A stretch of DNA of 41,364 bases from an uncultured Bacteroidales bacterium (GTDB lineage: Bacteria > Bacteroidota > Bacteroidia > Bacteroidales > UBA4417). Positions 1 to 41,364 of this stretch are shown in pieces. The translations under genes were made by a program, and so were the position numbers. The notes under the pieces were generated by a model that saw only the letters and a list, made by a program, of their open reading frames with translations, searched no databases and was not told the origin of the DNA. Position 1 is the first letter of the stretch. Each line of letters opens with the position of its first letter. The stretch is taken from the NCBI GenBank assembly GCA_903879715.1, contig CAIRMR010000163.1:1-41364 (forward strand), in the 5' to 3' direction.

Positions 1-2
1 TA

Positions 3-59
3 AAATCTGTTATTATTTTTGCTTTTATTGCAGTATATTTATATTTATGGTTGATATAA
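3..59 (+). CDS. C-terminal tail of a membrane protein (partial, 5' end outside window)
   Basis: Reading from base 3 gives an open frame that ends at TAA 57-59 and encodes a strongly hydrophobic tail (SVIIFAFIAVYLYLWLI), as expected for the last transmembrane helix of a polytopic protein. In a polysaccharide locus just upstream of a glycosyltransferase and a polymerase, a Wzx flippase or another transport protein would fit, but this is only context. Frame 2 is also open, to 155-157, but gives a less natural sequence. Only 18 codons are visible, so the identity cannot be settled. Confidence 0.35.
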   Translation, partial: KSVIIFAFIAVYLYLWLI

Positions 60-183
60 AGGTTAATGAGATTCATGCTTTTACAACCCATTATATAGAT
101 AATTTAGAAAAACTGAATAGTTTTCACGATTTTCAATATTCTTACGACTTATACTAGCAAAAAGTTAACTCTAATTTACTTCC

Positions 184-1371
184 ATGCCTAATGCACTAAT
201 CTATTCTTCTACTTTTGATGGTCATAGACAAGTATTTGTATATGTTATTTCACAGATATTAAGCGAGTTAGGATACAATATTTATATAGCAGGTAATTTT
301 AAGGAGGAAATTACAAATTCATTCTATATTGAAAAGCTCAAAAAAAACAAATCTATAATTTTGATTGATACGAGTTCAATTGCACAAGGTGCAATGAATA
401 TAACAGTAACTGATTTAATTGCTATACAAAAAAACAATAATATTGAGTTGACTGTATTTTCAGAAGGCGACCATCATATTCAACTTTTTAATTCGCAAAT
501 CTTTAGCAAACAAAACAGATTAAGGGGGAGAACAGTAGGAATATTCCTTAGGCCATTTTATTATTATGAGAAATTGAGTTTCATTAATAAACTCAGATAT
601 TTTAAAAATTTGAAGTACAGGTGGAAAACAGATAATCGTTTATTTCATGGCTTGCTTTTAAAGTATTTTCGACTTTTAAATTCGGCCTTGTATATTGATG
701 AAAATTTTGTTTCAAGTCATTCATTTAGTAAGTGGTTACCTGACGTTTTTCAGCAATATGCAGAAACACTGGTCATTGAAGAGAACCCGGAACAACGTGT
801 TTGGATCGAAAAACTTAATGATTTTAAAGAAAGAAACAAAGACAGATTTATTTTTCTCTATTTTGGCACTGCTCAAAAGAGAAGGGGTTATGATATGCTA
901 TTAAAAATGGCAGTCGAAAATAAGGCCTGTTTTATACATTGTGGATTAACTGATTCCAAAGAAAAATATGATTATGATGTTACAGAATTAAAATCTAAAC
1001 TTCAAGATGAAGGTAGACTAATGGAAACTAACCAATATATTTCAGATCCGTTATGTATTGAACACTTTTTCAAGTCAGTGAATCATTTGGTGCTTCCCTA
1101 TCGTAACTTTTTAGGGTCAAGTGGTGTAATGCTGCAAGCTCTCTATTATCGAATACCAGTTCTTGTTCCTGAGAAAGGGATTATGGGATATAGGGTTAAG
1201 AAACATAATCTTGGCTTAACCTATAATGGAGATGATGATTCCCTGATCGAACAGTTTAAGAAGTTTAAAGATACTCCTAAAGACTCTTATACTAATGGAA
1301 TTGATCTTTATATGCAATATCAATCAAAAGTTCGATTGAAAGAAATATTGATTAAAGAATTGACAGTTTAA
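184..1371 (+). CDS. Glycosyltransferase, GT-B fold type
   Basis: This 395-residue protein has no signal peptide and looks cytoplasmic. The first half is poorly conserved. The second half has the layout of a GT4-like nucleotide-sugar-binding domain: a strand with FLYFGTAQKRRGYDML (roughly residues 221-236), then LPYRNFLGSSGVMLQALYYR (around 303-322) followed by IPVLVP. That SSG...ALYYxxPVLVP segment resembles the donor-binding loop of polysaccharide-cluster glycosyltransferases. It would transfer one sugar of the repeat unit to the lipid-linked intermediate. Donor and acceptor are unknown. The gene is followed after 23 bp by the Wzy-like gene. No clear ribosome binding site precedes the ATG. 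Confidence 0.75.
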   Translation: MPNALIYSSTFDGHRQVFVYVISQILSELGYNIYIAGNFKEEITNSFYIEKLKKNKSIILIDTSSIAQGAMNITVTDLIAIQKNNNIELTVFSEGDHHIQLFNSQIFSKQNRLRGRTVGIFLRPFYYYEKLSFINKLRYFKNLKYRWKTDNRLFHGLLLKYFRLLNSALYIDENFVSSHSFSKWLPDVFQQYAETLVIEENPEQRVWIEKLNDFKERNKDRFIFLYFGTAQKRRGYDMLLKMAVENKACFIHCGLTDSKEKYDYDVTELKSKLQDEGRLMETNQYISDPLCIEHFFKSVNHLVLPYRNFLGSSGVMLQALYYRIPVLVPEKGIMGYRVKKHNLGLTYNGDDDSLIEQFKKFKDTPKDSYTNGIDLYMQYQSKVRLKEILIKELTV

Positions 1372-1394
1372 GAACTTCTATAGTTTAGAAAATT

Positions 1395-2786
1395 ATGATA
1401 GTACTTTTTGTGAAAATATTTCCGTATTTGCTTTTATTCTATTTTTTATATCGCTCTATTAAAGAACCGATCTTTTTTTTAGGAATACCTTTCTTGATGT
1501 TTCTTGGTTCAAGTATTTTCTTTGAAAAAATAGCAATCTTTCCTAAATTTGGAAGAATGTTAGGCATAATAGATAATAGCGATCTATTGTTATTTGCTTG
1601 GTTGATAATTTTTTGGATAATTGCCAGAAATTGGCATTTAATTAGACCAATCAGGGTAAAGAATGATCTCTTCAAACAAAATGTAATCAATTCACAGGAT
1701 TACATCATTATAAGCTTAATGATTATTTCAATTATCGGATTAATTGTTGTTTACAGAGAATATGAAAATGTTGAAAATGTATTTTCCGACTTTGTTACTT
1801 TGTTTTCATTGTTTTTGGGCTATTTTATTATTAAAGATGTCATTAGTCGGTTTGATTATTCTGAAATAGAAAAATTCTTATATGCTATCATAATTGTTAA
1901 CAGTATTGCCTGCATTTTATATATACTTCATCAAGGATTACATTTTACAATCTATTCGGGCGAAGAGTATGCCACAGAATTGTTTCAGGGTGAGGAAATT
2001 ACAAGAACATTTTGGTTTATGCCTGTTCTCTGTTTCTTCTCTATTTCGTTTCTTTTTATTTTTAAGAGAAGTAAACCTTTTATCTTTTATCCTTTACTCA
2101 GTTTAAATATATTGGCTCTTTTTATTTCTTATACCAGGTCATTTTTAGTAATAGTAGTCATCCTTATTATTCTTTATTATATTTTAGATGGTTACAAAAA
2201 TAGAAATGTTTCTAAATTGACTAAAAATATCGTAGTTGCCAGTATAACAGGTTTGGTTTTTTTTATAATGATTTCTAATTTTTTTCCGACAAGTACGGAT
2301 TATTTTTTAAGCCGTTTTACAGAAGTTAAAGAAAATCCAACTGATGAGTCATCAAATTCTATTATTTACCGATTTGGGAAAACAAGTGAAATTCTCGATA
2401 AAATTGATAATGATAAACTGCTTATAGGATTTGGGCCCGTTACTGAGACCCAATTATCCTGGGTTGAGGCAATGAGAAAAACAACTTATGATTTAGTTTG
2501 GACAGGAGTTGTATTTAGATGGGGTTACATTGGTTTAGTTTTATTTGTTTTGCTTTATTTTGTTTCAATTGTAAAAGCCTTTAATTTATTTATGAAAGGA
2601 GAGAAAGAATTATCACTTTTGTCCCTATTATTTTTATTAATGATTATTTCACAATTAATAGAGAGTTTTGTGTCCTCAACCTTTTTGGCAGATAATCGTA
2701 TATCTATGGGTTTGTGGTACTTGGCAATGTTATCCGGTTTAATAGAAATATCAGCGAAGAACGAAAAGTTAACAGAACTCGAATAG
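1395..2786 (+). CDS. O-antigen polymerase/ligase-like integral membrane protein (Wzy-like)
   Basis: This 463-residue protein is hydrophobic along nearly all its length, with about 11-12 predicted membrane segments broken by one larger soluble loop (about residues 300-360). The loop includes RFGKTSEILDKI and GFGPV, as seen in Wzy/WaaL-type proteins, where large periplasmic loops carry the active site. The segment ISYTRSFLVIVVILIILYYI fits the O-antigen ligase-like superfamily pattern. These proteins join lipid-linked repeat units or transfer chains in the periplasm. Wzy proteins are poorly conserved, so the call rests on topology, length and its position among glycosyltransferases. Only 4 bp separate it from the next gene, so the two are probably co-translated. 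A WaaL-type ligase is the main alternative. Confidence 0.75.
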   Translation: MIVLFVKIFPYLLLFYFLYRSIKEPIFFLGIPFLMFLGSSIFFEKIAIFPKFGRMLGIIDNSDLLLFAWLIIFWIIARNWHLIRPIRVKNDLFKQNVINSQDYIIISLMIISIIGLIVVYREYENVENVFSDFVTLFSLFLGYFIIKDVISRFDYSEIEKFLYAIIIVNSIACILYILHQGLHFTIYSGEEYATELFQGEEITRTFWFMPVLCFFSISFLFIFKRSKPFIFYPLLSLNILALFISYTRSFLVIVVILIILYYILDGYKNRNVSKLTKNIVVASITGLVFFIMISNFFPTSTDYFLSRFTEVKENPTDESSNSIIYRFGKTSEILDKIDNDKLLIGFGPVTETQLSWVEAMRKTTYDLVWTGVVFRWGYIGLVLFVLLYFVSIVKAFNLFMKGEKELSLLSLLFLLMIISQLIESFVSSTFLADNRISMGLWYLAMLSGLIEISAKNEKLTELE

Positions 2787-2790
2787 GATA

Positions 2791-3870
2791 ATGAAAAACT
2801 TAGATTTGCCTAAAATAACTTTTGGAATCATAGTTGTAAATGGTGAGCCTTTTACACGCTATTGTCTTAGATCATTATATCCCTACGCACATGAGATTAT
2901 TGTTGTGGAAGGAGGCCATGAAGATGCCAAATCGGTATGCACACCTGATGGCCATTCAGTTGACGGAACATTAGAAGTACTATATAAATTTAAAAGAGAA
3001 GAAGATCCTCAAAACAAATTAACTATTGTAACACGCAATGGTTTCTGGCCTAAGACAGATGAGTTGGGTAGACATCGCACGCCACAATCAAGGGCTTATG
3101 CAGAAAGAGCGACTGGTGATTATTTATGGCAGATAGATATAGATGAATTCTATAAGGATGAAGATATGCAGGCTGTTATTGAACTTTTAACAGCTGATAC
3201 CTCAATTACAGCAATTACTTTCCCTACCCGAAACTTTTGGGGTGACACCATTTACAAGATAGATGGTTGGAATTTAAGAAGAGGAGCCGTAAATTTTCAC
3301 CGACTATTTAAATGGGGGAAAGGTTTTCAATATGTTACTCACGAACCTCCAACAATAAATAATGAAAATGGAGTAGACTTAAGATCAATTCATTGGATTA
3401 CAGGAAATCAAATGAAAAGAAGAGGAATTTATATGTATCACTATCCTTTTTTATTTCCCTGGCAGGTAAAACAAAAAACACTGATATATAAAGATGAAAA
3501 ACCGGAACTATGTGCGGATATCTTAGAATGGGCAAATAATAATTATTATAAAATTACCAATCCTTTCAATATTGAGAGGCACTATTGGTATCCAAGTTGG
3601 TTGGAATATTATCGGGGAAGCCATCCAAAGGAAGTTTTGAATATGATGAATGATGTTAGAAGCGGGAAGATTACAATTGACTTAAGAGAAAATAGCGATG
3701 TTGAGAAAATACTTGGAGAACGGTTTTATTCCGTTAAAACAACTTTCATGAAGGTTAAGAATATTTGGAATATCAAGTACAAATATTATAAGTTTCAGTT
3801 TAGCAGAATTAAAAATATTCCGGGAAGGATTAAAAGAAATATAAACAGGCTTACAACTCATTTTTTTTAA
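2791..3870 (+). CDS. Family 2-like glycosyltransferase
   Basis: This 359-residue protein starts with a GT-A type nucleotide-binding strand (ITFGIIVVNGEPFTRYCLRS) and has the acidic QIDIDEFY motif, with D116 and D118 as the probable metal-binding DxD pair. A GT2-like fold covers about residues 1-250. The rest is rich in aromatic and basic residues (RIKNIPGRIKRNINRLTTHF at the end) and may touch the membrane surface. It probably adds one sugar to the undecaprenyl-linked repeat on the cytoplasmic face. The start lies 4 bp after the Wzy-like gene. The following 156 bp are AT-rich and carry no gene, so a transcript boundary there is possible. The donor sugar is unknown. Confidence 0.8.
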   Translation: MKNLDLPKITFGIIVVNGEPFTRYCLRSLYPYAHEIIVVEGGHEDAKSVCTPDGHSVDGTLEVLYKFKREEDPQNKLTIVTRNGFWPKTDELGRHRTPQSRAYAERATGDYLWQIDIDEFYKDEDMQAVIELLTADTSITAITFPTRNFWGDTIYKIDGWNLRRGAVNFHRLFKWGKGFQYVTHEPPTINNENGVDLRSIHWITGNQMKRRGIYMYHYPFLFPWQVKQKTLIYKDEKPELCADILEWANNNYYKITNPFNIERHYWYPSWLEYYRGSHPKEVLNMMNDVRSGKITIDLRENSDVEKILGERFYSVKTTFMKVKNIWNIKYKYYKFQFSRIKNIPGRIKRNINRLTTHFF

Positions 3871-4026
3871 CAGAATTAATCAAATATGGAATTGAAGTGG
3901 AAAACATTAAATCCATAATTCGGATTATTAAATTTTTATAAAAGATTTGGCGTTACTATTCATGAATTTGTTTTCATATTTGAATTTTCAAAATACTATA
4001 TATGTTCATTCAATATTAACCTTTTA

Positions 4027-5409
4027 ATGAAAATCAGCTACCCAAAAGTTTTAATTATAGGAGAAACCTTCCGCTATAACGGTGGTGGAGGAATAACGTT
4101 AATCAATCTGTTTAAAGACTGGGATCCGGCGTGTGTTGCGGTAGTTACTGAAAAGATAAATGAAACATCATTCCAAACCGGTTGTGAGAAATTCTACCAG
4201 CTTGGCAATATGGAAATAAAAATACCATTCCCATTTAACTTTATTAATAAAATTCAAACTTCAGGTGATTTTCATATTAAAGAACCATCATTAACAGCTC
4301 TACCTTCTTCTTCCTCAAATTCCTCAAAGAACGCATTACAGAAATTGAAATTTTTTTTAGAAATTTCATATTATAAAATACTCATCTTGTTAGGTGTGTA
4401 TAACTCTAGTTATCGAATTGTGGTTTCCGACAAGCTGCTAAAATGGATCGATGAATATTCACCAGATATTATTTATGCCCAGCCATTCAAATTTTGTGAT
4501 ATGATTTTTGCCAGTGAACTGAAAGAAAAAACCGGAATTCCACTTGCAATTCATATAATGGATGATTCTGTCAATATTTTAAATAAGCCTAATTTATTTT
4601 ATTCATATTGGAAAAAAAAGATTAAAAATTCATTTGAGCTTTTAGTCGAAAGAACAGATATACGTTTAAGTATTTCTGAATCAATGTCTGAGGAATATCT
4701 TAAACGCTACAACAGGTCTTTCATTCCATTTAGAAATCCGGTTGAAATTGGTTCGTGGGAACCATTTATTAAAAAGAATTGGACACTAAATGATGAAGTA
4801 AATATAGTATATACCGGAAGACTGGCTGTTCCAAACATAAATTCATTATTAACTTTTTGCCAGGTTATTGATGAACTAAATACTATTGGCTATAGGATAA
4901 ATTTAAATATTTATTCTATTGAAACGAATTCATTTTTTTTAGCTAAAATAAAGAATTTAAAGTCAATATTTATTCATAAAGCTGTTGAATTTAGTCAAAT
5001 TCCAGCCCTAATTACCAAATTTGATTTTGCTTTTTTGCCTATTGATTTCACGCCCAAAGGATTTAAATACGCCCAATTCTCTGTGTCTACTAAAACTTCT
5101 GAATATATGATTTCAGGGGTTCCTATACTTTTATTTGCCCCGGGAAATATTGCTCTCACAGAATATGCAAGAAAGAATAAATGTATGTTTATCGTTTCCG
5201 AGAATGATAAAGATCGCTTGTCCGAAGCAATGATAAGATTGATAAAAGATATAAATTTGAGAGCCACCTTAGCAAAAAAGGCTATTGAAGTAGCAAAATC
5301 AGATTCTGACGCTACAATGGTAAGAAAAAAGTTCAGGGAAGTTTTAAATAGATCATCGGTTAAAATAACAGATGGATCAGAATCTATGAAAAATAACTCA
5401 ATCAAATAA
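4027..5409 (+). CDS. GT4-family glycosyltransferase, tandem paralog 1
   Basis: This 460-residue GT-B protein opens with YPKVLIIGETFRYNGGGGIT, a glycine-rich N-terminal loop typical of GT4 enzymes. Its C-terminal donor site includes STKTSEYMISGVPILLFAPG, with the glutamate of the SEY element in the expected catalytic-helix position. It is clearly related to the next gene: both share YPKVLIIG, SPDIIY, an IHxMDD segment, SEEYxKRY and TKxSEYMxSGxPIL. Tandem duplication followed by divergence is the simplest reading. The C-terminus is longer than in the neighbour, ending in a serine- and lysine-rich tail. It probably adds one sugar of the repeat. Substrates are not identifiable. Confidence 0.82.
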   Translation: MKISYPKVLIIGETFRYNGGGGITLINLFKDWDPACVAVVTEKINETSFQTGCEKFYQLGNMEIKIPFPFNFINKIQTSGDFHIKEPSLTALPSSSSNSSKNALQKLKFFLEISYYKILILLGVYNSSYRIVVSDKLLKWIDEYSPDIIYAQPFKFCDMIFASELKEKTGIPLAIHIMDDSVNILNKPNLFYSYWKKKIKNSFELLVERTDIRLSISESMSEEYLKRYNRSFIPFRNPVEIGSWEPFIKKNWTLNDEVNIVYTGRLAVPNINSLLTFCQVIDELNTIGYRINLNIYSIETNSFFLAKIKNLKSIFIHKAVEFSQIPALITKFDFAFLPIDFTPKGFKYAQFSVSTKTSEYMISGVPILLFAPGNIALTEYARKNKCMFIVSENDKDRLSEAMIRLIKDINLRATLAKKAIEVAKSDSDATMVRKKFREVLNRSSVKITDGSESMKNNSIK

Positions 5410-5612
5410 GTCCAATAAACATCATTTTTTAAGATAACTTTTTAACCATTGAAACAAATTAATGTTTTGAGAATATTATAATGCCCATAAAATCTTTGTA
5501 ATCTTTTAGAATCAACATTTAAAGTATTCTCTGCCATACTTTTAGTAAAGCAATAAATTTCTATTTTCACTTATTTAAATTTTATAAGGAAAATTGAATA
5601 ATCAAAATTCAA

Positions 5613-6920
5613 ATGAGTTACCCTAAAGTATTAATAATTGGTCAGCAGTTCAACAAAAAATCTGGTGCAGGAATTACGCTGACTAACCTTTTTTATGGCT
5701 GGGACAAAAATAATATTGCTGTTGCAGCAAGTGAAATATACAATCCCGATTTTTCAGTATGTGATAAATACTATCTTATTGGTGACCGGGAAATCGAACG
5801 TGGATTCCCATTTAACCTGAAATTTTCAGAAGAACATCTAAAGTCAAAGATTATACTAAAGAGTAATGTTCAAAAAGACTTTTACAATTTACCAAAGCAA
5901 ACGGAAAGTAAATTAGGAAAAATAAAAGATCAACTTCTTTTTCTTACAGGTCAAATACATCGCAGAAGGAAATTTGTTATCAGTAATGAATTTTTAATCT
6001 GGATGAATGAATTCTCTCCCGATATTATTTATTCTCAGCTCTCAACTCTTGAACTGATACATTTCATTAGCAGACTGAAAGAATATCTTAATAAACCCTT
6101 GGTCATTCATTTAATGGATGACTGGCCAAAAACTATATCCAATAGACAAAAAGGCCTTTTTCATATATATTGGAACCGCCTTATCGATAAAGAATTAAGA
6201 AAATTATTTGATAAAGCTGATGTACTATTGAGTATAAGTGAAGCCATGAGTGAAGAGTATATTAAACGCTATGGGAAAGTATTCCTGCCTTTTCACAATC
6301 CAATAGATGTTAAAAACTGGACATCTTCAATTAAAAAAGATTATTCCCTAAAAGATACTTTTATAGTTCTATATGCTGGTAGAATTGGAACAGGGCTTCA
6401 GAATTGCCTTTTGAGTTTTGCAAATGCGGTTCAAAATCAAGTAAATAAAGGACGGAAAATTGAATTTCATATTCAGTCAGGATCTGATCATCCTGTATTA
6501 AAGGAATTGGATAAAATTGAATGTGTTAAATTTCGGAACCAAGTTCCCTACGATCAATTGCCTCATGTATTTTCAGAAGCGGATTTATTGCTTTTACCAA
6601 ATGACTTTGATCAAAAATCAGTATCTTTTCTTAGATATTCAATGCCAACTAAAGCGAGTGAGTATATGGTATCCGGAACACCTATTTTGGTATTTTCCAG
6701 TTCCGAGACTGCTGTTACCAAACATGCATTAAAACATGATTGGGCGTATGTGGTTTCTGAAGATTCTAATGAAAAAATTGAATTGGCAATTACAAATTTA
6801 TATGAAGATGAAGATTTGAGAAGAAATTTAGGTTGCCGTGCTAAAGAATATGCAATAATGCATTTTGAAAGTGAAAAAATCCGAAAAAAATTCAAAAACT
6901 CGATTAAAAACAAACATTGA
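5613..6920 (+). CDS. GT4-family glycosyltransferase, tandem paralog 2
   Basis: This 435-residue GT-B protein is a diverged duplicate of the gene before it. It opens with YPKVLIIGQQFNKKSGAGIT and has PLVIHLMDDW, LSISEAMSEEYIKRYGKVFL and PTKASEYMVSGTPILVF in matching order. The conserved acceptor-side MDD segment and the donor-side SEYM helix are intact, so both copies look functional. Divergence in the N-terminal third (acceptor side) would let the two add similar sugars at different positions. About 200 bp of AT-rich sequence separates the two genes, more than most junctions here. The ATG at 5613 aligns with the start of the paralog. Confidence 0.82.
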   Translation: MSYPKVLIIGQQFNKKSGAGITLTNLFYGWDKNNIAVAASEIYNPDFSVCDKYYLIGDREIERGFPFNLKFSEEHLKSKIILKSNVQKDFYNLPKQTESKLGKIKDQLLFLTGQIHRRRKFVISNEFLIWMNEFSPDIIYSQLSTLELIHFISRLKEYLNKPLVIHLMDDWPKTISNRQKGLFHIYWNRLIDKELRKLFDKADVLLSISEAMSEEYIKRYGKVFLPFHNPIDVKNWTSSIKKDYSLKDTFIVLYAGRIGTGLQNCLLSFANAVQNQVNKGRKIEFHIQSGSDHPVLKELDKIECVKFRNQVPYDQLPHVFSEADLLLLPNDFDQKSVSFLRYSMPTKASEYMVSGTPILVFSSSETAVTKHALKHDWAYVVSEDSNEKIELAITNLYEDEDLRRNLGCRAKEYAIMHFESEKIRKKFKNSIKNKH

Positions 6921-7040
6921 TTTTAGGGATTTTTAATGCCCAAAGATTAATGCCCAATAAAATATGGTCCTGTTTTAAGGATCAGCAGATTTATAAAAAC
7001 AGAAAACAACCATTTAAAACTTTTATTATACCATACGCTT

Positions 7041-8048
7041 ATGTTAGACAACTCAACACTCTTAATTACTGGTGGTACCGGATCATTCGGAAACGCAGTT
7101 CTGAACCGTTTTTTGAATACAAATATCAAGGAAATCCGGATTTTTAGCCGCGACGAAAAAAAACAGGATGATATGCGCCAGTTTTATCGCAACGATAAAA
7201 TCAAATACTACATTGGTGATACACGTGATAAGAGAAGCGTAGATTCAGCAATGCATGGGGTAGATTATGTTTTCCAGGCGGCAGCACTTAAACAGGTTCC
7301 TTCCTGTGAGTTTTTCCCTATGGAGGCTGTCAGAACTAATGTAATGGGATGTGAAAATGTTTTGGACAGTGCACTTGAGCATGGTGTGAAAAATGTGATC
7401 GTATTGAGCACGGATAAAGCCGTATATCCTATTAATGCAATGGGCATGTCAAAAGCGCTCAGCGAAAAAGTGATGATAGCAAAAAGTCGTAACCTGAATA
7501 GTAGCGGCACTGTATTTTGTGGTACTCGCTATGGGAATGTTATGGCATCCAGAGGTTCAGTTATTCCGTTATTCATTGACCAGATAAAAAAAGGACTTCC
7601 TTTAACCATCACCGATCCAAGCATGACCCGTTTCATGATGACTCTTGAAGATGCTGTAGAATTGGTATTGTTCGCTTTTGCTCATGGACAACAAGGTGAT
7701 ATTTTTGTTCAGAAAGCACCTGCCGCAACTATCCTGACTTTAACCCAAGCTCTGAAAGAACTTTATAATTCGGATATCCCTGTTAAAGTAATTGGTACCC
7801 GCCATGGAGAGAAAAAATATGAAGTCCTGGTTAACAGAGAAGACATGGTTAAAGCGGAAGATATGGGAGATTTTTACAGGATACCAGCTGACAACCGGAA
7901 TTTAAATTATGAGCTTTATTTCTCTGAAGGGGCTGATGTATCTGAAATTGATGAATATCATTCCGATAATACGTTAAGGCTCGATGTGGAAGGCATGAAA
8001 AAACTGCTGCTTAAACTGGATATTATCCGGACTGATCTTGGTTTATAA
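7041..8048 (+). CDS. fnlA: UDP-GlcNAc 4,6-dehydratase/5-epimerase (UDP-L-FucNAc pathway, WbjB/CapE/FnlA type)
   Basis: This 335-residue extended short-chain dehydrogenase starts UDP-N-acetyl-L-fucosamine synthesis from UDP-GlcNAc. Visible features are the NAD(P) loop GGTGSFG (residues 11-17), FSRDEKKQDDMR, KQVPSCEFFP, and STDKAVYPINAMGMSK. In that last segment the usual catalytic tyrosine of YxxxK is replaced by M134, with K138 as the lysine. This methionine variant is known in the CapE/WbjB class. The protein is full length and begins a three-gene set with fnlB and fnlC in pathway order. Names in other organisms are wbjB and capE. A related 4,6-dehydratase without epimerase activity is possible in isolation, but the two following genes make the FucNAc assignment strong. 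Confidence 0.93.
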   Translation: MLDNSTLLITGGTGSFGNAVLNRFLNTNIKEIRIFSRDEKKQDDMRQFYRNDKIKYYIGDTRDKRSVDSAMHGVDYVFQAAALKQVPSCEFFPMEAVRTNVMGCENVLDSALEHGVKNVIVLSTDKAVYPINAMGMSKALSEKVMIAKSRNLNSSGTVFCGTRYGNVMASRGSVIPLFIDQIKKGLPLTITDPSMTRFMMTLEDAVELVLFAFAHGQQGDIFVQKAPAATILTLTQALKELYNSDIPVKVIGTRHGEKKYEVLVNREDMVKAEDMGDFYRIPADNRNLNYELYFSEGADVSEIDEYHSDNTLRLDVEGMKKLLLKLDIIRTDLGL

Positions 8049-8097
8049 CTTTATTGGCAAACAGGAAATGTATAATACTAATAATTTATTTTAAATA

Positions 8098-9219
8098 ATG
8101 ATGCGAATCGGAATTACTGGCCAGGCTGGATTTGTTGGAACTCATCTGTTTAATTTCCTCGGATTACATAAAGATGTGGAGCGAATTGGATTCGACGATT
8201 CATATTTTCAGGATGAAAATCAACTGCGGGACTTTGTGAAAAGCTGTGATGTAATTGTTCATCTTGCTGCCATGAATCGCCATAATGATCCGGAAGTTTT
8301 GTATCGCACGAACATTCTTCTGGTTGAAAAACTTATCGGAGCCATGGAAACAGAGCATGTGAATCCACATGTTATTTTTTCATCTTCAACGCAGGAAGAA
8401 CGCGATAATAAATATGGCCAGTCCAAAAAAGAAGGGCGTGAATTACTTCTTAAATGGGCGCAAAGAAATAGTGCAGCGTTTACGGGTATGGTAATCCCCA
8501 ATGTATTTGGACCATTTGGCAATCCTTTTTATAATTCAGTGGTAGCTACTTTCTCTCATCAGCTTACTCACAACGAACAACCCAAAATTGATGTTGATGG
8601 AAATCTTAAACTCATATACGTGAATGAGTTAGTGAAGGAAATCTGGGATATTATCGATCAGGAAAAATCTTTACCCGTATATCCAATAGCATATACATCT
8701 GAGGCAAAAGTTTCAGAAATACTGGCTATACTTGAGAAGTATAAAAGTCAGTATTTTGAAAACGCAATATTACCAGAAATAAAGAATAGTTTTGAATTGA
8801 ATCTTTTTAACACTTTCCGTTCATATATAAATCATTCAGATCATTTCCCCGTACTATTGAAGAAAAATACGGATAACAGGGGTAGTTTTGTAGAAACGGT
8901 TAAAACGTCAATAGGAGGGCAGTTTTCTTTTTCGTCTACTCATCCGGGTATTACCCGTGGGGAACACTTTCATACCCGGAAAATTGAAAGATTTGCTGTT
9001 ATACAAGGAAAAGCTGTAATCGAGTTTCGTAAAATTGGTTCTGAAGAAGTTATACACTTCGAGCTTGATGGAATAAATCCTTCTTTTGTTGACATGCCTG
9101 TTTGGTATACTCACAATATTACAAATGTTGGTGATGAGGATTTATTGACATTGTTTTGGATCAATGAATTCTTTGACCCTAAGGATCCTGATACTTTCTT
9201 CGAAAAAGTAAGAATATAA
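8098..9219 (+). CDS. fnlB: Bifunctional UDP-2-acetamido-sugar epimerase/reductase (CapF/WbjC/FnlB type)
   Basis: This 373-residue two-domain enzyme carries out the second step to UDP-L-FucNAc. The N-terminal domain (about 1-245) is a short-chain dehydrogenase with GITGQAGFVG and a YGQSK catalytic YxxxK. The C-terminal domain (about 255-373) is a cupin with GEHFHTRKIERFAVIQGKA and VWYTHNITNVG; its histidines match the metal site known in CapF. This fusion is diagnostic for the family. In CapF the cupin does C3 epimerisation and the reductase domain reduces the 4-keto group. The start is an ATG ATG pair; either could be used, and I kept the first. It lies 49 bp after fnlA and upstream of fnlC. 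Confidence 0.93.
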   Translation: MMRIGITGQAGFVGTHLFNFLGLHKDVERIGFDDSYFQDENQLRDFVKSCDVIVHLAAMNRHNDPEVLYRTNILLVEKLIGAMETEHVNPHVIFSSSTQEERDNKYGQSKKEGRELLLKWAQRNSAAFTGMVIPNVFGPFGNPFYNSVVATFSHQLTHNEQPKIDVDGNLKLIYVNELVKEIWDIIDQEKSLPVYPIAYTSEAKVSEILAILEKYKSQYFENAILPEIKNSFELNLFNTFRSYINHSDHFPVLLKKNTDNRGSFVETVKTSIGGQFSFSSTHPGITRGEHFHTRKIERFAVIQGKAVIEFRKIGSEEVIHFELDGINPSFVDMPVWYTHNITNVGDEDLLTLFWINEFFDPKDPDTFFEKVRI

Positions 9220-9300
9220 ACTACAATTACTAAATTAGCACAAAATCACCAAGACAAATTTCCTTATTCTAAACTCTTTTTAAAGAATTGCCCCTGATTT

Positions 9301-10449
9301 ATGATCCCTACCAAATTAAAAATTGTAACTGTTGTTGGCACGCGTCCTGAAATAATACGGTTATCGCGTACTATGGCTTTGTTGGATAAATATGTAAACC
9401 AGGTAATCGTTCATACCGGGCAGAATTACGATTATGAATTAAATGAAATCTTCTGGAAAGAACTGGAATTAAGAAAGCCTGATCATTTTCTTGAGATTGA
9501 TACAACCTCACTTGGATCAGCTGTTGGTGATATTTTACGAAAAACAGAAAGCCTTCTGAAAATTGAAAACCCTGATGGGTTACTCGTTCTAGGCGACACA
9601 AATTCCTGTTTATCGGCCTATATTGCTAAAAGGATGCATATCCCTGTTTTTCATATGGAAGCCGGTAACCGAAGCTTCGATTTCAATGTACCCGAGGAAA
9701 CTAACCGTAGAATTATTGACCATATTGCCGACTATAATCTTGTTTATACCGAACATGCACGGCGACATCTTTTAAGCGAAGGATTACAACACCGCCGTAT
9801 ATACCTGACGGGTTCGCCTATGAAGGAAGTTTTGAATTATTATAAACACAAAATTGATAATTCAGTTATTCTTTCACATCTGGAACTCCAACAGAATAAT
9901 TATTTTGTTGTTTCGACGCATCGTGAGGAAAATGTAGATAACCCTGAGAATCTGAAGAAAATATTAATCGTATTGAATGAATTGGCTGATACGTATTCTC
10001 TCCCAGTTATCGTGAGTACCCATCCTCGTACCCGCAAACGTATTGAGCAGTTGGGTGAAAATGAACTGAATAGCAAAATTCAATTTTTAAAACCTTTCGG
10101 TTTTCTTGATTACGTTCATCTGCAGCAAAATGCATTATGTACGTTATCGGATAGCGGAACGATTAGTGAAGAATCTTCAATATTGGGATTTCCAGCCATT
10201 TCGCTTCGTCAATCGATGGAAAGGCCCGAAGCTCAGGATACCGGATCTATTATTCTTACCGGATTTAATCCCGATATCATTCTTAATTCCATTTCAATGG
10301 TAATCAGTGAAAAAGGTGAACGAAAATCGGTGAGTATCCCGGAGGACTATCAGATTGAAGATACCTCTTGGAGAGTAGTAAAACTGATTCTCGGGAATTG
10401 TAAGCTTAGTAATCTCTGGAATGGTGTTAGTGAATTGAAAAATTGCTGA
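9301..10449 (+). CDS. fnlC: UDP-N-acetyl 2-epimerase forming UDP-L-FucNAc (CapG/WbjD/FnlC type)
   Basis: This 382-residue non-hydrolysing UDP-HexNAc 2-epimerase makes the last conversion, UDP-N-acetyl-L-pneumosamine to UDP-N-acetyl-L-fucosamine. It shows VVGTRPEIIRLSR near the start, HMEAGNRSFD, PEETNRRIIDHIADYNLVYT, STHREENVDNPENL and the C-terminal SDSGTISEESSILGFPAISL, all landmarks of the WecB/WbjD superfamily. A plain WecB (ManNAc-forming) cannot be ruled out from motifs alone, but its place directly after fnlA and fnlB decides the assignment. It is followed by a 181-bp AT-rich gap and then a GT4 gene that may use the product. Confidence 0.92.
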   Translation: MIPTKLKIVTVVGTRPEIIRLSRTMALLDKYVNQVIVHTGQNYDYELNEIFWKELELRKPDHFLEIDTTSLGSAVGDILRKTESLLKIENPDGLLVLGDTNSCLSAYIAKRMHIPVFHMEAGNRSFDFNVPEETNRRIIDHIADYNLVYTEHARRHLLSEGLQHRRIYLTGSPMKEVLNYYKHKIDNSVILSHLELQQNNYFVVSTHREENVDNPENLKKILIVLNELADTYSLPVIVSTHPRTRKRIEQLGENELNSKIQFLKPFGFLDYVHLQQNALCTLSDSGTISEESSILGFPAISLRQSMERPEAQDTGSIILTGFNPDIILNSISMVISEKGERKSVSIPEDYQIEDTSWRVVKLILGNCKLSNLWNGVSELKNC

Positions 10450-10630
10450 TCTTTGAAAAATATTTGTTGAGCAATTTTTAAAATACTGATTTCCTTTTTT
10501 TAGATAGTGTATTTGTGCACCAGTAAGCCTCTACAAAATATAAAGAACATTTTGAACTTGTTTAAAATTTCAAGAAGTTTATACTAATTCTCTTTTGTCG
10601 TGATAAAGTTTAAAAAGGAATAGAGTTAAA

Positions 10631-11818
10631 ATGAGAATTATATTTGTTTCTTCAGGCCAGTATCCAAATGGAGGCGCAGCTACAAACAGGCATCTCGCTT
10701 ATGCGAAAGGCCTTGTAGAACTTGGGCATGAAGTGGAGTTTATGCTGTTAGTTGAGCAGAAATGGATTAAACAAGAGATTTGGGATCAAGGAATCAAATT
10801 CACGTGCATACCAGAAGGACCTCAAAATAAATTTTCGAAAATCGCCAAGCTTAAGCTTTTCTATGATACTATTGTTAAAGCAAACAAGTTAATATTATCG
10901 GCACATCAAAAAGAAAAAATCTCTTCCTTGATCTTGCTGGATACCCGGATAGAAATCCTTATTCCATTATTAAATAATGCGAAAAAACTTGGTATTAAAG
11001 TGTTTCATGAACGAACTGAATATCCATTTATTTACGGAGGTAAAACAATTATAGGTAAAATAGTTCTATTTATTTATCTGAAATTTGTCCTGCAAAAATT
11101 TGATGGCTTATATGTTATTAATAATGCTTTAAAAAAATATTTCCTGGAATTAACGAAGAATAAAATTGAAATCATTGTTATTAATATGATTGTTGATTCG
11201 TCCAGATTTGAAATTGTAAAAAATAAATCTACAGATAGTTTAAAAAAAATAACCTATTGTGGAAGTATTGAAGGCGATAAAGATGGAATTCCTGTTTTGA
11301 TTGAATCGTTTTCGCTTATTGCAAAAGAATTTCCACTAGCCCGATTGCAACTCATTACAGCTTCACGTAACCCGATTATCCGGCAAAGTATGTTCATTTT
11401 GGCTCAAAAATATGGTATTGCTGATAGTTTTAGTATTCGTGGTCCTTTAGATAGGAATCAAATTCCAAGAGTACTTTGCGATTCTGATATTTTAGCTTTA
11501 TCAAGACCTGACAATGCGCAGGCTGAGGGAGGATTTCCAACAAAATTAGGTGAATATTTAGCTACCGGGAATCCTGTGGTTATAACTAATGTCGGGGAAA
11601 TAAATCTCTTTTTGAATGATGGCCTTAATGCCTTTATTGCAGAACCCAACAGTGCTGTAAAATTTGCAGATAAATTACGGGAAGCTTTATTAAGTGAAAA
11701 GGCTGATCAGATAGGTATTGAAGGAAGAAAACTGGTTTATAATGAATTTAATTATCTGGAACAAGCTAAAATTCTGGTAGAATTTTTCGAACAACATTTA
11801 CAGGATAAGGACGAGTAA
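10631..11818 (+). CDS. GT4-family glycosyltransferase, candidate FucNAc transferase
   Basis: This 395-residue GT-B enzyme has the N-terminal loop SSGQYPNGGAATNRHLAYAK and C-terminal donor-site elements IRGPLDRNQIPRVL, GGFPTKLGEYLATGNPVVIT and NVGEINLF, typical of GT4 enzymes in O-antigen clusters. It is the first transferase after the three FucNAc genes. In Escherichia coli O26 the fnl genes are likewise followed by a transferase (WbuB), so transfer of L-FucNAc is a reasonable but unproven guess based on position. It has no membrane segment. The stop is followed by 126 bp that appear to hold the promoter of the CapA-like gene. Confidence 0.82.
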   Translation: MRIIFVSSGQYPNGGAATNRHLAYAKGLVELGHEVEFMLLVEQKWIKQEIWDQGIKFTCIPEGPQNKFSKIAKLKLFYDTIVKANKLILSAHQKEKISSLILLDTRIEILIPLLNNAKKLGIKVFHERTEYPFIYGGKTIIGKIVLFIYLKFVLQKFDGLYVINNALKKYFLELTKNKIEIIVINMIVDSSRFEIVKNKSTDSLKKITYCGSIEGDKDGIPVLIESFSLIAKEFPLARLQLITASRNPIIRQSMFILAQKYGIADSFSIRGPLDRNQIPRVLCDSDILALSRPDNAQAEGGFPTKLGEYLATGNPVVITNVGEINLFLNDGLNAFIAEPNSAVKFADKLREALLSEKADQIGIEGRKLVYNEFNYLEQAKILVEFFEQHLQDKDE

Positions 11819-11895
11819 AATCGAAAAATTCGACTTTAAAAAAAATAATAATGTTCAAGTATTAATGAGAATTAGGCGTAAAATATTGCTGAGCT

Positions 11896-11903
11896 TATAT
11901 TTG
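11896..11903 (+). promoter_or_regulatory. Candidate Bacteroidota -7 box (TATATTTG) upstream of the CapA-family gene
   Basis: The octamer TATATTTG followed by C matches the Bacteroidota -7 consensus TAnnTTTG. It ends 41 bases before the ATG at 11945. The -33 element expected about 20 bases upstream is only partly matched (TTAG at 11872-11875). In AT-rich DNA such octamers arise by chance, but this is the best match I found by eye between genes. Confidence 0.4.
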
Positions 11904-11944
11904 CTCCAGTGATATTTAAAACTCTCATTATAAATAATTGAGTA

Positions 11945-13105
11945 ATGGATTCGATAAGTATTAATATTGCCGGTGATTTGTTTTTAGGGAGAAGGATAGA
12001 ATCGATTGCAAAAGATAATCCTGCTTCCTTATTTGATGAAAAGATTACGGAGATTTTTCAAAATTCTGATTTTAACATCATAAACCTTGAAAGTCCGTTA
12101 ACAGACGCTGGAGAAGAATTCCAGATTTCAAAATCCGGACCATTCCTGAAAGCTTCACCTTCTACTATTGGTGTTCTTAAATTGCTTAATGTAAATTTAG
12201 TGACATTAGCTAATAATCATATCTATGATTATGGTGATAAGGGATTAGCGGATACGATTAATACCTGTAAAAGCCAAAACATAGCAACGGTTGGTGTCGG
12301 CTCAAATTTGGGTCAGGCATCAGAAATATTTCTCAAAAAAATTGATCAGATCACTATTGGAGTTGTAAATATTACAGAAAATGAATGGTCAATCGCCAAT
12401 GCAGTCCATGGTGGCGCAAACCCAATTGATATTGTTGCAAATACCAGAACGTTACATGCCGCAAAGCAGATAGCTGATATAGTTATCCTAATTGTACACG
12501 GGGGACATGAACGATTCCATTATCCCAGCCCAAGAATGGTAGACTTATATCATTATTATGCTGAGGAAGGAGCATCATTAGTTATTAGTCATCATTCTCA
12601 TTGCATCAGCGGCTACGAAATTTACAATGGAGTGCCCATATTTTACGGATTGGGCAATTTTTTGTTTGATTCATTAATCGATTTTGAAGGATGGTATGAA
12701 GGAGTTTTACTGAATATTCAGATTAATAGCAAAAAAGAAATTTCTTGGAATCTATTACCTTACCAGCAATGTAAAGGTGGTTTTCAAGTTGAATTACTAG
12801 TTGAGAATAAGAAACAGCAAGTTGAAGATGAGATTCAGGCTATTAATGAAATAATAGCTGATCCACAAAAGTTGAAATCAAAATTTAATGATCTCATATT
12901 TAGTCAGGAGGATTTCTTTTTATCGATCTTTAGTACGTCTAATATTTTAAATTTCAAATTCTTTCGTTCAATAATACGAAGATTGCGTTTGGAAAAATTC
13001 TTTTTAAGAAAAGAGCAAATGAAATTAATTTTAAATTTGTCACGTTGCGAATCACTTCGAGATATTTCTAATGAAGTCATTGAAAACTATTTAAAGTCAA
13101 AATGA
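11945..13105 (+). CDS. CapA/PgsA-family capsule protein, metallophosphatase-like
   Basis: This 386-residue protein shows the ordered metal-ligand motifs of the PGA_cap (CapA) family: AGDLFLGRR (G10-D11), INLESPLTD, LANNHIYDYGDKGLADT, IVHGGHERFHYPSP and SHHSHCISGYE, then GLGNFLFD. The family belongs to the calcineurin-like phosphoesterase superfamily. Members are found in poly-gamma-glutamate and capsule loci, but their reaction is poorly established. There is no signal peptide or membrane anchor here, unlike classic CapA, so it may act in the cytoplasm. The domain ends near residue 285, and the last 100 residues are a charged, helix-rich extension. It sits between two glycosyltransferase genes and may have its own promoter. 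Confidence 0.85.
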   Translation: MDSISINIAGDLFLGRRIESIAKDNPASLFDEKITEIFQNSDFNIINLESPLTDAGEEFQISKSGPFLKASPSTIGVLKLLNVNLVTLANNHIYDYGDKGLADTINTCKSQNIATVGVGSNLGQASEIFLKKIDQITIGVVNITENEWSIANAVHGGANPIDIVANTRTLHAAKQIADIVILIVHGGHERFHYPSPRMVDLYHYYAEEGASLVISHHSHCISGYEIYNGVPIFYGLGNFLFDSLIDFEGWYEGVLLNIQINSKKEISWNLLPYQQCKGGFQVELLVENKKQQVEDEIQAINEIIADPQKLKSKFNDLIFSQEDFFLSIFSTSNILNFKFFRSIIRRLRLEKFFLRKEQMKLILNLSRCESLRDISNEVIENYLKSK

Positions 13106-13425
13106 TACTCTCAGATATGAAATCACGTCGTAAAGTGGTTAATAAATTTAAAGTGCATTATTTTTAAATTTCTGTATATTAGCACCCATTTTAAAATAAC
13201 ATGTTAAGTTTATTAACTATAAAAGCATGAAAGATTATTGGAATAGAAATTGACATTATTGATTGATCGGACGAAATGAATTAAATATGCTAACGGGGCT
13301 TTTTCTTGCTTGACTTTTTCAGCTAATCATCTTAACAGACTCAATATTTTTAAAAGTAATATCGTTTCTGATTTCTATTATCTTTGAATCGCTAGTAATT
13401 ATTTAAAAGTAACAAACAGATAATT
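13106..13425 (+). other. 320-bp intergenic stretch with no recognisable gene
   Basis: This is the longest gene-free stretch on the + strand arm. It is very AT-rich. The only short reading frames are fewer than ten codons. I see no inverted repeat strong enough to call a terminator and no riboswitch-like structure. A TATCTTTG octamer lies near its right end. It may mark a transcript boundary between the FucNAc/CapA part and the next glycosyltransferase group. Confidence 0.5.
13379..13386 (+). promoter_or_regulatory. Candidate -7 box (TATCTTTG) upstream of the glycosyltransferase at 13426
   Basis: The octamer fits TAnnTTTG and ends 39 bases before the ATG, a sensible distance for a Bacteroidota promoter. 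No TTG or TTTG element is visible at the usual -33 spacing, so support is weak. Confidence 0.3.
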
Positions 13426-14604
13426 ATGTTTATTATACATTTAGGATCTTCTGGATTTCCCAAAGAAACTACTGCGATTATACAAAGGATAAAACTAACC
13501 CACAAAGGGCTTAAACTGGCAGGATGTAATCCGCTTATTATTAGTAAACATAGTTTAAATCAAACAGAAAAAAAAGGCAAATTAAATAGATGCTATGGAA
13601 TTCCATATATTTTAACATCCATACTTTTAACACGCCCGGATAATTTTATTATTCGAAAACTCAACAGGTTTTCAGGATATATCGGAGAATTAGTTCTTCT
13701 GGTAAAAAAGCGTAAAAGCATTTACGCCGCAATTTTTTCCGGACCGTCTTTTATTGAATTGGTTCATTATCGGTTTCTATCAAAAATTCTTCATTTTAAA
13801 CTAATTATTCAGTATGTTGAATTAAGCTCGGCTATAACTTATAAGCGAAAATGGTATGAATTTATAAACGCCCGGTTGCTTGATAATTACAGATTCTTTT
13901 TCTGTGATGGCATCATTGTTATAAGCGAGTTTTTAAAAAACCGGGTTTATTTGAAAAACAATAAACTCCCTCTTATTAAAATACCTGCAATCTGTGATTT
14001 TGAGGAATTTAAACCTATAATAACTATTCCATCCAGTAATTATCTGATGTATTGTGGTGCCATTGGATACTATTCTGTAATAGAATTTGTAATTGATTTA
14101 TATAGTAAATTAAGAAAGTCGGACTGTTACCAGGGAAAACTATTATTAGCAATAGGACAAGGAGACAGAGATAAGGATATGTCTGATAAACTATATAATA
14201 AGATCAATGAATGTGAATTCAGAGAAAGTATTATGTTATTTACTAATGTTCCTCACCAGGAACTAATAAATAAATATTTGAGCGCAGAATTGCTTATTGT
14301 ACCAATGAGGAATGCTTTACAGGATATTGCCGGATTTCATCATAAAGTTGGGGAGTATTGTGCTGCACAAAAACCCATAATCTCAACTAACCTTGGTGAA
14401 ATGAAGTGGTACTTTCAAGATGGGGTTTCTGCAATTCTTGCTGAAGAGTATACTATTGAATCCTATTATACAAAACTGTGTGAAATATTACCTTTAAAAG
14501 ATAAATTGAAGGTTATAGCTATAGGTGGCCACAAAGTTGGTGCTGAAAAGCTAAATTATTTGATTTATGGTGAGAAATTGAAAAAATTTATTGATGACCT
14601 CTGA
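13426..14604 (+). CDS. Glycosyltransferase, GT4-like
   Basis: This 392-residue protein has a weakly conserved N-terminal half with a hydrophobic, basic stretch (about residues 60-90). Its C-terminal half is more typical: YLMYCGAIGYYSVIEFVIDL begins the donor-binding Rossmann domain, followed by NVPHQELINKYLSAELLIVP, HHKVGEYCAAQKPIISTNLG and EMKWYFQDGVSAIL. The GEY glutamate lies where GT4 enzymes carry their donor-binding glutamate. It probably adds one sugar of the repeat unit. It is separated from its neighbours by 320 and 260 bp of AT-rich DNA, so it may be transcribed on its own. The substrate is unknown. Confidence 0.78.
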   Translation: MFIIHLGSSGFPKETTAIIQRIKLTHKGLKLAGCNPLIISKHSLNQTEKKGKLNRCYGIPYILTSILLTRPDNFIIRKLNRFSGYIGELVLLVKKRKSIYAAIFSGPSFIELVHYRFLSKILHFKLIIQYVELSSAITYKRKWYEFINARLLDNYRFFFCDGIIVISEFLKNRVYLKNNKLPLIKIPAICDFEEFKPIITIPSSNYLMYCGAIGYYSVIEFVIDLYSKLRKSDCYQGKLLLAIGQGDRDKDMSDKLYNKINECEFRESIMLFTNVPHQELINKYLSAELLIVPMRNALQDIAGFHHKVGEYCAAQKPIISTNLGEMKWYFQDGVSAILAEEYTIESYYTKLCEILPLKDKLKVIAIGGHKVGAEKLNYLIYGEKLKKFIDDL

Positions 14605-14753
14605 TAACGTGAATTTTTCGGATTTCTCATTTCTCTTTTTCCTGAAATTAAATAAATCTTACAGATTTTCGTAGTTCAGAGTATACGTATATCATAATGT
14701 ATATTCGAGAAGGGAAGTTGGATTTTGCACAAAAAATTTTCTACAGATTTAGA

Positions 14754-14761
14754 TAGCTTTG
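14754..14761 (+). promoter_or_regulatory. Possible -7 box (TAGCTTTG) upstream of the ATP-grasp gene
   Basis: The octamer matches TAnnTTTG and lies 103 bases before the ATG at 14865, within a 260-bp gene-free stretch. A TTTG at 14724-14727 is too far upstream (26-base spacer) for a good -33 element. This is a weak candidate for the promoter of the closely packed 14865-20437 gene group. Confidence 0.22.
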
Positions 14762-14864
14762 TAATTCGGAAGTCCTAAAATTCGAATGACAATCTTTACA
14801 GACAGTAAAGAAACAGTTTATGTTTTTTATATATGGGTCATTCGAATAATCAAATAATAATTAA

Positions 14865-15926
14865 ATGAAGATAGCAATACATAAAAGGGAAGATAGTTTT
14901 AGTTACGAATGGATTCAATATTGTGATAAACATGAGATTCCTTATAAACTTGTAGATTGTTATCAATCAGATATCATTGAAGATTTGGACGATTGCGATG
15001 CCTTAATGTGGCATTTTTCACAGGCAATTGCTAAAGACCTGGTTTTTGCAAAACAACTTTTATTTTCGCTGGAATCTGCCGGAAAAATTGTTTTTCCTGA
15101 TTTTCAGACGATGTGGCATTTTGATGACAAGATAGGACAAAAGTACTTACTTGAGGCAATTGGAGCTCCTCTTGTGCCTTCATATGTATTCTACTCGAAA
15201 AGTGATGCTCTGCAATGGATTGATGAAACAGTTTTTCCTAAAGTATTCAAACTTCGGGGAGGAGCCAGTTCGGAAAATGTAAAACTGGTCAGGAGCAAAA
15301 AAGATGCAAAAAAGTTAGTCAATCGGGCATTTGGCCTTGGTTTCAAACAATTTAATTCTTTCTTTTATTTGAAAGAATCTATCCGGAAATACAAATTAGG
15401 AGAATCTACTCTTTCCGATATAATAAAAAAAATAATCCGTTTATTCTATAAACTCGAATTGGACAAATTTTCCCAGAGAGAAAAAGGGTATGTTTATTTT
15501 CAGGACTTTATTGCAAATAATGATTCTGATATCAGGCTGGTAGTTGTCGACAACAAAGCGTTTGGAGAGAAACGATTTGTGCGGAAAAATGATTTCAGAG
15601 CTTCAGGAAGCCATATGCGGCAATATGATAAAGAAATTATTACTGAAGAAACGCTGAGGATTTCATTTGAAGTAGCAAAAAAGCTTAAACTTCAAACCGT
15701 AGCATTTGATTATGTTTATGAAAACGGAAATCCTTTGATTGTCGAAATTAGTTTTGGGACAACACCCGCTGCCTATAAACCATGCCCGGGATATTGGGAT
15801 AGTTCGTTGGATTTTCATGAAGGGGAATTTGATTTTTGCGCATGGATGGTGGAAGAACTTGTAGATAAAATCAATAAAAAGCAAACAGAAAATCTTGCTT
15901 CTGATAGTATTTCATCCAAGGTATAG
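14865..15926 (+). CDS. ATP-grasp superfamily ligase, RimK-like
   Basis: This 353-residue cytoplasmic protein follows the ATP-grasp plan. An N-terminal preATP domain (about 1-95) is followed by the nucleotide-binding region with FPKVFKLRGGASSENVKLVR (residues about 125-144), where the lysine should contact ATP. The catalytic core has GYVYFQDFIANNDSDIRLVV, then GEKRFVRKNDFRASGSH, and ends with VAFDYVYENGNPLIVEISFG, whose acidic residues should bind magnesium. Family members form amide bonds between a carboxylate and an amine by way of an acyl phosphate. In a glycan locus it may attach an amino acid to a sugar acid or make a modified building block; this is inference. It leads a compact group with the following four genes. 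Confidence 0.82.
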   Translation: MKIAIHKREDSFSYEWIQYCDKHEIPYKLVDCYQSDIIEDLDDCDALMWHFSQAIAKDLVFAKQLLFSLESAGKIVFPDFQTMWHFDDKIGQKYLLEAIGAPLVPSYVFYSKSDALQWIDETVFPKVFKLRGGASSENVKLVRSKKDAKKLVNRAFGLGFKQFNSFFYLKESIRKYKLGESTLSDIIKKIIRLFYKLELDKFSQREKGYVYFQDFIANNDSDIRLVVVDNKAFGEKRFVRKNDFRASGSHMRQYDKEIITEETLRISFEVAKKLKLQTVAFDYVYENGNPLIVEISFGTTPAAYKPCPGYWDSSLDFHEGEFDFCAWMVEELVDKINKKQTENLASDSISSKV

Positions 15927-15941
15927 CGATTTAATAACCAG

Positions 15942-17045
15942 ATGAAAATATTATTTTTTATTGATAGCCTTCGTTCCGGTGGAAAAGAACGACGACTTAC
16001 CGAACTCATGAAAGTTCTTGTTAAACAGGAAAATATTGAATTCGAAGTTGTGGTAATGAGTGAAGAACTTCATTATAACGAAATACTTGATCTTGGAATC
16101 AGTATACATTACCTGATCCGGAAAACGAAAAAAGATATATCTGTTTTTACCAAATTTTATAACATTTGTAGGTCTTATAAACCGGATATTGTGCATTGTT
16201 GGGATAGTATGACAGCTATTTATAGTATTCCCGCATGTAAAATATTAAATATAAAACTGATAAATGGCCAAATAACGGATGCTCTCGGGGATTTAAGAAT
16301 TTCAAACAAGCCCCGGTTAAGGTCCCTGATTACTTTTCCCCTATCTGATCTTATTATCGGAAACTCGGAAAAAGGTCTGGAAATTTATAAAGCACCCGTA
16401 AATAAAAGTGTTTGTATTCATAATGGTTTTAATTTCCTCAGAGTCAGTACTATTATTTCAAACGATACCGTAAGGAAGAATCTCAAAATAAATACAACGT
16501 ATTTGATTGGTATGGTTGCCTCCTTTTCAGTGAACAAGGACTATGAAACTTATTTTAAAGCAGCAGAATTGTTGCTTGCTAAAAGAAATGATATCACATT
16601 TTTAGCAATTGGCGACAAAACAGATTCTGAATTTTGCAGAAGTCTTATCAGCGATAACGTAAAAGCGAATATCAGATTATTGGGTCCACGATCAGATGTG
16701 GAATCATTGGTAAATGCGATGGACATTTGTGTGCTTTCAACTTTCACGGAAGGGATTTCCAATTCAATTCTTGAATATATGGCTCTTGGAAAGCCTGTAA
16801 TAGCAACAATCGGGGGAGGTACAAGCGAAATAGTAAAGGATCAGCTATCCGGCTTTCTTATTGGCCCGTCAAATCCAGCCGAACTGGTGGAAAAAGCTGA
16901 AATGCTATTGAATGATCCGGAGATGCGTAGTAGAATGGGTAAATATGGTTATGATCGCATTCAGGATAATTTTTCAATAGATGCTATGGTTTCTCAATAT
17001 ATTGTTGAATATCAGAATATAGTATTAAATACTAAAAAGCACTAA
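15942..17045 (+). CDS. GT4-family glycosyltransferase
   Basis: This 367-residue enzyme has the full GT4 layout. The N-terminal loop is IDSLRSGGKERRLTELMKVL, the interdomain region has PDIVHCWDSMTAIYS, and the donor domain has GMVASFSVNKDYETYFKAAE, RLLGPRSDVESLVNAMDICV, and an intact EX7E motif (EGISNSILE) running into YMALGKPVIAT and GGGTSEIV. This is one of the more canonical transferases in the locus and is close to the retaining GT4 group. It starts 15 bp after the ATP-grasp gene, so the two are probably co-transcribed. The sugar is unknown. Confidence 0.88.
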   Translation: MKILFFIDSLRSGGKERRLTELMKVLVKQENIEFEVVVMSEELHYNEILDLGISIHYLIRKTKKDISVFTKFYNICRSYKPDIVHCWDSMTAIYSIPACKILNIKLINGQITDALGDLRISNKPRLRSLITFPLSDLIIGNSEKGLEIYKAPVNKSVCIHNGFNFLRVSTIISNDTVRKNLKINTTYLIGMVASFSVNKDYETYFKAAELLLAKRNDITFLAIGDKTDSEFCRSLISDNVKANIRLLGPRSDVESLVNAMDICVLSTFTEGISNSILEYMALGKPVIATIGGGTSEIVKDQLSGFLIGPSNPAELVEKAEMLLNDPEMRSRMGKYGYDRIQDNFSIDAMVSQYIVEYQNIVLNTKKH

Positions 17046-17143
17046 ATAAGAATATAACTCTACTTATATTTTTAAAAATCGTATTTTAAATTATTTATTT
17101 CAACAGAAGATTCATTTTTGAATAGATACATAGCAAGCGCAGG

Positions 17144-18367
17144 ATGAAAATTCTAATGATCAATAATTATCATTTTCGAAAAGGTGGAGCTGATGCAGTT
17201 TATTTTAATACGGCTGAATTGCTTAAACAGAATGGGCACGAAGTTTATTATTTTAGCACAAAATCACCTGAAACTATACCTTGCGAAACAGAAAAGTATT
17301 TTGCTACTGGACACAATTTCAGGAAATTATCAATCGGGAAGAAAATATCATCCACACCTATATTCATTTATAACAGGGACGCATACGATAAACTGTTGCT
17401 AATGCTGGATGAAATTAAACCCGATGTAGTGCACATTCATCTGTTTATGGGAGGTCTTACATCTTCTATACTCACGGCCATAAAAATGAAGAATATTCCA
17501 GTAGTTCATTCTGTACATGATTACAGGCTTATCTGCCCGGCTTATCTGTTTATTGATGGGAAAAATAAGGTATGTGAGAAATGTATTGATAAATTCTATT
17601 TGCGATGTTCAATTAATAGATGCTCAGAGAATAAATTTGGCCAAAGCGCTATTCTTTCAATGGATGCATATTTCAGGAAGTACATCATAAAACCAGTTAA
17701 ACTTATTGATCGATTTGTTTTTGTCAGTAAATTCATCAAAAACAAGCATATTGAATTTGATCCGAACTATAAAATAAAAGGGGATATGCTTTACAACTTC
17801 AAACCAGATTTGAAGTCTATTGTTCCGACTACATTTAAAGGAAAATATTTTTTATACTTCGGTCGTATTTCAAGAGAAAAAGGCGTACAAACCTTATTTG
17901 AATCTGCTCTAAAAGCAGGAATTTCATTAAAAATAGTCGGAACGGGTCCAATAGCTGAACAGTTAATGGATCGACACTCTGAGAATGTTGAGTTCTTAGG
18001 ATACAAAAGCGGCGACGAACTTTGGTCGCTTGTACGTTTAGCTTCGTTTATTGTTGTTCCATCCGAATGGTATGAAAACAATCCATTAACAATTATTGAG
18101 TCCTATTCATTTGGTAAACCTGTTATAGGTTCAAGAATAGGAGGGATTCCGGAAATAATTGAAGAAAGCAAAACAGGGTATTTGTTTAATCCCGGAAATG
18201 AAGCGGAATTGGAAGCAGTTTTAAAACGTGCGGACAGCTTACCAGATGCAGAATATCAGGTGATGTCACAGAATGCCCGGGCATTAGCTGAAGAACTTTT
18301 TAATCCGGAAACACATTACAATGAATTGATTGGAATTTATAATGATGTAATACAAAATAAAAATTAA
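17144..18367 (+). CDS. GT4-family glycosyltransferase
   Basis: This 407-residue enzyme begins INNYHFRKGGADAVYFNTAE, the GGA(D/E) loop common in O-antigen GT4 transferases, followed by DVVHIHLFMGGLTSSI and HSVHDYRLICPAY. A cysteine-rich insert (CEKCIDKFYLRCSINRC) follows; such Cys clusters are frequent in this subgroup and may bind metal. The donor domain has YFGRISREKGVQTL and an intact EX7E (ENNPLTIIE) before SYSFGKPVIGSRIGGIPEII. It is followed after only 2 bp by the RmlD-like reductase gene, so translation is probably coupled. The substrate is unknown. Confidence 0.88.
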   Translation: MKILMINNYHFRKGGADAVYFNTAELLKQNGHEVYYFSTKSPETIPCETEKYFATGHNFRKLSIGKKISSTPIFIYNRDAYDKLLLMLDEIKPDVVHIHLFMGGLTSSILTAIKMKNIPVVHSVHDYRLICPAYLFIDGKNKVCEKCIDKFYLRCSINRCSENKFGQSAILSMDAYFRKYIIKPVKLIDRFVFVSKFIKNKHIEFDPNYKIKGDMLYNFKPDLKSIVPTTFKGKYFLYFGRISREKGVQTLFESALKAGISLKIVGTGPIAEQLMDRHSENVEFLGYKSGDELWSLVRLASFIVVPSEWYENNPLTIIESYSFGKPVIGSRIGGIPEIIEESKTGYLFNPGNEAELEAVLKRADSLPDAEYQVMSQNARALAEELFNPETHYNELIGIYNDVIQNKN

Positions 18368-18369
18368 TT

Positions 18370-19275
18370 ATGAAAAAGAAAATTTACATAGCAGGTTGTG
18401 GCGGTATGCTTGGAGAAGCATTTTATGCTCAATTTAAAGATGAGTATGAACTGAAATGTACCGACAAGGATGTTAATGATTCCTGGTTGAGTTTTTTGGA
18501 TTTCAGGGATTTAGATGCCTATAAAAAAGATGTTAAAGCGTTCAACCCTGATTACTTGTTTCATCTCGGAGCTTATACAGATTTGGAATTTTGTGAAACT
18601 AATGTTGAAGATACTTACCTGACAAATACTCTAAGCGTTGAAAATGCTGTATACATTGCTAACGAACTAAATATCCCCATACTTTATATCAGTACTGCCG
18701 GGATTTTCGACGGAAAGAAAGATATGTACGACGACTGGGATTTGCCAAATCCATTAGGTCATTATGCACGTGCAAAATATGCGGGTGAAAGGTATGTTGT
18801 CGAGAATACTCTGCAATATCTGGTATGCAGGGCTGGTTGGATGATGGGATCAGGTCCGAAAAAAGATAAAAAATTCGTTCAGAAGATCATGGCTCAGTTA
18901 AAGGCTGGTAAACAGGAACTATTTATTGTTAATGATAAGGACGGCACTCCAACCTATACGCATGATTTTGCTAAAAATGTAAAATTATTACTTCAAAAGG
19001 AATATTGGGGATTGTATAATATGGTTTGTGGCGGGCAAACCAGCAGACTGGAAGTTGCTCAGGAAATGATCAATATTTTAGGCCTGGATAAAAAAGTGAA
19101 AATTCATCCAGTTACATCAGATCATTTTAAAAAGGAGTACTTTGCAGATAGGCCTCTATGCGAGCGACTTATAAACCGAAAACTCAATAATCGAAATGTT
19201 AATATCATGCGTGATTGGCGCGAAGCATTGAAAGAATACCTGGATAATTATTACCAGGATTATCTGAATTCGTAA
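18370..19275 (+). CDS. RmlD-like NDP-sugar reductase (short-chain dehydrogenase)
   Basis: This 301-residue extended SDR begins with the nucleotide loop AGCGGMLG (residues 8-15). It continues through FNPDYLFHLGAYTDLEFCE, ISTAGIFDG (catalytic Ser/Thr region) and the YARAK catalytic pair (Y132, K136). The FHLGAYTDLEFCE segment strongly resembles the AAYTxVDxAE signature of dTDP-4-dehydrorhamnose reductase. None of rmlA, rmlB or rmlC lies in the window, so either those genes are elsewhere or the enzyme reduces another 4-keto sugar. It is packed between two GT4 genes (2 bp and 25 bp spacing), which suggests its product is used by one of them. Confidence 0.85.
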   Translation: MKKKIYIAGCGGMLGEAFYAQFKDEYELKCTDKDVNDSWLSFLDFRDLDAYKKDVKAFNPDYLFHLGAYTDLEFCETNVEDTYLTNTLSVENAVYIANELNIPILYISTAGIFDGKKDMYDDWDLPNPLGHYARAKYAGERYVVENTLQYLVCRAGWMMGSGPKKDKKFVQKIMAQLKAGKQELFIVNDKDGTPTYTHDFAKNVKLLLQKEYWGLYNMVCGGQTSRLEVAQEMINILGLDKKVKIHPVTSDHFKKEYFADRPLCERLINRKLNNRNVNIMRDWREALKEYLDNYYQDYLNS

Positions 19276-19300
19276 ATTAAAAACCACAATTGTATTAATA

Positions 19301-20437
19301 ATGACTAATTCATTACAAACCCCAAAACTAAGAATTGCGGCTTTTGGATTCAGATCAATTCCTTTGCGTAAAGGCTGTGCAGGAGCAGACAAGTTTGCCA
19401 TGGAACTGTATCCGCGACTTGTTAAAATTGGACATCAGGTAGTTGGTTATAACAGATTGTATCCCGGACAAGAGAAATTGGTTGATGAATATGAAGGAGT
19501 CCGGATAATAAATTTCAAAACAATCAATCAAAAAGGATTTGATACTTTAATTCATTCTTTAAAATGTACTTTACACATCATTTTCCGGAATACGGCCAAT
19601 GTTGTTCATATACAAAACGGAGGCAATAGTATTTGGGCCTTACTACTTAGAATTGCAGGAAAAAAAGTCTTTATTAGTCAGGACGGAATTGATTGGAATA
19701 GAGATAAATGGCCCTGGTATGCCAAATTTTATCTTAGATTTTCAGCTTTTATTACTGCATACATTCCAAACCAGGTCATTTTTGATAACATTTTCGCGCA
19801 GGATATTTTTGAGAAAAAATTCAAAAAAAAATTCGCGTTTATCCCGTTTGGCAGTGAAGTACCTGAATTTGAGGTAAATGACGACGTCTTCACTAATATG
19901 GGACTTGTTAAAGGAGAATACTTCCTGTTTATTGGCCGGTTTATTCCCGATAAAGGTTTACACTATCTTATTCCGGCTTTCAATAAACTGAAAACTACTA
20001 AAAAACTGGTTTTGGTGGGTGGCTCTCCAAATCCTTCAGATTATGAAAAGACCTTAATTTCAACTGCTGACAACAGGATTTTATTCTCCGGCTATATCTA
20101 TGGTGAAGTCTCGCTTCAGTTAATGAAACATGCCTATTGTTATATACAACCATCTGATATAGAGGGTCTTTCTCCGGTAATATTGAATGTTATGGGAATA
20201 GGTACTCCAATTATCTGTAGTGATATAAAAGAGAATGTTTATGCTGTGGCCGATACAGCTACTTTATTTAAACAAGGAAACATTGATTCTCTGCATTCTG
20301 CTCTTGAACTAGCCTTAAACTCAGAAGATTTGTTGTTAACCAAAGCCAACCTTGCAAAACAGAGGGCATTGTCGCTGTTCAACTGGGATAAAGTTGCCCT
20401 GGAGCATGAACGCATGTTTAATTTATTCATGAAATAA
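19301..20437 (+). CDS. GT4-family glycosyltransferase with altered EX7E motif
   Basis: This 378-residue GT-B protein opens with FGFRSIPLRKGCAGADKFAM. It resembles the group of bacterial transferases annotated as rhamnosyltransferase-like, with GYNRLYPG and VVHIQNGGNSIWALLLRIAG. The donor domain has YFLFIGRFIPDKGLHYLIPA and LVLVGGSPNPSD. At the EX7E position it reads EGLSPVILN followed by VMGIGTPIICSD, so the second glutamate is replaced by asparagine. Either the enzyme tolerates this, or it is a specialised or inactive member. Together with the RmlD-like gene upstream it could transfer the reduced deoxysugar, which is inference. It is the last glycosyltransferase of the cluster. Confidence 0.83.
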   Translation: MTNSLQTPKLRIAAFGFRSIPLRKGCAGADKFAMELYPRLVKIGHQVVGYNRLYPGQEKLVDEYEGVRIINFKTINQKGFDTLIHSLKCTLHIIFRNTANVVHIQNGGNSIWALLLRIAGKKVFISQDGIDWNRDKWPWYAKFYLRFSAFITAYIPNQVIFDNIFAQDIFEKKFKKKFAFIPFGSEVPEFEVNDDVFTNMGLVKGEYFLFIGRFIPDKGLHYLIPAFNKLKTTKKLVLVGGSPNPSDYEKTLISTADNRILFSGYIYGEVSLQLMKHAYCYIQPSDIEGLSPVILNVMGIGTPIICSDIKENVYAVADTATLFKQGNIDSLHSALELALNSEDLLLTKANLAKQRALSLFNWDKVALEHERMFNLFMK

Positions 20438-20725
20438 ATGTTGAATTAATGTTATAATCTCTTTCATTTAGAATTGAACATTTTTTAATTTTATGATGTT
20501 TCTAACAAAATGTATTATGATTAAACTTGGGGAGAATATTGTTAATTCAGCTAATTAATACATTTTTTGTAAACTGATAATTTTTTGCGAAAAGTTACTT
20601 ATGGCATCTTTTTAAATAAAGAATGTGACTTTAATATGGAAGCTTTTTTTAGGTGAAATTGGTTAACCGAAATCAACTATAATTGATTTAAGCATAAAAG
20701 TAAAAATTAAAATATAAAATAAACA
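20438..20725 (+). other. 288-bp AT-rich leader before the acyl-modification cassette
   Basis: No gene or clear hairpin is visible. Poly-T/A runs are abundant. It separates the last glycosyltransferase gene from the first acyl carrier protein gene and is the natural place for a promoter of the downstream cassette, but I cannot point to a convincing TAnnTTTG box in it. Confidence 0.4.
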
Positions 20726-20968
20726 ATGGAACTAAACGAAATCCTTAAACAAGTTAATAATATCTTTGTCGAGTTATTTGATGATAAGAGCATTGTGCTC
20801 AATGAGCAAAGCGACACATCAACTATTGAAGCCTGGGATTCATTAAATCATATTCAGGTTATTACTGCTGTTGAAAAGCGATTTAAAGTGCGTTTTGATC
20901 TGAATGACTTATTGAATTTTCAAAATATTGGAGATTTATGCAGAGGGGTTCAATCAAAGTTAGGCTAA
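20726..20968 (+). CDS. Acyl carrier protein 1
   Basis: This 80-residue, mostly acidic four-helix protein has the phosphopantetheine attachment motif WDSLNHIQVI, with S39 as the modified serine. The second half (EKRFKVRFDLNDLLNFQNIG) matches the helix III region of carrier proteins. It is not the housekeeping fatty-acid ACP (usual motif DSLDxVE). The TxxWDSLxH form is typical of carriers tied to specialised ligases such as DltC. It is followed after 86 bp by an MBOAT gene and an SGNH gene, and an AMP-forming ligase that could load it lies 5 kb downstream. It would carry an activated acyl or aminoacyl group as a thioester in the cytoplasm. Confidence 0.92.
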   Translation: MELNEILKQVNNIFVELFDDKSIVLNEQSDTSTIEAWDSLNHIQVITAVEKRFKVRFDLNDLLNFQNIGDLCRGVQSKLG

Positions 20969-21054
20969 TGTTGACTATTTACTCAAACTTAGCAAATAAA
21001 AAGCTTGGATAATATCACATTTGGAATTATCAGGAATACGAAATTTATAATCTA

Positions 21055-22482
21055 ATGATATCCTCATCAATTGTATACTTTATTTTTCTGATATGTACCT
21101 TCATAGTATATTACATATCGCCGGCAAAATACCGAAACTATGTATTGACCCTGGCTAGTTTGATATTTTACATGTACGTCAAAGTATCATACGTATTCTT
21201 AATTATTTCTATTATCACTGCAAATTATCTGATTGCAATTAAAATAGGTGAGGCTACAGAAAAGAAGCTGAAAACCCGATTTCTGTATCTGAGCTTTTTA
21301 ATTAATATTGGAATTCTGATTTATTTTAAATATTGGAATTTTATAATTGATAATATATTCAATATATCAGGAAACAACCCTGATAAAAGTAACTTCCTGA
21401 TAGTAGAAGTTATTCTTCCTCTTGGCCTTTCTTTTTATATTTTCCAAACGATTGGCTATGTTCTGGATGTTTATCGGGGCTCGCTGAAAGCTGAAAAAGA
21501 TTTTCTGAAATTCAGCCTTTTTACTTTATTCTTTCCAAAACTACTTGTTGGACCCATCGAGAGGGCCAAAAACCTGTTGCCTCAACTGGCGATTGAACAT
21601 AAATTTAATAAGGATAACCTAATAGAAGGAGTCAGGCTTATCGCTTGGGGGCTTTTTAAAAAGCTGGTAGTTGCCGATCGGATATCTATGTATGTTGATG
21701 CCGTGTATCTGCATCTGCCGCAACATAATAGTCTGACATTTTGGTTAGCAACATTTTTATATCCGATCCAGGTTTATGCTGATTTTTCAGGATATACTGA
21801 CATAGCAATAGGAACGGCTAAATTATTTGGCATTAATCTGATGGAAAATTTCAAGCAGCCACTTTTGGCCAGAAATGTTTCTGATTTTTGGCGTCGTTGG
21901 CATATTTCATTGTCTTCATGGGTTAATGATTACATTTTTAATCCTATTCTTTATAAGCGACGCGATTGGGGAAATGTAGGGGTTTTCTACGCTCTGATTA
22001 TCAGTTTTATAGTTATCGGAGTATGGCATGGAGCTTCATGGAATTTTGTAGTATTTGGTTTGCTGCAGGCATTTGCGCTTATTTATGATCTTGTAACAAA
22101 AAATAGCAGAAGAAAAATATCAAAAAAAATACCTGGGTTTATTTACAATAATTTGAGTATACTATTCACGTTTTTGTTTTTTACATTTTCATTGATAATT
22201 TTCAGAACAACAAGCATGGGACAAGCTTCAAGTATTCTGCATATTATAGAATCTAAGCCGGGTAAATTGTTTATTGATACTGAATCAACAATGTTATTTA
22301 TTTTTATTGGAATTGTAATACTGTTATTAAGGGATATTCAAGTCGAATATAAAATCATTAATATTAAAAATGCCGGGAACTATAACTGGCTACTTCAACA
22401 TATTTCGTATGCATTGCTATTGATATATATACTTGTTGCGGGAGTCTTCGACGGCGGACAGTTTATTTACTTTGCATTCTAA
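21055..22482 (+). CDS. MBOAT-family membrane O-acyltransferase 1 (DltB/AlgI-like)
   Basis: This 475-residue polytopic membrane protein has about 11-12 membrane segments. Diagnostic landmarks are PLGLSFYIFQTIGYVLDVYR, FFPKLLVGPIERAKNLLPQL, QVYADFSGYTDIAIGTAKLF, SDFWRRWHISLSSWVNDYIF (H283) and GVWHGASWNFVVFG, where H325 is the invariant MBOAT histidine. After RRWHISLSSW it reads NDYIFNPILYKRRD, without the IPLGG of AlgI, so it belongs with the second MBOAT here rather than the third. Family members take an acyl group from a cytoplasmic thioester donor and pass it across the membrane to a glycan or a partner protein. The gene lies between carrier protein 1 and an SGNH gene (13 bp gap), as in DltC-DltB-DltD sets. 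Confidence 0.93.
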   Translation: MISSSIVYFIFLICTFIVYYISPAKYRNYVLTLASLIFYMYVKVSYVFLIISIITANYLIAIKIGEATEKKLKTRFLYLSFLINIGILIYFKYWNFIIDNIFNISGNNPDKSNFLIVEVILPLGLSFYIFQTIGYVLDVYRGSLKAEKDFLKFSLFTLFFPKLLVGPIERAKNLLPQLAIEHKFNKDNLIEGVRLIAWGLFKKLVVADRISMYVDAVYLHLPQHNSLTFWLATFLYPIQVYADFSGYTDIAIGTAKLFGINLMENFKQPLLARNVSDFWRRWHISLSSWVNDYIFNPILYKRRDWGNVGVFYALIISFIVIGVWHGASWNFVVFGLLQAFALIYDLVTKNSRRKISKKIPGFIYNNLSILFTFLFFTFSLIIFRTTSMGQASSILHIIESKPGKLFIDTESTMLFIFIGIVILLLRDIQVEYKIINIKNAGNYNWLLQHISYALLLIYILVAGVFDGGQFIYFAF

Positions 22483-22495
22483 TTCAAAAAAATCT

Positions 22496-23461
22496 ATGAA
22501 AGCAGGCATTAAAGAAGAAATAAGAAAGAAGCTGTCCTTTAGTTTTCTATTTAAGGTATTCATATTCCTTTTAATTGTTTTTGTACTCGATTTTACAATA
22601 GGTAGTATCCTCAAGTATTATTATTTCAAGCAAACTTCCGGTTTCTATTACCGTACAACTTATTCAATTGAAGAGACAAAAGCTGACGTTCTGATTTTCG
22701 GTTCATCAAAAGCGAATCATCAGTTTTATCCTGATATTTTCGAAAAACGATTAAATTTATCATACTATAATGTTGGGCGTGATGGAAGCTCTATTTTTTA
22801 CCACTATTCAATTCTTCAATCTGTTTTACAACGATACACTCCGAAAGTGATTATTATTGAAATGACCAGGGAATTTGATAAAAAGCAAATTAGCTACGAC
22901 AGGATTTCAATGCTCTTGCCTTATTATGAAAGCCATCCGTCAATTCGTCCGATTATTGAAAAGAGAAGCCAATTTGAAAAGTTTAAGTTGATATCAAAAA
23001 TTTATCCCTATAACTCTTTGATCTTTTCAATTATATCAGGAAATTCCGAATTCAATAGAATAAGGAATTCTGATATTAAAGGATATGTCCCATTGACAAG
23101 AGAATGGAAAGACCCCATCCAACACTACTCAGTTCCATTTAAAGATCAAATAGACAGCACCAAAATTGAAGTATTTGAATCATTTATTAAAGCTTGTATT
23201 AATTCAGGAGTAAAACTATATATAGTAGCTTCTCCGAACTATTACGTCATGGATTATGTTGATAAGTCAAATCTTATTGCAAAAGAATTGGCTCAAAAAT
23301 ACAGGGTCAAATTCTTCGATTATTCTAATGACTCATTATTTCTAGCCAATCCTTCCTACTTTGCTGATAATATGCACTTAAACGATAAGGGTGCAATTGC
23401 TTTTTCGAACATTTTTATAGCAGAAATAATTAAGGATTTTTTACCTCAGGAAGAAAAATAA
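22496..23461 (+). CDS. Membrane-anchored SGNH-type acyltransferase partner 1 (DltD-like)
   Basis: This 321-residue protein has one N-terminal membrane helix (about residues 15-40) and a periplasmic SGNH domain. Block I is VLIFGSSKANHQ (G69-S70-S71), comparable to the GSS of DltD-like proteins. The C-terminal catalytic block is FADNMHLNDKG, with D291 and H294 as the DxxH pair. A longer TTG-initiated frame begins at 22433 but lies within the MBOAT gene, so I chose the ATG at 22496, 13 bp after the MBOAT stop. It probably receives an acyl group from MBOAT 1 and puts it on the polysaccharide. An esterase role that removes groups is the alternative. Coupling to the MBOAT gene makes transfer more likely. 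Confidence 0.85.
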   Translation: MKAGIKEEIRKKLSFSFLFKVFIFLLIVFVLDFTIGSILKYYYFKQTSGFYYRTTYSIEETKADVLIFGSSKANHQFYPDIFEKRLNLSYYNVGRDGSSIFYHYSILQSVLQRYTPKVIIIEMTREFDKKQISYDRISMLLPYYESHPSIRPIIEKRSQFEKFKLISKIYPYNSLIFSIISGNSEFNRIRNSDIKGYVPLTREWKDPIQHYSVPFKDQIDSTKIEVFESFIKACINSGVKLYIVASPNYYVMDYVDKSNLIAKELAQKYRVKFFDYSNDSLFLANPSYFADNMHLNDKGAIAFSNIFIAEIIKDFLPQEEK

Positions 23462-23590
23462 CTAAGGGGGAATAATCAACTTATTCTACGTTAGAATTCA
23501 TTCTAGGCAGATCCGAGGAAATTCTGATGCCAATTATAAAATAAGTTAACAATTCTAATTTTAGATTTTTGTCCTTTTAAACTCAAAATT

Positions 23591-24583
23591 ATGGAATATA
23601 TAAAAACGAAAGAATTTTCAAAAGATGTACTATTTATCGAAAACGTTGGTGCCGAAGTGGATAGGATCACACTAAAGTTAAGGGCAGATATGCAGAAAGT
23701 CCTTAAAAGAAGAGGTGCCGTTGTTGGAATTAGTGGCGGTATCGATTCTGCTGTTACCCTTGCACTGGCGGTTAAAGCTTATGGTGCTGATAAGGTTATT
23801 GGTTTATTGTTACCAGAAAGGGACTCAAGTAAAGACAGTAAAATATTGGCTTTAGAACTTGCCGAGAAGTTTGGAGTAAAAACTATTGAGGAAGATATAA
23901 CAGCCGCGCTTGATGGATTTGGGTGTTACAGAAGGAGAGATGAGGCTGTTACAGCTGTATTTCCTGAATATAATCCGATGGATTATAAAATGAAGATCGT
24001 TCTGAACCAGGGAGGGTCAGGGCATAATCTCCCTCCTTTATTTTTACTTACTATAATCGATAGTGCCGGGCAGAGTAAAAGTGAAATTATACCGATGAAA
24101 GAATTTCTGCAAATAATGGCATCAACGAATTTTAAGCAGAGATGCCGTATGGCAATGCTGTATTACCATGCCGAAAGACTTCATTACGCAGTTATTGGCA
24201 CTCCAAACAAACATGAGGTTGAGCAAGGCTTTTTCGTGAAATTCGGTGATGGTGGCTCTGATGTAATGCCAATTGCTCATTTATACAAAACACAGGTCTA
24301 CCAGATGGCAAGATATTTGGAGATTCCTGAAAAAATTATCAAGAGAACGCCAACTACTGATACATACAGCGCTGAACAAACCCAGGAGGAATTCTTTTAT
24401 CAGTTTCCTTTTGCCCAAATGGATTTACTCTGGTATGCTTACGAAAATGAAATTGATTTGGATGTTGCAGCTTCAGTAATGTCAATGTCAAATGATGAGA
24501 TTAAGAGCATCTTTAATAATTTTGCCCGTAAGCAACGTACTACAGAATATCAGCGTGCGAATCCTATATTTTATAAAGACTAG
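23591..24583 (+). CDS. NadE-like ATP-pyrophosphatase, probable amide-forming synthetase
   Basis: This 330-residue protein resembles NH3-dependent NAD synthetase. It has the PP-loop SGGIDS (48-53), NFKQRCRMAMLYYHAERLHY, the GTPNKHE substrate loop, and GFFVKFGDGGSDVMPIAHLY. Bacterial NadE has about 250-275 residues. This one is longer, with an extra segment around 110-170 (DGFGCYRRRDEAVTAVFPEY and NQGGSGHNLPPLF). It has no nitrilase-type glutaminase domain, so it needs free ammonia or a partner. Its location between an SGNH gene and an MBOAT gene argues against housekeeping NAD synthesis. It probably adenylates a carboxylate and forms an amide from it. A real but misplaced NadE is the alternative. 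The 129-bp gap upstream has no clear promoter. Confidence 0.8.
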   Translation: MEYIKTKEFSKDVLFIENVGAEVDRITLKLRADMQKVLKRRGAVVGISGGIDSAVTLALAVKAYGADKVIGLLLPERDSSKDSKILALELAEKFGVKTIEEDITAALDGFGCYRRRDEAVTAVFPEYNPMDYKMKIVLNQGGSGHNLPPLFLLTIIDSAGQSKSEIIPMKEFLQIMASTNFKQRCRMAMLYYHAERLHYAVIGTPNKHEVEQGFFVKFGDGGSDVMPIAHLYKTQVYQMARYLEIPEKIIKRTPTTDTYSAEQTQEEFFYQFPFAQMDLLWYAYENEIDLDVAASVMSMSNDEIKSIFNNFARKQRTTEYQRANPIFYKD

Positions 24584-24636
24584 GAATTTACAAATGGCTA
24601 TTTGGCTATTTCATCAATAAAGTTTATTTATTTCCA

Positions 24637-26079
24637 ATGTTATACTACCTGGCTATCTACCTCTGCTTTCTTGTTCTGGTATCTGGAATTTATTATTCAG
24701 TAAAAAAGGAATATAAATACCTGGTATTGTTTGCTGTAAGTTTGGGAGTAATAACGTATTTCTCATGGATAGTTGCTGTATATGCGATACTATTTTCCAC
24801 TTTTAATTACACATGGGGAATTCTGATTGAAAAGCATAAAAAAAATGACACACTGCGGCTTCGGTTGTTTTGGTCGGCAATTATACTGGATATAGGATTC
24901 CTCTCTTTTTTCAAGTATAATGGTTTACTTGATGATGGAATCAAGGGACTGGTCTCTTTATTTGCAGCCAGTTCGCAATTCTCACTTGGCTCCATCATTT
25001 TACCTTTAGGGATATCGTACTATACATTTCAAGCTTTGGGATATATAATAAGGATTAACAGGGGAAGCGAAAAAGCGGAACATGATTATTTAAAATTCGT
25101 TACTTACCTGATTTTCTTTCCCAAGTTTTTCTCAGGACCTGTTGAACGGTCGAACCGGTTTTTCCCGCAGATTCATAACCTGGGTAACTTTAACAAAGAT
25201 TCAGTTTCAGATGGATTGAGATTGCTGTTTTGGGGTGCTTTTAAAAAGTTTGCTCTAGCTTATGCTTTATATTTCCCTGTTCATCAGATTTATAGCAATA
25301 TTACAGCATACACAGGTGTTCAATTGATATTGGTTTTCTTTGTCCAGACTGTTTATATCTACATGGACTTCTCCGGATACACGGATATGGCCCTGGGTAC
25401 CGCAAAAATATTGGGAATTAATTTAACTAACAACTTTAATCGCCCGTTCCTTTCACGAAACATTTCTGAGTTTTGGCGAAGGTGGCATATTTCACTTTCA
25501 TCCTGGTGTACTGATTTTATTTATAATCCCTTTATTGTAAAATACAGGCGGTACGAGAATTTCGCAGTGGTTGCCGGAGTCTTCCTAACATTTTTCACCA
25601 TCGGAATATGGCATGCTGCAAACTGGACATTCATTGTACTTGGTTTATTGCAGGCAGTAGCAATTGTTTATGAATTTTACACTAAAAAAATACGATTGAA
25701 AATTGCTTCCGGCTATTCCAAAAGCCTGGTGAATACATTGAGTAGAATACTTGTCTTCATTTTCATGAGTTTTTCGATGGTATTCTTCTTTTCTCCAAGC
25801 ATTTCAGACGCGTGGTATCTGATCAGTCATCTTTTCAGTTTTACACAAACAGCTGAAGTGAGCCAGACGATAATATCTCAGAAAATACCATTCTTTTTAG
25901 CTTTAGGTTGTTTTGTATTAATATTTGTAGCAGAAATGTTGAATGAAAAAGGTAAGAATATTCCTGCCATATTTTTAAAACAACCAATCTGGATACAGGC
26001 ACTTAGTTATGGTGTATTGATTCTTGCTATTTATTTGTCAGACTCAACGTTTATTCCTTTTGAATATATGCGGTTTTAA
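24637..26079 (+). CDS. MBOAT-family membrane O-acyltransferase 2
   Basis: This 480-residue protein has multiple membrane segments and the standard MBOAT landmarks: PLGISYYTFQALGYIIRINR, FFPKFFSGPVERSNRFFPQI, YIYMDFSGYTDMALGTAKIL, SEFWRRWHISLSSWCTDFIY (H284) and TIGIWHAANWTFIVLG (H326). Like MBOAT 1 it has a YNPF sequence rather than IPLGG after the RRWHISLSSW block, so the two look like paralogs within this locus. There is no SGNH gene directly after it; the next gene is the AMP-forming ligase. It might work with one of the other SGNH proteins or acylate directly. The upstream junction has a short tandem TGGCTATT repeat (24596-24610). Confidence 0.92.
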   Translation: MLYYLAIYLCFLVLVSGIYYSVKKEYKYLVLFAVSLGVITYFSWIVAVYAILFSTFNYTWGILIEKHKKNDTLRLRLFWSAIILDIGFLSFFKYNGLLDDGIKGLVSLFAASSQFSLGSIILPLGISYYTFQALGYIIRINRGSEKAEHDYLKFVTYLIFFPKFFSGPVERSNRFFPQIHNLGNFNKDSVSDGLRLLFWGAFKKFALAYALYFPVHQIYSNITAYTGVQLILVFFVQTVYIYMDFSGYTDMALGTAKILGINLTNNFNRPFLSRNISEFWRRWHISLSSWCTDFIYNPFIVKYRRYENFAVVAGVFLTFFTIGIWHAANWTFIVLGLLQAVAIVYEFYTKKIRLKIASGYSKSLVNTLSRILVFIFMSFSMVFFFSPSISDAWYLISHLFSFTQTAEVSQTIISQKIPFFLALGCFVLIFVAEMLNEKGKNIPAIFLKQPIWIQALSYGVLILAIYLSDSTFIPFEYMRF

Positions 26080-26139
26080 TTCTCAATTTCAACTTTATTT
26101 TAAATTAATTGTTGATCAGTATTAATAAAATTTAATTCT

Positions 26140-27720
26140 ATGACATCAATTCCACAGCGATTACTGGGAGAAGCATTACTGATTTCGACGAAGCAAACCC
26201 CCTCAAAAACTGCTATTATCGTAAAAGGTAAGGAGTATACGTATTCTGAATTGAAGGAAAGTGCTGAAAGATTAGCCTTGTATTTAGTCAAATCTGGTAT
26301 TAAGAAAGGTGATCGGGTAGCAATTTCGATGGAAAATTCATGGCAAACTGTTGTCTCCATTTACGGAACAACCTTGTCCGGCGCTGTATTTTTAGTCATA
26401 AATCCTCAAACCAAAGCTGATAAATTACAATATATTTTAAATGATAGTGGCGCAAAAGTATTGATTTCTAATAGCATACTCAAACATGAGCTTTCTGCCG
26501 CGTTAAAAGATGTAAAAACCATTCAGGACGTTATAATTACGGGAGATGAAAAACAGATAATTGTTGCAGATTCAACATTCAGACTGTCCAATTTTGAAAG
26601 CATTATTTCAAGCGATATTGAGGTAAGATCTTTACCCAACATTATTCCTAACGATCTTGCAGCTTTAATTTACACTTCCGGAAGTACTGGTTTCCCTAAG
26701 GGCGTAATGATGACCCATCAGTCTATGGTTTTTACCACATGGAGCCTGATTGAGTATTTAAGATTATCAGAAGAAGATAGAATTATGTTACTTCTGCCTT
26801 TGGCTTTTGATTATGGATTGTACCAGTTGCTAATGGCAATTACAGTAGTAGGGACGCTTATTGTTGAACAATCATTCATTTTTACTGCTTCTATTTACCG
26901 GAATATTGAAAAGTATAAGCCAACAGTTTTCCCCGGAGTACCAACTATTTACGCTATGATGATAGCCTCATCAAAGGAAAATCCATTAGCATTCGATTGT
27001 ATTCAGAAAGTTACAAATACAGCGGCAGCTCTGCCGGCTGAGTTTATTCCTGATCTTAAAAAGATATTTCCTAACGCATTGATATTTAAGATGTATGGTT
27101 TAACAGAATGCAAAAGAGTCTGCTATCTTGAACCGGAATTGGTTGATCTGAAACCTACATCTGTTGGTAAAGCTATACCTGGTACCGAAGTTTTTCTTTT
27201 GGATGCTGAAGGTAATCCTGTACCAAACGGTGAATCTGGAATATTACATATTCGGGGCCCACATGTTATGTTAGGTTACTGGAATAAGGAAGATTTAAGC
27301 CGGGAAATGCTTAAGCAAGGTAACTTGCCCGGTGAAAGGATTTTGTGTTCGAATGACCTTTTTAAAATGGATGAAGATGGCTTTTTATATTTCCAGGGCA
27401 GGACTGATGATATCATTAAGACCAGGGGCGAAAAAGTTAGCCCGATAGAAATAGAAAATGTAATCTATAAAATTGATGGAGTTAAAGAAGTTGCTGTTAT
27501 AGGTATTCCTGATAAAATTATGGGTGAATCGATAGTAGCGCATATTACAACCCATGAACTTACTCAGTTGAACGAAAAAGATGTTCAGAAAGAATGCATG
27601 AGCAAGCTGGAGGTATTTATGGTTCCTCAAAAAGTTATTTTTCTAAATGAAATGCCTAAAAGTCCGAATGGAAAAATTGATAAAAAGGAACTAAAGAAAA
27701 TACTTCTGGAAAATGAATAA
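26140..27720 (+). CDS. AMP-forming acyl ligase (adenylation enzyme), DltA-like role
   Basis: This 526-residue ANL-superfamily enzyme has the core motifs in order: P-loop-like YTSGSTGFPKGVM (178-190), MYGLTECKRV (A5), FKMDEDGFLYFQGRTDD (A7), IIKTRGEKVSPIEIE (A8) and SPNGKIDKKEL with K512 as the catalytic A10 lysine. It activates a carboxylic acid as an adenylate and would load it onto a thiol. No CoA synthetase housekeeping context is present, and two carrier proteins flank the cassette, so I infer loading of ACP 1 or ACP 2. Its substrate pocket cannot be read with confidence. The stop codon overlaps the start of the next gene by 8 bp, indicating translational coupling to the methyltransferase. 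Confidence 0.9.
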   Translation: MTSIPQRLLGEALLISTKQTPSKTAIIVKGKEYTYSELKESAERLALYLVKSGIKKGDRVAISMENSWQTVVSIYGTTLSGAVFLVINPQTKADKLQYILNDSGAKVLISNSILKHELSAALKDVKTIQDVIITGDEKQIIVADSTFRLSNFESIISSDIEVRSLPNIIPNDLAALIYTSGSTGFPKGVMMTHQSMVFTTWSLIEYLRLSEEDRIMLLLPLAFDYGLYQLLMAITVVGTLIVEQSFIFTASIYRNIEKYKPTVFPGVPTIYAMMIASSKENPLAFDCIQKVTNTAAALPAEFIPDLKKIFPNALIFKMYGLTECKRVCYLEPELVDLKPTSVGKAIPGTEVFLLDAEGNPVPNGESGILHIRGPHVMLGYWNKEDLSREMLKQGNLPGERILCSNDLFKMDEDGFLYFQGRTDDIIKTRGEKVSPIEIENVIYKIDGVKEVAVIGIPDKIMGESIVAHITTHELTQLNEKDVQKECMSKLEVFMVPQKVIFLNEMPKSPNGKIDKKELKKILLENE

Positions 27721-28612
27721 AGAAGAACTATACAAAAGCCTTAAAACTATTCTGGAAGGAAAGTTAAGCTTGTTGAGCGATAAACCTGAAGAAACTATCG
27801 ATTCAACATTGAGGGCATTGTGGCATGCTGCTTCCGGTTTTCCTAAATCAGTTGAAGAAGCAGGTAAGTCTCAATTGCCGGAACTTGCACATGAACAGAT
27901 AGTTAATTTGAATAAATTGATCGAACAAAGACTTAATGATATACCCCTTGCACATATTACAGGTCGCCAGAGTTTTATGGGAATTGAATTATTGACTGAC
28001 AGAAGAGCTCTCATTCCCAGAAAAGAAACTGAAATACTTGGCAGGAAGGCTCTTGAGTTATCAAAGGATATTTCTGACCAAAAGAATCGGGTTCAAGTTA
28101 TAGACGTTTGTTGCGGCGCAGGAAATTTAGGCATAGCTATTGCTCATTTTAATATCAATGCTATTGTATCTGCTTCCGATTTATCACAGGAAGCAGTTGA
28201 TCTTACACATGACAATATTTCATATCTTAAGCTGGGTAAACGAATTCAGGCACTGCAGGGAGATTTGTTTTCAGCCTTTGAAACAGATGACTATTTTGGC
28301 AAAACAGATCTGATTATATGTAATCCTCCATATATTTCGAGTGCGAAGGTTCCAAAAATGATATCAGAGATATCTGAAAATGAACCTGTTTTAGCTTTCG
28401 ATGGTGGAATGTTAGGAACTAGAATAATTCTGAGACTAATAGGTGAAGCACCAAAATTTCTGACAAGTGGAGGATGGGTGGTTTTTGAAATCGGCCTTGG
28501 TCAGGGACCTTTTATTATGCAGTTATGTGAACGGTCAGCATTTTACAACAAAGTTGAATCTGTTTCGGACGATTCAGGAAACATCAGGGTAATTCAAGCA
28601 AGGAAGTTATAG
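27713..28612 (+). CDS. PrmC/HemK-like N-methyltransferase
   Basis: This 299-residue class I SAM-dependent methyltransferase closely follows the PrmC plan. It has an N-terminal helical domain (about 1-85), the linker PLAHITGRQSFMGIELLTDR and RALIPRKETEIL, motif I VIDVCCGAGN (129-138) and motif IV NPPYIS (N204-Y207). NPPY enzymes methylate planar amide or amino nitrogens; PrmC modifies the glutamine amide of release factors. It overlaps the acyl ligase gene by 8 bp and no release-factor gene (prfA) is nearby, so a dedicated role in the cassette is more likely than housekeeping. I infer that it N-methylates an amide made by the NadE-like or AsnB-like enzyme. Confidence 0.83.
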   Translation: MNKEELYKSLKTILEGKLSLLSDKPEETIDSTLRALWHAASGFPKSVEEAGKSQLPELAHEQIVNLNKLIEQRLNDIPLAHITGRQSFMGIELLTDRRALIPRKETEILGRKALELSKDISDQKNRVQVIDVCCGAGNLGIAIAHFNINAIVSASDLSQEAVDLTHDNISYLKLGKRIQALQGDLFSAFETDDYFGKTDLIICNPPYISSAKVPKMISEISENEPVLAFDGGMLGTRIILRLIGEAPKFLTSGGWVVFEIGLGQGPFIMQLCERSAFYNKVESVSDDSGNIRVIQARKL

Positions 28613-28653
28613 GGGATTTTTAGTTTTAAATAATTCCCAAAGTAGAAAATAAT

Positions 28654-30099
28654 ATGCTTTTTAATTCAGTAAATTTTGCAATATTTTTACCAATAGTCTT
28701 TATTCTATATTGGTTTGCCTCTAAAGGGAACCTAAGACTTCAAAATATTTTATTGCTTATTTCCAGTTACTTTTTTTATGCATGCTGGGATTGGCGTTTT
28801 TTGTTCTTACTCATTTTTTCCACTTTATTGGATTACTTTACAGGAATTAAAATAAGTCAGGCTTCAAATCAAAGTAAGAAACACATATGGCTTTGGCTTA
28901 GTATAATTGTAAACTTAGGTTTTCTAGGTGTTTTTAAATATTATAACTTCTTTGCTGAATCATTTGTGGATGGATTAGCTCAATTAGGATTAAAGGCTAA
29001 TTTTGGGACTATACAGGTAATATTACCCGTTGGTATTTCCTTTTATACTTTCCATGGTTTATCCTATGTTATTGACATCTATAAAAACAGAATAAAGCCG
29101 GAATTAGATTTTATTAATTATTCGGTTTTTGTAAGCTTTTTCCCTTTACTGGTAGCCGGGCCAATAGAAAGAGCAACACATCTTTTGCCTCAAATTCTTA
29201 AAAAAAGGACTTTTAATTATTCAAAAGCTGTTGATGGCTTACGCCAAATTTTATGGGGTTTATTTAAAAAGATTGTAATAGCCGACAATTGCGCAGAATT
29301 TGCGAATACAATTTTCAATAATTCTGATAACTATTCCGGCAGCACCCTGGTAATAGGTGCATTATTTTTTGCTTTTCAAATCTATTGCGATTTTTCGGGT
29401 TATTCTGATATTGCTTTAGGAACAGCCCGTTTATTTGGAATAGAGTTATTAAGAAACTTTGCTTTTCCATATTTTTCAAGAGATATAGCTGAATTTTGGA
29501 GGAGATGGCATATCTCTCTATCATCCTGGTTTAAGGATTATCTGTATATTCCATTAGGTGGAAGTAAAGGTGGAATGTGGATGAAAATCAGAAATACTTT
29601 TATAATATTTTTAGTAAGCGGATTTTGGCATGGAGCAAACTGGACTTTTATTGTCTGGGGTTTTCTTAATGCTCTTTATATCATGCCTTCAATAATTTTC
29701 AATACGAACCGAACTAATCTCGATATTGTTGCAAAGGGCAAATATCTCCCTTCTATAAAAGAGTTTTTGGCTATAAGTCTTACTTTTAGCTTGACACTTT
29801 TTGCCTGGATTTTTTTTCGTGCCAGGAGTGTAGATCATGCTTTTAGTTTTATCTCTGAGATATTTTCACGTTCCCTCTTTACAATTCCTGATTTTCCCGG
29901 GAATGGTAAAGTGTCAATTGCATTGTTGGTTTTATTATTTTTAATTGTTGAATGGCTTGGTAGAGAACAACAATATGCAATTTCGCATTTAGGAATCAAA
30001 TGGTATAAACCATTCAGGTGGGCAATGTATTACTCCATAATTGTTGCTATTTATTTTTTCAAAGGCTCAGAGCAGCAATTTATATACTTTCAATTTTAG
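28654..30099 (+). CDS. MBOAT-family membrane O-acyltransferase 3 (AlgI-like)
   Basis: This 481-residue polytopic protein is the most AlgI-like of the three. It begins MLFNSVNFAIFLPIVFILYW, the usual AlgI start, then has PVGISFYTFHGLSYVIDIYK, FFPLLVAGPIERATHLLPQI, CDFSGYSDIALGTARLFGIE, AEFWRRWHISLSSWFKDYLY followed by IPLGGSKGG (H286 in the RRWHIS block), and GFWHGANWTFIVWG (H326). The IPLGG and WHG elements are classic for alginate-type O-acetyltransferases. It probably moves an acyl group, often acetyl in this subfamily, across the membrane. It is paired with the SGNH gene starting 7 bp downstream, as AlgI is with AlgJ/AlgX. Confidence 0.94.
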   Translation: MLFNSVNFAIFLPIVFILYWFASKGNLRLQNILLLISSYFFYACWDWRFLFLLIFSTLLDYFTGIKISQASNQSKKHIWLWLSIIVNLGFLGVFKYYNFFAESFVDGLAQLGLKANFGTIQVILPVGISFYTFHGLSYVIDIYKNRIKPELDFINYSVFVSFFPLLVAGPIERATHLLPQILKKRTFNYSKAVDGLRQILWGLFKKIVIADNCAEFANTIFNNSDNYSGSTLVIGALFFAFQIYCDFSGYSDIALGTARLFGIELLRNFAFPYFSRDIAEFWRRWHISLSSWFKDYLYIPLGGSKGGMWMKIRNTFIIFLVSGFWHGANWTFIVWGFLNALYIMPSIIFNTNRTNLDIVAKGKYLPSIKEFLAISLTFSLTLFAWIFFRARSVDHAFSFISEIFSRSLFTIPDFPGNGKVSIALLVLLFLIVEWLGREQQYAISHLGIKWYKPFRWAMYYSIIVAIYFFKGSEQQFIYFQF

Positions 30100-30106
30100 C
30101 TTTAGT

Positions 30107-31045
30107 ATGCGAAAATTTATTAAATGGGTTTTAACTTTTTCATTACCATTAATAATTTGGATTATTTTGGTTGTATTGGTTGACCCGTATAACTACTTTT
30201 CATTTGGCCCCAAAATTATTGACAATCGATTAAAAATGGAAATATCTTACAAGCTAAACCGTCCATTATTCCAATTACTGGGATATAAAAGTCACCCAAC
30301 TCCTTCTATACTTCTTGGTGATTCAAGAACAGCTTGTTTGAAAAGTGAAATTATAAACAAATACACTAAAAATGATTTTACAAACCTCGCATACGCTGGT
30401 GGATCATTAGTTGATGCAATAAATACATTTTGGCTGGTTTCTGAAGATACTAAATTATCAGATGTTTATATTGGAATAAATTTTTCATTATTCAATAAAT
30501 ACAGAAGATTAGATATGGTTACAGAAGATGAAAAACTTATAGATAATTTTTTCCTTTATGCTATAAGTGAATCTGTTTTTAAATCCACATATTTAATACT
30601 AAAAAGTCTGATTACAGACAAAGACATCCAAATAGGAGTACCGGCTTCCTCTAAAGGGGAATTTTGGGTTTTTCAATTAGATACTACAGCAAATGAACAA
30701 TATGGATTATATGAATATCCGTCAAACTATTACAATGAATTAACCGAAATTTCTAAGTATTGTAAAAAAAATGGGATTAACCTTGTATTTTTCATACCTC
30801 CCACTCACACTGATTTGCAAAAAAAAGTTAAACAGTTTAATCTGCAGTACTTTGATGCAAAATTCAAAAATGATTTGGAAAAGATAGGAGATGTGTATGA
30901 TTTTGACTACCCATCAGATTTGACAAAAAATTATAACAATTTTTACGATCCCTATCATTTTACTGATTCTATTGGCGAAATTGTAGTTAAGGAATTATTT
31001 GCAAAAGAATCTTATAAGTATGTTAAATATAAGAAGGCACTTTGA
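30107..31045 (+). CDS. Membrane-anchored SGNH-type acyltransferase partner 2 (AlgJ/AlgX-like role)
   Basis: This 312-residue protein has one N-terminal membrane helix (about residues 5-25) and a periplasmic SGNH-like domain. The nucleophile block is ILLGDSRTACL (G71-D72-S73), and the C-terminal block is FYDPYHFTDSIG, with D281 and H284. A longer frame upstream (from 30041) overlaps the MBOAT gene, so I chose the ATG at 30107, which directly precedes the helix. With MBOAT 3 it forms an AlgI/AlgJ-like pair: MBOAT supplies the acyl group and the SGNH protein puts it on the polysaccharide. It is distinct in sequence from SGNH partner 1 (GDS instead of GSS). Confidence 0.83.
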   Translation: MRKFIKWVLTFSLPLIIWIILVVLVDPYNYFSFGPKIIDNRLKMEISYKLNRPLFQLLGYKSHPTPSILLGDSRTACLKSEIINKYTKNDFTNLAYAGGSLVDAINTFWLVSEDTKLSDVYIGINFSLFNKYRRLDMVTEDEKLIDNFFLYAISESVFKSTYLILKSLITDKDIQIGVPASSKGEFWVFQLDTTANEQYGLYEYPSNYYNELTEISKYCKKNGINLVFFIPPTHTDLQKKVKQFNLQYFDAKFKNDLEKIGDVYDFDYPSDLTKNYNNFYDPYHFTDSIGEIVVKELFAKESYKYVKYKKAL

Positions 31046-31160
31046 TTTTTATTGAATGGTTAAAAATCATGTCGGATAAATTAGACAATCCGGTTAATTA
31101 AGATATATTGTTACGTGAATTTTAACAGTTATCAGATAGGCGTAAAGCCAAGGCCTTAAA

Positions 31161-31595
31161 ATGTATCAAAAGACAATGAATCTATCAAAAGTTGAAATCC
31201 TCAAGCTTATTAATGTGTGGCTTGCGGCTTGGGATGAACATGATCTTGAGGGCGTTGTTTTATTAATGGATGAAAATATAGTGTTTGAAAACTGGACTGG
31301 TGCTACAATTATTGGTAAGAACAACCTGCAAAAAGCATGGGCTCCATGGTTCCGAAATCATGGCAATTTTAAGTTCACGAAAGAAGATATTTTTGTTGAT
31401 CAACAAGAACAAAAAGTTCTATTTAGCTGGTCTCTCCAGTGGCCCTCACCCGAAAAAGATTTTAAAGGAAAAACAGAGGTAAGGCGAGGGGTGGATGTGC
31501 TTCATTTTAAAAATGGTAAAATTTGCCGAAAATATAGCTATTCAAAAACTACGATTCAAATCGATTCATTTCAGGTAGCCTTGACAGCACAATAA
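31161..31595 (+). CDS. NTF2/SnoaL-like small protein
   Basis: This 144-residue protein has the cone-shaped alpha+beta pattern of the SnoaL/NTF2 superfamily. An N-terminal helical part (VEILKLINVWLAAWDEHDLE) leads into MDENIVFENWTGATIIGKNN, then AWFRNHG-like and beta-rich strands (KVLFSWSLQWPSP and RRGVDVLHFKNGKICRKYSY). Members include small enzymes and binding proteins that share a pocket but not one reaction. No catalytic pair can be named here. It has no signal peptide, so it should be cytoplasmic. Its place inside the acyl cassette suggests action on the acyl precursor. The start may be 31161 or the inner ATG at 31176; the domain is unaffected. Confidence 0.72.
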   Translation: MYQKTMNLSKVEILKLINVWLAAWDEHDLEGVVLLMDENIVFENWTGATIIGKNNLQKAWAPWFRNHGNFKFTKEDIFVDQQEQKVLFSWSLQWPSPEKDFKGKTEVRRGVDVLHFKNGKICRKYSYSKTTIQIDSFQVALTAQ

Positions 31596-31641
31596 ATTAG
31601 CAAATATGCTTTTTAAGATTTCTAAAATGTTAGTTACAAAT

Positions 31642-32496
31642 ATGAAACAATCAAAGTCATTTTACATTATTGTTTTTATAGCATTATTTTCGATAGTGGC
31701 GATTCAATGCAACTATAAGGCTCAAAATAAGGATGTATATAAAATTTTATTCCTTCATCATAGTACAGGAGATGCTATTTGGAAAGGAAATAGTAAATCA
31801 ATAGAAATCAAGGGCATTCATCTCGGTGCTGAGTACGATGTTCCTAAATGGTTCGCCAATAATAACAAAACAAAAGGAACATCCTATCAGATATCAGAAA
31901 AGTCTTTCCCAAACGAAGAACCATATGGTTGGCAAAATTATCCCTATGATTATTATAATATTTGGGTGAAAAACGCCGGAGATAAAGCATATATGGGTGA
32001 ATCTACACTGGAAATGCTTACTAAGGATTACAAGGTAATTATTTTTAAACATTGCTATCCGGTAAGCATTTTAAATTCGGATTCGACAAAAAGTGATATT
32101 AACTCAACTGAAAAAACTATCGAAAACTATAAACTGCAATACAATGCCTTGAAGCAAAAACTATTACAGTTTCCAGATACTAAATTTATTCTTTGGACAG
32201 GTGCAGTTATGGTTCAATCGCAATTAACAGAATCAAATGCTCAGTTGACCAGATCTTTCATTGATTGGGTTCGTAAAACCTGGGATACGGAAAATGATAA
32301 TATCTTTTTGTGGGATTTTTATGAATTAGAGACCGAAGGCGGACTGTATCTAAAACCGGAATATGCTACTTCGCCTACAAATTCGCATCCAAATAAAGAT
32401 TTTGCTCAAAAAGTAGCCCCTTATTTTTGCCAAAGAATAGTTGATGTTATTGAGAATGATGGTACAAAAACAACGCTTACAGGTATTTATAAATAG
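31642..32496 (+). CDS. Probable lipoprotein with SGNH-like features
   Basis: From the ATG at 31642 this is a 284-residue protein with a 22-residue signal peptide and lipobox-like FSIVAIQC ending in C23, predicting a lipid-anchored, probably periplasmic or outer-membrane protein. Earlier ATGs at 31606 and 31627 would lengthen the basic N-terminus and are less natural. The first conserved block is KILFLHHSTGDAIW, with S in an HHSTG element where SGNH enzymes carry the nucleophile. The C-terminal block TSPTNSHPNKDFAQ has a histidine that could complete a catalytic pair. The exact family is not one I can name. By context it may transfer or remove acyl groups on the polysaccharide, perhaps for MBOAT 2. 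Confidence 0.72.
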   Translation: MKQSKSFYIIVFIALFSIVAIQCNYKAQNKDVYKILFLHHSTGDAIWKGNSKSIEIKGIHLGAEYDVPKWFANNNKTKGTSYQISEKSFPNEEPYGWQNYPYDYYNIWVKNAGDKAYMGESTLEMLTKDYKVIIFKHCYPVSILNSDSTKSDINSTEKTIENYKLQYNALKQKLLQFPDTKFILWTGAVMVQSQLTESNAQLTRSFIDWVRKTWDTENDNIFLWDFYELETEGGLYLKPEYATSPTNSHPNKDFAQKVAPYFCQRIVDVIENDGTKTTLTGIYK

Positions 32497-32668
32497 ATTA
32501 ATAACTTGCCAAATAACTCTTCTCAATTGAATAAATATCGTCAGAAATTTGAATTTATTAATTTATCTTCTGACTGCTTTTTGTTCCCTTATGAGTTTCA
32601 ACAACATTATTTAATCAAGATCGTTAAAAGAAAATCATTTAAAGAATAATTATAAATATTTAGAATTC

Positions 32669-32920
32669 ATGGTAAATTTAGAACAAGTAAAAGATCAGAT
32701 CAGACAGTTTATTGTCGACACAACATTTGCTCCTGCAGAACAGGTTAAGAACGAAACGTTGATATTCGTCGAAGGGATTTTTGACTCAATGGGATTCGTT
32801 TCATTAATTAATTACATTGAAGAAACATTTGCAATAAAAGCTAAAGACTCGGAATTACTGGAAGATAATTTTGAATCAATTGATGCCATTGCGCGATTTA
32901 TTGAAAGCAAACTTAACTAG
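32669..32920 (+). CDS. Acyl carrier protein 2
   Basis: This 83-residue acidic carrier protein has the phosphopantetheine motif FDSMGFVSLI, with S40 as the attachment site, and a matching helix III region (EETFAIKAKDSELLEDNFES). It differs from carrier 1 (WDSLNH) and from a housekeeping fatty-acid ACP. It ends 9 bp before the AsnB-like gene, which points to co-translation and to a substrate shared between the two. It would hold an acid or amino-acid thioester for amidation or another change before transfer. A 172-bp AT-rich gap without a gene lies upstream. Confidence 0.9.
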   Translation: MVNLEQVKDQIRQFIVDTTFAPAEQVKNETLIFVEGIFDSMGFVSLINYIEETFAIKAKDSELLEDNFESIDAIARFIESKLN

Positions 32921-32929
32921 TCAGAATCC

Positions 32930-34906
32930 ATGTGTGGAATAGCCGGAGTATTTAATTATCCCTTATCAGGTGAGCTTTCGTATGAAAATCATATGAAAAG
33001 GATGCTCTCTGTTATACAACACAGAGGGCCGGATGAAACGGGAATTTACCTGGGAGAAAAGGTTGGATTGGGCAGTGTCAGGCTCAGCATTGTCGATCTT
33101 TCAACCGGCCAGCAGCCACTTTCGGATGCATCCGGCAATTATTGGATTGTCTATAACGGAGAAGTCTTTAATTATCCTGAATTACGGTCAGATCTTGAAA
33201 AAAAAGGCGTGAAGTTCAAGACCACATGCGATACAGAAATTGTTGTACAGATGTACGCCATGTATGGCGCTGGTTGCCTGAAGTATTTCAATGGTCAGTT
33301 TGCCTTTTGTATCTGGGATAAAACCAAGCAGGAATTATTTTTGGCCAGAGATAGGGTAGGGATAAGGCCTTTATTTTATTGGTCTAAAGATCAATCATTT
33401 GCATTCTGTTCCGAAATAAAGGGGATCTTTACTCTTGATGAGGTAGACAGGGAGTTGGATCCGGAAAGCCTGGCCCAGGTTTTCACTTTTTGGACAACTT
33501 TAACACCAAACACGCCTTTTAAAGGAATTTATGAGTTACCTCCTGGTCATCATATGCTTGTGAGAGACGGGAATATTCGGATTGAGCGATATTGGAGTAT
33601 GGAATTCCCTTCCGGGAGTAATTCAAATAACACGAGTGTTACGCAAAAAGTTGAAGAACTTGAAGATTTACTGAAAGATGCAGTTCGTATCAGGCTTAGG
33701 GCTGATGTTCCTGTTGGTGCATATTTGAGTGGAGGTCTCGATTCCAGTGTCACTACATCCTTAATACACGAAATTGATCCGGGGGTTCTGAACACTTTTT
33801 CGATTGGATTCAAGGAAAAAGCATTTGATGAAACTGTATATCAGCAGGAATGCGCAAAATATTTTGATACCAGGCATACAGCTTTTGAGTGTACATCGGA
33901 TGATATTGCTGAACAATTTGAAAAAACAATATGGCATACTGAATTTCCGCTTCTCAGAACTTCACCAACTCCGATGTTCCTTCTGTCAAAGAAAGTAAGA
34001 GAGAGCAATATCAAAGTTGTAATTACCGGGGAGGGCGCTGATGAAATTCTGGCTGGGTATAATATTTTTAAGGAGGCAAAAATCAGGAGATTCTGGGCAA
34101 AAGATCCTGATTCAACATCCCGTCCGAAACTTCTCTCAAAACTCTATCCTTACCTTCCCATGATGAAGGAATCAAATAACCTCGCTCTGAAGATGTTTTT
34201 TGGTTACAAATTAGGTGAGACAGATGATCCATTGTATTCACATTTATTGCGCTGGCATAACACTTCCCGCATAAAAACATATTTTTCAAAGGATTTTTCT
34301 TCTTCAATAAAAGAATATGACCCACTCCAAGGCGTTTATTCATCGTTACCGGAAAACTTTATGAATTGGAGTGATCTGGCAAAATCACAATTCCTGGAAT
34401 CTTCAATTTTTATGTCGGGATATTTACTGTCATCACAGGGAGATCGCATGGGAATGGGTAATTCAGTTGAAGGACGTTTTCCATTTCTTGATTACAGGTT
34501 GATAGAATTCAGCGCAAAATTACCAGACCGATATAAGCTTAATTGCCTGAATGAAAAATTTCTCCTGAAGAAAATGAGTGTCGGTAAAATTCCGGATTCA
34601 ATTACAAAGCGTTCGAAACAGGCTTACCGAGCTCCTATTGCCAGTAGTTTCTTCAGTGTTAATGCTCCAGCCTCCATTAACGATATTTTATCAGAAGCAA
34701 GTATTAACGAATTTGGGATCTTTGATCCTGTAAAAGTTCAGTCGCTGATTAAAAAGATTAAGAACAAAACCAACATGTCCGAAATGGATCAAATGGCTAT
34801 TGCAGGTATTCTTTCGACTCAGTTTCTTTACAAACTGTTTATTAAGGATACCATAAAACCAAATGTAGAATGTCTTGCGAATCTGAGAATTGTTAACGAA
34901 GAATAA
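32930..34906 (+). CDS. AsnB-type glutamine-hydrolysing amidotransferase
   Basis: This 658-residue, two-domain enzyme begins MCGIAGVFNYP, so C2 becomes the N-terminal nucleophile of the class II glutaminase. That domain (about 2-210) also shows QHRGPDETGIYLG, VRLSIVDLSTGQQPLSD and VYNGEVFNYPEL. The synthetase domain has the PP-loop SGGLDSS (267-273), FSIGFKEKAFDE, TGEGADEILAGY and EGRFPFLDYRLIEF. It hydrolyses glutamine and uses the ammonia to amidate an adenylated carboxylate. In polysaccharide loci such enzymes amidate uronic acids, as WbpS does in Pseudomonas aeruginosa. The adjacent carrier protein gene raises the other option of a carrier-bound substrate. Free asparagine synthesis is possible but less likely here. 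Confidence 0.9.
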   Translation: MCGIAGVFNYPLSGELSYENHMKRMLSVIQHRGPDETGIYLGEKVGLGSVRLSIVDLSTGQQPLSDASGNYWIVYNGEVFNYPELRSDLEKKGVKFKTTCDTEIVVQMYAMYGAGCLKYFNGQFAFCIWDKTKQELFLARDRVGIRPLFYWSKDQSFAFCSEIKGIFTLDEVDRELDPESLAQVFTFWTTLTPNTPFKGIYELPPGHHMLVRDGNIRIERYWSMEFPSGSNSNNTSVTQKVEELEDLLKDAVRIRLRADVPVGAYLSGGLDSSVTTSLIHEIDPGVLNTFSIGFKEKAFDETVYQQECAKYFDTRHTAFECTSDDIAEQFEKTIWHTEFPLLRTSPTPMFLLSKKVRESNIKVVITGEGADEILAGYNIFKEAKIRRFWAKDPDSTSRPKLLSKLYPYLPMMKESNNLALKMFFGYKLGETDDPLYSHLLRWHNTSRIKTYFSKDFSSSIKEYDPLQGVYSSLPENFMNWSDLAKSQFLESSIFMSGYLLSSQGDRMGMGNSVEGRFPFLDYRLIEFSAKLPDRYKLNCLNEKFLLKKMSVGKIPDSITKRSKQAYRAPIASSFFSVNAPASINDILSEASINEFGIFDPVKVQSLIKKIKNKTNMSEMDQMAIAGILSTQFLYKLFIKDTIKPNVECLANLRIVNEE

Positions 34907-34912
34907 TGAATA

Positions 34913-35104
34913 ATGCTTCTGGGCAAGAGTCTAGGTTCCGTTTTAGAAGGAAGCATCAATATTGGGAAAAATGTATTAATTACACCAAATTCTTATGTGA
35001 ATATTGATTTTATGGATAACTCACTGGTAATTGGAAATCCGGCAGTAATTCATAGCAAAGATAATCCTACACGAAATTATATTAACAATATTTTAGAATC
35101 GTAG
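34913..35104 (+). pseudogene. Remnant of a left-handed beta-helix (hexapeptide) acyltransferase
   Basis: The 63-residue frame encodes only the end of a hexapeptide-repeat acetyltransferase: SVLEGSINIGKNVLITPNSY, then VNIDFMDNSLVIGNPAVIHS. It matches the C-terminal coil of serine acetyltransferase-like proteins (hexapeptide turns, then NSxVIGNPA). The catalytic histidine and most coils are missing, and there is no room upstream because AsnB ends 6 bp before it. Such proteins need about 180-220 residues. A deletion that removed the 5' part, with the remnant left behind AsnB, is the simplest explanation. A short functional peptide is unlikely. Confidence 0.6.
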
Positions 35105-35140
35105 ATTTCTCGTATCAACGAAAGATAGTAAAATTTCCAG

Positions 35141-37297
35141 ATGAATAGTATCAATAAGGATAAAGTAGGATTTTTTGAAAGTTTATTTCAGAAACCCAGA
35201 AAAAGGACTATCCTTTTAATTGCAATTTTTGCGTTTGCATTTGTTGTTATATTTGCTATAAATGGTTATTATTCTGCATTTAAAATAATCTCTTATTTGC
35301 CCGAAAATATTTCAAATTCTCCTTCTAACAAATCAGGTTCAAGTCAGATTGAAATTAAAGGCTTTGGGTATATACTTGGGGTTGATCCGGATGGTAGCGT
35401 AATTATTAAGTCCATGAAAAGGGAAGTAATTATGTCTGATTTAAGATATTATGCTGAATATGAGGGTGAAAATGGGAATTGGGGCCTCAAAAATGTTTTC
35501 GTTCAACAAACAAATGACAGTACTATTACGATAAAGGGAGTAAGTCCAGATAGAGCGGTTGTTAATATAGCTTTGGTAACACACAAATTCCTGCCTAAAT
35601 TAGATGTAAGAGTAAATACACAATATATTGTAAGTACAGTTGTAAACCGTGAGGCTCTTGTTGCTGCATTTAATGCTCCGGTGGCAGAAGTGTACCTTAA
35701 AAATCGAAAAATTGACAAACAGGATTTTGAAGATGAATACTGGCTTAATAAAGAAGGCGTACGTTTTGGCACTGATGACAGATCTGCATTAATTTATCAT
35801 ACTCCGGATATATCATCTCTGCAATTAGAAACGACGAAAAAACTTCTTTTCGTAAACCTCGATTTTTATCTGGATCATCCTTTCGCCCATATGCCATATC
35901 TTGAAAAAGGCAATGGCAAGATAGAAGATGGCGGAGATTTGATTGACCAGTCAAAATCAAATTATAGTAAAGGTTCTGAACGCAATAATTCCTTTTCAGT
36001 CAACTTTGGGAATTTACCAACGTTCACTCCCAGGCTAATGTCAGTTCCATTTGGAAATCAAGCGGGATACATCGTTACCGAACATGCTGATGGCGGCAAC
36101 ATACAGACTCAGCGAGCTGTTTATTTCGGCTCAGAAGATATTTTAAAGGCTTCAGATGCAGTTGGCGGATTTGTAGGGCATAAGATACCAACGACTAAAA
36201 GTGTTTTCTACATGGATTCAGCAAGCCGTAGTGGGACAGCAATTTTTGGAAAACAGAATGATAGCTCGCTATTAAATTTTTTAGATCAGATTTATGCAAC
36301 CGGATTATACGATCTTTGTTTACATACACCTGAAAACCTGTCTTCAAACCGAAAAGTTCTGGAGGAATCCATTAGTTTTATGAAATACAGGTACAACGCT
36401 GAAACATGGATTGATCATGGATTTTTTGGGGGCTTGAAAAACCGGGAATGCTTAATCGCAGATGGATTGGACACAAATTCAATTTATTATGCCGCTGATT
36501 TATGGAAAAAATATAATACCCAATATTTCTGGAGTCCTGCTGTTGAGTTTATTGAGGAATCTACTCGTATTTCTCTGACTTCAAAGATTAAAAAATTTAA
36601 GTTTTATGATGCGTATGTGAGTTTCTGGAAACATTATCTTTGTCCCAGAGATCTGAAAGAAATGAGTCCCATTGAGGCATTGAACGAACTATCCAGGAGA
36701 TTTTCAGTACAGAATGAATTAAATTCTCTAAAGCCTCATACCGGGGATTCGCATCCGACACCACTATACTGGCAAAATCCAACCAGGACTAATAATTTTT
36801 ATTCCTGGGCTACTGATTACTCTCAAACATATAATGACTTATCTCCAAAAATAGTTAAAAGAGAACTGGTGCAACTTACTAATCTCGTGAATGATTGGGG
36901 CGTTTTTATCAGTCATGGCTATTATGTGCGAAAAGAGCCTTCAAATTTATTAACAAAAGATCAGAATGATAAATGGCTTATTAATCCATACTTTGATGAA
37001 ATACTTGGATTAATAGCTCAAAAGCGGGATAAAGGCGAACTGTATACTACCACTGTCAGAGAACTACTAGACTATTGGACTGAGCTCGAGAAAATTTCTT
37101 TTGATTATTTGCCAAACGGAGAAGTAAGTATTACTAACCATAATAATATGCCTATAAATGGGTTGTCGATTGCCGTGCGTGCTAAAAATGTAAAAATAAA
37201 TGGGAAAGCTTTAACGATAAAAAAAGTTGGGGATGATACGATTATTTGGTTTGACATTAAAGGTAATGAAACCGTTAACTTAAACGTCATTCAATAA
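35141..37297 (+). CDS. Large membrane-anchored protein, probable polysaccharide deacetylase-like fold
   Basis: This 718-residue protein has a cytoplasmic N-terminus, one membrane helix at about residues 24-46 (TILLIAIFAFAFVVIFAING), and a large periplasmic part. Residues about 60-300 look beta-rich. From about 300 on it shows TEHADGGNIQTQRAVYFG, GFVGHKIPTTKSVFYMD, ETWIDHGFFGG and WGVFISHGYYV, with His/Asp placements like those of TIM-barrel polysaccharide deacetylase-superfamily proteins, and ends in a small beta domain. I do not recognise a named family. The next gene is also deacetylase-like, so the pair may remodel the glycan at the membrane. Its activity is unknown, and it could be a glycoside hydrolase-like or non-catalytic protein. 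Confidence 0.65.
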   Translation: MNSINKDKVGFFESLFQKPRKRTILLIAIFAFAFVVIFAINGYYSAFKIISYLPENISNSPSNKSGSSQIEIKGFGYILGVDPDGSVIIKSMKREVIMSDLRYYAEYEGENGNWGLKNVFVQQTNDSTITIKGVSPDRAVVNIALVTHKFLPKLDVRVNTQYIVSTVVNREALVAAFNAPVAEVYLKNRKIDKQDFEDEYWLNKEGVRFGTDDRSALIYHTPDISSLQLETTKKLLFVNLDFYLDHPFAHMPYLEKGNGKIEDGGDLIDQSKSNYSKGSERNNSFSVNFGNLPTFTPRLMSVPFGNQAGYIVTEHADGGNIQTQRAVYFGSEDILKASDAVGGFVGHKIPTTKSVFYMDSASRSGTAIFGKQNDSSLLNFLDQIYATGLYDLCLHTPENLSSNRKVLEESISFMKYRYNAETWIDHGFFGGLKNRECLIADGLDTNSIYYAADLWKKYNTQYFWSPAVEFIEESTRISLTSKIKKFKFYDAYVSFWKHYLCPRDLKEMSPIEALNELSRRFSVQNELNSLKPHTGDSHPTPLYWQNPTRTNNFYSWATDYSQTYNDLSPKIVKRELVQLTNLVNDWGVFISHGYYVRKEPSNLLTKDQNDKWLINPYFDEILGLIAQKRDKGELYTTTVRELLDYWTELEKISFDYLPNGEVSITNHNNMPINGLSIAVRAKNVKINGKALTIKKVGDDTIIWFDIKGNETVNLNVIQ

Positions 37298-37306
37298 ATT
37301 ATATTT

Positions 37307-38434
37307 ATGCTTCAAAATTTAAAGAATATTATTTCCCAGAATATTCGCAATTTTCAAGGTTGGAATACAAAGCGTAAAATTGTAGTGATTGAAAGTGATG
37401 ATTGGGGGACAATCAGAATGCCTTCAACGGAAGTTTATCATACGCTATTGAAATCCGGAATTCGGGTTGATAAATGTGTATACAACAGGTATGACTCATT
37501 AGCAAGTGAAGAAGATCTTGCTGCTTTATTTGAGGTATTAATGCAATTCAAGGATATAAATGGGAAATATCCGGTAATTACCGCAAATACTATTGTTGCT
37601 AATCCTGATTTTAATAAGATTAAAGCCTCCGGATTTAAAGAATATCATTACGAACTTTTTACCGAAACGCTTAAACGATATCCACTTCATTCAAATTCAT
37701 TTTTACTCTGGAAGCAAGGTTTACAGGAAGGAATCTTTATTCCACAATTTCATGGTCGTGAACATGTTAATATTCACCGTTGGTTGAATGGTTTACAAGG
37801 TAATCTTCCGGAAACTCGCTTAGCTTTTGACTTAGAATTATTTGGTATCAGCACTCATATTACAACTGAAAACAGAAGAAGTTATCTGGCCGCTCTTGAT
37901 TTTGACTCTCTTCCCGAACTTGAAAGTCAGAAAATGATTCTTACCGATGGATTGACCCAATTTGAGAAAATATTCGGTTTTCGGTCTTCTTCCTTTATTG
38001 CAACCAATCATGTATGGAACAGTGCCATAGAAACTGAATTATTTCAGGCTGGTATTAGGTTTATACAAGGTTCATCTTCACAATATCAACCATTGGGAGA
38101 TAACAAACCCTATAAAATAATCCGCCATCAATTAGGTGAAAAAAATAATTCCAGACAGATTTACCTTACACGTAACTGCAGTTTTGAACCATCAATGCAT
38201 AAAAATAAACGTATTGTTCAGGATTGTATAGACGATATGGCATCAGCTTTCAGGTGGAATAAACCAGCAATTATAAGTGCTCACAGGCTAAATTTTATTG
38301 GTTCAATTGTACCTGAAAATCGTACAGAAAATCTAAAATTATTAGCCGAATTAATTAGAACTGCACAAGATAAATGGCCTCAAATTGAATTTATGTCTTC
38401 AGCGCAACTTGGAAATTTGATTGTGAAAGTTTAA
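37307..38434 (+). CDS. Polysaccharide deacetylase-superfamily protein
   Basis: This 375-residue protein starts with a membrane-proximal basic helix and then KRKIVVIESDDWGTIRMPST, where D-D near the strand end matches the metal-site aspartates of the NodB/GH-deacetylase fold. Later landmarks are FIPQFHGREHVNIHRWLNG, with an HxxxxxH-type histidine set, RSSSFIATNHVW and KPAIISAHRLNFIGS, in the order expected of the fold. There is no clear signal peptide, so it may be cytoplasmic. Similar proteins occur in Bacteroidota polysaccharide loci, but their reaction is unproven. It starts 9 bp after the previous gene, so the two are probably one operon. It is the last gene before the terminator. Confidence 0.78.
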   Translation: MLQNLKNIISQNIRNFQGWNTKRKIVVIESDDWGTIRMPSTEVYHTLLKSGIRVDKCVYNRYDSLASEEDLAALFEVLMQFKDINGKYPVITANTIVANPDFNKIKASGFKEYHYELFTETLKRYPLHSNSFLLWKQGLQEGIFIPQFHGREHVNIHRWLNGLQGNLPETRLAFDLELFGISTHITTENRRSYLAALDFDSLPELESQKMILTDGLTQFEKIFGFRSSSFIATNHVWNSAIETELFQAGIRFIQGSSSQYQPLGDNKPYKIIRHQLGEKNNSRQIYLTRNCSFEPSMHKNKRIVQDCIDDMASAFRWNKPAIISAHRLNFIGSIVPENRTENLKLLAELIRTAQDKWPQIEFMSSAQLGNLIVKV

Positions 38435-38483
38435 AGCTAATCGGAGAACTCTGAAGTTCGATAGTAATTGTATTTAATTTTAT

Positions 38484-38517
38484 ATACAAAAGCCGCCCAA
38501 TGAGGCGGCTTTTGTAT
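38484..38517. terminator. Strong symmetrical intrinsic terminator between convergent genes
   Basis: A perfect 14-bp inverted repeat (ATACAAAAGCCGCC, loop CAATGA, then its complement) forms a GC-rich hairpin flanked by T-rich sequence. It lies 50 bp after the last + strand gene and 12 bp beyond the stop of the - strand cadherin gene. Its A/T arms let it act in both directions. It marks the downstream edge of the polysaccharide cluster. Confidence 0.9.
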
Positions 38518-38529
38518 TTTTACATAAGT

Positions 38530-41364
38530 CTAATTCTTGACTATAAAATTCTTCGTGTAGATTTGACCGTTTAGATCCAAAGATGCAATGTAAGTACCTG
38601 GTCTCTCATTTCCCATATTGATCGCAACATTTTTCTCACCTGTTTTAACCGATGAATATATTTCAGATCCATTGATAGTGAATATCCTTATACCTACTGG
38701 CTGATCTATAACTTTTCCCAGGTCAATATTAACGATGTCAGCTGTTGGATTGGGATAAATTGAGATATCTTTCTCTGAGAAGGTTTCAGAAGTTGAAATC
38801 TGATCTGTTCCTGTTGTAACAATTTTAGTTGAGTCCCTTACAATGTCAATACTAATAACCGATAATGTGGATAAGGAATCAATCCCGTTATCCTGGGCTA
38901 ATACTGTTAGTGAAATAAGCGCGCTGCGTCCATAAAACAGTATAGAAGGATCAGCAACGCTAATTAGGCCAGAAGTATCAGAAAGAATGAATGAATGGCT
39001 TTCATCGCCTGCAACGATCATGTATTTAATTTTCTGACCTTTATCCGGATCTTTGGCTTTAACATAACCAACTTTTGTTCCTGGTGCAGAATTTTCAACA
39101 ACACTTAAAATTTGATTTTCCAGAACAGGTGGTTCATTAATGTCAAGTACATCAATAGTTATGTCGGAAAAAGTTGTTAGCTGGCCCATGCCATTATCCT
39201 GAATAGAAACTACCAAATCAAATTTATTATTTTCTTCGAAGTTGATAGGAGCAGAATTATTAACGTAGATTGAACCGCTGCTGGAATCAATTTTAAAGGC
39301 ATCATTAGGGTTTCCTGAAACAATGGAGTATGTTAAGGTTTGATTAAAATCAAAATCCTTTGCAATAACGGCTCCAACATATGTTTGAGTTGAATCATTT
39401 TCTGGTATTGAATATGCCTGGTCGGGGCAAACTGGTTGTTCATTTATATCTTCAACATTTATGGTAACAATTCCTTCACTAGAGAGCCCTACATTATTTT
39501 GAACCTTGACTGTAAGATTAAAAACAGGATGACCTTCAAAACAAACAACGGTTGGATTATTAATATTTAAACATCCGGTATTTGCATCTATTGTAAAGCT
39601 ATTACTGCTATTTCCAGCTATTATACTATAGGCCAAAGGATTATTGGAATTCGGATCGCTTGCTGTTATAGTTCCAACTTTAGTTCCGATTGGTTGATGC
39701 TCAAGTGTGTTCATAGTCTGACTAAGAATTTCTGGAGCAACATTCGAATTAAGGATGAAAACTGTAACAGTGGCCTGGTTGCTCATACTTACTGAACCAT
39801 TATCCTGAACTTTAACAACCAATTGAACTGAATCATTCGACAATAATGCCAATGCTATTGTATCTGCAATAAATAGCTCTCCTGTTGCTGAATCTATAGT
39901 AAAAACACCATCTGAATTTCCTGAAACTATAGAAAAGTTTAGTACCTGATCCAGGTTTGGATCAGAGGCTTTAACGATTCCAACTGAAGTTCCTGTGGTC
40001 GAATTCTTTATTAACGGGAATATCTGATCGCTGATAACCGGTGGTTTATTGCTGGCTGGTAGTACATTTATATTGATAGTTGCACTATTAAATAAATAAC
40101 CCGAACCATTATCAAAAACTGCTACACCTAGCAAAAAAGAAGCATTGACACTTAGGATTAAAGCGGCAGAATCTGCGATTATCAATTCTCCTGTCGACGA
40201 ATTAATCGAAAAAATGTGATCGATATTTCCATAGATAATAAAATATGAAAGCGTCTGTGCGGCATCAGGATCTGAAGCCAGAACAGTTGCTGCGGTTGTT
40301 CCATTGGCAGAGTTCTCGGCAACTGAAAAAGATTGATTGCTGATAACCGGAGCTTCATTCACATCAAGCAGAGTAGCTGTAACAGTAGCCTGGCTGCTGA
40401 GAGCAGCTGTTCCGTTATCCAGTACTTTTACAAGCAGGGCAAAAGAAGGAGTGCTTTCGAAGTTTAACGCTGCTGAACTTACGACTGAAAGTACACCGGT
40501 GGAAGCGTTTATCGCAAAAGCGCCGTTCGTGTTTCCGGAAAGGATAGAATATGAAAGCGTCTGTGCTGCATCGGGATCTGAAGCAACTACGTTTCCAATG
40601 TTTGTTCCATTTTCAGCGTTTTCAGTTATTGAAAATGACTGGTTTTCGATAACAGGTTCTTGATTAGATTCTTGAGAAAGAGTGACTGTAACAGTTGCAC
40701 TATCAGATAAATTGGCTGATCCATTATCCGTAACTTTAATAATTAGATTGAAGATCGGATTAACAATATAATTTAATGCTGTATGATTTATAACAGTTAT
40801 TTCTCCTGTTGATGTATTTATTGCGAATGCATTTTCTGTATTTCCTGAAGTAATAAGGTAGGAGAGAGACTGTCCCGCATCTGGTTCTGTCGCATTTACG
40901 AATCCAACAGAAGTTAAGTCCGAAGTAAATTCCAGGACGCTGAAAGTCTGATTATCTATTACCGGAGCTTCATTCACATCGAGCAAAGTAGCTGTAACAG
41001 TAGCCTGGCTGCTGAGAGCAGCTGTTCCGTTATCCAGTACTTTTACTACCAGGGCGAACGAAGGAGTGGTTTCAAAGTTTAACGCTGCTGAATTTACAAC
41101 AGAAAGTAAACCTGTAGAAGCGTTTATCGAAAAAGCGCCGTTCGTGTTTCCGGAAAGGATTGAGAATGTTTTGGTCTGTGCTGCATCGGGATCTGAAGCC
41201 AGCACAGTTGCTGCGGTAGTTCCATTGGCCGAGTTCTCGGCTACTGAAAAAGATTGATTGCTGATAACCGGAGCCTCGTTAACATCGAGCAAAGTAGCTG
41301 TAACAGTAGCCTGGCTGCTGAGAGCAACTGTTCCGTTATCCAGTACTTTTACAACCAGGGCGAA
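38530..41364 (-). CDS. Cadherin-like repeat protein with T9SS sorting domain (5' part outside window)
   Basis: The visible 944 residues hold one partial and eight full cadherin-like repeats of about 102 residues, each opening with (L)DVNEAPVI or a variant and containing ASDPD, GxFxIxxxTG and VKVxDNG landmarks, with acidic residues that should bind calcium. A C-terminal domain follows with ISIYPNPTADIVNIDLG and GTYIASLDLNGQIYTKNFIV, the Por/T9SS type A sorting tail. The protein should cross the outer membrane by type IX secretion and attach to the cell surface, with an adhesive or structural role. The frame stays open to the window edge, so the start is not visible. It converges on the polysaccharide operon and is a separate transcription unit. 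Confidence 0.93.
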   Translation of the reverse strand, partial: FALVVKVLDNGTVALSSQATVTATLLDVNEAPVISNQSFSVAENSANGTTAATVLASDPDAAQTKTFSILSGNTNGAFSINASTGLLSVVNSAALNFETTPSFALVVKVLDNGTAALSSQATVTATLLDVNEAPVIDNQTFSVLEFTSDLTSVGFVNATEPDAGQSLSYLITSGNTENAFAINTSTGEITVINHTALNYIVNPIFNLIIKVTDNGSANLSDSATVTVTLSQESNQEPVIENQSFSITENAENGTNIGNVVASDPDAAQTLSYSILSGNTNGAFAINASTGVLSVVSSAALNFESTPSFALLVKVLDNGTAALSSQATVTATLLDVNEAPVISNQSFSVAENSANGTTAATVLASDPDAAQTLSYFIIYGNIDHIFSINSSTGELIIADSAALILSVNASFLLGVAVFDNGSGYLFNSATININVLPASNKPPVISDQIFPLIKNSTTGTSVGIVKASDPNLDQVLNFSIVSGNSDGVFTIDSATGELFIADTIALALLSNDSVQLVVKVQDNGSVSMSNQATVTVFILNSNVAPEILSQTMNTLEHQPIGTKVGTITASDPNSNNPLAYSIIAGNSSNSFTIDANTGCLNINNPTVVCFEGHPVFNLTVKVQNNVGLSSEGIVTINVEDINEQPVCPDQAYSIPENDSTQTYVGAVIAKDFDFNQTLTYSIVSGNPNDAFKIDSSSGSIYVNNSAPINFEENNKFDLVVSIQDNGMGQLTTFSDITIDVLDINEPPVLENQILSVVENSAPGTKVGYVKAKDPDKGQKIKYMIVAGDESHSFILSDTSGLISVADPSILFYGRSALISLTVLAQDNGIDSLSTLSVISIDIVRDSTKIVTTGTDQISTSETFSEKDISIYPNPTADIVNIDLGKVIDQPVGIRIFTINGSEIYSSVKTGEKNVAINMGNERPGTYIASLDLNGQIYTKNFIVKN
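38533..38766 (-). other. T9SS type A C-terminal sorting domain
   Basis: The last 78 residues, from ISIYPNPTADIVNI to the KNFIVKN end, match the Por secretion tail: a beta-sandwich with the YPNP start and a final strand with GxYxxxL and a lysine-rich end. In Bacteroidota it directs export through the type IX system and is removed when the protein is attached to the surface. Confidence 0.92.
38839..41364 (-). repeat. Array of about 102-residue (306-bp) cadherin-like repeats
   Basis: Eight full units and one partial unit lie in tandem. The units near the window edge are nearly identical at DNA level: the string GTAGCTGTAACAG occurs at 41294, 40988 and 40373, spacings of 306 and 615 bp, which are one and two units. 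Units nearer the C-terminus have diverged. This is typical of recent unit duplication or gene conversion in a surface protein. Confidence 0.9.

Follow-up and report, generated by a model that had tools for sequence, protein, structure and literature searches.

Gram-positive bacteria attach D-alanine to teichoic acid with the Dlt system, which combines an AMP-forming ligase, a carrier protein, an MBOAT protein and an SGNH protein; Bacteroidota, to our knowledge, have no teichoic acid. The dra locus of Bordetella is Dlt-like in its gene content. PMC4448142, citing Taneja 2013, describes the addition of D-alanine to a Gram-negative outer membrane by this locus, a precedent for D-alanine on a Gram-negative surface. 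In PatA/PatB and AlgI-type systems an SGNH protein lies adjacent to the MBOAT, and for the PatA/PatB type PMC12148441 describes an invariant histidine and a C-terminal acyl-shuttle tyrosine on the MBOAT, the Tyr at C-terminal position −4 of PatA having been shown to be acetylated. The window analysed here, a stretch of 41,364 nucleotides from an uncultured Bacteroidales bacterium, contains a run of thirteen genes on a single strand (20726-34906, intergenic gaps of −8 to 172 bp), for which we give an even chance to a carrier-fed MBOAT-SGNH relay serving the neighbouring polysaccharide, Dlt-like in its working and fed by an acyl-tailoring quartet.

The gene run and its likeness to Dlt

The run comprises the following genes.

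20726..20968, + strand: ACP1, 80 aa, carrier of the MBOAT-side family; WDSLNHIQ, S39; PF00550 26.5 bits (cut-off 20.8)
21055..22482, + strand: MBOAT1, 475 aa, carrier-type segment; H325; C-terminal FIYFAF (Y472); PF03062 81.6 bits (cut-off 27)
22496..23461, + strand: SGNH1, 321 aa, partner of MBOAT1; S71/D291/H294; partial PF04914 match
23591..24583, + strand: NadE-like amide synthetase, quartet member; NF002048 428.7 bits (cut-off 313)
24637..26079, + strand: MBOAT2, 480 aa, carrier-type segment; H326; C-terminal FEYMRF
26140..27720, + strand: AMP-forming ligase, 526 aa, quartet member; K512, FD224, TECKR; PF00501 301.9 bits (cut-off 29.9)
27713..28612, + strand: HemK/PrmC-like methyltransferase; TIGR00536 183 bits (cut-off 115.5); 8 bp overlap with the ligase stop
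28654..30099, + strand: MBOAT3, 481 aa, generic type (PLGGSK, FIYFQF) and generic clade; H326
30107..31045, + strand: SGNH2, 312 aa, 3' of MBOAT3; GDS S73, D281, H284
31161..31595, + strand: small SnoaL-like protein, quartet accessory; PF12680 55.7 bits
31606..32496, + strand: U296, SGNH-fold lipoprotein; HHSTG S53, SHP H261; lipobox assigned by eye
32669..32920, + strand: ACP2, 83 aa, quartet carrier; FDSMGFV, S40; PF00550 26.6 bits
32930..34906, + strand: AsnB-type glutamine amidotransferase, quartet member; TIGR01536 508.4 bits (cut-off 267)

The original prediction proposed a Dlt-like relay of carrier, ligase, MBOAT and SGNH protein within 20726-30099. The four protein types were found where it had placed them, each above its Pfam cut-off, SGNH1 with a match to part of the profile, and the active residues that it named were verified (ACP1 S39, ligase K512, MBOAT1 H325 and SGNH1 S71/D291/H294, the last numbered from the start ATG 22496 and becoming S69, D289 and H292 from a start two codons downstream). 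This interval holds three MBOAT genes (starts 21055, 24637 and 28654) with the NadE-like (23591-24583) and HemK/PrmC-like (27713-28612) genes interspersed among them, and past 30099 the run goes on to 34906 with SGNH2, the SnoaL-like protein, the SGNH-fold lipoprotein, a second ACP and the AsnB-like amidotransferase, the SGNH-type proteins of the run being three (SGNH1, SGNH2 and U296).

Beyond the shared protein types, the likeness to Dlt lies in the D-S-M-x-x-V motif of ACP2 with its serine; in DltC, the Met and Val of the corresponding motif touch DltB, according to PMC11035591. No protein of the window reached a Dlt equivalog cut-off. The ligase scored 187.6 bits against DltA (TIGR01734, cut-off 559.85), MBOAT1, 2 and 3 scored 171.5, 183.7 and 151.6 bits, respectively, against DltB (TIGR04091, cut-off 375), and ACP2 scored 22.5 bits against DltC (TIGR01688, cut-off 52.35), a model to which ACP1 gave no match at E ≤ 0.001. 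There was no room for DltX between an MBOAT and the next SGNH gene (gaps of 13 bp, at SGNH1 start 22496, and 7 bp), and the acyl-shuttle tyrosine, which in Dlt is on DltX, is on the MBOATs of the run. The run also differs in having two carrier families, three MBOATs and extra AsnB-type, NadE-like and methyltransferase genes, the first two of which have no Dlt counterpart.

The ligase, its constant partners and the two carrier families

The ligase, ACP2, the AsnB-type amidotransferase and the NadE-like amide synthetase form a quartet, all members of which were present in 34 of 38 ligase loci, each with at least 4.5 kb of flank on both sides, a threshold that leaves out 22 of the 60 ligase loci for short flanks. 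One locus, L059, is without a ligase call in the co-occurrence table, although its ligase is among the listed matches. Homologue searches scored the first few candidates per genome, the match numbers being lower bounds, and many of the compared loci are kin, so that counts are not independent. The HemK-like methyltransferase joined the quartet in 22 of the 38 loci and the SnoaL-like gene was present in 8. The quartet loci L043 and L057 come from Geofilum species, culturable relatives, and their stretches gave no MBOAT call. When the search was started from NadE instead, the ligase (one weak, 192 bits), AsnB and an ACP were each recovered in 10 of 11 additional genomes. The expectation that the four Dlt-like families co-occur held for the ligase and a carrier, which were together nearly always, and failed for the ligase and an MBOAT, which were neighbours in a minority (8/38). 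The MBOAT was absent within 10 kb (or to the end of the stretch) from 30 of the 38 loci and polysaccharide markers, by a conservative marker set, were found at 17, so the quartet product may often serve something else. These MBOAT-free loci favour an alternative that we regard as possible but unlikely, in which two systems adjoin: the quartet would make a cytoplasmic amidated small molecule or an amino-sugar N-acyl group, and the three MBOATs and the SGNH proteins would acetylate from acetyl-CoA like PatA/PatB. The same alternative draws on a hexapeptide acyltransferase cluster, present in 12 of 61 quartet loci (L063, with 27% identity and no quartet, left out; the window itself uncounted and the near-identical L016 counted), and on the PatA-type C-terminal tyrosine of all three MBOATs.

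The best NCBIfam match of the ligase was TIGR03098, the ligase of exosortase A (XrtA) loci, at 450.7 bits (cut-off 592.35), and TIGR03108 of the same set was the second best match of the AsnB-type protein, at 418.5 bits (cut-off 816.9); both scores are far under the cut-offs. XrtA loci carry a PLP decarboxylase, in whose place the run has the NadE-like enzyme, and what the XrtA set does is, as far as we know, likewise unproven. That the ligase is an acyl-CoA ligase of catabolism or lipid synthesis, with the carriers loaded otherwise, is very improbable: many NCBIfam acyl-CoA ligase models do match it (PRK06187 with 392 bits, cut-off 476), but the top model is TIGR03098 and an ACP lay within 10 kb of the ligase in all 38 flanked loci. 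The ligase pocket, with positions D224 and R326 that we take to correspond to the PheA code, was tried as a substrate readout and gave no acid. In an alignment of 65 rows, D224 was found in 47 and R326 in 61, and the replacement of D224 by Cys in 13 relatives means that there is no single substrate code.

The catalytic motifs of the amide-forming enzymes were conserved, namely Cys2 and SGGxDS in the AsnB-type protein (46 rows) and the PP-loop SGGxDS of the NadE-like protein, with S48, G49, G50, D52 and S53 each conserved at 95% or more (51 rows). A better-scoring second NadE was found on contig C27 of the same genome and another PrmC, above the TIGR03534 cut-off, on contig C88, which leaves the copies of the run free for a dedicated role. 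The C27 copy and the constant position within the quartet speak for a substrate of the NadE-like enzyme different from that of housekeeping NAD synthesis. We rejected the view that the NadE-like and HemK-like genes are housekeeping genes that happen to lie here, given these other genomic copies and the recurrence of both genes at quartet loci.

By sequence score, ACP1 is a member of the MBOAT-side carrier family and ACP2 of the quartet family. Of 28 MBOAT-side carriers, counting duplicates and the window's own, 25 scored better against ACP1 than against ACP2; of 49 carriers on the quartet side, again counting duplicates, 48 scored better against ACP2. Other ACP1-type carriers adjoin different loaders, either DltA-like or FkbH, and three loci with MBOAT1 (L020, L026 and L033) had no ACP1 call. 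Contig C77 of the same genome has consecutive genes for a DltA-like ligase (296.5 bits against a cut-off of 560), a GNAT and an ACP1-like carrier, and this ligase could be the loader of ACP1; in genome G110, a DltA-like ligase, GNAT, ACP1, MBOAT1 and SGNH1 follow one another, and among the matches listed for MBOAT1 from other genomes, the MBOAT there ranked first. Both rows favour strict Dlt-like aminoacylation, in which the C77 ligase, or that of the window, would load ACP1 with an amino acid for transfer by MBOAT1-SGNH1 to the glycan, the quartet being separate. We hold this to be improbable: a carrier is already present on C77, none of the four MBOATs detected in the genome lies there, and in five other loci, of which three have no ACP1, MBOAT1 remains next to NadE and the ligase. 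An FkbH search of the genome gave no match, but its search controls were likewise without any match. A paper on aeruginosins (PMC10143770) reportedly has both FkbH and an MBOAT, in a cyanobacterial peptide context. Among the titles listed in a search of open-access journal literature, none concerned quartet or FkbH-ACP-MBOAT sets.

MBOAT types and SGNH partners

All three MBOATs scored above the PF03062 cut-off and carry the WH histidine (H325, H326 and H326). At the site of carrier docking in DltB, MBOAT1 and MBOAT2 have a distinct segment that lacks the PLGG of the generic type, and solved DltB is likewise without GG there. The segment comes after SLSSW and is 37 residues long in MBOAT1, against 35 residues for a generic one. 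Among held-out MBOATs, an ACP lay within 4 kb of 4 of 7 with the carrier-type segment versus 1 of 50 generic ones, in 60 regions picked from, and not all of, the matches listed for the MBOAT1 search, with three MBOATs unclassified, three of other lengths and the class pattern slightly loosened before scoring. In 40 regions picked regardless of ACP, the counts were 4/4 and 1/30. A table of 54 MBOATs gave 11/12 and 2/33, but it is biased by regions chosen in part for a visible carrier or ligase, so reliance is placed on the two former counts. Exceptions to the rule were L190 and L136, the latter being carrier-type without an ACP by the first pattern and unclassified by the second.

In the tree, MBOAT1 falls in a clade of 6 rows, all from quartet loci (support 100/100), and MBOAT2 in a clade of 8 rows (support 100/100), 7 from quartet loci and the eighth (L092/L098) truncated where its contig begins, a ligase and NadE being visible there. 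The clade holding both had a carrier gene in 16 of 17 stretches, the seventeenth being cut by the contig start. The set of MBOAT1, SGNH1, NadE and ligase recurs at five other loci across several orders with the succession MBOAT1-SGNH1-NadE kept, and MBOAT1 identity is 95% in L016 and 52-57% in the remaining four. From segment type near carrier genes and from clade, MBOAT1 and MBOAT2 look carrier-fed, and MBOAT3 is generic and probably CoA-fed. The quartet-linked clades, the synteny across orders and the differing docking segment tell against the view that the quartet and the MBOATs are two adjoining systems.

The proposed Dlt-like relay was thus borne out in part, by the carrier-fed look of MBOAT1 and MBOAT2 and the recurrence of MBOAT1 and SGNH1 with NadE and the ligase, and departed from in that the constant carrier of the ligase is ACP2, not ACP1, that AsnB and NadE are foreign to Dlt and that MBOAT3 is generic. 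A closed Dlt set of MBOAT, SGNH protein, ligase and ACP1 was ruled out, the constant partners of the ligase being ACP2, AsnB and NadE.

A Tyr is at C-terminal position −4 in all three MBOATs, and Y472 did not vary across 11 aligned rows, among them the three window MBOATs. Like PatA/PatB and AlgI-type systems, the run combines the invariant His, the C-terminal tyrosine and adjacent SGNH genes, SGNH1 coming after MBOAT1 and SGNH2 after MBOAT3, and MBOAT3-SGNH2 fits PatA/PatB at the sequence level. Unlike that system, MBOAT1 and MBOAT2 lack the generic PLGG segment and are located with carriers, and MBOAT2 ends in FEYMRF instead of FIYFQF. The predicted model of MBOAT1 (moderate confidence, pLDDT 69.6, C-terminus below 50) did not place the tyrosine. 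DltB was its best Foldseek match and the sole match of a profile of MBOAT1-3 and relatives against solved proteins; this nearness is no guide to carrier-fed versus generic, because the profile contained MBOAT3, which itself scores on the DltB model.

SGNH1 is the partner of MBOAT1, directly after which it is found at five other loci; its match to DltD (PF04914, 25.3 bits, cut-off 22.7) is partial, the best stretch spanning no more than positions 20-84 of a 348-position profile. Neither SGNH2 nor U296 matched a Pfam family above cut-off, DltD included. The predicted fold of U296 is SGNH (AF2 pLDDT 84.4), with Foldseek matches to GDSL/SGNH esterases (E 1.5e-4) and to PatB 7tjb (E 3.9e-3). MBOAT2 has no SGNH gene directly adjacent in the window. 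U296-type genes adjoin MBOAT2-type genes in L021, L096 and L097 and are absent from L024 and from the stretch at L025, and SGNH2 relatives come after MBOAT2-type genes in L096, L097 and L098. U296 is a candidate partner of MBOAT2, and any pairing of SGNH2 and U296 with MBOAT2 and MBOAT3 is putative.

Proposed pathway and its meaning

We know of no description of an MBOAT-SGNH pathway with an amidotransferase-built acyl group. From the observed gene set, conservation, carrier families, MBOAT types and residues, we infer the chemical steps, the acid, the acceptor and the hand-off from ACP2 to the MBOATs. In the preferred carrier-fed relay, the ligase would adenylate an acid and load it on the phosphopantetheine arm of ACP2; the AsnB-type enzyme, with ammonia from glutamine, and the NadE-like enzyme would turn a carboxylate into an amide on the acid or a precursor, and the HemK-like enzyme may add a methyl group to the nitrogen of that amide. 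Either ACP2 itself, or ACP1 once the acyl group has been handed on to it, would then dock on MBOAT1 and MBOAT2, which would pass the acyl group across the membrane to their own C-terminal tyrosine, and SGNH1, together with U296 or SGNH2, would accept it on the serine and transfer it to the glycan. MBOAT3 would probably use an ordinary acyl group (acetyl) from CoA. A more specific version, which we put forward tentatively and think rather unlikely, is a two-carrier relay in which the acid, loaded on ACP2 and amidated (perhaps N-methylated) while carrier-bound, goes to ACP1 and then through two dedicated MBOATs and their SGNH proteins to an exopolysaccharide. It would belong to a wider Bacteroidota set in which MBOATs are fed by carriers and the loaders can be exchanged (quartet, DltA-like, FkbH).

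If true, carrier-protein-fed acyl transfer would be no Gram-positive speciality, Bacteroidota applying it to polysaccharides with several loaders. A short MBOAT segment would separate carrier-fed from CoA-fed members, and donor choice in MBOAT-SGNH systems would become directly testable. A role would also be given to the quartet, which is present in several phyla and whose genes would be named NAD synthase, asparagine synthase and acyl-CoA ligase by family models.

Gene content of the window

The genome that holds the window (6.07 Mb, 99.6% complete) contributes it as one entire contig (G000:C163), and the nearest named record found was a Bacteroidales MAG (locus L016), with a ligase identity of 96%. 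Polysaccharide genes, including glycosyltransferases, a PGA_cap protein and a Wzy_C match slightly below the cut-off, occupy the window up to approximately 20.4 kb. They precede 13 genes on a single strand (20726-34906, gaps of -8 to 172 bp), in the order ACP1, MBOAT1, SGNH1, NadE-like, MBOAT2, ligase, HemK-like methyltransferase, MBOAT3, SGNH2, SnoaL-like, U296, ACP2 and AsnB-like. The active residues named in the original prediction for the carrier, ligase, MBOAT and SGNH proteins were confirmed in the window sequences. No Pfam family exceeded the cut-off for the pair of proteins encoded at 35141-38434 (718 and 375 aa); a relative of the first adjoins a U296 relative in L019. Other features of the window were:

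7041-10449, Polysacc_synt_2, Polysacc_synt_C and Epimerase_2 families within the polysaccharide genes, a set which we take to be for UDP-N-acetylfucosamine synthesis
14865-15926, RimK-like ATP-grasp protein amid the polysaccharide genes (59.9 bits on TIGR00768, cut-off 143)
38530-41364 (minus strand), cadherin-repeat protein carrying a Por secretion tail and left open by the end of the contig

Conservation of the quartet

The AMP-forming ligase, ACP2, the AsnB-type amidotransferase and the NadE-like amide synthetase, hereafter the quartet, were followed from the ligase, with 47 of 48 loci used (L063, 27% identical, was dropped). Searched across the order (295 genomes), the ligase had matches at E ≤ 1e-80 in 15, one of which is the genome of the window; the other 14 were all used. 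Of 60 loci with a ligase call, 38 have flanks of 4.5 kb or more on each side of the ligase, and co-occurrence was counted in these, up to 10 kb away from the ligase or to where the stretch ends. NadE-like genes were found in 36, AsnB in 35 and both together with an ACP in 34, followed by the HemK-like methyltransferase (22/38), U296 (12/38), SnoaL (8/38) and SGNH1 (5/38); the HemK-like call was made in 0/14 loci from the order-wide search. The co-occurrence proposed for the ACP, ligase, MBOAT and SGNH families held for ligase with ACP (38/38) but for ligase with MBOAT only in a minority (8/38), and the lack of a nearby MBOAT in most quartet loci counts against an MBOAT relay fed by the quartet.

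A second, more distant ligase subfamily had the quartet in 9/9 loci with flanks. In the reverse search, which covered 296 genomes of the phylum, 12 had the NadE-like family, own included, and the ligase, AsnB and ACP were each found in 10 of the 11 others; L164, from this search, has a weak ligase and a split AsnB. Distant loci (ligase identity 43-56%), in records labelled Pseudomonadales, Desulfobacterales, Anaerolineae, Verrucomicrobiia and others, hold the quartet whole or in part. A literature search, judged by the titles listed and outside subscription journals and preprints, found none for the quartet. Since a polysaccharide marker, from a conservative set, occurred in only 17/38 ligase loci, the quartet product may have uses beyond polysaccharide.

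Matches to NF002048, the family of the quartet NadE, also occur in the tractable archaeon Methanosarcina acetivorans, a control genome of the reverse search, and two quartet-type carriers stand in tandem in L106 (5484-6031). The ligase of L057 (Geofilum rubicundum) and AsnB in L021 and L164 are in two pieces, which may be assembly errors.

MBOAT classes, carriers and loaders

In a tree of 83 MBOATs, MBOAT1 grouped with MBOAT1 genes of five quartet loci (support 100/100), and MBOAT2 with genes of four quartet loci and of L096, L097 and L098 (100/100). These three were labelled controls, yet their MBOATs lie beside ligase and NadE, with the whole quartet in L096 and L097 and L098 cut by the contig start. 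Both clades and the ACP-linked rows L065, L066 and L158 form one clade of 17 (100/99); MBOAT3 was placed in the generic clade. MBOAT1-SGNH1 immediately precedes NadE in 5/5 other loci having the pair, with MBOAT1 identities of 95% (L016) and 52-57% (L020, L024, L026 and L033, labelled Sphingobacterium, Sphingobacteriales, Chitinophagales and Bacteroidetes).

The stretch that separates RRWHISLSSW from the catalytic WHG is 37 residues long and free of GG in 22/83 rows, including MBOAT1 and MBOAT2. The GG motif, typically PLGG[SN][RK] with 35 residues, occurs in 42/83, MBOAT3 among them, and the remaining rows have a segment of other length or unread. Solved DltB likewise lacks GG here, and its carrier-docking helix falls in this segment, according to PMC11035591. 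The link between segment and carrier was set down as a prediction and scored on 60 further MBOAT regions picked among the matches listed, where an ACP lay within 4 kb of 4/7 carrier-type versus 1/50 generic MBOATs (Fisher p = 4e-4). The three carrier-type misses were L201 (ACP at 4.2 kb), L227 (truncated where its contig stops) and L190 (none). In 40 earlier regions, chosen regardless of carriers, the values were 4/4 and 1/30, with L136 one more miss under the first class pattern. Among 42 control MBOATs (L122-L161), an ACP within 2.5 kb was found for 3, a ligase within 6 kb for 2 and NadE for 0. The segment without GG thus looks to mark carrier-fed MBOATs, with the donor side of MBOAT1 and MBOAT2 as in DltB.

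Comparison of 97 carrier sequences of the loci (a count that takes in duplicates and those of the window) with ACP1 (20726-20968) and ACP2 (32669-32920) separated two kinds, both present in the window, L016 and L024. Where NadE and AsnB both lay no more than 6.5 kb away, ACP2 scored higher in 48/49 carriers, the exception being an L171 carrier adjoining an FkbH gene and MBOAT. Of 28 carriers that had an MBOAT nearby without having both NadE and AsnB, 25 scored higher with ACP1; the other 3 favoured ACP2 and include quartet carriers of L016 and L074, whose NadE lies too far away to be counted. The 20 carriers close to neither divided 16 to 4. ACP2 has the motif DSMGFV, with M41 in 42/56 aligned carriers of module loci; the DltC residues past the serine that contact DltB are, according to PMC11035591, Met36, Val39 and Glu40.

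Loaders near MBOAT-linked carriers vary, being FkbH, DltA-like adenylating enzymes (L094, L103 and L158) or the quartet; none was identified beside the carriers of L101 and L102. FkbH, ACP and MBOAT genes lie near one another in L112, L128, L132, L171 (MBOAT not typed), L178 and L203. Given the chemistry of FkbH, these sets suggest that glyceryl- or lactyl-type acyl groups are moved by carrier-fed MBOATs in Bacteroidota. The L103 MBOAT (G217) has an in-frame stop, possibly an assembly error. Three sets are of note:

L094:6036-11316 (G110), DltA-like ligase, GNAT, ACP1, MBOAT1 and SGNH1 in a row by gene calls, the nearest to a complete Dlt-like set among the loci examined
L171:7350-17884 (G475), quartet beside an FkbH-ACP-MBOAT set, a second kind of carrier-linked MBOAT next to the quartet
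L235:8834-11232 (G000:C77), DltA-like ligase (498 aa), GNAT protein (PF13673, 27.1 bits) and ACP1-like carrier in a row without MBOAT, in the window's own genome

The G000:C77 set could be the loader of ACP1, which counts against feeding by the quartet, as do the other loaders of ACP1-type carriers elsewhere; MBOAT1 without a called ACP1 in L020, L026 and L033 also counts against the relay.

Proposed chemistry and relation to Dlt

SGNH1 follows MBOAT1 and SGNH2 follows MBOAT3; no SGNH gene adjoins MBOAT2 in the window. MBOAT2 relatives adjoin relatives of U296 (L021, L096, L097) and of SGNH2 (L096, L097, L098), and neither in L024, so the partner may be of U296 or SGNH2 type. U296 had no Pfam match, and its AlphaFold model (pLDDT 84.4) gave SGNH/GDSL carbohydrate esterases as top matches (best E 1.5e-4), with PatB and OatA ranked lower and query TM-scores of approximately 0.4; by this model, U296 has an SGNH fold, loosely superposed. 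Relatives of 532 aa with C-terminal extensions were also seen:

L036:16119-17714 and L046:15093-16688, U296 relatives

The L036 extension comprises Big_2 and Por_Secre_tail domains, so export by type IX secretion is probable.

The AsnB-type enzyme retains Cys2 and SGGxDS, the NadE-like protein SGGxDS, and the HemK-like methyltransferase NPPY (PPY in at least 95%). Compared with the best solved NadE, the NadE-like protein has approximately 60 more residues in the part that separates its two matched blocks. Because AsnB and NadE families form amides, and PrmC/HemK enzymes methylate the amide nitrogen of glutamine, the AsnB-type and NadE-like enzymes would by analogy form an amide on a putative substrate, and the HemK-like enzyme may methylate the amide. 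All three window MBOATs keep a tyrosine close to the C-terminus, at position -4 (Y472 in MBOAT1). According to PMC12148441, the corresponding PatA tyrosine is acetylated and hands the group to the SGNH partner, and the Dlt acyl-shuttle tyrosine is located on DltX. As the tyrosine is on the MBOAT, as in PatA, the membrane step would be PatA-like in layout, with a DltB-like, carrier-fed donor side in MBOAT1 and MBOAT2.

The original prediction of a Dlt-like relay acting on polysaccharide survives in part. DltB is the nearest solved relative, yet the likeness is not specific, as generic MBOAT3 also matches the DltB model, and the moderate quality of the predicted MBOAT1 model also counts against the relay. 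MBOAT1 and MBOAT2 likely work as Dlt does. The system is not Dlt itself by sequence, because the proteins of the run reached no defining Dlt model except for a partial DltD match. It is best read as a variant of carrier-fed MBOAT-SGNH acyl transfer with the quartet as putative feeder.
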